Source: Tubulanus polymorphus (lineage: Eukaryota; Nemertea; Palaeonemertea; Tubulaniformes; Tubulanidae). From it: 64,000 nt of DNA. The translations under genes were made by a program, and so were the position numbers. The DNA lies in contig NC_134035.1 in the NCBI RefSeq assembly GCF_964204645.1, forward strand, positions 8,804,501-8,868,500. Reading direction: 5' to 3'. Every line of letters begins with the position of its first letter. Positions within the stretch are counted from its first letter, which is position 1. Positions 1-64,000 of the stretch are shown piece after piece. The notes beneath the pieces were generated by a model. The model had not been told where the DNA came from and did not search any database. It saw only the letters and a list, made by a program, of their open reading frames with translations.

Positions 1-577
1 TTCTTTCGAATCGCGACCTTTAAATTGATAAATTGATTCGACTAATTTACGAAAAACGATTCGATTTACTAAACCTTTTGTTTTCCGACATCGAATCGGA
101 TTTAGCTAAATCGAATCAGATTCAATTTCATAAAAGCGCCTTATACCAATACAGTTAACCCTTTACTAAATATGTGATTTACTCGAACAAGAACAAAAAC
201 TGACCTCTAATTTTCCTTTTGTTCCGTATATTTGGGCAGAATTTTCAGTGTTCTGACTGGCGCAACAGAATAACCTGGCTATTGTTTTGTCATCGTATAT
301 CAACGTTATGTTGGACATGTTTTCAATTCCTGATGGATAGAAATTATTGCATTTTTGATATACACCTCTGGAGGCAGTTGTTGTGAAACGATGTCATTAG
401 TTTCAAATCGCACCTCAATGAAGATTTAAAAGACAATGGATCTAGGAGGGTGGCCACTTTCCCCCATTTACAAATTCCCGACCTTGATTTTTCCATGTTA
501 CAATAAAATTATCGAGTAAAATCAGCAGGTGAATGTAGATATTTCTTAGTTTCGAATGTTGAAATCGATTCATTTTT
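1..577. other. AT-rich stretch downstream of DHDH exon 4
   Basis: No coding exon is recognisable on either strand. It is probably the start of the next intron of the DHDH-like gene. Positions 430-560 contain degenerate copies of a dispersed repeat with words such as attttccatg and cgaccttga. Confidence 0.4.
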
Positions 578-854
578 TTAACCCTTTCAGTGCTGACTAA
601 TCAATACCCTATAGTGCTGGAGATAATTTGAAAATTTTGAAAAATTCCACCCTAGTGTGTTGACTAACGGGAATAGCACTAAAGTGCGTATACACCGCAG
701 CGCGGTATATCGTTAGTTACTATTTCACTATGTTTGACAGGTGCTGCCATCTTTCAATAGCGATAAAAACTAATTACTAATTACATCAATACACGGCAGT
801 GTGGTGTACTAGCAAAATCCATCACCAATTCATACACCGCACTGCAAGGGTTAA
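578..854. mobile_element. piggyBac-like MITE, copy A (277 bp)
   Basis: Starts TTAACCCTTTCAGTGC and ends with a degenerate inverse, GCACTGCAAGGGTTAA. The TTAA ends are the target duplication expected of piggyBac elements, and no open reading frame is present. The interior has a short palindrome around acaccgcagcgcggt. Related copies lie at 10651-10942, 12738-13018 and 33371-33752. Confidence 0.7.
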
Positions 855-953
855 TGAATCACATATTGATAAAGAAATGCAGTATCAATAACATATCACT
901 GAGTTTCCCGGGTTTTTCCTAGATTTTCCAGTTGCCACATTATCTATGTTTAC

Positions 954-3557
954 CTGTTGGGAATAAGGTACCGGCGCAGTGAATTTTTTTACACTTGTTG
1001 CCGAGGACCATCGTGGCCAACTGAATGGTGTAAATTCCTAAATCGAATATGACGCTAGCGCCGAGGTTCGGCTCGTACGTTCGAGGAACGTGTTCGATAT
1101 TCACGCTGAATTTAGCGTCAACCAATCGTACGTCGCCGATCGCGTTGCGAGACAACTCCGCTCTGAGTTGTTCGTAACCCGGCGTGAATCTACTCCAAAC
1201 AGCCTGAAAAAGAAAAAACACTGATAAAAAACATAAATGATTATTAGACGAGAAGATACACAATATCCGCCTATGATGATGACGAGAGAAATCCCACAAT
1301 AACGAAGCCAATATTGCAAAATTCTATATTGGAATGATTATATTTGAGGAGCGACGTTTCGGCTAACAACTGTTAGCCATCATCAGGCGTACTGACAATG
1401 ATGGCTAACAGTTTTTAGCCGAAACGTCGCTCCTCAAATCTCAAATATAATCATACTGATATAGAATTTTTCAATCTTGGCTTCATTATTTTGGGATTTC
1501 TCGCGTCATCAATGATTATCTAAGATTAATACAAAATTCCCCTGGCCTAATTCCATAGTACGCTGCCATTAATTTTCAATAGTAACATAAGGCTAAAATA
1601 AAATGATGCCTTGTTTCTCCTTATCGGCTAGGTCATTTATGTTAACTGCAATAAAATTCATTTCTATAACTGCCGGATCTGATACGGCTAGTTTGATCAT
1701 AATTTTGAGAAACAAGGTGTCAATTTTTTTAGTTTTAAGTTGATTAACTATATGAAATGGACCTAGTTTCACCAGAGTTGTAAGTCAAAGAGTTCACTCT
1801 TGGTTCATTCTCAATGAGGTAATTAAGCATTATAACATCATCCAAGCATTTTAAGGCTTGCAAATTTTACAATGTAACTAGGCACGACGAATCAGCTGCC
1901 TAGACTACCTCCACCGCTTAAACTGCTGATTCTTCTGAACTTTTCGCCTGAGACATTACTTAGGTACTTCGCCAAGAATTCACGCTGAAATGGTGAATAT
2001 CTGTGGCTTGGCGAATGGATGTGTTTAAATTGATACCCACGTTGCACCTATTCGACTAATGAGCCGGCATGCAGCTTACCTCCATTAGAAACTTTTTCTG
2101 CTGTTTGGCGTAAGCTAGGATTTCTTTAGTTTGTTCGATGTCCATCGTCAGCGGTTTCTCACAAAGAACGTGTTTTCCGGCTTTCAACATCTGCATGCAG
2201 ACCTCGTAGTGATGATTAGTGATGTTATTGACATAAATGATATCTATGGAAAATATGAAAAAAGGTTTGATATGATAACAGGGCTCTAACAGATCAAGGA
2301 ATCCAAAATTCTCTGATTATCCAAAAATTTCCTGATTGAATTGGGTACTGTTACCGCTACTGTGGCAATCAAGGATTCCTTGTATGGCAGGTGAGGATCC
2401 ACCAGCTTCGCTAGTGGTTACTCGGTTGCCAGGCTTCAATTTCTTCTACATTTCAATAATATTCGTATCAACTTTTCTCATTCGCAAATCTTTTTTTCAG
2501 TAAAACTATATCCACTAATTTTGGACGCCAATCTGCTTATATATTTGATGACTTGTTTGAAAAAATTTCCATTTTGGAGCCAGTTCAAAGTTTATTAAAA
2601 ATCAACTAATATTCAATATCAATAACTGAGTGCATTGTTTCGCCACTAGCGTGTGCCAGTACACCATGGAATTGTAAGATTTTCTGTGGGGGATGTTTCT
2701 TATCAAGAGGTTCACGACTTTTGCATGATTATCAAGAATCAGAATTTTCTGATTTTCCCTTCCACGAAAAAAAAATCAATGCACATTTTTATGAGTTTCC
2801 CCGACGAGTCACTTACCGATATTTGGGTCGTCGGCTATCTCCTGATAACAGCCATAAGCCTGCGCAATGCCGTGATTTTCAGCGAAGGTCTTAGCTCGCT
2901 GTAAATCCCTCGCCGCAACCGCCTGAACCTGAACAGAAATTCATTACGAAAAATAATTAAGAAATATCCCGAGATCTTTTGCTATATACATTTTTTTCAT
3001 CTCTGTTTCGCATTATTAACACCACAGGCACTTATAACAAGTAACAATAGCAGTTAAGCCTATACAGTGTTGCACTTTGTGCATTCATCACCGGGTTGAA
3101 AGTCATCACATTACTTACCGGTAGATTATCTCTAATTTCCTAAGTATAAGTCATCATTTGGACAAGAAGCAATATAGAACTGTAAGCGAACAGTGCTTGA
3201 AATAATAAGCCAACATAATGATTGTCCCAGTTTAGTCAATAACCAGTCAGTGGTTTAGGTCCATGAACGGATATTTTGCAAAAAAAACTGGTAATTGGAT
3301 AATATCGGGATTCAAACCCTACGACCAAAATCACCTGTTGATGGAATTCCCTTGGAAATTACGTCACACGTTGGCAAAATATAGCATTTACGAAAAAATA
3401 ATGCCACATTGGCAAAATATCCACTTCCAATTATATTTTCATTGTATCTAAGACTTACCATTAATTTCTTTTCATCGGGTGCGTGTAGCTCGATGGCAGA
3501 TACAAAATCATGAGCAATTGCACCAGCTCCGGCCAAACCCCATCTCAACGGTGCCAT
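954..3557 (-). CDS. DHDH: Trans-1,2-dihydrobenzene-1,2-diol dehydrogenase-like oxidoreductase (N-terminal 208 residues; 3' exons outside window)
   Basis: Four minus-strand coding exons: 3459-3557, 2817-2928, 2080-2243 and 954-1203, all with GT-AG borders and matching phases. The start is the ATG at 3557. Residues 5-16 carry the Rossmann nucleotide-binding glycine motif [12 protein letters not shown]. Exon 3 gives CEKPLT with Lys100, and exon 4 gives DLGIYT with Tyr183. Known for the family: the mammalian enzyme is an NADP-dependent cytosolic dehydrogenase of dihydrodiols and sugars that uses Lys97 and Tyr180; the equivalent residues here are each shifted by three. The family is about 334 residues long, so about 125 C-terminal residues are missing; none are readable in 1-953, so they should lie left of the window. 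A pyrimidine-rich AG lies just before the ATG, so a 5' UTR intron is possible. Another GFO/IDH/MocA subfamily is the main alternative. Confidence 0.85.
1272..1517. mobile_element. Fold-back (palindromic) element in DHDH intron 3
   Basis: Left arm 1272-1385 and right arm about 1399-1517 are inverted copies over roughly 115 bp with a spacer of about a dozen bases. Both arms carry GAGCGACGTTTCGGCTAA and the word gagaaatccca in opposite orientation. The element ends about 70 bp from the splice acceptor of DHDH exon 4, so the pre-mRNA could form a long hairpin there. No coding capacity. Confidence 0.75.
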
Positions 3558-4734
3558 TTTCCTGCTTAAAAAAAAATAATATTCCACAAGTTTGATCACA
3601 GAGTTGAAATTGGTTATCAGATTATTGAACCCTAGAGTTGACTCGGAACTGTGGAACTGGTTACTGGTTCGTATGGACACTATAACTATATAATTGAGTC
3701 ACTCACACAATACTAGAATTTATATCTAGAGATGATCAAATAACAGCCATTCTATCAAAATCAATGGTATAAACAAATAGAGTAACAGTAAATATTTGAC
3801 ATGATGAGGACCAACAAGTCAAGCTGACTTCACTTGACTGACATGAGAGTGAGACAGCAGAGAATTGACAATCAATCAAATCAATAAACAACGTATAAAC
3901 AACGCAAACCACGTACAACAGCTGTTACCGGTGAATGTCAACTTAAAGACAGATGTGAGACAGGTACCTATTGACATTATTGTTAATCGGGGCTCAATAG
4001 GGATTTAAGAAATTGATCCAAAACCTATTGAAATTCAAGACAAATTTTAAAAATTACTTACGTCAAAATGATTTTATCTGATAGCTCAACGACCTAGAAA
4101 GCCGGTTACTGATAACCATAAATGGGAAATCGACCCGGACTTATCGACCTCTACTGTGGCGCTAGCATACGGTCGTAATGTTATTAATCGACGCGGTACG
4201 AATCCCACGATATATGATAAGAGAAGATATATGATAACCTCATTCATCCTCAGGACAATGTAAATTGTATAATAATAAGCCTATAGTAGAAATACATGCG
4301 TATTGAAGGCAATATGTAGAAAACAATTTATTCACCGAACATTTCAACAATTCAACACTTGAGACAATCGTATACACAATAATAGGACATACATGTATCA
4401 ATATCGTTGCTCATAGAATTCATCAATCATTGAGTAGAACATTATCACAGTTTCGAATTGCTCTTTTCCCTCGATAACATGCAACCACTTTACTCGTTCG
4501 CCATCTATCGGTCAATTGAGCGGATTGATTCAAATGTCAGATTGTAGTCAGGCTTGCATGCGGCAGTAAACATCCATCGATAACGCGCGCTTTCAGTACT
4601 AGTGCTGCAGTAGTTGACAGTCAACGCGTCGATGTGTACTGGTTTTGTCGCCGATGCTGGGAACGAGCGAGCTAAATGAATACCTCCTGAAATAACGTCT
4701 AACCCGGTATAAAACGCTCTTAGTTTGAGGCAGG
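3558..4734. promoter_or_regulatory. Shared intergenic region between two divergent genes
   Basis: This 1.2-kb gap separates the start codons of the DHDH-like gene (minus) and the tetraspanin (plus), so it must contain both promoters and 5' UTRs. I see no clear TATA box or initiator that fixes either transcription start. That it works as a bidirectional promoter is inference from layout. Confidence 0.4.
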
Positions 4735-4800
4735 ATGGCGCTGACGGGATGTATGTCGTTCATGAAATATTTGGTTTTAGTCTTCAATTTGATTGTTTGG
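4735..4800 (+). CDS. Tetraspanin coding exon 1
   Basis: Encodes 22 residues starting MALTGCMSFMKYLVLVF: the cytoplasmic N-terminus and the first half of membrane segment 1. Cys6 next to the membrane is a possible palmitoylation site. The donor gtaagt follows directly. I chose this ATG because it gives the usual short tetraspanin N-terminus. Confidence 0.88.
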
Positions 4801-7800
4801 GTAAGTATTATATATCTGAAATGAAATTTTGTTTTATCGGATTTCTCGTGTACATACCACATGGGCATCTGTATTTGATGTTGAATACCGGGGAATAAAA
4901 TTCTAGCCTTCGGCTTCAGCTTCGTCTCAGTGTGCTGACACCACTGGCACTGCCTGCCTCTGGGCTTTGATAGTCAGGGGCCAGTTGCACAGTCGAGGCT
5001 TATGTCCAAAAGAAGTCTTGGATCTAAAGACTGGTCTTAAGTTGTTAGATGGGCTGGGTAAAAGTACAGATCTGCACCTCTTGTGATTGATGCAATCTAC
5101 TGAATGACAGAATCCAGGCTAAAATCTTTCAAGTGAAAAGATATCTTAAAACTTAACCAATGGCAATCGCTATGTACTGAATTGCTGATGACATTTTGAA
5201 TCTGAAACAATGATATTTAATGTAATTGATTGAACAATTTACGCCGAGAGGTGCGGATCTGCACTTTTACCGATGGGCTGTTGTTAGATGGGCTATAGAA
5301 CTCAGTTGGTCTTACGCTGGTCTTAAGTCTAAGTCATGACTATGCAATCGACCCAAGAGTTTGAAAGTTTGTCTTAATATTGTGAGACTTGTGGTCAGTA
5401 TGGTGACCAGTCAGACAATAGACAATATTGTTCTCTCCTTGCTGATATTGACAATTACTTTTTCATCCATTGATTTTTGAGATCTTAATTTCAAGTCTGA
5501 TTTTTAACTGTCAGAGATGTGTATAGCTGTCGAATTGATGGATTGGGTGCCATAGATTATCTGTCAGTTTAGATTTAATGGTTATTAGACAACATGTATA
5601 CATAAACTAGATTATACGTGTCTATGGTTAGGCTAACGAAGCCTATCGTGTTTGAAAGTTTGAGATTACCAGTACTTAGATATCATAAAAATCAGTGTAA
5701 CACATACCCCTATATCAGAAATGATTATGATATACGTATTGAGGACAAGCCATTTAATTGGGGTTAATTTTTCCTGCTGGTGAAACCATTATGTAGTGAT
5801 TGTATGAAGGTTGTTGTTGCTGACTTGTGACAAGAATGTCGGCCAGCAGCCACACTGTGAACCCAGCAATGTAACATTGTGGATACATTGGCCATTGTTT
5901 ATCTTTGATTGTGAAGAAACCAAAAAGATTAACCCCTTGAGCATAAACACCTTAGACCCAAAGATGCTGTAGTCGTAAAAACCTATTCGTAATTTCTTCA
6001 AATTGTGATGAATGATGAATAAAGTAAGATTAATCGCACTTGTCGGAAACCAGAAATGTAGAGATCCAGGTAATTCACCATCTTGGATGTGCAGGATCAA
6101 GGCTTGAATCCTATAAGTCAGAATATGAGCCAATTTTGATAAACCGTAGGCCTATCCTAATGTTTCAAAATCTAAAACATGCTTTCTAATACCTGGTAGT
6201 TTTCATTTCCTGGATTTATGACCTGATGCTAGATAGACATCAGCTTCCTGGTCGAGTAGTTGATATGATACTACAATCAGTCGCTTGATGAATTGTCATC
6301 AAGTGTTGTTTTCTAATCTTCGATTTCGAAAGTCCGACCTTTTAAGCGTTTTATCAGACCGATGACTTGGCATTTGTAGCTACATCGTCTTTTACTTTAC
6401 ATTTTCCTATTGAGTCAATTTCCTATTGTTTCTTATAGAATAATCAGGGAATTCTGTAAAAAAAAAAAGCTAGATATCAGGGAAATGTCAGGGGAATTTT
6501 TGAGATAGGCCTAGTTCGATCATGTCTTTCGTATTTGACTGTGTTAATTGATTGGAGCGGGTCGAGTTAGGGAAAACAACGTGCTTGTCCAGGAATAGGA
6601 AGAAGCGAGTGACCAAAATACATTTAAACCCCTTCAATTTGAGATTTGCGATCCTCAGTCTATCAGAGAACTAATATGTAAATTGGCCAAATGTGTCTTA
6701 AAATCTTCACCCTGTCGATGTAACATATTTGTTGAATTAAAAGTTCCTAATAACGTAGTAGTGTCTAATGGGTGCGAAACGTGCTAAATTCAATTTAGAA
6801 ACGTCGCTCGCCGAGACAGTTCAACTGCGCGAAAATAAATGTCCTTTCAACATCAACCAGGAAGATAACAAATCGTCATCAACTGTAAAAAGCACTCGGT
6901 GATTACTTAGTTATTGGTTCCCCCTGCGTAGTCGACCGATGATAGCTCGCTATCTCTCTTATTTTCTGCTTGGCTCTCGTTTACGATCCGGTCCGGTGAA
7001 TATAAATGTATCTATATCGACGCCGTGGAATCGCTTAAAATTCCGGTCGCGCGCGCCGGTTTTTCGCCGCCGAGATGGAAATTCGCAGTCGGTGTTTGAT
7101 GACCTGCCAGAGTTCTCCGGTGAACCCGCCGCGCTCGCAACAATCGATGAATCCACTTACCGCGCCGGATTATACGCCGGAGATCGTCGCGGCGAGAAAA
7201 AAAAAACCCATCGTGAATCGACAAAAATGATCGCAGACCGTATGTCTCGGTTAGATACTGATTACGCGGCTCGATTTCTATAGAGTATCTTATCAGGGTA
7301 CGAAAAATGCTCCATCAGGTTGGCCACTTACACCTGTCAATCAGAGAAAAGTCAGGGAAATATATTTCCTTCGAAAAAGCCAGGAAATAGTCAGGGGAAT
7401 TTTCTTTTCTTTAAAAAGTCAGGGAAATATATTTCCTTCGAAAAAGCCAGGAAAAAAGGGAATTTTCATTTCATCTTTAAAAAGTCTGGGAATTTTCTTA
7501 TCTTTGAAAAATCAGGGAAATAGTCAGGGAATTTCTTTTCTTTAATAAGGCAGGGAAATAGGGGAATTTTCTTTTCTTTAAAAAGTCAGTGAATTTTGTG
7601 AAAAAGCTAAAAATCTGGGAAATGTCATGGAAATATGTTGAGATCGCTAGATCGCGCGTAAAATCAAACAGTTTCCGTCTGCGTCTTATGTATTTGACTG
7701 TGTTAATTGATTGCATTCTTCAAGTCAGAGAAAACAACATGCATGTCAGGGAATAGTCGGGGATAAGCTAGTCAAATAAAAGTGACTTACACCCTGTAGG

Positions 7801-10800
7801 CCTATCCTGCAGCGTCAAAGTTTGCTATCCCAGTTCGATTTTGATTTTTGGGTTTGGTGCGGCGATATTTCGGATATACAGACCACGAAACGAACGCGTC
7901 GTCTCCGGTCTCTCAACGGATGACTTGCCCAACGGATATACTTCTGTTAACGTCGAACGGGGTTTCGAAATAATGAGTCTAAATAATAAATGCGACGGAG
8001 TTATAAAACGAAAGCAATAAAGAGACGCGAGGGATATTCACACCGCCATTCCGGGTTGATTAAGACAATAGCCGCGCGCATTCAGATACAATAGCGAGAC
8101 TCTCCTACAGCGCAACGCCGGGTCACGCCGTACAACGATATCTTTGTTTCGCGCCGATACAAATCGTCTTTGTGAGCGACTATTGATTATCATCAATGCC
8201 GCTGCAGCTAGTGGTGACACAGAACCCGACACTCTTCGGGATGATGATTCAGCGTGTTACTGCTGCATGGTGCCATCGTCGCGCGCGAGCGTTATTACAA
8301 TCACACTTACTACACAATCCAACCAGACAAGGACGAAACCTTGAAAAAACATACACAAACAGGGGGGGAGGCGATGAATAATACTAGCAATTTGTCATCA
8401 CGCCCTCGAGATAACTCTGAAACTAACGCAGCAGCAACCCAGATTAGACTCGCCCGTGAAATAAGACAGTGTTATTGGTAATCTAAGATGAACAGTTGTA
8501 ATCTCGTGAATTGTGATATATATCGATGTTGCGTTGCTCATAGAGTCGTAAATGGATGTAAGATTGCGCGACGGCGTTCGGTAACTCATTACTCACTCGC
8601 TCATCACTCCTAATCGAATTTCATACGTATTAAGACCAGAAAATGGTCGCGCGTTACGACCGCGCGTTGCTGAATTATTGACTGATATTTCATTTTCGTT
8701 GTAGATATGATAAACGGTGTTATTTGTAACGATTCTATCAATAAACGACAATTTGCGGTATCCCGAGGGTACTAGGCGTAAAGTAGAACACTTTGAAAGT
8801 TAATCTTAGGTAGAGTGTCTAGATAATTCAAAATCCATAGCAGCAAAAACAGTACAAATCTCATTTCTAATGAGTAACATATATTTATTATAGCGAACGT
8901 TTTCGGGAGTTACATTATCCCCTCTTCAGGCATAGCGCAAGTGATTAAATTTACATATCATACTGGTATTTATATAGAATAAGACAAAGCTAATTACAAA
9001 CAATTTCAAATTACTGAGTGACAAGATAATTACAATACAAAGATAACTAATTACACACAATCTAAATTACTGAGTGAAGATATTTGACTAGTGGTTAATT
9101 ATCTTCTGCCTAAAAACATTGAGAATGAATCCTGAACCGTGTTCGAATAGTTGTTGATTGGTACTAGATTTTTTGTTGGTATAAAGTTAAACTGGCTTAA
9201 TCCGGATTTCAGTCTAATCTGGACAATATATGCAGACCAGGGCCCAGTTTCACGAACTAGTTTAAGCCTAGAACGGTTAAGTTTGAATTGTTGTCCTCAT
9301 TGATAACATGACGTAACCAATTGCAATCACACCAAAAATTTGAGTTAAACCTTTTTGTGAAACTGGGCCCAGTTGATCATCAATATATACAAGAAAATGA
9401 ATTTTAATCCGGATTTCCCGTAAACGGGATGAATTTTGTTGGTCGCATATGATCCGAAATTAAGCGGGTTCTGCTGTATGATCTCACCATAAGAAGATGT
9501 TTAATTCGATTCTTTCCTATGTTTTCTCGATTGAAAACTGGGATACCAGTGGCGGATCCAAAGACCTGTTTTGTAGAACTTGTCACATTCCAAAAGGACA
9601 CTTTGATGTTGAAAAAGGCATCATGTGTAATCCCGCACTGAGAGGCCAGTTTTGAAGGACTTGCGACATCCTGAAAGGGCACTGTGATGTCCCAACAGGC
9701 AACTGGTGTCCTCCTGCACTGCAATGCATCAATCATAATCTTAGTTGACAAAATGAATAGATCATTCAAAATATTTGATGGACTTGCACAAGTCTCACAA
9801 GTCAAAGGGATACCAAACTTTGAATGGCGGGATACTGATAATATTGAGGATCTTGAATCGGGAGATCGTACTCGCTGAATCGAGTTGTTAATGGACGACG
9901 AATTACGCAAATATTTCGTGAAACGGTTTTCAAATCGTGTCTCTTTCCGGCGAGATGGAGAAGCAGATATCTTCCTCTTCTTTTTTTTTAATCGAAAAAC
10001 TATCGGAAAACCGTTGAATAGCGAAACCAAATCGCTCGAAATATCGTCTCATCAATACAAACGAGGTTTATCGTTCGTAGATTGCGCAATACGTTATGAT
10101 TGCCATTGGGTTCGTACCGTATAATGAACAGGTATTGATTTTCGATTAAGACGCCTGTCGTCGTCGCGTACAGACGGATGATATCTCGATGTTAATTCGA
10201 TGAGACGAGGTTTTAGTGTTTATAATTCCACCACAAATCTGTGTACACATCTGGTCCTTCTTACTTTCCGCGACGCCATCTGGGGAATAGACCAGACAGG
10301 CTTCCAATCTTCTGCCTAAACGAACTGACAGGGTCCCTATTGTGGCTCCTTGATTCCTTTAAAACTCCTTCTGAATGGAAAATGCTTTTAGAGATGCTTG
10401 AAACTGCTTTAATTCAGGCGAAATGCCAAAAACTCCTTCAATTTTTTGATAGATAGGCAATTAGAAATGTTTATGGTTGTACAGTAAACTTCGACTAAAT
10501 CGATACAGTTGGAACCAACTAGTCAGTTACTGAATAAGAAACCTAGTCTAGATATATGACTTTTAGAGCAAAAAACTTTTACAAATCCGTGTTCTATATA
10601 TATTTTTTCCAAGGATGTTATGCGAGAATAAAATATCTGTCAGTTACCCTTTAACCCTTTCAGTGTGCCTACACTGCAGTGCGGTGTATAAATCAGTGAT
10701 AGATTTTGCTAGTACACCGCAGAGCGGTGTATTGATGTAATTAGTAATTTGTAATTAGGCCTATCTCTCTTGAAAAATGACAGCACCTGTTAAACATAGT

Positions 10801-11852
10801 GAAATACTAGAAACTAACGATACACCGCACTAAAGTGGTATTCCCGTTATTCAACACACTAGGTTGGAATTTTTAAAAACTTTCAAATTATCTCCAGCAC
10901 TATAGGAACAATATATTAATTAGTCAGCACTGAAAGGGTTAAGGATAGAAATTTGCTTACAAAACCACTGAATTACGGTTTACCTAGATAAACATTATCG
11001 ATTTAGTTTGAGTCTACGGTAATTGGGATATGAAAGCGATGCAGACATTCTCTAGAAATTTGAAATTTTCTCCTTCAAAACTTAAAATCCAGGAATATCT
11101 GATCTGTAGGGTTCCTGCCACAAATCTGTGTATCTAGTACATCTTACCTTCACTATCCGGGGAATAGGCAGACAGGCTTTCAATCTATCGCTCGCTCGAA
11201 CAACCGTACTGAACATATTACTTGTCAACATTGATTAATAGCAGTCGTAATTGACTATGACAATTATGCTACATCTGTTCTATAAATTAGTCGTTACAAA
11301 ATTTCTCATTTTGCAATAATGACAGCCGAGGCTAATGTTTATTATAGGCTGGCGCGGTTATAATACCTGCGAATTTGTTGATCGCGATTGAGGGTAGAGA
11401 GAGAGTGCCACCGAACTACAACGGGCTGATGAATTAACCCCCTTAATTCCACAGTGTCCAAATAGTCGAATTAGTTCATTCTCAATGTTTTAACCCTGAG
11501 GCCAGTTCCATAGTCATGGCTTAGACTAGTCTAAGACCATTTTAGTTCTGTAGCTAATCTAACAGCTGAAGACCAGTCTTAAGATTTAAAATACCACTTT
11601 CGGACGTAGATCTCAAATATGAAGCCGCCCCCTGGGGTCAAAAGTTTCACTTAACGGTGATAAGATACTTGGCCCCAGTTGATTTTGGGGCCGGTTCCAT
11701 AGTCCAGACTTCAGACCGAAAATGGTCTTAAGTTGCGGCGATCATCACTTGAAACGATCCTCAACAGAAAAGAAACGATGAACGACTGAATTCGGTGAAA
11801 CGATGTATAGTAACTGATTATTATTCAGGAAATACACACTAACCCCGTGAGC

Positions 11853-11888
<36 letters not shown>

Positions 11889-14800
11889 TATAAGAGTGGT
11901 TTACCACATAAGTCTTTAATCTGGGCGTACGTTAGATATGGCTATAGAACTAAAATTGTCTTATATCGGTCTTAAGTCTAAGTCTTTGACTGGAACCTGC
12001 CCTTTGTGGTTAGTACATAGCTTTATACTGCTGTAATAGCTCAAATATACATCTATATAATTAATTGGTGATTTGTTATAGATATTCAATATCCAGACTG
12101 TATAGTGGCTATATTTATCACAGTTACGGCGCTAGACCTGTCACCTCTCTCCCCTCCCCTGCCTCCCCTCCCCCCTGCCTTCCCTCTACCTGTATATCCA
12201 GAGCGCGGTGATCGAACTGTTTTTCATTCTATGATTTATTTTTCACGAAACGAAGAGACGGTAGATTAGGACGCGTCGTTGATCGTTGACGGCGGCGCCC
12301 GACCGACCGACTGGCTGCGCGATGATTGATTCTTAAACGATGACGACGAGAATTCGTGTTTCGTTTCCAGAGAAAATCGAATTTCGAAACGAATCTATTC
12401 TAAATCCTTACACAGTTTATCGAATACGAGCGAATTCTCGGATGAAAAATCATAAACCGAATGCAGAATTGAAACCTGATGCCTGCATCGTGCCTGACCT
12501 ACTTATATCTGTTTTGCACTTTTTGCCTTTTGATGAATACAGTTTCATGCTACGGAGCTGAATGAAAAGGTACCCTCTTCCTATCCACATAGGCTAATGC
12601 TTATTATCAAAAATCAGTAAAATTGCTGTACATACCATACAGAAGGTCCGCTTCAGTCAAACTCCTGTTTATTTGTTTAGTCACAGTTACTTCTGTTTTT
12701 ATTTTAAACTTTTTCATGAAACTACACGTAGGGTCAGTTAAAACCTTTCAGTGATGAATAATTATTAATACCCAAAAGTGCTGGAGATAAATTGAAAATG
12801 TTTAGAAATTCCACCCCCAGTGTGTTGAATATTGGGTGTATGGCTTTAGTATTTTTACACCGCGGCATGGTTAGTTACTAATATGTTTGGCAGGTGCTGC
12901 CATCTTTTAATATAGATTAACAACTAAACATCAATACACCGCACTGTGGTGTAGATGCTCATTATGTTTGACAGGTGCTGCCATCTATTAATCTGTAGAC
13001 GTACTGAAAGGGTTATTAAGTCTATTGAAACTGTTTGCCGTTGACAATCGTAGCAGTTTCCAGTGACAGATTTGAGGTTGATTCAGAATGAGAATACACT
13101 GAACTGCGTAGACCACGAACAAACTGAAATCAGCGATTGATTTATTGATTATGATCGCTCGATGAATTCAAGTTGGAATTTCTTCCGAGTTGGTTTTTTT
13201 TTTTACTGGTAATTGATGAAGTTAGTGAGACGTGCACGCGGAGTATCGAATCGATACAATCATGCTTATCCATTTGTGCCCACACAGAACAACATCATTC
13301 ACGAGTTCAACGATATAACGTGTACTTGTTCGGATTCTGTTTTACCGCGTTGCTGGGTCTGGAGTTCAAATCATCAGAACTAATTTCAAGTTAATCCACA
13401 ACTATATCCATTTTTGGCCTGTACCAAATATAGCCTGACCCAAAACATCAGACCAGGCCCGAGCCAAATGCCAAATATGGCCTGACCAAAAACGTTGCAC
13501 CAGGCCGCCCGAGCCAAATTTTAGCAGGGACCAAATGATTGCGTTTGCATTGCTACAGGTTCTGGAAATGGCTCACCTTGTTTGAGCATTTGAATGAGTG
13601 GTTTACATGTGAACGCGCTCTCTAATCAGGCACGGGCCACATTTGTCTCAGGGCACGGCCCGGGCCAAATCGTCTCCATGTGATTGCGGCTTCTGCGGGC
13701 ATGGGTTATAGAAATGGTCTCTGAAATGAAATGAAATAATGGGAATTTCAAAGCCTCAAATACAACCAATAACTCTAGATACGGGTCCTGTGTTTACAAG
13801 ATCCAGGTATATATGAATTTCCTCATTATTTCTATGCTCAGCTAAATAATTGCATATGATTAGTGTCGCGTCGATTATGCATCGGTTCATATAGCCGAAG
13901 ACATTCGTTATCCGCGTGTCATTAGCTGTTGTTTTAATTGGACGAGGTTTTTTTTCTTCTGCAGACTTCGTTAATGAGTGTATTATTTGTGTTGTCGATT
14001 TATACACCGAATGCTTGAACGCCGGATATCAGTGTTCTTCATATGCTGGAATTCTAAAGGGGATGTATTCATTATTCAGTCTATGACATTTTGGTTGCTG
14101 AAGTAATAAGGCTATCGATCCGCCTAAAAAATACAGAAAATTCAACCTTTATTTTCGTTTAATCTTGTGTTTTTCACATTTAGCTCAATGGATTTAAAAG
14201 CAGTTATCAGCATTGATCGAATATTGACATCCTCTCCGGTAGGGGCAGTAGGTATTCGAAAAGGAGTAGCTGATTTTCAGTGGGGTGGATGTAAAAAATG
14301 AAAGGGTTGGCCGCTCCGCTAAAACCTGTTGTGGAGAAAACTGACTGTGTATATGTGCGCACGGACAGATGGGCATTCCATTTCATCTGTCTCTCGGCAG
14401 AATTGTTTTACCTCCAGCACATCTCCTTCCGCCCCTCTCTCTCTCTCCCCTCTCTCTCCTCTCTCTTCTCTCTCTGTCTCTCTCTCTATGTTTTTCCCTA
14501 GGAACATTGTCACCTGCGTTTTTCCCATATGTACCGGGTGAGTACAGCGACGGCGGCGACTGCGTTCGATAGCTTCGCTCGACGAAATAATCATTAGAAT
14601 TATTACCTCTATTCTCAGAATAACGAGACTATACCTCCTTTCATCGACCCGGCGGGTAAAAAAAACAATTTCAAAACGTTCGAAAGGTTCGTGTCGGATT
14701 TTTCTGCTAAAAATTTTTGAAACTTGGATTACGCTGAGTCTAGAGTCAATTGCGGTGTTATGTTAATAAATCCATTAAAAGCTCATTCATCTCGGGACTT

Positions 14801-17800
14801 GACCTTTTCTTGATTCGTCACGTGGGAAAAAAGATCAAATCATCCGAAATTTATCCATTTAAACGTTAAAAAATGGACGTAAACAGACTATAGTTATTGT
14901 AAAACTATAAGCTCATTTCTCATTCAGATATCGAGATTATATTATTATTCGGTATTATTCGGTTATTGTTTTTCACGTCGTATTGTTTTGTATCTCTTGG
15001 TAAAAGTGGTTCGAACTGGAGAAGCTAATGATGAATAATAGAGAAGGTGTTGGTGTTAATGGTCGCCACAGTGATGTTTACCGTTTACCCTCTCAATCAG
15101 AGCTTTGAAGTCGGTTCCAGTACCGGAGAATGCTTTTCTAGTGTTTACAGGTGATCAACCGGTATCGACACTATTCCCTCATAAACCCCACCCCCCTCCC
15201 CCCACTTCATCTACAGCAGTAATTTGAATCATTTTTAACCCCACCGACCGACCGACCGTCCCCACTCCTAGTCCCCACTCAATTATTAGGTACCAGTAAC
15301 AACAAGTCAACATCATTAAATCTACATTCATGTATACAGTAAATATTTACCCCGTAGATATTTCAAAACTTGTAGTTTTATTGGTGCAGTCTGTGTGATC
15401 TTATCTACAATAAACATCCTACACGAACTAAAAAAAACGGTTTTAAACCTTTCTCGTTATAAGTTCGAAAGATGATCGACTTTTAAACCTTTGAAATGAC
15501 GAATCAATGTTTGCTGTGGATATGAAACAATTCTGAACGGTTTCCTTGAACTATAATCGGGAGTTCGATTCGACGTTTCGACGACTATATCCCGATAGTC
15601 GTCCTCGAGAATAACGACTGAAGATGACTATTAGGGTATAGTTGAAAACCCGGGGCCCGGTTTTATGGACTGGTATTAACTTTAACCCGGGGGCTAACTT
15701 ATGATTCATTTTCAATTGAGTTAACCCCCGCGTTAAAGATAATACCAGTCTATAAAACTGGGTCCAGTAGTTTAGCTCGAGGAAACCTTTCAGACTTCAA
15801 TCATATGTCATTGAACATTGCTTTGATTTCGATGACCGTCAGTTGGATGGCCGTCACAGGGTTGTATGAATCAGGAATCCAATCAGGCATTATTATGTCG
15901 GGTATGCAGGGTATCTACAGCCACTTCGACGTAATATTTCAGTGCTTCCATTATACATCGATATAGATATTGTAGTTGGATTGAGCGGCCTGACCGTAAA
16001 AGGGTTAATAGAATCAAAATCTAATTTAGTCAAACATCGTTGCCGCATTTCCGTAAACATGGTAATCCCATTTCACGATTCCGCGTTTCACGAGTCATAT
16101 TTAAAATTGACCGTCATCTCGTTCAACTTTTTCATCAGTCTCCGCTGCGAATGACCGTTCGTCGATCGCGAATCTCGTGAAATAATTAAAACGATCCCCG
16201 ACGCGGAAGCCAATAAAACGCCGCGCGGAACGTTTTTCGGCGTTTTCGGCGATAAACTTTCGTCGACAGTTTCGAGCGTATTACGCTTAGTCGACGACGT
16301 TTCGTAATGAAAGTCATTTATAAGGTTTTACGCCGGAATTATGACTCTTCCTGTCACTTCGCGACAAATTACATCATCGCCTCATTTCGGTAACGACAAG
16401 ACGAGACGAGTATTAGATTGAGATTGCATTCTCTAAGAGCTAAGTCTTTCACTGCCTAGAGAGAGAGAGAGAGTGATATAGACTATAGTGCTGCAGGGCT
16501 CTGAAAATCACCGTCCTAACAGAATTACGCCTGCTATGAATATTTCAGATGAATATCCAAACCCACAGTACAGCGACTGTTAGTCGAACCCACAGTGCAG
16601 CGACTGTTAGTCGAACCCACAGTTCAGCGACTGTTAGTCGAACCCACAGTGCGGCGACTGTTAGTCGAACCCACAGTGCAGCGACTGTTAGTCGAACCCA
16701 CAGTGCGGCGACTGTTAGTCGAACCCACAGTGCAGCGACTGTTTGTCGAACCCACAGTACAGCGACTGTTAGTCGAACCCACAGTGCAGCGAGTGTTAGT
16801 CGAACCCACAGTGCGGCGACTGTTAGTCGAACCCACAGTGCGGCGACTGTTAGTCGAACCCACAGTGCAGCGACTGTTTGTCGAACCCACAGTACAGCGA
16901 CTGTTAGTCGAACCCACAGTGCAGCGAGTGTTAGTCGAACCCACAGTGCGGCGACTGTTAGTCGAACCCACAGTGCGGCGACTGTTAGTCGAACCCACAG
17001 TACAGCGAGTGTTAGTCGAACCCACTGTGCCGTGACTGTTAGTCGAACCCACAGTGCGGCAACTGTTGGTCGAACCCACAGTGCGGCGACTGTTAGTCAT
17101 ACCCACAGTGCGGCGAGTGTTAGTCATACCCACAGTACAGCGAGTGTTAGTGGAACCCACAGTGCCGTGACTGTTAGTGGAACCCACTGTGCCGTGACTG
17201 TTAGTCGAACCCACAGTGCGGCAACTGTTAGTCGTACCCACAGTGCGGCGAGTGTTAGTCGTACCCACAGTACAGCGAGTGTTAGTCGAACCCACAGTGC
17301 GGCGACTGTTAGTCGAACCCACAGTGCGGCAACTGTTAGTCGAACCCATTGTGCCGTGACTGTTAGTCGAATCCACAGTGCGGCGACTGTTAGTCGTACC
17401 CACAGTGCAGTGACTGTTAGTCGAACCCACAGTGCGGCGACTGTTAGTCGAACCCACAGTACAGCGAGTGTTAGTCGAACCCACAGTACAGCGACTGTTA
17501 GTCGAACCCACAGTGCGGCAACTGTTAGTCGAACCCATTGTGCCGTGACTGGTAGTCGAACCCACAGTGCAGCGACTGTTAGTCGAACCCACAGTACAGC
17601 GAGTGTTAGTCGAACCCACAGTGCGGCGACTGTTAGTCGAACCCACAGTACAGCGAGTGTTAGTCGAACCCACAGTACAGCGACTGTTAGTCGAACCCAC
17701 AGTGCGGCAACTGTTAGTCGAACCCATTGTGCCGTGACTGTTAGTCGAACCCACAGTGCGGCGACTGTTAGTCGAACCCACAGTACAGCGAGTGTTAGTC

Positions 17801-20800
17801 GAACCCACAGTGCGGCAATTGTTAGTGGAACCCACAGTGCGGCGACTGTTAGTCGTACCCACAGTGCGGCGACTGTTAGTCGTACCCACAGTGCAGTGAC
17901 TGTTAGTTCTTAGTTCATTATTTGTGAAGTGGTATGTGTTAGTGTGTTAGAGCATTCGTCTCTGACCAAAGCCAGGTCCTTGGGCAAGACACATATCCTC
18001 ATTGCCTATCCCCACCCAGGAGCAAATAGGACCTGGCTTGAAACACAGTTACAGAAGGGGTAATAAAACCAATGTCACTTCTCTACAGGGAGAGATGACT
18101 GATACACAGTTACAGATATAGACTGACTAGTGGTAATAATAGGGGCATAAACGGAAGCGATCAAACTGTATCGTAACAGATTCATTGGCTATATAAATAT
18201 CAATTATTATCATATTCCCGCCGACAGATTGGAAAAACTTTGTCGAGCGTATTTTTTTCTATTATCTATTGATATCCCCCGCTATGCGCGACAGTTCTGG
18301 TTACACACGCTACCTTAACGGTCACGTATTCGATTATTCGCGATTGGACGGAAATAAATGCGAAGTCGCAAACGCGGACACCTCGTACGCGGAGAGCTGT
18401 TCGAAACCGGGGGGGGGGGGGGGGGCGCGCGAGGTGTTCGCTACACGTCTGCCGTTCGAGACGTATACGTACGTACATCGACCGTTCGGATGACTTATCG
18501 CCCCGCGGGAGCGCCGACCTGATTAGAATTCATCAGCCGCGATATCGAGCATATCTCGCGTATCCAGGTTGTAACGGTGTACATCTCGCAGCGCGCGCCG
18601 GAGAGAACAGCGCAACGTATCACCGCCGCCGCTGCTGCCGAGGCTGCTGCATCATCCGATGAGACTATAATTGATGACTGAAAGGCGTTCGTCGGGAGTC
18701 GTTAGTCCCGCGATCTCATACTGCGTGTAGAGAAATTTATTATTCTCCTATTCGTATTACATTTAAGAATGACGCTAAGCAATAGAGTAACCGTTGATCT
18801 ATACGACTCTTGTGACGTCACCAGACATTGCCTTTGCAATCTTCGAAAATTGAGCAGCCCCCTCCCCGCAGATCCAGAGGCTTATTTTTACTTGTTTTGA
18901 TCCCGAAAGGGCACTTTGATGAGTAAAAAGGCAATATTATTACTCCTGCACTGAAATGCACCAATAATCTTTGTTGACAAATTGAAATGGGACAATATAG
19001 TACAATAACCACACTCAAACGTGGTGAACGGATAATAAGATAAAAACCCACTATGTACAATGAAAAGAATTCTAAAATCGAGAATTTGTCGCTAAAATGT
19101 AATAAACACCTGACGATGATCTCAAATGTCATGTTTATTATTACATTTTAGAAATAATTTCTCGATTTTAAAATTCTTTTAATTGTACGTAGTAGGTTTT
19201 TATCTTGAAATAGGACGCTCAAAAAGATTCGATGGACTTATACAAGTCTCACAAGTCCCCCGTGGTTCCGCCCCTGGTAATGGCTATTATAGAAAGTAGG
19301 CATAGATATCCTCGAGATCCCGGAAGAGGTGATCGTACAAAGGAGCTGAGCTCTACGTCGCGTTGATTGATATATCGATAAATACATTGTTTGTTTTTGT
19401 TTTTCGTTTCAGTTGATCGGTTTAATGGTGCTCAGCGTCGGAGTGTGGTTACGTCTGGATCCGCAGACGATGCAGTTCGTCAACGCTCTCGACGGATTAC
19501 AGATCTATTATATCGGTACATACGTTTTAATTGGTGCCGGTGGATTAATGACGATTGTCGGTTTCGTCGGCTGCTGCGGTGCGTTCCAAGAATCTGCTTG
19601 TATGCTCGGAACTGTAAGTATATACACTGTCGGTCGCGGCGTAACGACTCAGAAGTGACGGTGAAATTACGCGCACTCACCGGGGATCGAACCCGGGTCT
19701 CGTACGGAGACAGCAAACGTGCTAACCAGCAGACCAATAGAACTAGTCCACTTGGCCAGTGGTTATACCGCTTGTCCTATATCAGGCACCAGATAACTGA
19801 TAGTGAAATTACGCGCACTCACCGGGGATCGAACCTGGGTCTCGAATGTAGACAGCAAGTGTGCTAACCAGCAGACCAATAGAACTAGTCCACTTGGCCA
19901 GTGGTTATACAGCTTGTCCTATATCAGACAGCAAACGTGCTAACCAGCAGACCGAAAGAACTAGTCCACTTGGCCAGTGGTTATACAGCTTGTCCTATAT
20001 CAGGCACCAGATAACTGATAGTGAAATTACGCGCACTCACCGGGGATCAAACCCGGGTCTTGAATGTAGACAGCAAGCATGCTAACCAGTAGACCAATAG
20101 AACTAGTCCACTTGGCCAGTGGTTATACAGCTTGTCCTATATCAGACAGCAAACGTGCTAACCAGCAGACCAATAGAACTAGTCCACTTGGCCGTGGTTA
20201 TACAGCTTGTCCTATATCAGGCACCAGATAACTGATAGTGAAATTACGCGCACTCACCGGGGATCAAACCCGGGTCTCGAATGTAGACAGCAAGCGTGCT
20301 AACCAGTAGACCAAAAGAACTAGTCCACTTGGCCAGTGGTTATACAGCTTGTCCTCTATCATACAACAGCAGCTCATTAACTACGTAAGATCCTTAGCCG
20401 TTCTGATAATTGCCGATATGAAGTCCCTCGATGTCTGCACTTCCTACAGTCCGAATCTCGTTTGATATCATTTCCGACATTCGTTTTGTAATTGAGTCTC
20501 GAAGCTTGCTAATCTACGTGTGATCCTTATACTCACTAATTGCTACATCCCTACATATCCTATTAGCTTCGCGGCGACTCTGCTCAAAACTCCTGAGCAA
20601 ATTCATGTTTGTTTTTGCATTTCACTTCTCAATTTTGTATTAGGCTATATTTCACCGAGATGTCCGAATGATGCTTGAAGATCGAGGATGCAAAAAATCC
20701 CGCAATATATTTTTTTTCAAACATTGAAAATGAACTAACTTTAACTCAAGAGTTAACTCTAACTCACAACTGTGGAACTGGGTCCAGGTTTATAAAATCG

Positions 20801-23800
20801 GGCCCAAGCCTGAAAAGTTTCCTCGAAATAGCATTTTATTTCGACGTTTTGACTATATCAAGAAATATTTGTAAAATTTAGCAAAATCCAGCAGAGTACA
20901 GAGAAAGAAGGAAGGAAGGAGTCTTCCACAAATCAGGGAATAGTAGGAGAAATTTGTAAGAGAAAAAGAACTAGAAGTGCAATCGCTATCAAACAGTTTC
21001 CGTCTAATGTCTTATTTATGTCGTATTTGTATCAAGTCGGGAAAAAACAATGTACAAAAAGTCTGGGAAAAAGCGAGTCGAATAAAAATGGCCGCCTTGT
21101 TTTTTCAAACTTTCATCAACTTCTGCATATATATGTTCACGGTCACGTGTAATGTTAGGAATATTTTCCAGCAATGAATCTATGAATGCTGAGAATATTG
21201 CATTCATTTCTCTTCGTCGTCGCTGCAATTCACATCTCTACCTTTCAACGACGACGCGTGTATGAGCGCGTAAAGAATTTAATAACGGGTTCTATCAGCA
21301 ATCAGTATACCCGACCAGCGACGACCGCCGGTCCCGGTGCATTCCACATTTTCTCATTACGCGAGCTGTCAATCAAACGCCGATTTCGTTCTTCGCTTTT
21401 TCCGAAAAGTGTATATTCCGCGCGCGGTCCCGTCGTCGAAGTCGGTTGTTGTCAGGAATTGGCTTCATTCGGAGACTTAACTGGATCAATTTCAGTCGTC
21501 GAAACAGCGCGCTTCAGACACGTCGAACGGCTCTTAACGAACTGGCTGCGGCGCCATTTACTCCATAATAAACCTAAGGAAAACCGATAAAACGTGAAAT
21601 GTTTCACCTGCTCGCCGAGTACGAACGATATCCGCTAATACTGAATTCTTGTTCCACGATGTATTCAATTTCGTAACTAGCCGCGCTGCATCAATGTCGA
21701 TAGTCGAGCTGGTTTACTATTGTAGAAATTGCTCGTTTCAATGTGGCAATAAGAGTCACAGGGGGAACTTGTAACAACGTAACTTAAAGCGACAGCAAAA
21801 CTGTTTGTTCTGATACATGGGTTCATCCAACCTCAGGTCCACTTGTAACAACGTAACTTAAAGCGACTGCAAAACTGTTTGTTCTGATACATGGGTTCAT
21901 CCCACCTCAGGTCCACTTGTAACAACGTAACTTAAAGCGACAGCAAAACTGTTTGTTCTGATACATGGGTTCATCCAAACTCAGGTCCACTTGTAACAAC
22001 ACAACTTATAGCCACAAGGAAAATGTTTGTTCCAATACTTGGGTTCATCCATTCTCAGGTCCACTTCTCAGGTCAGCGACAGCGAAACTGTTTGTTCCGA
22101 TACATTGTTTCATCTCAGGTCCTAAGTACCGTTCAGTCCAATATCATAACACCACACAGGTATAGGGACCTCCCCCTACTGCCTTTGGATATAATGTGAG
22201 CATTTGTGGGGACATCAAGTTCTATTTTCCGCACATTTGAAGGGGATATTTTGAGCTTTGTTCATCTATGAGTACCAGTGTAGCGGTAATGGAGGTATAG
22301 GCTCGATGATTACCCGTGTGATAGTTCATCATATCGAGTATCAAATTAATGAAATTTTACAAATCCTGGTTTTGTTAGATCCGATAAATTGTTAACGACG
22401 TTCTACTTTACGACTAGAGACTACTAGAAATCTGCGTACCTTACATGAATTCAGATTACCCGGTATTCGTGAATATCTTCTCAAAATGAATCGATTCTGT
22501 TTTTAAAGCCAAATTCATATTTAATGCATCATTGTAGAAGTCTGTAGTAGCACCTTGCGCTGTTTTTGTTCGATTGAACATTGTCATGTTTCTTATTCTC
22601 TCCCCTCTCTTTCCCCTCTCTCTTCCCCTCTCTCTTCCCTCTGTCTCCCCTCTCTCATCTCTCTCACCGGTTTGTTCCTCTCAGCCCGAGGGAGTTGTGC
22701 TTTGCATTTCCGTCACTGTCGTCGTTTCTGGAGAAGACGTTCATCGTTTATGTCAACGTTGCTGTGATGGGGAGATGACTCAGTTTTAACAGTGTACTGT
22801 ACCAGTCACAGGTATAAAGGTCTTGTCATCCAGGCGGTCCCTGGTTCTAGGTCATAGGTACGTAAAGAGCTGCCAGCACTGTCCCTGATTGTCAGGGACA
22901 GTCCCTGAAATAGTTCACTGTCCCTAAGGATGTTTTTCATGCTATTGGAAAATCTATTGCTGTCCCTGAAACTATTTTCTACAGCCCCTTTAGAAATTGT
23001 TCTCATTCTTTAATTTTCCTCTTGGTCTCCCTGAAAATCATCTTTTTGTCGTCGATGCAGTAACTAATAAGTTGGCATATCTGCAGACAGAGATGCTGTG
23101 TCATCCATGGTGCTGGGTCAGAGCAATAGGCCTGACCAGTGCTCCATGTGCAGTCATAGGTAGAAAGGTCCTGTCATCCAGGCGATCCTGTTCCTGGATC
23201 ACAGACAGAGATGTCCTGTCATCCATGTTGCTGAGTCACACCAACAGGCCTGACCACGCTTCTCCATGTGCCTGTAATAGTCATAGGTAGAAAGGTCCTG
23301 TCATCCAGGCAATCCCTGTTCCTGGATCACAGGCAGAGATGTCCTGTCGTCCATGGTGCTGGGTCACATCAATAGGCCTGACCAGTTCTCCGTGTATCTT
23401 TATCAGTCACAGGTAGAAAAGTCCTGTCATCCACGGTCCTGGGTGACAGCATTTATTAGGCCTGTCTATGATATCGACAGTGACAGGTAGAGAGTTCCTA
23501 TCATCCCTCGTGTAATATACAGCTTGTTATTTCAGCTGCTGATATTACAATATTACCGATATCAGCCGAAAGCTTCATTCATCAAACTATTGTTATCATC
23601 GCCATTGAAATGTCAAGTTTAATTCCCGCGCTGCAGTTCTCTATCTCTCTACACACCCAGACCCGATTAGAATGACAGTTTTTTTTTTTAGTTTAATGAA
23701 TATCGAACGCTCGTTTTCTAGATATCGAACTTTAATAAAATATGATGCCTCCGGGGATGAGAAAAGTATATGCGCGCGAGCTATAGCGTTTTAAAAATTG

Positions 23801-26800
23801 AAAAAAACTGGTATTCAATTTCCGCCCGAATACACCGTATATATGTGAAGTTTCATGCGTCTAATGGATTTCCATTAAAATCTCGTGTATTTCTCGGTCT
23901 GGACTTGAATGTTCAGTTTTTTAGCCGGCGGAGCCAGTAACCTCTTCAACGAGAGACACTTCCATTAATTGAAGTGAGGCTCAGAACGTCAGTTACTGTT
24001 GCGGACTAATTTCAAGACACGTGAAAAGAGGATTTCCTTTTCGCGCGCTGTTATTTATGTCATGTGACATCCAGTGATGGGATCGACTGCCGAGTCACGA
24101 GAAAGCGTGGATTATACGCGATAGGTTTATTACATTCGATGCTGAAAAGTTTAAATGATCGATAATTAACTTATTGACACCGCCCTCCTAGACTCCTAGA
24201 TTTATGACTTAAGCTCTACTGGGCCCGCAACTAGTAGCAGCAGTGTTACACCAGGGGCCAGTTGCACAGTCGTGACTTAAGTCAAAAAGTGGTCTTAAAT
24301 CTTAAGACCAGTCTTAAGTTGTTAGATTGGCTATAGAACTAAGTTGGTCTTAGACTGGTCTTAAGTCTAAGCCATGACTATGCAACCGGCCCCAGGAGTC
24401 TCCCTGTTCCTCAGTCGAGACCTGAGTCAAGAAGTGGTCTCAAAGACTTCAAGTTATTAGATTAGGTATAGAACTTGGATGGTCTTAGACCGGTCTTAGG
24501 TCGTTAAATTAGCTATAGAATTAAGATGGACTTAGACTGGATCTTAGGTCGAAGTCATGATTTAAGAACCGGCCCTGCGTGTGGCACAGTTTTGACTCGA
24601 GTCCAAATGTGATCTTGAATCATAAGACCAAAGTTGTATAGATTGGCTTAAGAACCAAAATCATCTGAAGACTCGTCTGAAGTTGTCATCAGATCGGTTG
24701 TAGAACTAGAATAGCCTTAAAGACCAGTCAAATCAAACAGGGTGACCACTGCGCTGACCTGGAAAACCTGGAAATTCGGGGAATTCGGAAAACGTTATTG
24801 ACCATGTATACGTGTTTCAACGAAAAATGAATGAGCTATAACATTTTAGGGAAATATCTCTGATTTACCTAGGTCAAAGACTCATGATTGTACAACGGGC
24901 TACCGGTCAGCGTTAGCCATCGATGCCTGTGATTTCACACCCCGGTGGATAGATATCAGCGCTAGTGTCAAGTAGCATCGGTTAACGTATTGACCGCCGC
25001 GGAGACTCCGGTCAATGTTATATGAGAAAACTTCATTAACAGTTAATGAGCTATTAGTATGTAGTGACTTACTGGTTATTGGTGTGTGAGTGTATGTATA
25101 TATATATATATATATATCACTGATACAGTTACCGTGGCTGTTTAAACGTCGTCGCGCTAATGGTCGAACTCGTGTTGTCCGCGGGCGAAGTTCGTAATTT
25201 CCGCAATGATCGCGTATACACACGCGCCGCTTTCTATCGCGGCCGATTGTCAATATAATTCGTACGTCAGTAAGATGTAATCAGGGGGGGATGGTTGTCA
25301 TTTCCCTTCGCTGCATGTGACGGTGGTATCTCTAATAACGAGAGATACAAGGTTTAGGTTTCAGTGTATCAGTGTATCAGTAATACAGGTTTCTGTAATA
25401 CATGTATCAGTAATACGGATTTCTGTAATACGTGTATCAGTAATACGGGTTTATGTGATTCAGGTTTCTGTAATACGTATATCAGTAATACGGGTTTCTG
25501 TAATACGTGTATCAGTAATACGGGTTTATGTGATTCAGGTTTCTGTATTACGTGTACCAGTAATACGGGTTTCTGTAATATGTGTATCAGTAATACGGGT
25601 TTATGAGATCTGTGATACGGATTTCTGTAATACGTGTATCAGTAATACGGGTTTTTGTATGACGTCTTCGTAAATATCTCGATCAATCATCTCGTATAGA
25701 TTGGATCGTTCGTCTTATTGTTTTTATACGTTTGCTGCTGTTGTCGGTGACACTGTTTGAAGCCCCCGTATCGCCCGGTATTGCTGGTGTATATCAATGT
25801 ATTTATAGAGATAAGAGGTATTAGTTCTCCTTCCGTTGTCCGTCGCTGTACCGATAGATATAGCCTCTCTCTCGCCGGCAGCAGTCGCTGGCGAGTGAGG
25901 CTTGAGATTAAATGTGACACATCCATACGTATGCGGCTTACGTCCGTTTATCGGCAAAAATGATGGCGTTACACGATGTTACTTTGTGTGAAAAGCTCGC
26001 TGTGTATATATTAGCCGCGGTCGGTCGATATTGCCGTATTGGAGTCAGCGCGAGAGTCATGTTTGTCATGGCGCGGTCGGCGGTCAGTGCACAGCGTAAC
26101 CAGTGTTTGTCCATCGTCGTTGTTAAACACTGCACTCGGGTAATATTCACAAATTACTCGCCTTCGCAATCCTATCAATTCTTCGATGGACAACAGAGCG
26201 CAGTTCTGGGCGGCGGTTGTTCGAAGGTGGTCAATCATCGAAGCAATACCATACGGCATACTAAGGCTAAAAAAATTGATACCTTGTTTCTCGTTTCTGC
26301 TCAGCTTAAAAGTTGAACCAGCCCGGCCACCTTTCTGCTCAGCATTACTTTTTCTTTAAAATCACAATCAGCAGTTATGGAAATGATCTGATTACAAATT
26401 TCATTGCAGCTTATAGAAATGACCCGACCGATTACGAAAAGCAAAAGGCATCATTTTCTTTTTCTAGCTTAATAATGAAGTTATGATTGCCGGTATGGTT
26501 GTCAGTTATGACGTCGGTTGTCCATCAGCGACTGGCCCCAGCTGGTTTACTGACGTCGTAGGATAAGATATTCATCCTTATCTCTTCGATTAGATTGAAC
26601 CGGTGACTGCGCGCACGCAGATTCTTGTCGTTTGTCGACTATCAGGGGTATTCACGTAGGAAGTATTTATAGCATTTAGCTAAATCCAGATGATCGAGTT
26701 AAACTTCTTGTCTTACGTACAATGTATTATCCTACTGTAACATCTATTCAATTAGGATAATCAAATTAGTGTCCGTGTGTGTGCGCAATGGTTTGAAATT

Positions 26801-29800
26801 GACCTATGATTACAGCCCCTTAACGTTGGATAGTCTCGCGGTTCTCAGGTTTAAACTGCTCCTTGAATTTGAAAGTCTTCAGCGTTAACGGATCGTTTCG
26901 ATAGGATTTGCCCCGCCGATAATGATCGCTCGGCGCATTTAAAATCGTCGAGTTGTATCTTAAACTTTGTATCATGTATTTTCCGATCCGTACACGGCCG
27001 TCATCGTATTAATTTTTATCCGCTATAATGCTCCTTTACTGAAATAAAACGATTTACGATGCGTTTGTATTTTATGTTTTTACGATCGATAGAATGCTCT
27101 TCTCTCTCCCGGTAAATCTTATCAAGAACTCGACGAATATTGGTCTCGATTACTCTGAAATAAAAGCGTGTATTATGATTGGCTGTATAGATGTATTAGA
27201 CGTAAAGAGCTTATTATCGGTTGCGTGTGTGCATTTACTTTATGAACCATGAGCTGTTGTTGATTCACAAACTCGCGGAGGTATCGATCATTACCTCTTT
27301 CTTTTTCCACCCTCTTCTACCTCTCCTCTTTCCTCTCTTCACTCTCTCCTCCACCCTCTCCCTTCTCTTTCCACCCCTCTTTTCCCTCTCCTCTCTTACT
27401 CTCCTCTCTCTACCCTCCCCTCTCCACTCCTTTCCACTCTCTCTTCCCTGTCATTTCTCTTCCTCCCCTCTCCACCTTTCCCCACTCCACCATCTCTCCA
27501 CCCTCTTTCCTCTTCTCCCCTCTTACCTCTTTTCACTCTTTCCTCCACCCTCTCCCTTCTCTTTCCACCCCTCTTTTCCCTCTCACCTCTTGCTCTCCTC
27601 TCTCTACCCTCTCTCCCTTCCACTCCTTTCCACTCTTCCTGTCATTTCTCTTCCTCCCCTCTCCACCTCTCCCCACTCCACCCTCTCCACCTCTCTCCAC
27701 TCCACCCTCTCCACCTCTCTCCACTCCACCCTCTCTCTTCACCCTCTCCTCTCCACCCTCTCCTCTCCACCTCTCCCCACTCCACCATCTCTCCACCCTC
27801 TCTCCTCTCCACCCTCTTTCCTCTCCACCCTCTCCTCTCCACCTCTCCCCACTCCACCCTCTCTCCACTCCACCCTCTCCCTATCTCTCCACCCTCTCCT
27901 CTCCACCTCTCTCCACTCCACCCTCTTTCCTCTCCACCCTCTCCTCTCCACCCTCTCTCTCCACCCTCTCCTCTCCACCTCTCCCCACTCCATCTCTCTC
28001 CGCCCTCTCCTCTCCATCCTCTCCCCATTCCACCATCTCTCCACCCTCTCTCCTCTCCACCCTCTTTCCTCTCCACCCTCTCCTCTCCACCTCTCTCCAC
28101 TCCACCCTCTCTCTCCACCCTCTCCTCTCCACCTCTCCCCACTCCATCTCTCTCCGCCCTCTCCTCTCCACCCTCTCCCCATTCCACCATCTCTCCACCC
28201 TCTCTCCTCTCCACCCTCTTTCCTCTCCACCCTCTCCTCTCCACCTCTCTCCACTCCACCCTCTCTCTCCACCCTCTTTCCTCTCCACCTCTCCCCACTC
28301 CACCATCTCTCCACCCTCTCTCACTCTAATCATATATACATACAGTAAGATGTTCTGATATAACGCTTTCCCCGTGAAAAAGATTCCGGTTTCTGTCAGT
28401 ATTGATTTGTCGACTGCTGCTTAAATGTTGATTAATTGCAATTGAACGGTTGTTGAGTTTGTGGTCGCCAGCAATATATAAATTGCATTTTGTAGGTTTC
28501 ATCTCTGACATATTGGGAATGGTTTGAGTTAAATGTAGGCGTTCGAGCGTGCCAAAACTTTCTTCGAAGAAGCCTTAGATGGATATGACAATTTCGTTAT
28601 TTTAAGCCCCCAAAAAAGTAATCTTTTCGTTAAGTCATTGCCTTCCGAACCTCGGCACTTTCTAAGCAGTTTTGGTCCCTGACCCGGAAAATCTGGAAAA
28701 CTCGGGGAATCGAAAAAAGATCAGGGGAAAGTGACAGTGAAATTACATGCACTCACCGGGGATCGAACCCAGGTCTTACGTAGAATGAAAGCCAAGGGCG
28801 GATCCAGGATTCTTTGAAAGGGGTGGACCTTGAAATTCGGTTGGGCAATAAATTTGAAAGGGCGGATTTGGCAATGCAATGACTGGAAGCGATACGTTGG
28901 GGGTTCTGGTGGCCCTGCCATAGAACATTTCGGACAAACAGAGGGGCTTTTCTTGTCCATATCGGGATCCATTTGGATTTATTTTGAGTCTGTTTAAAAT
29001 TTTCTTTGCAAATAGTTTTTTCCAGACTTTTTGGAGGGCACATTCAGATTTTGACCAGTCCACCCGGAACACCTCCCTCCCCCTAAATCCGCCCTTGCAA
29101 GCGTCCTAAGACCGATAGAACTAGTGAACTTAAGTACAGGAGGTTATACAGCTTGTACTAGGGCTATATGCGTAACATTTATATTCCTCGCTCGCCCCCT
29201 TGATGTGTTCAACGATAAACTCATTTCATTTTACATTATCAATAATAACACTGCGATGTACGCGTCGATAATTCTGTCATTAAGATATCTCGACAGTTCT
29301 CAATGCGTATGTGTCAAACTTAGTTATCTTACAGTGGTAAACGCTAATTAATCTATATATCGATATATATATATATATAAAGTGGATGAAGTTGACGCGC
29401 GTAACCTTCAAGTCTGTAACTGTAGTCTGTAGTGGTTCTCGGAATTTTCAATCTCTAGTTCAATTCGCATTGTTCATAACTATTGTAGGTATCTTGTTAC
29501 GAAATTAATCATAATTTCATCAGTATTTCGCCGGCGCGAATGCCGAACATGATATGAATGCCTATAATTCGCAATTATTTACAAGTACCGGAGCAGCTGA
29601 GAGTTTAACCGAGCGGACCCGCGTACGAGTACGGTAATTCGGCTTCGGTAGATTTAGTTTCATGTTCAAATCCATAGAGCGTCGAATGATTAGTGTTTCT
29701 TATACTCGGATGTCGTATTTCGGACCACAAGTCTAAAAAACCTGATGAAAATGATAAAGTAGCCCACATGAACTCATTTCTTATAGTTATCAATAATCAC

Positions 29801-32800
29801 TGGAAATTAGAGCCTGCACGTCACATTTTTCTGTACATAATTCATTATCCGGCTTCTTGGGACTTATTGAAATTTGAGGTTGTAACTTTTTATCTCTCCT
29901 CTCTCCCTCCTCTCCCTATCTCTCTCCTCCCTCTCACTCCTCTCTCCCTCCCTCCATCTATCAATATCTCCTCTCACTTCCTCTCCCTCCCTGCCTATCT
30001 CTCTCCTCCCTCTGTCACTCTTCTCTCCTATTCCTCTCTGCTCTCCTCTCCCTCCATCTCTCCCTATCTCTTTCCCCTCCCCTCTCCTCCCTATCTCCCT
30101 CTATCTCTTTCCCTATCTCTCTCTTCTTTCACTCCTCTCCCCTCTCCTCCCTATCTCCCTCCATCTCTCTTTCCCTATCTCTCTCTTCTTTCACTTCCCC
30201 TCTCCTCCCTATCCCCCTCCATCTCTCTTTCCCTATCTCTCTCTTCTTTCACTTCCCCCCTCCTCCCTATCTCCCTCCATCTCTTTCCCTATCCCTTCTT
30301 TCACTCCCCTCCCCTTTCCTCCCTATCTCCGTCCATCTCTCTCTCTTTCTCTATCTCTCTCTTTCACTCCTCTCCCCTCTCCTCCCTATCTCCTCTCCTT
30401 CCTCTCTCCTTTCCTCGCGCTATATTTACCATTCGTCAAACACTAATTTCACGTTCACTATTTGCTTCGTTCGGTCTCCATTACTGACTGTAGTGAAGGA
30501 GTTGCGCCAGCACTGTAAGAAAGCGGATGCCTGATGTCAAACTGGCTGATGCGTCGGTTTGTTAGCTAGGTAAACATGGGTTTGATCTACGGTACCGACT
30601 GCACGTCGATCCCGGTTCGTTCGTCTTAGGCTTTTAATCGCTATTCTCGATCTATCCCCTATCTTACGGTAATCAATAGTTTTAATTAGATGAGTCACTT
30701 TGTTTTTGATTTATTCGCCGTTTTACCGCGCCGATGTTTAAATGGAAAAGATTTCGATGATTAAATTTCGCGTAGCAGATTTAAAGTTGAAGGCAGGCTG
30801 GCTGACAGCGCCGCGGCCGATGGATTATTTAAATCGTGCTGCTCAATCAGTTTTTACTCGCTGTATTCCACCAACGACGCACACATCGATGGCACACGTC
30901 GATGTCTCCTGTTTAATTCAATGAATTTGGTGAATCTCAACCAGACGACAGCCCTCGCGTGGTTATCTCATTAAAATTGATCGAGCCACACTTTAGAAAA
31001 AAAGTTTCTATCTATCGAGTGGTTGGTTATGAATATAGATGTCTTGCACTCATGTCTCATTCATTTACGTAATTTGTATGTCAATTACCTTTCACTAATT
31101 ACCGCTTCGTGCCCGCTATGGATGCTGTGAGTGAAGTTTATTTAGACACAAAAGTACAGAGGAGAATACATATACACACAAATATAAATCAGTCATTAAT
31201 GTACAGAAATGTGTCAAGGATTCATCCCAAGCCAAACAAGGCTGTACTCAGAAAGGGGATGAACCCTGAAAACTAATAATGAAAAAAGAAAAATTATATA
31301 GATTATGATGTATACATAATTTTGATAAATCAGATCCTTGCAATAAGGATAATAGAAATAATGTGACATCACATTTAAGACCTCTTTCCCTACCAGTCAC
31401 TGAAAGAACTTGATTCTCATCCTGCAGGTGAGCGACTCAATCTTAGACAACTGATTTATTAGTTCATATTCTCCACAGCAACATCGAAGCTGAGTATCAA
31501 CTTAAAACTCTATAAATGCCGTAAAATTTGACTAGTCGTATCGGACTTAGTGAGAATACCCTAGAATCACATACATTGGCACTGCCAACATATTCTTTAC
31601 AGCCGGTACTTGACATCCTATATGTACTGCGACCTCATACATGATACCTTTACTTGACCAGTCTCAGTGAGACCTACGAGCAATTGCTCGTATGGTGAGA
31701 CTAGATACACGGAGATGCCATTCTCTGGCAGGCTGGCAATCTAGTCCTCAGGCAACTCGGTTCGTTTCCCTAATGCCTCGCCACCAATGCTATATCACAT
31801 TTGGCCTTCAACTTCCGACCTTGTAGATGCCAATGTAAAAGATGGATATATCGCGCTGATAACGCCATTACGTGCCGCGTTAGATTGTAGTATGTTTTAC
31901 TTCTCGCTTGTTCTGACATATCGGGAAACTTCCAATCATGGACGTTTTCGACGTTGGTGAAACCGCAGCGACTACTAGAGCGACCACTAGACTGATGCAT
32001 AAGAAACTCAACACTAGCTAATGGGGAATAATTGCATACAAATTAACCGAAAACCCTCTCGCCGAGCTATTTAATCAACGCGTCTATATTTCCGATGGGG
32101 ATTAAAAGGTGAACATGCGACGTATTATCGCTGTGAAATATGCTGATTTGTTTTTCGCGAATGCGGTACGCAATTGCGGATTGGCCAGGTATTTGGTTTA
32201 CATCGTTCTCTCGGAAGTTCTGCGATGGTGAGACCCGACCAATAGCGACAGATATCGTCCCAGACTCAGTCGGTTTTAACCAAGTCAAACCGTCGTTCCT
32301 TCTTCATCATCATTTTATAGGCTGGTGGCACCACCGACCTGGAAAACCCGAGGAGTCAGAAAGGTCTAGGGAAAAAATCCGGGAAAACTCTCGGTCCAGT
32401 TTCACAAAAAGGTTTAACTCTTAAATCGGTTTAACTTCTTCGTGAATTCAGTTTATCTTAAATCGATTTAGGCCTTAATCATTTTTGTGAAACTGGGCCC
32501 TGGCGAGTTTGTAAGAGTGGTATTTTCTTTGACCCGTGGGCCAACTCCATTCGTTTGCAATTGAGTTAATCCGAAGGTTAAAGTTAATACCAGTCGATAA
32601 AACCAGCTCCAGGGAATTTGGATAATGTTATTGACCACATGTTTCTTCATCAGTGTGGGATTCAATGAAAAATGAATCAATTGTAACATTTAAAACCTAG
32701 AAATTTCTCTGATTCACTCGGGGATTTGGTAAACTCAGGGACTTGTAAATAGGTGGAAAGTAGCCACTCCCTATATTCTTCAGTTATATAATGGCTCTGT

Positions 32801-35800
32801 CGGCGATATTGGATCGACGGTTACCATCCCAGTCGACAGTCGCTCTTTTAATCTACCTGGAATCAACCCGCAGCTCCGCCGCGTACTTACGTAGTGGCTA
32901 CTAATTTTCTCCGATGAGTCCTCAGGCGATTAATAGCCTGTCGAAACACTCGACACGAATTTCAGCTTGTAATCAACGTTTATACGACCGGGCGACCGAC
33001 CGAGCTCGGCGATCGCGGATTACTGCCGAACGACGGCCGTTTTATAGATGAAAGGTATAAATAATGGTTATTCATCGACGCGTTGATTGCGGTTATCTTG
33101 AGAAGATTGCCGGCGATTCGTCGATAATGCATCGTCCGTTGAGTCGGAAGGGTCTTCGCGAAGATGAAGATAGAAGCGCGGAAATCTTTGCGAAACGGTC
33201 TCGAAATCCTTTGAAATATGAAAGCAAAATCAGCGAGAGTTAATGTGCACGTGATTACAGGCCACGCTGAATTATACGGCTTATAGCGGGACAATGATAC
33301 TCACATTTCACCAAAGAGAGGGTGAAAAAACTGCTAGCGAAAAACTAAACTATCGCTAAAACTAATGCTATTAACCCTTTGACTAGTCAATTTCCAAAAG
33401 TGCTGGGACGGTTTTATAGTCTGGTATTACCTTTAACACAGCCCCAGGGTTAAAGGTAATACGATTCTGTAAAACCAGCCCCTGGAGATGATTTGAAAAT
33501 TCTAAAATTCCACCTCAGTGCATTAAATAACAGGCATACCAATATATCGCATCTACACCGCAGCGCGGTGTATCATTAGTTACTAATATTATAAATATAG
33601 TTACTAATAACTTTTTTCGACAGTTGCTGCTATCTTTCAGTAGGGATAAAAACTAATTACTGATGACATCAATACACTGTAGTGTGGTGTACTAGCTAAG
33701 TCCATCACCAAATTAATACACCGCACTGAGAAGTAGACATTGAAAAGGTTAAAAAGTGCTCTTGTAAGCTATGCTAGCACTACCAAATTTCAATTAAACT
33801 CATTTAATGTTTCAAAGAGATCAAAAAGTACTAACTCGGCATACATTGTTCTACAATGAATACGGCTGCTTATCGACCCTCAAAGAGAGAGAAAGAGAGA
33901 GAAAGAAAGAAAGAAAGAAAGACTGCTATATTGAGAATTAATCTGCCTGACGATCGTACGACAATAAATTGCGCGTTTTCAAATTACCTCGCCGTTGAAA
34001 TTGATGCGACGCGTTATCGAACTTCGTTTATAATCGACGCAGAATTTCGAACTCAAACGCAATCGGGGGCCACGCTGTGATGTGGATGGAAGCTAATTGC
34101 CCGAACTCAGCGTGAAATAATCATCGGTGGCTTCGACAGCGGCGCGGCGGCTGCGTTTACTTCATAATGCGATGCCCGATCACGTTTTATGTACTGAATA
34201 TGATGGAAATAGAATAGGAATATTTGACGATCGTTTCTAGCCAGAAACATTCTTTTAATGGTAGCGAAAGAACTAATCGTTGCGGTGAATTATCCGCACA
34301 ATGATGCTATATAGGGGAACGTGTATATGGATAATTGGAATTAATGTTCCGACGAATGCCGCTTAATGTGGCCGATGTCTGGTTCTTTATAAGGAGAGAT
34401 AAAGACTTGTTCATCGGGGAGAGACTTTCATCGGCGAGTGTTGTATCGGTCAACATCCCTTTAAACGGAGTAATTTTCACAATTTCCTATTTTTCGATGT
34501 ATAAAGAATTTTTCGAGTGCCCCCACCTGACTCCAGTGGGTGTGATACAGTCCCCACCTGACTCCAGCGGGTGTGATACAGTCCCCACCTGACTCCAGCG
34601 GGTGTGATACAGTCCCCACCTGACTCCAGCGGGTGTGATACAGTCCCCACCTGACTCCAGTGGGTGTGATACAGTCCCCACCTGCATCCAGTGGGTGTGA
34701 CAGGGCCGGATTTAGGGGGGGTAGACTGGGTGGACTGGTCCATCCCCTTCGAAATTCGATGTGCCCTCCAAAGTCTGAAAAAAATTGTTTGCTAAGAAAA
34801 TTTTTAAAAGACTAAAAATAGATACAAATGGGTCCTTATGAGAAAAGCCCTTCTGATTGTCCTAAATTTTCTGTGGGAGGGCCACCAGAACCCCTACTAA
34901 TGTTTCGCTTGCAGCCCTCACATTGCCAAATCTGCCCTTTCAAATTAAGTGCCCATTCGAATTTCAAGGTCCACCCCTTTCAAAGGATCCTAGATCCGCC
35001 CTTATGTGATACAGTTCCCACCTGACTCCAGCGGTTGTGATGCAGTTGTAATGGGGCTCTACAGCAGGCTGCATAGGTGATAGCAGCAACGAAATAAGAT
35101 TCTGAAAAAAATCAGTAATCCGAATCCGCAATATTCCAGCAGTTCACTTCATGTGTCAACTATGTATTCGAAGAGGTGTCTTAAACATGTCTTAATCATG
35201 TTCTGTATCGCCTTCCGCTTTTTTGTAACTGGCTCAGTTCCCGACGCGTCGAGCTCAATGCCCTGTGACTGCGTTAAACAATCTTATCTATCGATTGCCA
35301 TCTTCTATTCATAACTATTATCATTGCTTTATATCGAGACGTATACAATCCAAGGTAATAATTGATAAAGAACGAACTGGAAATATCGATCAACGCCTCG
35401 AGGGTCGACTCGGTCTAATTCAATTATCTCTCCCGAGATCAAAGACTCGCGAGCTACAGGTTTTTTTTTAAAGTTGTCGGCGAGTTTAGAAAGTCGGCAC
35501 GCAGGGACCACAGTCTAAACTGTGAGTTCGAAGACGTTGATTATAGCCACGATCACGCAAGCATTTTTGGCCCGGGCCAAATTTGGCCCGGAACAACTGT
35601 TCACACGGGTGCCAAATGGGCCTGAGCCTGTTTGGCCCGGACCAAATTTGGCCCGACCAAAAACGTCGGACGAGGCCCGAGCCTAATTTTAGCACCAGAC
35701 AAATCATAATGTTTGAATTGCAAGTGGCACCGGAAATGATCCACTTCGCTTTGTTTGAGCATTGTTGAGTATCGAGTGAATGGTTTGCGCGTGATCGTGA

Positions 35801-38800
35801 CGACAAATTTGGCCCGAGCCTGATCGGTGCCAATTTGGCCCGGGCCGAATCTTCTCCGTGTGATCGCGGCTAATAATGAATAATAATAATGACGTTAAGC
35901 CGGTTCTATGGACGCGTCGTCGGGCGGCGTTCGCGCATTTATACGAAGCCAGAGATCATCATTAGCGCATTCGAATTGAAATGCAATTGCCCTTTAAAGT
36001 AATTGCATTACTTAGGCAAATTGCGTTCGTTTTCTCCATCAGTGATTTCTATTCGACGCAGGTAGACGGGTTGAATAACGACTTCTTCACATCCGAATCA
36101 GCGACATTAGTTTTCGCTTTAGACTGCAGTACGGCAATATGCGCTTTGATCGAAGCTACTTGTAGATATCACTCCCCCGCACTCACTCCCTCCTCTCACC
36201 TTCACCGCACTCTCTCGCGCCTTTCTTCCTGTGATTTGATAAACACACATATATTTCTAGCCTCGAGGACCTGCCCCCCTTGATCGAAATTATAAGACGA
36301 TAAAATCGTCGATACTAATGGATGTTCGACATTTTTCAACTGCTCAGCCTCAGGTGTATTCATGACGGTTTATCGTCGAGATCAGACTCGACAGATGCGC
36401 GAGCGCGGTACTCTTTTACTTTTTACTGAACACTGAACACAATTCTCCCGGGGTCGATATCTGGCTTCTGTTTCGAATCTACAAAAAAAAACCTATCCTA
36501 TGCTGTCTGCGCAAAACCACCCGTTCTGGTTCTGAAAGGTTTTTTCGTCGCCTTAATTCACTATACAGCTATATCTATATGCTATCATTGGTATCAATTG
36601 ACCATCATCTTTTTTGAACAGGTAATTCCTGAATTCCTAACATATTTTGCTTATTGGTGGAGCAAGAAATTTAGCTGACCTCACTTTCATAACATCCTTT
36701 GGTATATATACCTTAACAGTATGGTCATCACGTGCTTGAATATGAAGTAAACTTGTTTGAAGAATTGAAAACAAGGACAGGAGTGGATCCAGGAATTTTG
36801 CTGGGGGGTTCATGCTTATTCAAATGGCCGAAAATGTTAAGAACTTGGCATTCTGAGACACAGTCTGAGGTGTAATTGTTGGGGCTGTAATTAGCTGGGC
36901 TCGCTAGGCTTCTGCAATAAGTACATTTTACCTTCTAATCCTGGAAAGGTAGATCCCAAATTTTGAAAGAGGCTTTTAGGGGGGTTCACCGGCAACTAAT
37001 GGGCTCCCTATAAATCCAGCCCTGAAGGAAACCATGAAATCTGAATGTCTGAATATTCTAGCAGATCACTACACAACATTAATATGCTGGTGACTTAATA
37101 GTTTAGGACTTTTGTTGCTGGATCAGTGAGTCTGCAGATAACACCGATGCATTTCATGGTCGCATGACATGGTTTCATCGGGATTCAAACCCACCTCCTC
37201 TGGGTTGAGAATCAAATGCCTTATCCAATAAAACGTGATGTTTGATGTAGTTTTGCTATTGTTTTGATGATAATTTCTATTTCTCGTTGCAGTTTTTTAT
37301 CTTCCTCTTCCTCATATTGTGCGGCGAGATATCAGCTGGTGTGTTGGCATTCCTCTATAATCAACGGGTAAGTCTAATTTGTTAGAACACACGCGCGAGT
37401 CGTCTTTCTAATCCTACATTGATAACTTAATTTGTGGTCAGTCACGAACAGCCATCCATCGCATAGAACAGTTTCTTTCCTTCACGAATAGCCATCCATC
37501 ATATGGAACAGTTTCTTTCCTCCTGAGTTCGAGCAGGCCAAAACCTCTTTCAGACTTTTAAGCAAAAGCGGAAACATTCAATTTGTTTCGTAGTTTACAT
37601 AGCCAATAGTGATTGAAAATTTGAATGTTCCCAATACGGAATACCAAACTCTTTAAAGAACAAGAGAGTTTTACGAAGATGTTTAACTTGATAATGATGT
37701 GATACAACAATCCGTACGGACCTCAAATTTCGGCACAATACGACACCAGCCTTGGATTCGATAGCCTTAGAGGTTGTTGTGCCATACCATTTTTGAATTA
37801 ACAGCGTTATGAAAATATTGAACTTTCGACTAAAACTCGCTAGTTTTCCCTGGAGTTCGCTTGTCCGCATCGGAAACATTGAATTCAATTTTCTGGTTTC
37901 GACAGTCGTGAAATGGATAATTCTATTATCAATTTCGTGAATTTCCGTCGCATCAATGACGATGTCTGTCGCTCGCGCGGTAGTTTCTCGCAGTCTCTCT
38001 CGCGCGCTGTTCCTGTCTTTTAATTAAACGTGCCGTATGCTCCTCGATCATAAGCGGCCTCCCCGTCGGTAAATCCATTAACTTATTACCCGTCTAAATG
38101 CGCCCGCGTACGATGCAGTTTGCGCGGTTTTCGCAAATTGGAAACCGTCTCTTCTCGAAACCGTACCCGTTCCTGATAATAGCTGAAATTAATAATTCAT
38201 CGAAACTCGTGCAACTCGAGAGTCTGAACGAAAATAGTTAAAATCCATTTGCTTCCATTTGCTGTTATCTTTAATTTGGGGGTAAAAAATGCTTTTGGAG
38301 CATTCCTGCCACAGCCAATTTTAGCGACATCCCGCCGAGGAATATAATGAGTAACAATTGAAAAACCATGGGGCATCCCGGTGTTTGAGTTATTGAGTTG
38401 TACGGTGGGAGTCTTGTTATAGCGACCCCAGATTTATTGGCAATTAAAATCTCTCATCCCAAATAGGACAATTTTCAGTGTTTTCAGTAAGAAATCAACA
38501 AGCCAAGTCCCATTGAAAAACAGGAGGGTCCCATAATATGTCACGGTCCCTGAAACGATAGCTGGTTTGAAGAAACAGGCGGGTCCTTTACAAACAACAG
38601 ACGGGTCTGGGACCTGGGACCTGGCTCTTATTGAAATCACTGATTTTGGTAATTTCATACTGGATATACTGATAGTATAGGTTTTAACAAACAGATTTTC
38701 TGGTCCTCTGAAGTAACCACGAGTTTCCACTGGATATAGAACTATTGGTTATAAAGAACAGATTTTCTAGTGCCCCGGAGCTCACTTTAACGACGTTCCG

Positions 38801-41800
38801 CTGTATACCATCGAATGCAGTCCATATATTTAAGGCTAGCCCGACACATTGCTTTCCCAAAGTAAAAAACCATAAAATGTCAGGCCCGTATACACCCACT
38901 ATTTTGGATGGGATGCAGATTTAGATAACGCAGAACTCATTTGACGATGTAGCCTGCAACAGTGTTCAAAAACTTGAAGGGTTTTAGATTCTATTTCCAG
39001 TCTATATTAGTGAACATATTCATATAACCAAGTCATTGAAATACTAATTTTATCTAATGAATTTTCTTTGACAAAAATAGCGGAACTGCGGCTCTTTTGG
39101 GGGGGGGTGTTGCGTTCGCACCCAATGCACCCCTTTAGGTACAGGCTCGAATGTCCCCCCCTCCCTGATCCTCAGGGGCCAGTTGCACAGTCATGACTTA
39201 AGTCCAAAAGTGGTCTTAAATCTTAAGACTGGTCTTTAAAGTTGTTAGATTAGCTATAGAACTAAGTTGGTCTTAGACTGGTCTTAAGTCTAAGCCATGA
39301 CTATGCAACTGGCCCCAGGACAAGATCCGGACATTTTTGTCCGATGCCTCGGCACGATGACCGTGCTGTTGATTCGTATTATCAATAATCTACGGGTAAC
39401 AATTATCGGCGCTGACCCACAGACCGACGACGCTTAACGCGATCCCCGTATTGTGATAAACGACGACGACGACGACGCTGAGTACAATCGGTTTTTTACT
39501 GTGGCTGATTAATTCAACGCAACAACAACGGCTCATAATACGACGACATCATCTCGTAGAATAGACTTAGTGTCTATGACAACAGTGGACACCACACGAA
39601 CGATCTGAAGAGTTACTATGATACGGCTCATCTTTACCGGTTGTTCGCCGTCGTCGTTTGTACGATGATGGCGGTTGTGATGGCTATTTTCTTTTATTCG
39701 TTCGTCCGCCTGCCTCCTCATCAATGTCGTCGTAGCTTTAAGCTAACGACTCTTTACATCCAATGATTTCCATTATTCATGCGCTCTCTCTCTCTCACTC
39801 TCACTCATTCCCACTCTCTCTCCTCTATCTCGTATAAGAGATATTGCTGTACAGTACCAGCTGATGTAATCACCTTTACCGTGAAAGAATCCATATCACC
39901 GTTAAAAACAAACCTTTACGCCAAATCAAACGAAATCCCCCTATTGAATAGTCAATCCTTATTTCGACCTTTACTATTGACATAATGCCAGGACGTAGCC
40001 ATACTTTTATAGCCTCGCAATTTGTTGATGATACATTTACTATCAAAAATACAGAGGCTTCTTGATTTATTTTTGGTACCATTCATATTACGCCTGGGCA
40101 AGGCTTCCTTCTAAAAAGTATGCACCCTTTGGGGTTCCTTTATGTCCTTTTTCTTTGCTACACTTTATCATGTAGACACATTCATATAATTTTTTTCCAT
40201 CTATGATCTGACTGTACTTTTGGTGAATGTACTTATTAGCTTTCTCGAATTTGTTCAGAACAAAATTCGAAATATTCGTGAAGATATGAATTCCTCCATT
40301 TCTCATCGTATCAATGAAGTTTCAATTCATATATTCATACATTTTTCCAATTAACCCCCCCCCCCCAGAATATTGTTCCCATTCTGCAGATGTCAAAAAC
40401 AGGACCATCCCATAACTAGTATTCATTTCAGAAAACCTCAATGAAGAAACGGAACTCGATCTGCGCGAATTGCTAAATGTCGCCGATAGAAAATGTACAT
40501 TTCATCTCCATTTCGCGAGTAAATAAGTAATGTCGATTACTCGACGTGATGTGTGGTCATTTCCGGCGGTCGAGTAGAGAACATAAAAAACAATTACACA
40601 ATATACGTTTCTATCCGGCGTCCATTAATCATTGAACGCACTCCTGAGGATATTACCAGACCAATTACTCATCATAACTCTTCATTTATTTCGTCCATTG
40701 CCTGCTAACGATGATGACGACATCGCCGCGCTGGGTTTTCATTCCGATGTATACACGCAAGTACAATGAAGGGTTTAATAACATTTAAGATTCTAACATT
40801 GTCTTTCGTGAACCCCACATTTTATTACTTTATCACATGAGCATTTTTGGCCGCTGCCTTATTTGATCCGTAACAACTGTACGCCAAATGGGCCCGTGTT
40901 TGTTTGGCCCGACCAAAAACGTCGGACCAGGCCCTGGCCAAATCTTAGCACGGGTCAAATTCTTGCGTTTGAATTGCAACTGGTTTCGGAAATGACTCAC
41001 TTCGCTTTGTTTAAGCATTGTTTAGTATCGAGTGAGTGGCTTACGCGTGAGCGCGCTCTCTAATTAGGCACGGGCCAAATTCAACTCGGGCCTGCTCGGC
41101 GCTAATATTCAGCCCGGGCCGAATCGTCTCCGCGCGATCACGGCTTACAATATATACCGCTTTTAGTCGACGACTTAAAACATCTTTTACTCCCACGATC
41201 TTCGTGCGGCAGTACTTCGACTAAGAGCCTTTAATCGGTATCTCCGCTTAAGTCTATATCGAGCCGGTGCTTCTTAGCTGTCGGTTATGATTTGAAAATT
41301 TGCATCGACTGCGCGGCTTTTCCGGGCGCAAAAGGCTTTCGCCGATAGACGACGACGACGATGATGACACATCATCTTTTACCCGCGTATACATGCAGAG
41401 TGAGAGAGGTACGTCGGTAGAGCTCTACCTCTCCGTGCGACGACGACGAGTGCATGCTTTAGACGGAGAGAAACACAATCTAATCTGAAACCGGCGCCCC
41501 GAGTATTCACCGCCGTTGCTAAGATACAAGTCCGCAGTGATTTTCGGTGAGAAGTAAAAGGAAATGGAAGAAATGAATGCGTTAAAGAGCTCGAGTAGTC
41601 ACACCTTTTACTTTCGTAAATTATACGTTCAATAGCTTCCAGTCAGGGAACGGAGCCGCCATTTTGTGAAATAACTTAAGTTTAACATTACGTCACCATA
41701 AATGTAAAATCTCATGTAGACTGAAAATTTTATCTAAAATACTAGAAATATTTCCGATGATTAATAAATGGTTCCAATTGTGGGATTTAAGATTTATTGT

Positions 41801-44800
41801 TTCATCGCGGATATCGTGATCTTAAAATAGGGATTGAACCTGTTATTTAATTGATCGGTAGATTTCGTTTGATTTTTTGATTCGGTGTCCCTTTTACAAA
41901 CCAACCACGCCAGCTGGTAGTGAAACAGGGTTTAATTTTGAAATTGGAAATCGAAGTACATTATAGTTGTTGTGTGATTGGCAGTTGAAGGAATTTACTG
42001 ATTTTTGACATTATTACCGCGCCTATAAACCATGATGTTCATGTTTTTGAAGAGGATATCAATTTGTACCGAAATATTTTGTTGAATTTCGTTTATTTCA
42101 CAAAATCGCATGCTCCTTTCGGGAACTCTTTCCTGCAATCTTGCACAACAGGACAGAATTAGCAGATATCTTTGGTTCGGCACGAGTCCGGAGATTTTTG
42201 GAATGAATAATATCAGTGTTTTCAATAAGAAATTAACAAGCCAGGTCCCTTTGAAAAACAGGAGGGTCCTATAATATGTCACAGTCCCGGAAATGAAAGC
42301 TGGTTTGAAAAAACAGGCGGGTCCTTTACAAATGACAGACGGGTTTGGGACCTGGGACCTGGCTCTTATATGACTAACTGCTAGGTGCTTCCTACTAAAA
42401 TTTGGGAAATATTACAGAAAAACAAGTGTGATGAATTGATCGACTATATGACCCAGTAAATATACATGAAACTGATATGAAACTTTTTCAAAATTCTGCC
42501 TTTTTGTCACGAATGAATAAACCTCGTTATATAAACATATGCAACCAATGATTTAAGCCTCAACACACGTGCGAATACAATTACATATAGTCGTAAAACA
42601 TTTTTTCATTTTCGATTCAACAAAAACATCTGTGCCTCGCGTAGCCAGTCCGTCAAACGTATACCATTACTACACGTCGTTATCAACAGTAGATTGTATT
42701 GAAATTTTTCCGATTTAAAGATTTATCGACTAAATTCAAAGAAGACGCTTTCATTGATTTCGAGATTCACTGCGGGCTGTATTATTCCGTGTGTACGTAT
42801 TCGATAGATCTTGTATTTTAGAACGCCACTTTCCGCCCGTTTACAAATCCCCCGAGTTTTCCCTGATGTGATTACACAAAATTCCGTGACTGAATCGGAG
42901 AAATTTCTACGTTTAAAATCCATTCATTTTTCATCGAATCACATACTGATAAAGACACACATGGTCAAATAGCATTATCCGCGAATTCTTAGGGTTTTCC
43001 ATATTTTTGGTGAAATTCGTCAAATTCTCTGAGTTTTCCCTGATTTTTTCTAGATTTTCTGATTCCGTGAGTTTTTCAGGCCAGTGGTCGCAAAACATAT
43101 CACCATCCTCACTCTCCTGTTTGACTTGATGAGACAGGGGCGGATCTAGGGTCTGATTCAGGGTGGGGTACATCCCCAAAATAGGGCATATCATCATTAT
43201 TAAAAGGACACCCCCGAAAGAAAGCTCTGAAAACCCTCTAACTCGTGGTTGGGTAATACGGACAAGAAGCTAATGAATTAAAACTTTTGTAGGTAGCAAC
43301 ATGTTAAGGGGGGTACGCACCCTCTGTACCCTCCCCTCGGTTCCGCCCCTGCGAGAAATTACTGTTTTCTATAAGTGGCTGAATATGTTTTCGAACGTGG
43401 CGTATTATTTCATGTATCCCGTACATCGCGTGTGCGCCGGTGTACAATAAATTCCCCGACTAATTCATGTTGAAAAAAATCGCTCGTAACATCTCGCGCC
43501 GGGGAAACACCTGAGCTAACCGTTAGCGTACTGCGTTCTTTATTACTGTTTTATCGAATCGTAATCATCCAGCTACAACGTATATATACACGTATATTCA
43601 TAGTCACCGAATACACGAACATCTGATTCCCGCTCCGAGGAATTACGGGTCTAGATTTTTTTTTTTCTCGTTTCAGATTGCTAAGAGTATTAACGACGGG
43701 TTTAAAAGGAGTGTCCAGAAAGACTACGGCGACCTCGGCCGCACTCAGTCGATAGACTACGTGCAACGAACGGTACGCTTCTGCCGGGGTATACTCGGTA
43801 GTGTCCTTCATATTTTTGACCACTTGTAAATCATCTTTTGAAAAGATTATCAACATTACTAGTATATTACGATCTCAACAGCTGCACCTGAATGGTTGGA
43901 TGATCGAGTTTTTGAAATGGTTTAATTTCATGGTTCCCACAGAACAGGGAAATTGGGAAAAACTTGGGAATTTTGAAATAATAATTCCTGGTTTGGAAAT
44001 ATTTGGGAATTTGAAAAATTCTCCTCATATCAGGGAAATATTTGGGAAATTCATTACATTTCACGTATTGCATTTGCCAAGGGCAACTTTCTTCAGCAGT
44101 TTCCCTTGAAAATCGCCTTTATCAACCAGTCACCGCTAAAATGTTGAGTGAAGCATGACGATATGTGTTCATTTGCATTTGGGAAAATTGAAAAATCACC
44201 CATGAAATACTTGGGAAAAACTTGGGAATTTTGAATTCATATAACTGTGGGAACCATGTTATTTGCTAGAAATAAAGATGTGACATTTCCAGATCTCTAT
44301 CCCTTTCAAACAAATATATAAGATCTGTGACCTTTTCATATAATCGCTTGAAACGTTGAATCCTTTTCTGTCTCCTTCTGTCCTGATATGTATGTTATCT
44401 TCTTTTTCAAATGTCCCCAGTTGAAATGCTATGAAACGCCGCATCGTTTGTCTCTACTTCTGCCCTGAAATATGAGAGTTACGTTCGTGTTTTTTTTTTC
44501 AAATGTCTTCAGTTGGAATGTTGCGGAGGCGAAAGTCCGTACGACTATCCAGCGTCGGATTGGTACAAAAACAACAACAACGGCCGTCTGCCGAAAACGT
44601 GCTGTAAGAAAGACGTCATGCATTTACAAGGTCAGCTAGAGGAGGCTTGTGACATGACCGGATTAGTCGACGAGAAACATTTAACGCCGGCCGCCCATCA
44701 AGTGGTAAGCTATAGCCCAGGTTTCACAGTTTTGAGTTACAGTTAACTCGGAGTTAAGATTCATTTTCAATGAGTTAACTCCAGTCAAATCTTTATGCAG

Positions 44801-47101
44801 AACTGTGGAACTGGGTCTTGATTAATGTCTGTCTTAAGGTAAAATCCTGAAGCCAGTTTTTTAGACTTGTGACACATTAGACTTGAGAAACATTAAACGC
44901 TGGCCACTCATCAAGTGGTAAGCTGTAGCCCAGGTTCCACAGTTTTGAGTTACAGTTAACTCGGAGTTAAGATAAGTCCGTTTTCAATGAGTTAAGTCTT
45001 AGTCAAATCTTTACACAGAACTGTGAAACTGGGTCCTGATTAATGTCTGTCTTAAGGTAAAATCCTGAAGCCAGTTTTTTTAGACTTCTTATGCCCCCCC
45101 CCCCCCCGGCACAACTTTAGTTGAGAGGGGGCATATAGATTTACTCACGTCTGAATACGCCACCGCCGCGAGGGGTGTTAACAGCCTAGAGGCTTTTGTC
45201 AACCCATTGTTATCAAACTCGGTACACGAGTAGGGCATCACCTCGGGCAGAACCCTAGCTAATAACAATGGCCACCAGAGGGCTGACATGACTAAATGAT
45301 GGTTGAGGATTTAGCCCTAGGGGTAACTTTGATACCCAGTCAATGAAGGTGGGCCTGGTTGAGGATTTATCACTAGGGATTACTTTGATACCCAGGCTAT
45401 GAAATCCAGCCCAGGGCTCTTCGTCTCTGTTAAAGACTAGTCAAGTCAAATTTGAATGAAGCTCACCATTTCCTTACTTCTTTGTTGACTTTTGACTCAA
45501 GAGTTTCAATTAGCACGTTTTTATTGTTGTTTTTTTTTTACCTTAAGAGCCCAAAAACAGTGGAAAGCTGGTTCCTGATCAGTTTTAGGATTAGGAATTT
45601 TTTGGGGGTATTTCGAGGTATTTATTTTGTACATTGGTGAACCCGGTTCGTACTGAAGTTAGCCTTAGGGCTGAACCATAACCTTGGGGCTTCGCACTGT
45701 GCTATCAATAAGTTGCAGATTTCTAGAGAAATTGAAAATGTTCCCCAAGGGTTGTAGGATCCCCGCTGTGTGGAAAATTCAATAATGCCAGAATGTTTTT
45801 TTTTTTTGTGTGTAGAGTGTAGAGCCTCTGTGACTCGAAGGCATGCCAAAATTGCCCAAGTCAGCATTGTCTAAATCTTTTTTCCAATGATTTGATCTCT
45901 CATTACCGGCGTATTTCAGGGATGTGGTCCGAAATTAATCGAGTTTTTCCAGGAGCACTTGCACATAATGATAGGAGTGAGTTTAGGAGTAGCTTCAATA
46001 CAGGTGAGCAGAATGACGCGTAACCTCCCTTTTCTTTATAGCGACAAAAACCGACGCGCTTCTAAGGTGTGGCTCGAAACCATAAATATCCGAGTATATG
46101 GACATCGTTGTAACAGGATACCATAAAAATATCTAATTCACAAATGAATATGAGATACACCTGTAGAGCATCGCTGAGATGTCGCTTGTTTGTAATTGGG
46201 ATGAAAATAGAAGAAATCTTCTTCAGTGTTCCATGTAACAGCTTTCCCTCGATGATTGATATCTATCCCATATTACTGATTTAGACGTGTTTCTTCAGTT
46301 TGCGGCAGTCTCCTATTTTCTAAAACTACCGTGTTGTCAAATTTCAATCCAGCATATACACTGTGTTTTATATATCCTGGCAGACGACCTAGAAAAAGTA
46401 AAGCCTGGCGGTGCGCACGTGGGCGATGTTTTCGAGCAATTCTCAAGTAGAGTTGCCATGTATGTGTGTGCAGCTGGAGATGCCAAGCAACTCACGAACT
46501 AGCCAATGAGTGAGCGAATAATTATCATGTGATACTTCCAAATATGGCGACTTGCGGGGCAGAGCGCGACCATATTGACAAGTCACATGATATAGATATT
46601 TGCCCGGAAAAATAATCGCCTCTCCAGTGATAGCACACGGGAGATGCCAAGCACTCGATTGCTCAATAGACTACCCCAAAATCGATACAGTCGGGACCTC
46701 GAAATCGTTTTTTAACTTATTAGAAAAAAACTGAATAAGAAACAAGAAATAACAAATAAGAAAAGTCTGGGTAGTGTTAAGGATAGAAATTTGCTTACAA
46801 AACCAATGAATTAATAGTTTACCGAGATAAACTGTACCGATTTAGTAGGAGTCAATTGTAATAAGGATATGAAAGCGATGAAGCAGATGCTTTCTCGAAA
46901 TTGATCTCCTTTAAAATTCTTGAAAACTCTTTATATCCAGGAATAACTGATCCGTAGCGTCCATGTACTAATGTTTGATTTTGTCACTATTTTCAGGTGC
47001 TCGGACTCATATTCTCGATCGTTTTGTGTTGCGCGTTGTGCAAAGACAATTCGTACTCGTACGACAAACACGGCGAGTATATGTACAGTAAGGCCAATTA
47101 G
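4735..47101 (+). CDS. Tetraspanin, complete, 7 coding exons, 272 residues
   Basis: Coding exons: 4735-4800, 19413-19613, 37293-37367, 43677-43772, 44513-44704, 45920-46003 and 46997-47101. All introns are phase 0 with consensus GT-AG ends, and the joined frame has no stop before TAG at 47099-47101. The product has four membrane segments (about residues 11-34, 50-74, 85-108, 220-247), a small loop, and a large extracellular loop (about 112-215) with six cysteines: C149 and C150 in the CCG signature, then C176, C177, C192 and C212. The motif GFVGCCGAFQES after segment 2 is typical. Known role: tetraspanins organise membrane protein microdomains at the cell surface and in vesicles. Subfamily is uncertain. 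Introns 1 to 3 are unusually long (14.6, 17.7, 6.3 kb) and full of repeats. Confidence 0.93.
4977..5354. mobile_element. Palindromic MITE (GGGGCCAGTTGCACAGTC family), interrupted
   Basis: Same family as the intact 24254-24393 and 39175-39316 copies. It is split by a 215-bp element at 5057-5271. The outer parts still match the inverted ends (ggggccagttgcacag on the left, catgactatgcaatcg on the right). Confidence 0.65.
5057..5271. mobile_element. 215-bp non-autonomous DNA transposon with 9-bp target duplication
   Basis: Inverted ends of about 24 bp start GGTAAAAGT and match with two differences. The 9-bp word GATGGGCTG lies directly on both sides (5048-5056 and 5272-5280). A Mutator-like or Merlin-like origin fits an 8-9 bp duplication, but no transposase is present. 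It sits inside the palindromic MITE 4977-5354 and is therefore younger. A nearby repeat of the target word makes the exact borders slightly ambiguous. Confidence 0.7.
5355..9180. other. Tetraspanin intron 1, first part: no gene seen
   Basis: No exon-like open frame with splice sites on either strand. Positions 6440-6620 and 7320-7770 carry many degenerate units of a dispersed repeat built on gtcagggaaa and gggaattttc. Positions 6900-8700 are richer in CpG (words such as cgcgcg), with short open frames that look fortuitous. Confidence 0.5.
7320..7770. repeat. Degenerate tandem repeat of the gtcagggaaa type
   Basis: Roughly 35-75 bp sub-units contain agtcagggaaata, ttttctttaaaaag and ccttcgaaaaagcc repeatedly. 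The same words recur at 6440-6620, 20930-21090, 42840-43090 and 59540-59650, so this is a dispersed family that has also expanded locally. Confidence 0.6.
9190..9478. mobile_element. pogo/mariner-like MITE carrying a nested palindromic MITE
   Basis: On the minus strand it starts TACAGCAGAACCCGCTTAAT after a TA and contains atccggatt words. A shorter related copy is at 61641-61795. Starting with CAG after TA is the Tc1/mariner (pogo) habit, so this assignment is inferred from termini only. The MITE 9241-9370 lies inside it. Confidence 0.45.
9241..9370. mobile_element. Palindromic MITE (GGCCCAGTTTCACGAAC family)
   Basis: Begins ggcccagtttcac and ends in the inverse, gtgaaactgggcc. A related copy is at 32391-32500. 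Non-coding. Confidence 0.6.
9548..9810. repeat. Dispersed repeat shared with 18864-19277
   Basis: Both copies carry, in order, gcggatcca/gcagatcca, gggcactttgatg, a cctgcactg word and gacttg-acaagtctcacaagtc. The 18864 copy ends ggttccgcccctgg, so the element has GGGGCGGA-type inverted ends. Likely a MITE family. Confidence 0.5.
10484..11017. mobile_element. mariner-like MITE split by a piggyBac-like MITE
   Basis: The left end tacagtaaacttcgactaaa is matched in inverted form on the right around tatcgatttagtttgagtc. Its middle is interrupted at 10651-10942. An uninterrupted relative at 46665-46865 shares atagaaatttgcttacaaaa and gatatgaaagcgatg. Confidence 0.55.
10651..10942. mobile_element. 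piggyBac-like MITE, copy B (292 bp)
   Basis: TTAACCCTTTCAGTG at the left and CACTGAAAGGGTTAA at the right give near-perfect inverted ends. The flanking host element has an unfilled counterpart at 46777-46780 where a single TTAA precedes ggatagaaatttgc, confirming TTAA duplication on insertion. Confidence 0.8.
11509..12001. repeat. Degenerate copies of the GGCCAGTTGCACAGTC palindromic family
   Basis: At least two decayed copies (11509-11640 and about 11690-12001) contain the words gaccagtcttaag, gctatagaact and cttaagtctaagtc. The second is expanded by unrelated sequence including a TA microsatellite at 11857-11884. Confidence 0.45.
11857..11884. repeat. TA dinucleotide microsatellite
   Basis: About 14 uninterrupted TA units in tetraspanin intron 1. 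Confidence 0.9.
12738..13018. mobile_element. piggyBac-like MITE, copy C, degenerate
   Basis: Internal words caggtgctgccatct and gtgctggagataa match the other copies. The left end is damaged (ttaaaaccttt). The right end reads gtactgaaagggtta, near a TTAA. Confidence 0.55.
13410..13690. mobile_element. GGCCCGGGCC-rich MITE, copy 1
   Basis: Contains accaggcccgagccaaat, aaatgattgcgtttg and gtgattgcggct, as in the copies at 35545-35871 and 40836-41147. This one is decayed at the left. Confidence 0.5.
14429..14496. repeat. CT-rich simple sequence
   Basis: Nearly pure CTCTCTCC-type sequence on the plus strand; overlapping open frames here are compositional artefacts. Confidence 0.85.
15654..15765. 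mobile_element. Palindromic MITE (GGGCCCGGTTTTATAGACTGG family)
   Basis: Left end ggcccggttttatggactgg, right end the inverse ccagtctataaaactgggtcc, with a near-palindromic centre of ttaaccc and gggttaa words. Other copies: 32507-32614, 33410-33482, 60524-60632, 62573-62683. Confidence 0.65.
16458..16473. repeat. Short GA microsatellite
   Basis: About eight GA units just before the large minisatellite. Confidence 0.8.
16554..17910. repeat. 27-bp minisatellite, about 50 units
   Basis: The unit is cagtgcggcgactgttag followed by tcgaaccca. Because 27 is a multiple of three and lacks stops in several frames, the array is open for 454 codons on plus (9-residue unit THSAATVSR) and 421 on minus. 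Each standard unit holds CGACTgttAGTCG, a 5-bp hairpin with a 3-base loop. Variant units (gagtg, gccgtg, gcaac) form higher-order blocks: a five-unit 135-bp block repeats at 16726-16860 and 16861-16995, and another multi-unit block recurs around 17459 and 17647. It lies in tetraspanin intron 1. A protein product is possible but unsupported. Confidence 0.92.
17930..18130 (+). repeat. SINE-like element with a tRNA-like head and a conserved 3' domain
   Basis: The start (gtgtgttagagcattcgtct) resembles the A-box half of a tRNA. It is followed by ggtccttgggcaagacacat, cattgcctatccccacccag and gcaaataggacctggc. This order recalls a 3' SINE domain widespread in marine invertebrates (from memory, the Nin-DC type). 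No B box is evident between the halves, so the copy may be truncated. Confidence 0.45.
18409..18425. repeat. Poly-G run
   Basis: About 16 consecutive G on the plus strand, a likely assembly and replication trouble spot. Confidence 0.85.
18864..19277. mobile_element. MITE-like repeat with a nested fold-back
   Basis: Same family as 9548-9810. It ends gtggttccgcccctgg and begins near ccgcagatccagagg. A separate palindrome at 19037-19206 lies inside it. Confidence 0.5.
19037..19206. mobile_element. Small fold-back element (about 75-bp arms)
   Basis: The left arm begins aagataaaaacccactatg and the right arm is its inverse, ending gtaggtttttatctt. Both contain attctaaaatcgagaa-type words. Non-coding. 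Confidence 0.65.
19413..19613 (+). CDS. Tetraspanin coding exon 2
   Basis: Encodes 67 residues: the end of membrane segment 1, the small extracellular loop, segment 2, and the short intracellular loop with the hallmark GFVGCCGAFQES. Acceptor tttcgtttcag, donor gtaagt. Confidence 0.93.
19661..20350 (-). repeat. Tandem array of a tRNA-derived SINE
   Basis: Read on the minus strand each unit has an A-box-like CTGGCCAAGTGGACTAG and a B-box CCCGGGTTCGATCCCCGG, the two internal RNA polymerase III promoter elements. Unit starts (gtgaaattacgcgcactcac) are at 19661, 19803, 20021 and 20238. The spacing is 142, then 218 and 217, because the A-box part (about 75 bp) is duplicated within the later units. 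The array begins 48 bp after tetraspanin exon 2, antisense to the gene. Another copy, broken by a MITE, is at 28734-29165. Confidence 0.75.
20400..21760. other. Tetraspanin intron 2: no gene seen
   Basis: Contains a fragment of the ACTGTGGAACTGGGTCC family at 20735-20790, degenerate gtcagggaa repeats at 20930-21090, and CpG-rich sequence at 21230-21560. The 134-codon open frame in that CpG-rich part has no domain signal. Confidence 0.45.
21762..22120. repeat. 74-bp tandem repeat, about 4.5 units
   Basis: Unit begins gtccacttgtaacaacgtaa and includes gcaaaactgtttgttctg and atacatgggttcatcc. The first three units are nearly identical; the last ones are diverged. Confidence 0.85.
22593..22672. 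repeat. CT-rich simple sequence
   Basis: Homopyrimidine-biased tract; three overlapping open frames here arise from composition. Confidence 0.85.
22800..23490. repeat. Imperfect tandem repeat of about 125 bp
   Basis: The word cataggtagaaaggtcctgt or close variants recurs at 23155, 23283 and 23405, with gatgtcctgtcatccat and aggcctgaccac in between. An older diverged unit starts near 22805. Confidence 0.7.
24254..24735. mobile_element. Palindromic MITE GGGGCCAGTTGCACAGTC, one intact and two decayed copies in tandem
   Basis: 24254-24393 is a clean 140-bp copy running from ggggccagttgcacagtc to its inverse gactatgcaaccggcccc. 24394-24570 and 24571-24735 are decayed copies with tagaactt and gaccggtctta words. 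The best-matching relative is 39175-39316. Confidence 0.65.
25095..25119. repeat. TA microsatellite
   Basis: About 12 TA units. Confidence 0.85.
25363..25662. repeat. 30-bp minisatellite built from 15-bp half units
   Basis: Unit cagtaatacgggtttctg then taatacgtgtat, about ten units with variants (gggtttatgtgattcagg). The half unit gives an open frame of pentapeptides VSVIR and VYVIQ, again because 15 is a multiple of three. Confidence 0.85.
25670..27296. other. Tetraspanin intron 2: no gene seen
   Basis: Open frames up to 118 codons on both strands overlap each other without domain signals. Composition is moderately CpG-rich around 25700-26100. No repeat recognised by eye. Confidence 0.4.
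27297..28325. repeat. 1-kb polypyrimidine tract (C/T-rich plus strand)
   Basis: Almost entirely C and T with scattered A, built on ctccaccctctcct and variants, with long internal duplications (for example 27861-28080 against 28081-28270). The 375-codon plus frame and the minus frames rich in E, R and G are translation of simple sequence. Such mirror-rich tracts can adopt triplex structure (inference). Confidence 0.92.
28734..29165 (-). repeat. tRNA-derived SINE copy interrupted by a MITE
   Basis: 28734-28793 matches the B-box half (gcactcaccggggatcgaac) and 29097-29165 the A-box half (gatagaactagtgaactt, ttatacagcttgt) of the SINE arrayed at 19661-20350. The MITE at 28794-29096 lies between them. 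Confidence 0.7.
28794..29096. mobile_element. MITE with AAGGGCGGATCCAGG ends
   Basis: 303 bp. Left end aagggcggatccagg, right end its inverse cctaaatccgccctt. An opposite-orientation copy is at 34701-35004, and a copy lacking its right end is at 48055-48290. All carry a block around tttgaaagggcgga and ccaccagaacc. The open frames inside are conserved only because the DNA is a repeat. Confidence 0.75.
29893..30415. repeat. CT-rich tract, 0.5 kb
   Basis: Built on tctctccctcc and ctatctccctccatctct, with a recurring block of about 65 bp (ctctctcttctttcact). The 264-codon open frame across it is compositional. Confidence 0.9.
30420..32390. other. Tetraspanin intron 2: no gene seen
   Basis: No open frame has domain or splice support. 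31130-31780 has lower CpG and may be an old transposon remnant, but I could not match it to anything else in the window. Confidence 0.35.
32391..32614. mobile_element. Two adjacent palindromic MITEs
   Basis: 32391-32500 runs from ggtccagtttcacaaa to its inverse tttgtgaaactgggccc (family of 9241-9370). 32507-32614 belongs to the tttataGACTGG family (ending taccagtcgataaaacc). Confidence 0.55.
33371..33752. mobile_element. piggyBac-like MITE, copy D, with a nested palindromic MITE
   Basis: Ends TTAACCCTTTGACTAGTC and ttgaaaaggttaa. Internal words acaccgcagcgcggtgta and ggtgtactagc match copies A to C. It is interrupted at 33410-33482 by a copy of the GGTTTTATAGACTGG family: copy A reads agtgctggagat where this copy reads agtgctgg, insert, tggagat. 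Confidence 0.7.
33885..33922. repeat. GA/GAAA microsatellite
   Basis: agagagaaagagagagaaag then aaagaaag units. Confidence 0.9.
34517..34700. repeat. 31-bp minisatellite, about 6 units
   Basis: Unit ccccacctgactccagcggg then tgtgatacagt. One more unit continues at 35005-35046 beyond the inserted MITE, so the array was split. Confidence 0.9.
34701..35004. mobile_element. MITE inserted in the 31-bp minisatellite
   Basis: Left end cagggccggatttagg, right end cctagatccgccctta. The word TGTGA from the minisatellite unit is repeated on both sides (34696-34700 and 35005-35009), suggesting a 5-bp target duplication. Same family as 28794-29096 in opposite orientation. Confidence 0.75.
35545..35871. 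mobile_element. GGCCCGGGCC-rich MITE, copy 2 (most complete)
   Basis: 327 bp. Imperfect inverted ends of about 40 bp: left agccacgatcacgcaagc, right the inverse cgtgtgatcgcggct, both leading into tttggcccgggcc. Non-coding. Confidence 0.65.
36783..37024. repeat. Probable MITE with GGATCCAGG end
   Basis: Starts ggagtggatccaggaat and ends ctataaatccagccct, a decayed version of the GGGGCGGATCCAGG inverted ends seen elsewhere. Confidence 0.4.
37146..37216 (-). other. tRNA-like sequence (pseudogene or SINE head)
   Basis: On the minus strand attggataaggcatttgatt resembles a D-arm/A box and gtgggtttgaatcccga a B box at tRNA-like spacing, but I could not pair a full acceptor stem. Probably a SINE or dead tRNA. 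Confidence 0.35.
37293..37367 (+). CDS. Tetraspanin coding exon 3
   Basis: Encodes 25 residues, FFIFLFLILCGEISAGVLAF and onward: membrane segment 3. Acceptor ctcgttgcag, donor gtaagt. Confidence 0.9.
38440..38920. repeat. Dispersed repeat shared with 42180-42370
   Basis: Both places carry gaaaaacaggagggtcc, ataatatgtcac, aaacaggcgggtcctttac and gggacctgggacctggctctta, over about 190 bp. Unclassified. Confidence 0.6.
39175..39316. mobile_element. Palindromic MITE GGGGCCAGTTGCACAGTC, intact 142-bp copy
   Basis: Left ggggccagttgcacagtcat, right its inverse atgactatgcaactggcccc. The arms run almost to the centre (agattagctatagaac). Near-identical to 24254-24393. Confidence 0.75.
40836..41147. 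mobile_element. GGCCCGGGCC-rich MITE, copy 3
   Basis: Shares gagcatttttggcc, aaaaacgtcggaccaggcc, gcgagcgctctcta-like words and a gatcacggct right end with 35545-35871. Confidence 0.55.
42180..42370. repeat. Dispersed repeat, second copy of the 38440 family
   Basis: Strong similarity by eye to 38476-38640, including tttcaataagaaattaacaa and ggacctgggacctggc. Confidence 0.6.
42840..43100. repeat. Degenerate tcaggg/ttttccctga repeat
   Basis: Inverse orientation of the family at 7320-7770: cgagttttccctgatgtg, gagttttccctgatttttt and ttccgtgagtttttcaggcc. Confidence 0.45.
43137..43352. mobile_element. 216-bp MITE with CAGGGGCGGA ends
   Basis: Left acaggggcggatctaggg, right ggttccgcccctgc. No coding capacity. 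Confidence 0.6.
43677..43772 (+). CDS. Tetraspanin coding exon 4
   Basis: Encodes 32 residues (IAKSINDGFKRSVQKDYGDL and onward), the first part of the large extracellular loop. Acceptor tctcgtttcag, donor gtacgc. Confidence 0.85.
44513..44704 (+). CDS. Tetraspanin coding exon 5
   Basis: Encodes 64 residues starting LECCGGESPYDY, with the CCG signature, a second Cys pair (TCC) and a fifth Cys (EEAC) of the large loop. Donor gtaagc. The last part of the exon with its donor is duplicated 213 bp downstream. Confidence 0.93.
44680..45085. repeat. 213-bp tandem duplication containing the end of tetraspanin exon 5
   Basis: gagaaacatttaacgccggc to agtggtaagctatagccca in copy 1 (donor at 44705) is repeated as gagaaacattaaacgctggc to agtggtaagctgtagccca in copy 2 (donor at about 44918). 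Both continue through a palindromic ACTGTGGAACTGGGTC MITE (44727-44817 and 44934-45031) and the text ttaaggtaaaatcctgaagc. Confidence 0.85.
45090..45440. other. Tetraspanin intron 5 repeat-like stretch
   Basis: Begins with a poly-C run (45095-45109) and then CpG-bearing sequence different from the AT-rich surroundings, with ttgaggatttagccctaggg repeated in variant form at 45303 and 45360. Unclassified repeat. Confidence 0.4.
45920..46003 (+). CDS. Tetraspanin coding exon 6
   Basis: Encodes 28 residues from GCGPKLIEFF, with the sixth loop cysteine, to the first half of membrane segment 4. Acceptor gtatttcag, donor gtgagc. Confidence 0.9.
46665..46865. mobile_element. mariner-like MITE, unfilled relative of 10484-11017
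   Basis: Carries aaaatcgatacagtcgggac at the left and gtaccgatttagtaggagtc at the right. At 46777-46780 a lone TTAA stands where the relative at 10651 received a piggyBac-like MITE. Confidence 0.55.
46997..47101 (+). CDS. Tetraspanin coding exon 7 and stop
   Basis: Encodes 34 residues: the rest of membrane segment 4 (VLGLIFSIVLCCALC) and a short Tyr-rich cytoplasmic tail ending GEYMYSKAN. A possible first polyadenylation signal AATAAA is at 47212-47217; a later one is at 49573-49578. Confidence 0.92.
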   Translation: MLGLIFSIVLCCALCKDNSYSYDKHGEYMYSKAN

Positions 47102-48054
47102 CAATTAAGGTCTCGTCGACAATGTGAGGAAGAATGGAGGGTCACGAGTCTATGACCTCCGGCATACAAGTAGATTATTATTACAATTAATATTATTATT
47201 AGATACATCGGAATAAACCGCAGCAGCAGCAGCCGCTAGTTACTAGAATCCTACAGCACCGACTGAACTATCGATCGACTATAGATTAATAGTGAAATTG
47301 AATTAATATAGGGAGATTGTTTTTGCCGCCCTTTGGACTTCATTGGATTTCATCTACGATTAGTGTGAATCCAGACCGCAAGCGACCGGCGACAGACGTT
47401 CTGCTAGTAGATACTCTTTAGATAGAATCGCAAGCAACGACACCTCGTTAGGACTTATATTAAACGATATTATTACGTCGGTTTTTGCCTTCGCTCTTTG
47501 CGCGGGCGCGTGCGCGCGTGGAAAAAGAGACGAAAAACTGTTTAAAAAATCGTACAACGTATAACTTTGCTGAAAAACACTACTTTAACTACTATTGATT
47601 TGTACAGAAATGCTTTTATTATAAATGTACGATGTCTGAATATGTATGTATATATGTATGATGTATACTCAGGCCAGATTATTCTTATATTTGATATATA
47701 TATGTAGAAAACAAGTAGCCAGCTGGCCCTGATGATCCTTCAAATCCTGCATGTACTACTTCGATTTCGCTGTGCTATACGAAACACACACACGACGTAC
47801 AAAGTGGATTCTAATGAACGGAAATTTGCGGACGCATTCTCTGTTTCAGTCATTTCGACGCACTTCAAGTTACTGACACATATTTGCATTTCGGAAATGA
47901 TGATGTTAACATCCATATCGATGTGTCGGTAAATGCTTATTCAATTAGAAAAACGATTATGAATTATTCCTTTCAAAGAGAATTGTTATTCTAAAGATTT
48001 GAGTTGTGTATATGACTAAATATCTATATATTACAAAGGACTGATTAATGGGTG

Positions 48055-48290
48055 TTGACCGGGTGGGCTGGTCCACCCCCTTAAAATTCGAATATGCCCC
48101 CCAGAAAATCTGGAAAAGATTTTTTGCAAAGAAAATTATAAAAAGACCTAAGTAAATCTAAACGGGCCTGATAAGGACCAGAAAGCCCCTCTTCCTCTTA
48201 GATTTTCTGTGGGAAAGCCTGCGAAGTTTTGCTTGCACCCCTCGCATTGCCAAATCTGCCCTTTTCAAACTAAGTGCCCATTTCAATTTT
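48055..48290. mobile_element. AGGGCGGATCCAGG-family MITE, fragment
   Basis: Shares gggctggtccacccccttaa, aaaatctggaaaagatt and ccaaatctgcccttttcaaa with the copy at 34701-35004; the right end is missing. Confidence 0.6.
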
Positions 48291-50696
48291 CAAATGTGAT
48301 GGGAAATTGATGTGAATTATCTAAATTAGACTATTGAATCGACGTTATGAAAGAAGAAACTGATTTCGATTACCTGGACCTGGTTCCACATTCTCGCGTT
48401 TTATTTTTCCCTCAAGAATTCTGCATTTAAATAAAAACTACCTGGTAATTTAGATAGTTTAATCCAACTCGCAACTGTGGAACTCGGTCCAGCTGTGCTA
48501 TTATGTCTCGGAATCGATCGGTAAACGTTTTTGAACGTAGTTGAATCAAATCAAAATTTTTATACGCGTAATCGAAAGAATGTTTAGAATTGATTTTAGA
48601 AATATTGCGTTATTTATATTTTCATATGTTTTCAAAGTACTTATACATTCTAGCTTTACTAGCGCAGTCCTCTCATCATTCCTGTACAATTTCATCCCTA
48701 GAAATCATTCCGTTATAAAGATTTTATATATTCGTGAACTTTTATTACGATGAATGATAGATTCAGAACTGCTTTTTTTTTCTGGAGATGATATTTTTGG
48801 AAATCTAAAAGATCGTGTGCTTTTCGCTGAAAATCATTCCTGGATATAGATTTTTATTATCGAAAATGGTCATAATGGGAACAAACGTTTTTATCTGGAT
48901 AAGGCTGTGGCCTACTGACGTTTCTGTGTTTAATTGAGGTATCATTTTCGGAAAATTTTCCTTTTCTCGGATGACGAAGTCTGGGTTTTTTCGAACATTG
49001 CCATTTAACTTCAGTAGACTCCACTCAAGTGCAATCTATGACAAGGGTTCTTTAGACCATCTTTTAAAGAATATTATTATAAGTTGGATTACGGATTTGA
49101 TGGACTTAAAACAATTAGAAAAATTGTTTTTCTTAAAAAAATCATTACTCAAAGAATTCATTACTAATTAAGCGATCAGGGAGGGGAATTTGGAAAAAAA
49201 TTTCATATCTATGCTCAAAAATGAGGGAGTGGTGGGAAAAAATGAAAATTAAATTTTTTATTCCTAAAATCGGAAAAGTTCATCGGCGGATGGGTAATCC
49301 AACTTATTAAAAAAAACCAGCCTAAATTTGTCTGACTTCAGTGATATCTGAGTGTATCAGAAAAATATTCAAACCACTATTCCAATCGAACAGTGATCCG
49401 AAATCGGTCAGATCCGACTTGAGCAGAGTCTATTACTGTAGTTCATAGATTGTTATTTTTAGTAAATGATAAGTCTCTGAAATCGTATTTGTACAGAATG
49501 TTAAACTCGATGACTCTTCCTTGCAGTTCTTCGGCGAAGTTTCGCTGCGCAGAAAAAACCAATTGATCTAAAATGAAATAAATTTGGCTCAACGGTGAAA
49601 CTTATCTGAGAACTACGTGGATCCTCAATCCAGATATGAATATGTTAATCCCTGTGCATGTATATAGAACCTGTATAAATGTTACAAATTTGTCGACTAG
49701 GATCATATTTGTTTTCGAAATTCGACGGTACATTCTAATTTGATTACTAGAACTATTACGATATTATTTTTCGTTACGAAGCTCTGATCTAATTGTATAT
49801 CGATACTATATTTATATTATTTAAAACTACCCTGGTATTTTCAGATTGATTGATTTTAGATACTCAACGACTGTGCAATAGATGGAAAAATAACTCATTT
49901 ATCTAGATATGAAACGCATTTTGTTCAAGAATATTTGAAAAATTTAACTGTAGCTAAAAAGACATCGTTTAAATGTAGCTATTCGTATTATGAATATTAT
50001 CAACTATAGCATTTCATTGAATTCCTAATGTGCTTTACGTCAAAAAAAGTCTAGAATGAAATTGTTGCACAAATTCATATTTTAGCTTTTACTATAAAAA
50101 AGCACTGGCGGCTATGAGGTTTTTTTTACTAGAATTCTCTCTACCTTTATAGTAAATATGTAAAAAAAATGTGGAAGAAATTGTATAAATTTACACATTT
50201 TTATTTTTATTAGAGTATGTATTTCTACATGTAAATGAGGTATTATATATGCTTGAACTATTAGGCAAATTTCAGTCAGCGCTGTTCGAAATATAATCCA
50301 ACAGAACACTTCGTAATCATCATCAGGCATTATTTGCTCATTTGCATGATTTTATTCTTGACTTGACAATCTCCGCGTATTATATGAAATATGCACCATT
50401 GAAGTGAAATGATACAGCTTCATTGTAGTTTATTTGTTTGATGAGAACTATGATATCTGTGGTGACTCTATTCAGTCACTTGAGCTGTTCCTCTTACAGA
50501 GACCTTCCTTAAAGCTGGAAGACATCTTCCTTAAAGCTGGAAGACATCTCTTCGAATATGCAGCTTGGACCCTGCACCCTGCTTACATTCAGGGCATCTC
50601 AAGCATTTTCTTCATCGAAAATGAATTACTAAAAACAAGAATGATATACTAAAAACAAGAAAGACGTTTCATCAGCTATTTAAACGATATGATGTA

Positions 50697-50769
50697 AGGC
50701 ATCCCCGGCAGGGAGTCGAACCTGAAAGCATTGAGACTGCCACAGTATGAAACCCTACCACTCTAGACT
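50697..50769 (-). other. tRNA-like sequence with a good B box
   Basis: On the minus strand caggttcgactccctg is a canonical T-arm, and tctagagtggtaggg resembles an A box. The expected acceptor pairing for gccggggatg is absent at the 5' side, so this is probably a tRNA pseudogene or SINE head. Confidence 0.4.
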
Positions 50770-51439
50770 GAGTGCGCAGCTTAGATGATGTCATTATTAG
50801 CCAATCAGATATCCCGTTTTATTTTTTCCATTTATATGATTATACAATAAGAAATCTGATTGGTGCCGCAAGTTTTCACGCAGTAAACCTGCATACCTCG
50901 TTAAGTGTGGCAGGGTTTCGTGCTGCTGCCAAGTCTGAATGCCTGCTGAGGGAGGATGGATTCAAAGTGGTTTATACCAGCAGGTTTAAACCTGCAGAAT
51001 GGCGAACTAAGGTTTTATGTATCTAAAATATGACTGATCATTTACCATATGATATTAAGAGGATTTAAACAGATTTATATTTAGAATCGCTCATCAGCTG
51101 TCTCTGGTTTTATTCTTGTTTTATTTGCATGTGTGATGAAATTGTTACTAATTCGAAGATTAATTTACTCTTTAGTTAGTTGCTTATTATGATTAACTTC
51201 CCGTGCTGTTTTTTTGTTTTTAATCATGAGTTTATCAATGTATATTTCAATAAAATGTGCAATTGTGTAAAGATATTTTCTGATGTTTTCTATCTCCTTT
51301 ATCCATGCGGGTTTATTGGTTTTAATAGCTTCTTAAAACTAAGAAATTAACTATTGAAAATACTGGATGCAGAAATTGATGTCCATGGTCGACAATACCC
51401 GCTAAAAGATAACAACATAATAATCGCTTGTCAGAGTCT

Positions 51440-51800
51440 TTAAGCGGCCATTGTGGCTGATTCGAGCCAAATGTTTTAAAAGGTCCTTGCAATATATATG
51501 CTATGCAAAAAAAAATATATTGCCTCGTTTCTTCGACGCGAAAAAACGAAAATTTCAAGCGAAAAAACACCAAAATGAGCGCAAAAAAAGAACTTTAGTT
51601 TCTTCGCGGAAGTGATTTCTCGTTCCTTCGCCCGACAGATTCGAAACGAACGTCATTTCTTCTTTCGTTTCTTCGCCGCAAGAAACGAAAATTACCACGC
51701 GCCAAAATGCGAGAAGAAACGGAGCAAATATATTTTTGCATGGCATATTGCAAGGAATTTTTTTTTTAACTTGGCCCGAATCAGCCACCGCACGTAGATT
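51440..51800. mobile_element. Palindromic element (about 120-bp arms)
   Basis: The left arm runs from gtggctgattcgagcc through ccttgcaatat and aaaatatattgcctcgtttc; the right arm is its inverse, from cggagcaaatatattttt through atattgcaagg to ggcccgaatcagccac. The centre is rich in tttcttcg/cgaagaaa. No credible protein; the overlapping 174-codon minus frame covers the arms. Confidence 0.65.
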
Positions 51801-53213
51801 TGCGAGACGGATTCCGAAAAAAAACATTAAAACAGCACCGAAACTACAACTGGCAATTTCTCTTTTAAAAGGATCGAACAGAGTAAAGTACGTTTTAAAA
51901 GAAGTAAATTTGTCTGGGTATATATTTCTATTTTTGTTGTGGAGAGGGTTGGTGATTTTGTCGTTTTGGATGATTCGAGTAAGTATCGTTACCTGAAAAA
52001 GGAAGACATGGAAATTTAATTTGAAATCTAGTAGACTTAGATGCCACTTGTCTGTTTTGTACGTTATAAGGAAATTCAAATTGTGCTACTATTTTCGTTC
52101 ACAGAAATTCCGCCATCGTTATTTGTAGGGGCAGCACTGAAGGGCCGAGGTCTAACAGTCTCACCACTTTTCTGTGGCATGCGAGGAATACGGATACTTT
52201 CTTTAGTCAAATTTCATTCATCGTCCAACACTAACTCATTTTGAATTATGTATTGTGTCAATTTGTAAGCTTAATTTTGAGTGGAATATACTTTTAAAAA
52301 TGACATTTAAGCCATTTTTTATTGGAACTCTTTTCTCAGCGGATGTGTTATAGCATCCGAAAAGCGACAGACTCACACGCCAGAGGAAGAATTTAAAGCA
52401 AATTTAATTTTCTTGTGACAGAGTAGCTTGCACTTGTCTCAGATCTCATGGACCAATAAATTTCATTTGTAAAGGATTCAATCTCGATTAAGACTCGATA
52501 CCGACATTTTGACAAGTGCAGCGTGGCAATCTGGGACACTATGACGTCATAAGTTGTTGCTGAAAATCCCCAAATCTTGAAAGAAGGTAAAAATCCCCAC
52601 TTGACTTTGACTTGATTTTCCAGTATATTTCAAAGCAACATTTCATTTGCAATAACTGCAATATATTTGAACTGTGCAATGAAAGCTTTCGTTACGATGA
52701 ATTATTACAATCAACAAAATTAACGAACCTTTTATTTGTGATATTTTCTAATTCGAACTGGAATATTTATGAACTTAGGACTCATTAAACTTGAATAGGT
52801 CTGGTGCAGAATTTCCGAAAATTTGTTTCTTTTTTTTTAAATGCTGAAATGACGCCTACCAGTCCTGCTTGGTCACTTAAGTGGGTATAAATTATAAGGG
52901 GAGAAAAAATATCTTTTTGGCCTTAGTTTCGTTGACATTTGGGGGGAACGGCCTTGACATCGTTTCGGAATCGTTTTCCGCCTCCTACACAGTACAGTAA
53001 GAAGTTTATACCATGGTTTACGTACAGCAGACCGGGAAGAATTTTGTCCATGATTCTGTCCTTGCTATAAGACAATGAGTTAGTTGCACGGCGAGGCGGG
53101 AGGAGACGGGTCGACAGCCTGCGCACTAATATCCGCACTGTACGCGGAGCGACCAGACCGTGAATAACCGGGTATATTTTTTCCCTCTTTTTGAGCTGTT
53201 TTACTCGTTAAAA

Positions 53214-53905
53214 TGTACCGCTTTTCCGTAGAAATAAATTAAAATTGAACGTAATCGACACAAACAACAAGCTACGAGTGATTTGCTGTTGTAAACGTCG
53301 TTTGTCTGCTGCGCCAGAACTCGTCATTTGCCGATGTTTTCTCAAACTCAGGAAAATCATATTGGCTATGATAATTAGCACGCACGGTCCGAAAGCTAAT
53401 TTCAGAATACCGGTCGGCGACCAATGCGTCATCGTTGCCTAAGTACGCCGAACACGCATAAATTCCCGCCCGAGGCCGCGTCGAGTGTCGTGCTGGAAAA
53501 GAAAAACGAAGGTATATGTCTCACGGACACACCGACGACCGTGTAGATAACAAGAACCGATATGCGAGCGTTTATCATCGTATAAATCTGCGAAACTTTT
53601 AACGGCATCAGGATCGCCACACAGCGCTCGGCCGTCATCAGAAACACCATCCAAGCGGCTGATGTGACACCGAGGTTACCGAGAAACACGCCCAGCTGAC
53701 AATAGAACACGCGGATGTTGGGTGTCGTGAATCCGAGCCGTCGACAGATAGCCTAATCGTGAAGGAAAGCCAACAACAGAATCGTATCGACTATCGCCAG
53801 GTTCGCCACCAAGCAACTCATAGTCAGACACCGGTTCTCCTTATCGTCATCACCGCAAACGATTAACAGTTACCGATAACGCTGGGTATGGCTAAAGCGA
53901 GGCTG
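53214..53905 (-). pseudogene. Rhodopsin-class G protein-coupled receptor, broken
   Basis: Reading the minus strand, fragments appear in receptor order: membrane segment 1 with IPSVIGN, segment 2 with CLVANLAIVDTILLLAFL, segment 3 ending in MTAERCVAILMPLK (in place of the DRY box), segment 4 (VLVIYTVVGVSV), then segment 5 and the start of 6 (LRKHRQM to RRLQQQITRSLL). Stops interrupt loop 1 (two) and the end of segment 2; a stop and frame change separate segments 4 and 5; segments 6-7 are lost. No introns are evident. The look is of a peptide-receptor-like (for example FMRFamide-type) invertebrate receptor, but the subfamily is a guess. Confidence 0.75.
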
Positions 53906-54281
53906 ATGATAAGTCGGGCTGTATCGACGACTGCTGTGTCGCATGCGGTCGTATTGAGTACCACGGCTACAGTAGTACCGGTAATCGCTCGCTCTCGGAC
54001 CTCATATTGTAGAGTCAGTCAATCTCAGCGCAGTTGGCAATCTATGATATACGACCAATTAAAACTGATACTGATACTGACACTGAAACCGGAACATACA
54101 ACACACCTTCCCGAGATCAATTTAACGAAAAGTGTCACGGTTCGCCAGTTCTTAGTATAGTTGGATTTCGGCCGATCAGGTCGGAGATCATTCGATATTC
54201 AACAGCAGATTTGAAAATTAAATATGAAGTGAATTTGTGTTTCTGTGGTATTTGGTTCCGGCAATATGTTGAACACATGCA

Positions 54282-54527
54282 TTATTCAGTCAGTACGTCA
54301 TAAATCTGTGTCTCTTCTATTTGCTGGTCTGTCTCATCGAAGATAGACACCGATAACCAGTCTATTATTGCACTCAAATCCTTCTGTGGCATGTGAGTAA
54401 CCAGTCCGTCGTTAACTGCATTTCCAAGGTCGTTGAGCTTAACATTTATTTCCCGGGTTATACGACTTAAAATTGACTTTAACTCTTCAAAAATTTGCCT
54501 TTTAGCTTGAATTGAGGTTGGATTTTT
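54282..54527 (-). other. Possible coding fragment of unknown origin
   Basis: An 81-codon minus-strand frame rich in helix-forming residues (EELKSILSRITREINVKLND, then DWLSVSIFDETDQQIEE) and ending in a stop near 54282. No ATG; upstream in-frame stops lie just beyond 54540. It may be the 3' exon or tail of an older gene or transposon ORF. The Merlin element begins about 50 bp beyond its 5' side. Confidence 0.3.
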
Positions 54528-54577
54528 CAATATTCTTAATCCTTTTTATTTGGCCATGAAAAATTGTGAATTGTGAA

Positions 54578-54585
54578 AAACCGTG
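54578..54585. repeat. Merlin target-site duplication, left
   Basis: AAACCGTG, identical to 56663-56670. Confidence 0.9.
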
Positions 54586-54831
54586 GGCGCTATTGCACTT
54601 TCGTACCCCCCTCCCAAAAATGTTTATTTTAGCATATTATTTATCAGTGAGGTCTTAGGAATAAAAATCAGTAATTTTTATCCAAAAAAACTTACTTTTT
54701 TTGGGTCAAAATTTTAATATTTTGGGCCTGAATTAGAGCCGTTTTTTGACCGAATGAGACGCCATATTGGTTTCTCCGACTCCACAGTCGTGCTAACTAC
54801 CCCCGAAAACCGTCCTATGGAGCACTCCCAC
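54586..54831. repeat. Merlin left terminal inverted repeat (246 bp)
   Basis: Matches the inverse of 56417-56662 with about two substitutions. Similarity stops abruptly after cactcccac. Confidence 0.92.
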
Positions 54832-55011
54832 TTTCGGTCAGAGAAAACTGCGGGATCGTGGTTTTCGGGAGTGTTACAACTCGTGTATTTTCATATGGAT
54901 TATTTCAATGAAGCAAGCTAGTGGTTCAGGCATAGCCAGCCATTTCTTGGATATTTAGGTTGGCCCTTAAAAGGGCCGTTTTGACGGGAGGATGACAGAG
55001 GGACTAGACGA

Positions 55012-55995
55012 CTAGACGACATAAAGATCAGTTGCTATCTGATTCCAAAAGTTGAAATAGGCATGATCACCAAAACGTTGGACCCACATGAATTCGGCTA
55101 GGTAATCGGGTATCATCGCGCGATTTGACGGACCAGCCATCGCTTTAAATTTCGCCTTGGCTCGCTGCCACATCGCCTCCACACGGTTTGTCGTTACGGC
55201 TGTGGCTGGGTCGACGAAGTTGTTATGGTTGACTGTGCCGTGTTGGTACCCCAGCTGGCCAATCTGATTATATGCCTGCCACATATCAGACCATATGGTG
55301 GAGCCGGGACGAATCCATCGTTGTATGATTGGCAACAGCGTGGCAGCATCTCTCCTGGGTACCGGTACAAGGAAACCTTGTTTCGTCTCTGCCTCGTAGC
55401 CACCGAATATCCACTGCTCCGCCACGATTCGTCCCTGGTTATATTTTCGCCGAGCAAAAAGAGATTCGTCTATTTCTACCAGTCTACCTGGTCCACCAAG
55501 CTGTGTCGGATGATTTACGAAGTAGGACACACAGACATCGCGGCAGAACTGATTCCAATCGACGATGGTATGCTCCGACTGTATTTCAAGCTCGTGCATG
55601 GTGTCGGCAACACTCATGCCACGGCTTGAACCAGCACTTCGGCTCCAGATGTAGGTGAGCCCCAGCAGCTGCCACAAGTGAAGATGCGACTTCTCGAAAA
55701 AACTCCCACGTCGAATACTAAAAACTCGCTTGCATCGTCGTGCTGTACATCTCCAAGCCACTCCGTCGACGTAACGCGCCATACCCTGTTCTCGGCATTG
55801 GCCTCCGCAGTTTGGACACACCATATTATTCGCCAGCAGGCCATGCTGTCTACACCAGCCGATCGTGTGTTCTCTGTCATCCTTGAAATTCGCGCCGATT
55901 TGAATCAACGAAACAAAGTCGAACTCTGCCAAATCTGGAACGCGGGCCATCTTCTCGCAGAAATAAGACGTTATGAACGAATTGAGCAGACCCAT
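55012..55995 (-). CDS. Merlin (IS1595/ISXO2-like) DDE transposase, intact, 327 residues
   Basis: Single uninterrupted frame. An N-terminal zinc ribbon is suggested by C60, C63, C83 and C88 (CPNC then RCTARRC). The DDE nuclease domain follows, with D176 in VEIDESLFARRKYNQGR, D237 in TIWSDMW and E273 in TNRVEAMW as candidate catalytic residues, plus the family-typical WIFGGYEAET. Known role: cuts and rejoins the element ends bound at the terminal repeats. The start used is the first ATG; Met16 (MARVPDLAEF) is an alternative giving 312 residues. The gene is more GC-rich than the terminal repeats around it. No frameshift or stop. Confidence 0.93.
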   Translation of the reverse strand: MGLLNSFITSYFCEKMARVPDLAEFDFVSLIQIGANFKDDREHTIGWCRQHGLLANNMVCPNCGGQCREQGMARYVDGVAWRCTARRCKRVFSIRRGSFFEKSHLHLWQLLGLTYIWSRSAGSSRGMSVADTMHELEIQSEHTIVDWNQFCRDVCVSYFVNHPTQLGGPGRLVEIDESLFARRKYNQGRIVAEQWIFGGYEAETKQGFLVPVPRRDAATLLPIIQRWIRPGSTIWSDMWQAYNQIGQLGYQHGTVNHNNFVDPATAVTTNRVEAMWQRAKAKFKAMAGPSNRAMIPDYLAEFMWVQRFGDHAYFNFWNQIATDLYVV

Positions 55996-56416
55996 GACGA
56001 CTTATATACTATTCACCCGTGAGAAAATCCAGAAGTCTCACGGCCACCAGCACCGGGATTGCCTCATGTAAAGTCTTTGATCCTGGCTTGATTGACATGG
56101 GAACCAGTAACCCTTCCGATTTTTGTCACGTACGCAGAAGAAAATACATTCAAATTAAAAAATAAAATGCTCTAATTGCTGCAGAAAAAGAATAAACAAG
56201 TAGATGATACAAATTATAGCTTTGTTTATATTTTTCAAATGTATATTACATATGTTCTATTTTTAAGAATCTGGTCACAGTTTGAAAATATTATAAACTT
56301 TATTTAACCGATCCCAATTAGCAAACGATGCGTGGGCGGGTTGCAGCGCTTGACATGTGTCAATCGGCGCGCGTCGCACGTGTCCGTTCGGTGACCGTAG
56401 CCGGAGCGCTCCATAC

Positions 56417-56662
56417 GTGGGAGTGCTCCATAGGACGGTTTTCGGGGGTAGTTAGCACGACTGTGGAGTCGGAGAAACCAATATGGCGTCCCATTCGGTC
56501 GAAAAACGGCTCTAATTCAGGCCCAAAATATTAAAATTTTGACCCAAAAAAAGTAAGTTTTTTTGGATAAAAATTACTGATTTTTATTCCTAAGACCTCA
56601 CTGATAAATAATATGCTAAAATAAACATTTTTGGGAGGGGGGTACGAAAGTGCAATAGCGCC
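56417..56662. repeat. Merlin right terminal inverted repeat (246 bp)
   Basis: Inverse of 54586-54831, ending gtgcaatagcgcc. Confidence 0.92.
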
Positions 56663-56670
56663 AAACCGTG
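56663..56670. repeat. Merlin target-site duplication, right
   Basis: AAACCGTG directly after the element. Confidence 0.9.
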
Positions 56671-56867
56671 GCCAGAATCGTGGTCGGCGCAGTACAAACT
56701 AAAGTCTAACTCATTAGCAAATTAAGCCCCTCTACTCGACTCAATCGTCAACGATGTACCCGGCCTAGGTTGTGCTGCAGTGGTTAGTCGCTTTACTGAT
56801 TAGGAATGGGTTGAGACTCCAGAAACGTCCATTCCAGTCGTAAAATCATCCCTATATGCAACAATCA

Positions 56868-57152
56868 ATGGCGGATCCCCCCCCCCTATTGGCTATTTTT
56901 TCAAGCCACTAGTAACTAACTGGATGTAGCTGCAAATTCAAATTGCTTTATGGAGGATTGACCGAATCTTCATCATCAAATGAATTATTTTCTTTCTATT
57001 AGTGCAAAATATGCTCTGAATGCCCCTCATTGCAGCTGTTTTTCCAAAATGTTCTTGAAATGGCTCTGCACCTTCAGCACTCGTGCTGGAATGGCTTGGC
57101 CACCCATTTGATTTCATTTGCACCCCTTCTCAAAATGCTGGATCCGCCCCTG
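56868..57152. mobile_element. MITE with GGCGGATCC ends
   Basis: Left atggcggatccccccc, right its inverse tgctggatccgcccctga. Non-coding, just upstream of the bHLH-HMG gene. Confidence 0.5.
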
Positions 57153-57380
57153 ATAATTACATTCACTTTTGTGCTAATTTGGCATTATTGTACTCCAGTA
57201 AATGCAATATTGCCAACCTTGTCAGCATGCAAAATCGGATATTTTCACAATCCACAATTGCCGTTTGGTATTAGCCTACCAACAATCAAGAAGTTTACAA
57301 ACTAATATGATTTAAAAAAGGTTCGATTCCCGATTTTTCACTGATTTCATAGAATCAACGCTGCCAATCCCCGGACCGCG

Positions 57381-57714
57381 ATGGATCAAGAGGCACCTAC
57401 CAAAATCAAGCGACGAGCATCAGACGCAAAATGGAGAGCAAACATCGCTCATTGCTACGACAGTTTGAAAAAGATAATACCAACACCGAATGATTACCCG
57501 CGAAAGAAAATACCAAAGGTAGGTTACGAGTTGACCAAAAGTATCATGAGTATGTCGAACAAGTCAGTTCCACTGTTGACTGTTCCCAGGTGGAATTGGA
57601 GTGTAATTTTTTATACAAACTTTATTCCTTTTTTTTAGGTTTTAGTTTTGAAAGAATGCAACCAACACCTGAATTTCCTGGAACAAACTATCACTTTTCT
57701 ACTCGACGTCTGTG
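57381..57714 (+). CDS. Exons 1-2 of the bHLH-HMG gene: bHLH region
   Basis: Exon 1 (57381-57518) holds the basic region, helix 1 and the loop; exon 2 (57639-57714) holds helix 2. The intron falls in the loop/helix 2 border. The basic region lacks the glutamate that contacts the E-box CANNTG in classical bHLH proteins, so DNA binding may be altered. The ATG sits in ccgcgATGG, a favourable start context. Confidence 0.82.
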
Positions 57715-60700
57715 GTAGGTTTTCATTTCACGTGGGTTTGATTGTATTTAATGCGGACTCGTCCTTGAAATTTTCTCCCTTAAAGAAAACTACTCATCAT
57801 AACCAAGAACGATAATCATTTGGCTATCGTTTTTTTTTTAAATTTAGATCAAAGTAAATCAGATTTACAAAAATGCGTCACGCTCGATTCTCTGAAGGAT
57901 GAATTCGCCTGCGCCGAACAGCACAGAAAAGAAAAGTATGTCTCGTTTCTGTCTTCATTTCAGTGTTCTCCATACAGGCTATGCAAGAATTTGAAGAGGC
58001 TGCATTCATTGTTAAATGTATGGCATCATGGGTGCTAAACTAGTTAAGGCTTCCGATCTCCCAAAAAATACAGAAAATTAAACTAAATTTTGATATAGGA
58101 CACCTAAATCTTCTATTTTTCACATTAGCTCGATATATTTCAAAGTAATTAAATCAGCATTGATAGAATATTGATATCCACTCTCTGGTAGAATGTTTAC
58201 GGTCGTATTTCCAGAGTGAAAGAAGGCAAAACTACTTGCAATAAACACTTGGCTTTTTTCAACGGGTCGAATATTTCGAGTTGTTGTGATTCGGAGCCGT
58301 CGTATCAGTTACCGAGTCCGTTTCTGAAATCGAGTGGACTTCAACTGTTACCCGAATGGTAGGTGTATTATAACTGCGTTGAATGAAGATCTCGATTGAA
58401 TCGGAAATTCCATTCCGCATTTCAACGAGATTTTACTAAAATTTCTCACTTTCAGTTTGGTTAACAGGAACCAGTTCTACAGTTTTGACTTTGGCAGGTT
58501 TTGATTGGTCTCTTTCGATTCTGGAATTCTCTTACAATGCATTCGTTTCGACCAGAATACGCTCTACCTATTCCAGAAATGCTTTATTTGTTAATGAGGC
58601 TGGTAGGGAGGTGGTACTCCACAATTACAAATCCTAAACCGGAATACGTTCTATCAAAACCTGTCTTAGTTACAATCTGTTCACTTTCAATGAGTTCAGT
58701 AATCTAAAATAGTACCGGTACCTAGAACAGTGAAAATATTGAAAATGAACTATTCTCAACTCAAAGAGTCTTAACTCACAACGGTGGAATCTGCAGTTGT
58801 GAGTTGAACTGAACTGGAAGTTAGAACCAGTTCGCTTTCAATGAGTTTGCAGAAACCAGGATCCAGTTCCACAGTCGTGAGTTAGAGTTAACTCTGGGTT
58901 AAAATGAGTTCATTTCCAATGATTTAAGTCAAATCTTAACTCAGAACTGTGGAACTGGGTCCAGTTCATTAGTTATGAGTTACTTGGTCCTTTTTCAATG
59001 GGTAAACTTTTCAATCTAAACACCCGGTTAACAGTTGAAAATATTGAAAATGATCTCAAACTCATGAGTTTAAGTCACAGAGTGACGATTCTTGTTTATC
59101 TATTCTTGCAGGATGTTTCATCGAATGCGAGAAGATTTACAAATCGAACTGAACGATCGAATGAAACGTCGTCGCGACGTCGCGATCGATTCAATCATTC
59201 GCTACAATTCGGCCGCGTATCCGAGAACCAAAATACGAAAACTAACCCCGTTTACCGAACCGATCGCGAAGAAAGAACCCGATGAACCGGTGAATTCTTC
59301 GAGTGGAACCGCGTTAAAAACGAACAGTTTAACGATGCCGAGCGCTGATCGACCGTTGAATGCGGCGGAGGCTGAAATCGCCGCTCGCGCGTTGGATTTT
59401 GAAACTCCCGCGAAACAGTGTTCCTCGATGACTGAACCTGTAAGTACAAACGAGGAAAATTTGTTACGAATTAATTATATGACGCCTTGAAAAGAATGTA
59501 GGATGTTTAAGGAAAAGTTTATGTGGCAATAGGACCGGATAGCCACTTTCCTGGACATCAAGGAAAAGTCTGGGAATTTTCTTCTAAAAAGTCCGGGAAT
59601 ATTGGAAAATAGCTAAAAAAATCAGGGAAAATGCGGAAAATTTGTTGAGATTGCTAGCTCGTATTATTGTATAGCCTTATGAATTGAATTTGTTTCTAAA
59701 TAGGAAGAGAATCGTGACTTGGTAATAACAAGCACTCCTAACGATAACGCTTCAGTCAATCGGCAATCTGCATTTCGGGTAAGAATTTTTGCACGCTCTC
59801 CGCTCGAAAGAAAATTAACGAATCGTCAAGTATGCTTTATTTATTATTACGATGTTTAGATTCAAGCCGCATCACCGGGATTTACGCCGATTCCTCGACT
59901 GCCTCGAACTCCGAACAGTCGATCGGAATTTATCGCGAAGGTCGACGAAAGCGCGCATTGCTCCGAGTTAATGAAGGGTTTCGATGAAATCAGGTACGAT
60001 CGCGGTCAGTCAAATCGGTTGCCTGTTAGTCTCCGGATCAAGTTTCACAGTTGTGAGTTTGAATACACTCATTTCATTTTCAATGAGTGAACTCTGAGCA
60101 AAATCTTAACTCGTAAGCGTGGAACTTGAGCAAAATCTTAACTCGTAAGCGTGGAACTGGGTGCTGAGTTTAACGCATACCGTAATTTTGTCTTGTTGCA
60201 TAATTCTAGCTCGAAGATGCCGAGAACTCCAAAACGCCGAAGACTGAATATCGAACCTAGTCGTCGAGTTCGTAGGCGTCTGCTGTTAACAACCTACGAC
60301 AGGTATTTGATCGATGATATTTTCTCGATCGGTTTATTCGTCGAATTTATTGAAGGAAATGCCTTAAGATTGATAAACGTGTCTATTGCAGCCCCACAAA
60401 GGTGAAAGAGCCGGTCGAATTGAGGAAAGAGCATCCCAAATGTAGAATTAGACTAGACCGGTGCGTATATTTTAGTATCTGATTCCACAATTCTGGATTA
60501 GATTGCATCTTAAAACGTCAGAAACTGGTTCTATAGAACTGGCGTTATCATTAAATCATGGGTTAACTCAATTGAAAATGAATTTAGTTAGCCCCTGCAT
60601 CAAAGGTAATACCAGTCGATAAAACCGGGCCCAGGAATGAATTTAATTGTCAAGAGTTAACCTACTTTGGAACTTGGTCCTTGTTCTTTCTTCTGAGAAC

Positions 60701-62924
60701 TTACTTATTGGTTAATAGATTAATGAATGAACGCAATGATAAGTCTTGTTTTTAATTTCAATCTGCTGCTGTAGATTGTATCCTGAAGAACAAATGAAAA
60801 CGAAGTCTAGCTGTGAAACGCTAGTGAGTCCGTGTAAACATGTCGATAACGTCATCAGTTCGTCTTCTATCAGTGGGTAAGTACCATGGCACAGTTCCAT
60901 CGAACCTTCAGTAATACCTTGGCTAGTTGAGAAAAAGATGGAGACACGTTTAGCACCTATCTGTAGAGCCAGTTTCCTAGTTCTGCGCCGCCGGAAGCAA
61001 GTTCATCATATCCGACAGCCTAGGCGCTTATCGTGCAAAGATACGCACCTATTTTTTTCAAGGGGTTCGGGGGTCTTCGGAGAAATTTTTTAAGATATTT
61101 TTCAAAGGGTTACATTTCGTAGGCTCTGGGGCTATTTGGGACGATAGTTTTCCGGTATCCTGATTCAGGTTGATTGCGTCACTTCGTTTATGAATGTTTT
61201 AGACGCAGCTGTCATAGTCGATTAGAGATATGTTTGAAAAAATCACGATCGGCAAAATTATGAACTTATCAAAAAAATTATGAAATTATCTAATTGTGAA
61301 CATGGTTCTAATACGGTTACCGATAACACTTTCCCATTCGCTATTTTCAATAAAAACGTTCCGTGGTTTCCTCTTCAGTTATGCCGCCTTCCATCGACAA
61401 GTGTCCGAACAACTGCGAATCTATCTACCGCCCGAGAAGGTCAATTCTGAATCGATGAACAACACGATATTAGAAGTTTGGAAACAACTTCCCGACGATC
61501 AGAGGAACGCGATGGTCGCCATGGCGATGATGGGCGAATTGAATAAATCGTTGAGCAAAGATTTGGACGATATACGCTTGGAACCGATTTGCGATGACGA
61601 TTTTGTCGATGTAACCGCGCGATGTAAGTTGAAATTAAAGTAGAGTCCGCTTAATTCGGAACGTTCGGGACCAACAAAATTTATCCGGTTTACGGGAAAT
61701 CCGGATTAAAAAGTCATTTTCTTGTGCGGTATATTTGATGAACAAATGGACTGCAAATATTGTCCGGATTAAGCCAATCCGGATTTATTATATAGAGATT
61801 TTAGAGAAATTCATTAATAACACCCCTAAGTACTATCTGCTAATTCCATTAGAATAGAATTAGAATTTCTTAGTGCAGCTAGATAATTGTACTCTCCATT
61901 TTTCCCGGTTTTTTTCAGTCCAGACTTCACATGTGTTCAGTGTTTCACCTGAGACATTTTTATTGAAATTGATCTACAAACGCTAGACTTTAGACATTTT
62001 ATCAGTAAATTTTTTAGAAGCGATTGTTGACACTTGTACTTTACAATACAATGTTCGACTGTCTGAAGTGCAGGCTCAGGGCGGCAAATGATCAGATTTT
62101 TGTTTACAATTAAGTTTTCCCTTTTCCATGAAGTTCCGCATTCATTTTCAGCTAATGAAATAGACGCGGATGTGTTGTGCGCGGTGAATGATTTAATGAA
62201 TGGTACCGTTCCGAACCTTCACGACGCTTTACCCCCTCAAACCGACGGACAACATACGTCGCCACCAAAATTGAATCTCAGTACTCCCGATTTCAAGAAT
62301 CTCGATTTGTCAAATATCAATGAGGTTTGTTTATAGCGACGACGCTTATGAGGATTTTCTTGTTGAGATTTCTATTTTCGTTACTGACCAATGTATTCCA
62401 CTTTCAGTCATTGCCATGGGTATCCGGATTCGAAATGGATTTGTTCAAACATATGTTTGATGAGAAAACTCTAGAAGCATCTTCTCCGATTGCTCTGACA
62501 CTAGTAAGTAAAATACAGTGGCCGCTTTTATAGAAGAGAACATCTTTAATCCCGAGGTTAAAGATGTTCCCTGGGCCTGGTTTTATAGACTGGTATAACC
62601 TTTAACCCGGGGGTTAACTCAATTGATCATGAATTGAGTTAGCCCTCGGGTTAAAGGTAATACCAGTCTAACCAACCGGGCCCTTACTCTTGGGTTAGTT
62701 TATACCAGTCTACAAAACTGGCCCCATAATCCCTCACTAGTCTGATATGGGGTTAAGACACAGTTTCTCAGTGTTTAGGCCCCTCCTTACGATGGTGTGA
62801 AATATACGAATATTTGTCTATTTTTCAGGCTGACGCCGATGATTGGCAGTTGATCAATCCTCTTGATCTCAGTGTTCCCGTCAATAAACGGCTATCATTG
62901 AACCTCCCGCTGCATGAAGAGTAA
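57381..62924 (+). CDS. bHLH and HMG-box-like nuclear protein, MEIOSIN/STRA8-like, 14 exons, 618 residues
   Basis: Coding exons: 57381-57518, 57639-57714, 57848-57935, 58215-58358, 59112-59439, 59704-59778, 59860-59993, 60210-60302, 60392-60460, 60775-60876, 61379-61623, 62152-62324, 62408-62503, 62829-62924. Every junction has GT-AG ends and the phases join without a stop (1,857 nt). Residues 8-71 form a bHLH region: basic KIKRRASDAKWR, helix 1 to LKKIIP, a proline-bearing loop, helix 2 VLVLKECNQHLNFLEQTI. Residues about 416-468 look like an HMG box (YAAFHRQVSEQLRIY, then EVWKQLPDDQRNAM around W450). Basic stretches (PRTPKRRRLN) could be nuclear signals; the C-terminus is acidic and leucine-rich. 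bHLH plus HMG in one protein is the known layout of MEIOSIN, partner of STRA8 in switching on meiosis. Orthology is inferred from architecture; another divergent bHLH factor is the alternative. Confidence 0.85.
58790..58960. mobile_element. Palindromic ACTGTGGAACTGGGTCC-family copies in intron 4
   Basis: Two overlapping decayed copies; the clearer runs ggatccagttccacagtc to gaactgtggaactgggtcc (58859-58962). Confidence 0.55.
60037..60155. mobile_element. ACTGTGGAACTGGGTCC-family palindromic MITE in intron 7
   Basis: agtttcacagttgtgagttt at the left, then a tandemly repeated taactcgtaagcgtggaact at the right. Related to 44727-44817, 44934-45031 and 58790-58960. Confidence 0.5.
60524..60632. 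mobile_element. GGTTTTATAGACTGG-family MITE in intron 9
   Basis: actggttctatagaactggc at the left; taccagtcgataaaaccggg at the right. Confidence 0.55.
61379..61623 (+). CDS. Exon 11 of the bHLH-HMG gene: HMG-box-like region
   Basis: Encodes about 82 residues: the HMG-like segment with the FH/W core pattern, then KSLSKDLDDIRLEPICDDDF. It fits the last two helices of an HMG box best; helix 1 is short. This assignment is the least certain part of the gene. Confidence 0.7.
61641..61795. mobile_element. pogo/mariner-like MITE in intron 11
   Basis: Contains agtccgcttaattcggaac, ggaaatccggattaaaa and attaagccaatccggatt, as in 9190-9478. It ends near a TATATA stretch. Confidence 0.45.
62573..62725. 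mobile_element. GGTTTTATAGACTGG-family palindromic MITE in intron 13
   Basis: Intact arms ggcctggttttatagactgg and the inverse around taccagtctaaccaaccggg (62573-62683), followed by an extra right-end fragment ending ctacaaaactggcccc. Confidence 0.65.
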
Positions 62925-63233
62925 CCAAACTATGCTTCAAACCCAGAGCAGCGCATTTAATCGATTCCAGTTAAATCTTTGTTTGTTTTGATCATTTTCG
63001 AAATCTTTATACGTTGTTTTCATTTTGTTTAAGTATTCTATACTAGAAAGTTTTTTCATGTTTATTGTATCACTATTTAAATTGTTAAAGTTTAGTGTTG
63101 CACAACGGTTAATTTATTAGAATAATGAAAGTTCTGAGTTTATTTCTGTCTGATTTTTGGGCGAATCGAAAGTTTAAAGTACTTGCCAGAAAACCTTGTA
63201 AATGATGTTTACTTAGATGTTGTTGATTGATTA

Positions 63234-63239
63234 AATAAA
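63234..63239 (+). terminator. Likely polyadenylation signal of the bHLH-HMG gene
   Basis: AATAAA lies 310 nt after the stop codon, in AT-rich sequence, with no further coding signal in between. Confidence 0.55.
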
Positions 63240-63409
63240 TTATTAGTTCTCGAATTAGATTGCTGTCTATGTTTGATTTTTTGGGATCTCCTGTCACGAT
63301 GTCAAGAGCAGGATATGAATATGAATTTGGCCTTGAATTAAAATGTCAGTAGGGTATTGTCCTGTCGGTTCGTCACTCGTGACCGCGGTTTCGTGGTAAT
63401 TGTACTTAC

Positions 63410-63503
63410 CGAGTATCATGCCTGATAAGACTACCAATATAACCAAGAAAAATTGATACGATTTATTGATCGTTGTACAGTTGGTTGAAAGGTACTCTGC
63501 CAT
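63410..63503 (-). CDS. Possible first coding exon of a membrane protein
   Basis: Minus-strand frame starting at the ATG at 63503 (context gaaATGG), about 31 residues MAEYLSTNCTTINKSYQF then FLVILVVLSGMIL, ending at a consensus donor (CTCG then gtaagt). One hydrophobic segment after a short hydrophilic N-terminus would suit a type II anchor or signal. The next exon was not found, and the gene would run antisense into the 3' end of the bHLH-HMG gene. No function assigned. Confidence 0.3.
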
Positions 63504-64000
63504 TTCAGGTTCTTGGCTTAAGAACCCGTGATAACGATAAAGTACGATATTTCGTCAGAGCATTATCAATAAAACAGTCAATTATAACCTGACCCGATTC
63601 GCACTGCGTAAAAGACAAGTTATTCTCGTCTAAACAATTGATAATAGTTGAGGGAAGTTTTGGACGATTTTCATGACTTTGGCCATCATTGATAGGGTTT
63701 TGATTTCTGAATTTAAGTACTATCCTTGATTCAGCTTCAAAGACTTTTTCGTGTCAGACCCCTGTGAAAAATACCGATTGACAGATCCTAAACCGATTTT
63801 TGTATGTTGAATATGAATCCATCAAATATAAAGAAATCTAAGATTTTAGTTCATTAACTTAAAACCATTCAGTTATAGACTGGAAAGTGTCCCGTGCCCC
63901 AACACGTGAATACTGGATACTCGCGCATTACTCGCCCGCGAAGTTGAATTCGAAGTCGGGCCTACTCAGATACGGTATTAAACTTTATTCATCCTGATAA
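63504..64000. other. Right edge: no gene seen
   Basis: AT-rich sequence without an exon-like frame; it may contain the promoter of the possible minus-strand gene starting at 63503. Confidence 0.4.

Follow-up and report, generated by a model that had tools for sequence, protein, structure and literature searches.

STRA8 and MEIOSIN switch mammalian germ cells into meiosis. Each of the two mammalian proteins is described with (putative) bHLH and HMG domains, the two act in concert, and they share the site CNCCTCAG, which is not an E-box (PMC9604137). STRA8 has been called a vertebrate-specific and relatively recent meiotic trigger (PMC4729902), and an amphioxus Stra8 ortholog was reported in 2013 (PMC3769385). 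Within the excerpts found in the open-licence literature, amphioxus is the sole invertebrate for which an ortholog is stated (PMC3769385), and no statement of a STRA8 or MEIOSIN member in a protostome was found. The excerpts of three mollusc papers (PMC13072017, PMC7804246, PMC9449974) contain stra8 only in mentions of the mammalian gene, an abbreviation list and references; those of a sea urchin paper (PMC12824366) contain STRA8 only as a vertebrate gene and in a reference; and those of PMC11879061 (Schistosoma), PMC13321354, PMC9178102, PMC11059408 and PMC3668142 contain no invertebrate STRA8 or MEIOSIN. This negative result covers open-licence papers among the matches listed and does not prove that such members are absent. 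STRA8 or MEIOSIN names may well occur in the automatic annotation of other invertebrate genomes.

The window, that is the whole stretch of 64,000 nucleotides analysed here, is C11:8804501-8868500 within the 267.8 Mb genome of Tubulanus polymorphus (77 contigs). On its forward strand, at 57381-62924, lies a gene of 14 exons that in kinship and build is quite probably an intact and seemingly single-copy STRA8/MEIOSIN-family member of a spiralian protostome. The kinship is supported because the gene combines a STRA8-type basic region with the order of a bHLH followed by an HMG-like domain. The original prediction of an orthologue or close relative is partly supported in this way, as regards kinship, with MEIOSIN compared by its description.

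The gene was rebuilt exon by exon, and the resulting chain bore out the claim that 14 exons join in phase to give 618 residues. It has a single start at 57381, with an in-frame stop at 57342 ahead of the ATG, and a single stop at 62922-62924. All 13 introns (81 to 753 bases) are of the GT-AG type and all phases join. No exon is interrupted by a stop in the frame used. Counting both unused frames, each exon holds 3 to 13 stops; exon 2 is also open in one of these two. The G + C content is 0.457 in the exons versus 0.368 in the introns, and base composition by codon position gave a chi2 of 40.2 in the exons versus 3.3 in introns joined to the same length (6 df). A pseudogene reading was rejected in view of the absence of an internal stop.

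Exon 1 (57381-57518, amino acids 1-46) begins with the start codon and encodes the basic region, the first helix and the loop of the bHLH, and exon 2 (57639-57714, amino acids 47-72) contains helix 2; both rest on the splice model, as do all the following exons, and on matches to the Pfam models HLH and bHLH_STRA8. These are exon 3 (57848-57935, amino acids 72-101), exon 4 (58215-58358, amino acids 101-149), exon 5 (59112-59439, amino acids 149-258, for which a fold was also predicted), exon 6 (59704-59778, amino acids 259-283), exon 7 (59860-59993, amino acids 284-328), the Arg/Lys-rich exon 8 (60210-60302, amino acids 328-359), exon 9 (60392-60460, amino acids 359-382), exon 10 (60775-60876, amino acids 382-416), exon 11 with the HMG-box-like domain (61379-61623, amino acids 416-497, also resting on structure prediction) and exon 12 (62152-62324, amino acids 498-555). 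Exon 13 (62408-62503, amino acids 556-587) is acidic and hydrophobic and is a possible activation region, and exon 14 (62829-62924, amino acids 588-618) encodes an acidic/hydrophobic C-terminus and includes the stop codon. All of these lie on the forward strand, as does a putative poly(A) signal at 63230-63239, an overlapping ATTAAA/AATAAA that is one among several downstream consensus matches.

Several repeats are located within the introns. A palindrome in intron 13 (62573-62683) consists of two 55-base arms and resembles a short inverted-repeat element (MITE); its later portion recurs at 60538-60632 in intron 9 as a 78% copy. Diverged repeats with TTCAATGAGTT were found at 58660-58960 (intron 4) and 60050-60165 (intron 7), and TTCAATGAGTT recurs in a 213-base tandem at 44672-45087 of the window.

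In a profile search of all 618 residues the Pfam family HLH was matched above its cut-off (22.2 bits, cut-off 20.7), in agreement with a bHLH at residues 8-71. One further family came up at E<=10, bHLH_STRA8, below its own cut-off (15.1 bits, cut-off 25), and no HMG domain was called. When residues 1-81 were searched alone, HLH scored 25.4 bits and bHLH_STRA8 19.7 bits (E 9.3e-4, residues 8-69), and bHLH_INO2 ranked after it (E 0.12). Among specific bHLH models, as distinct from the general HLH model, bHLH_STRA8 (PF23175) fits the gene best; its curated cut-off, reached neither by the bHLH alone nor by the whole protein, is a tool threshold and not a biological feature. Ordinary bHLHs encoded in this genome served as controls: 28 were drawn from the 33 strongest of 54 rows of a genome search. 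HLH matched all 28 and bHLH_STRA8 matched one at E<=10 (E 0.045); bHLH_NCOA and bHLH_NPAS4 each matched two (best 1e-4 and 6.1e-4, respectively) and bHLH_INO2 three (best 0.0014). Such special models touch ordinary bHLHs at similar E-values, and therefore the E of 9.3e-4 by itself proves little. An NCBIfam search with the gene returned nothing relevant.

For direct comparison, we used a provisional mouse STRA8 sequence under 400 residues long. Its first 141 residues matched bHLH_STRA8 with 175.9 bits over all 80 positions of the model, so its bHLH can be trusted; beyond the bHLH its letters are provisional, and STRA8 was the only family member compared. Over the 13 positions of the basic region, aligned without gaps, the gene and provisional STRA8 score 21, whereas with the 28 controls the gene scores at most 5 and provisional STRA8 at most 4. 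The two are reciprocal best basic regions among the 30 sequences, and both have the pattern S-x-A-[KR]-x-R-A, which is present in none of the 28 controls. At the position of the E-box glutamate the same ungapped alignment places Asp in the gene, so the basic region does lack the usual glutamate, as had been claimed. Aligned locally, residues 1-170 and the provisional STRA8 N-terminus score 71, and none of 1000 shuffles got as high.

Over the whole bHLH, with provisional STRA8 as query the gene scores 64 versus at most 49 for the 28 controls; with the gene as query, L012, a Twist-like bHLH of the same genome, scores 70 and provisional STRA8 64. The nearest entries in a PDB sequence search were TAL1 (E 0.012) and then Twist1 (E 0.26). 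In a tree of 30 bHLH rows the gene and provisional STRA8 paired at only 88/83, both on very long branches of 10 changes per column, which may attract each other, and the pair was placed beside L012 with weak support.

The original prediction had also put an HMG-like segment near residues 416-468; three helices in an HMG arrangement were recovered there in a low-confidence single-sequence model, and no sequence profile recognised them. Folded alone, exon 11 has predicted helices at 418-431, 439-452 and 455-480 (2-15, 23-36 and 39-64 in the numbering of the model), with block pLDDT of 73-85 for the first 50 model residues and less further on; the mean pLDDT of five models ran from 69.9 (best) down to 47.0. 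Among 25 Foldseek rows, HMG boxes took the first 7 places and numbered 14 in total, with E-values of 2.4 or worse. When the model was compared with 30 chains by VIA-align, the 13 best of the 16 entries listed were all HMG boxes, with Z of 6.0-7.5 (rmsd 3.3 to 12 A, identity 9-19%), values to be read with the program's warning that Z under 8 can reflect a common arrangement. The next entry, a CUT domain, had a Z of 3.3, and it is from this gap between the HMG boxes and the next fold that an HMG arrangement of exon 11 is argued. The model leans towards exon 11 carrying an HMG-box-like domain C-terminal to the bHLH. Exon 5 was modelled with a long helix at its start, a short one near its end and otherwise no regular structure, and judged from these predicted helices it has no HMG-like bundle, which serves at most as a partial control for the result with exon 11.

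At the level of sequence, no Pfam HMG match at E<=10 was obtained with the whole protein or its parts, exon 11 was absent among the 53 matches listed in a PF00505 profile search of the genome, and a PDB sequence search with the HMG-like segment gave no match at E<=10. Alignment of exon 11 with 12 HMG boxes of the same genome by hhalign gave a probability of 7.5% (E 0.0047) over 20 columns, and a Trp of exon 11 lines up with the Trp conserved in HMG boxes. Exon 11 has the three-helix arrangement (Z 6.0-7.5) in common with HMG-box proteins such as Sox, HMGB and BAF57, and has no PF00505 match. It fits the HMG-like stretch of provisional STRA8 weakly, with a score of 37, reached by 26 of 1000 shuffles; with other borders of that stretch it is 34 (67 of 2000 shuffles) and out of register. 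The same stretch scores 39 with the part of the gene that holds the bHLH (windows starting at residues 1-46), and exon 11 scores up to 46 with L033, an ordinary HMG box of the same genome, above its score with provisional STRA8. A Pfam scan of the provisional STRA8 stretch likewise gave no HMG match, so the missing profile match of exon 11 is no argument against kinship.

Taken part by part, STRA8 shares with the gene the S-x-A-[KR]-x-R-A basic region, the HLH and, as modelled, a later HMG-like stretch, in the same order. It differs in being shorter (under 400 residues in the provisional mouse form versus 618), in a long Glu-rich stretch of the provisional sequence that is missing from the gene, and in an HMG-like part hardly alike in sequence. 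MEIOSIN (BHMG1) resembles the gene in having a bHLH and an HMG domain in one protein, a likeness drawn from its description in PMC9604137.

No second copy of the gene was found in the 268-Mb genome by a whole-protein search, in which all 14 rows fell on this gene. The HMG-like exon as query gave one other weak row (E 3.99), PF23175 one row with a stop inside (E 1.66) and provisional STRA8 one row (E 0.96), none of which was taken as a further copy or family member. The genome searches with PF23175 and provisional STRA8, and the one that supplied the bHLH controls, did not list this gene itself, its bHLH being split by an intron, and for that reason they would also overlook a second copy if it is split and diverged. 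Synteny with neighbours of the human genes was not seen: of two such neighbours, the Nup192/NUP205 type has its exons on C1 and symplekin lies on C2, so neither shares C11 with this gene.

Within the 64-kb window, retinoic acid (RA)-type DR5 elements with up to 1 mismatch were not enriched (2 versus 3.58 expected), and the CNCCTCAG motif occurred 3 times versus 3.59 expected, with none near the gene; absence of motifs within one window of this size says little. The window has 183 open frames of at least 70 codons; 10 were scanned with Pfam, and among these a transposase alone passed the cut-off. It is a 329-residue open frame on the reverse strand just upstream of the gene (55015-56001), ISXO2-like (DDE_Tnp_IS1595, E 1.2e-20), and perhaps belongs to a Merlin/IS1595-type DNA transposon. 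At 16560-17907 a 27-base unit is repeated about 50 times in an array with 89% matches; one frame per strand is open there for 440 codons or more, which is possible because the unit is divisible by 3. A tandem of 142- and 218-base units at 19661-20365 includes a tRNA T-arm-like stretch, GGGGATCGAACCCGGG, and maybe derives from a tRNA-derived SINE; ARAGORN found no tRNA in the window.

A search of the assembly for mitochondrial COX1 gave no match, and the lineage was read from Hox genes. At E<=1e-12 a homeodomain query of the genome listed 15 rows. Ten of these form a cluster of Hox genes at C6:5318228-5634747, on the same strand over 316 kb and in collinear order. From high to low coordinate we take this order to be lab, pb, Hox3, Dfd, Scr, Lox5, Antp, Lox4, Lox2 and Post2 (-like). 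The peptide KLNGP follows the Lox5-like homeodomain, and IKELN follows those of the Lox2- and Lox4-like genes. Lox5-, Lox4- and Lox2-like genes with these peptides are signatures of spiralian (lophotrochozoan) protostomes, to which molluscs and annelids belong.

The likeliest product of the gene would be a regulator that dimerises through its HLH and does not read the E-box, since its parts come in the order described for STRA8 and MEIOSIN and it, too, lacks the glutamate that reads the E-box. Its predicted layout is an N-terminal bHLH whose basic region lacks the E-box-reading residues, a long linker that contains TP/SP motifs and is basic in places, the HMG-box-like domain and an acidic/hydrophobic tail. 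Such a protein would form a dimer through the HLH, with itself or with another HLH protein; its STRA8-type basic region, its HMG-like domain or both would then contact non-E-box promoter DNA, and in premeiotic germ cells the tail would raise the transcription of genes for meiosis. We infer in this way a nuclear, dimeric, DNA-binding and activating protein with a germline, meiotic function. A role in meiotic entry is argued from kinship, and we would expect it in somewhat over half of the cases in which the kinship holds. A more far-reaching proposal, which we put forward tentatively and think rather less likely to be right than wrong, is that STRA8 and MEIOSIN together correspond to this one gene, which never duplicated, that a homodimeric bHLH-HMG activator of meiotic entry existed in the bilaterian ancestor, and that the mammalian pair is a later division of labour.

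Other explanations of the locus differ in how much of this they would leave standing. The exon chain is a splice-site model that runs across introns of up to 753 bases with repeats inside them, and it might in principle fuse two genes or represent a decaying pseudogene; we consider this very improbable in view of GT-AG borders in 13 of 13 introns, fitting frames and splice sites, the lack of internal stops, the codon-position composition bias, and one start with one stop. It is also unlikely, though less remotely so, that the gene is a fast-evolving Twist/TAL-like group A bHLH that lost its basic-region residues and became a dominant Id/EMC-like partner, with exon 11 a chance helical bundle. 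Helix 1 and helix 2 of such proteins do resemble those of the gene, the whole-bHLH score is higher with L012 (70) than with STRA8 (64), and TAL1 and Twist1 are best in PDB by sequence; their basic region, however, is unlike that of the gene, which scores 21 with STRA8 and at most 5 with controls, and bHLH_STRA8 is the best specific bHLH model. That no profile called an HMG box would suit a chance bundle, but the 13 best structural rows are all HMG boxes, with a gap to the next. Twist/TAL-type group A bHLH proteins are not known to have an HMG-like domain.

The remaining alternative overlaps with the explanation we favour: the protein would belong to the STRA8/MEIOSIN family and run another germline or somatic programme, not the start of meiosis. 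This is possible, and we hold it to be the case in a minority of outcomes. Salmon without stra8 still make sperm (PMC8087537) and several fish have no stra8 gene (PMC8087537, PMC4870732), so the role of STRA8 is not fixed. On the other hand, expression of mouse STRA8 and MEIOSIN and of fish stra8 is germline or mainly gonadal as described in PMC9604137 and PMC4870732, and the unenriched RA-type and CNCCTCAG motifs, which would fit another programme, carry little weight when missing from one 64-kb window.

Returning to a STRA8/MEIOSIN-family gene as the preferred reading, none of the refuting outcomes named with the original prediction clearly arose in the sequence and structure comparisons made here. 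Its claim that the switch would be placed in invertebrates was already partly in print with amphioxus Stra8 (PMC3769385), and what is added here is a spiralian candidate. This is a real gene and probably a new member of the family where one paper says none should exist. If so, a spiralian member would move the STRA8/MEIOSIN family back to the bilaterian ancestor, making it older than the vertebrates, and the age of the animal meiotic-entry switch would become directly testable in a non-chordate.
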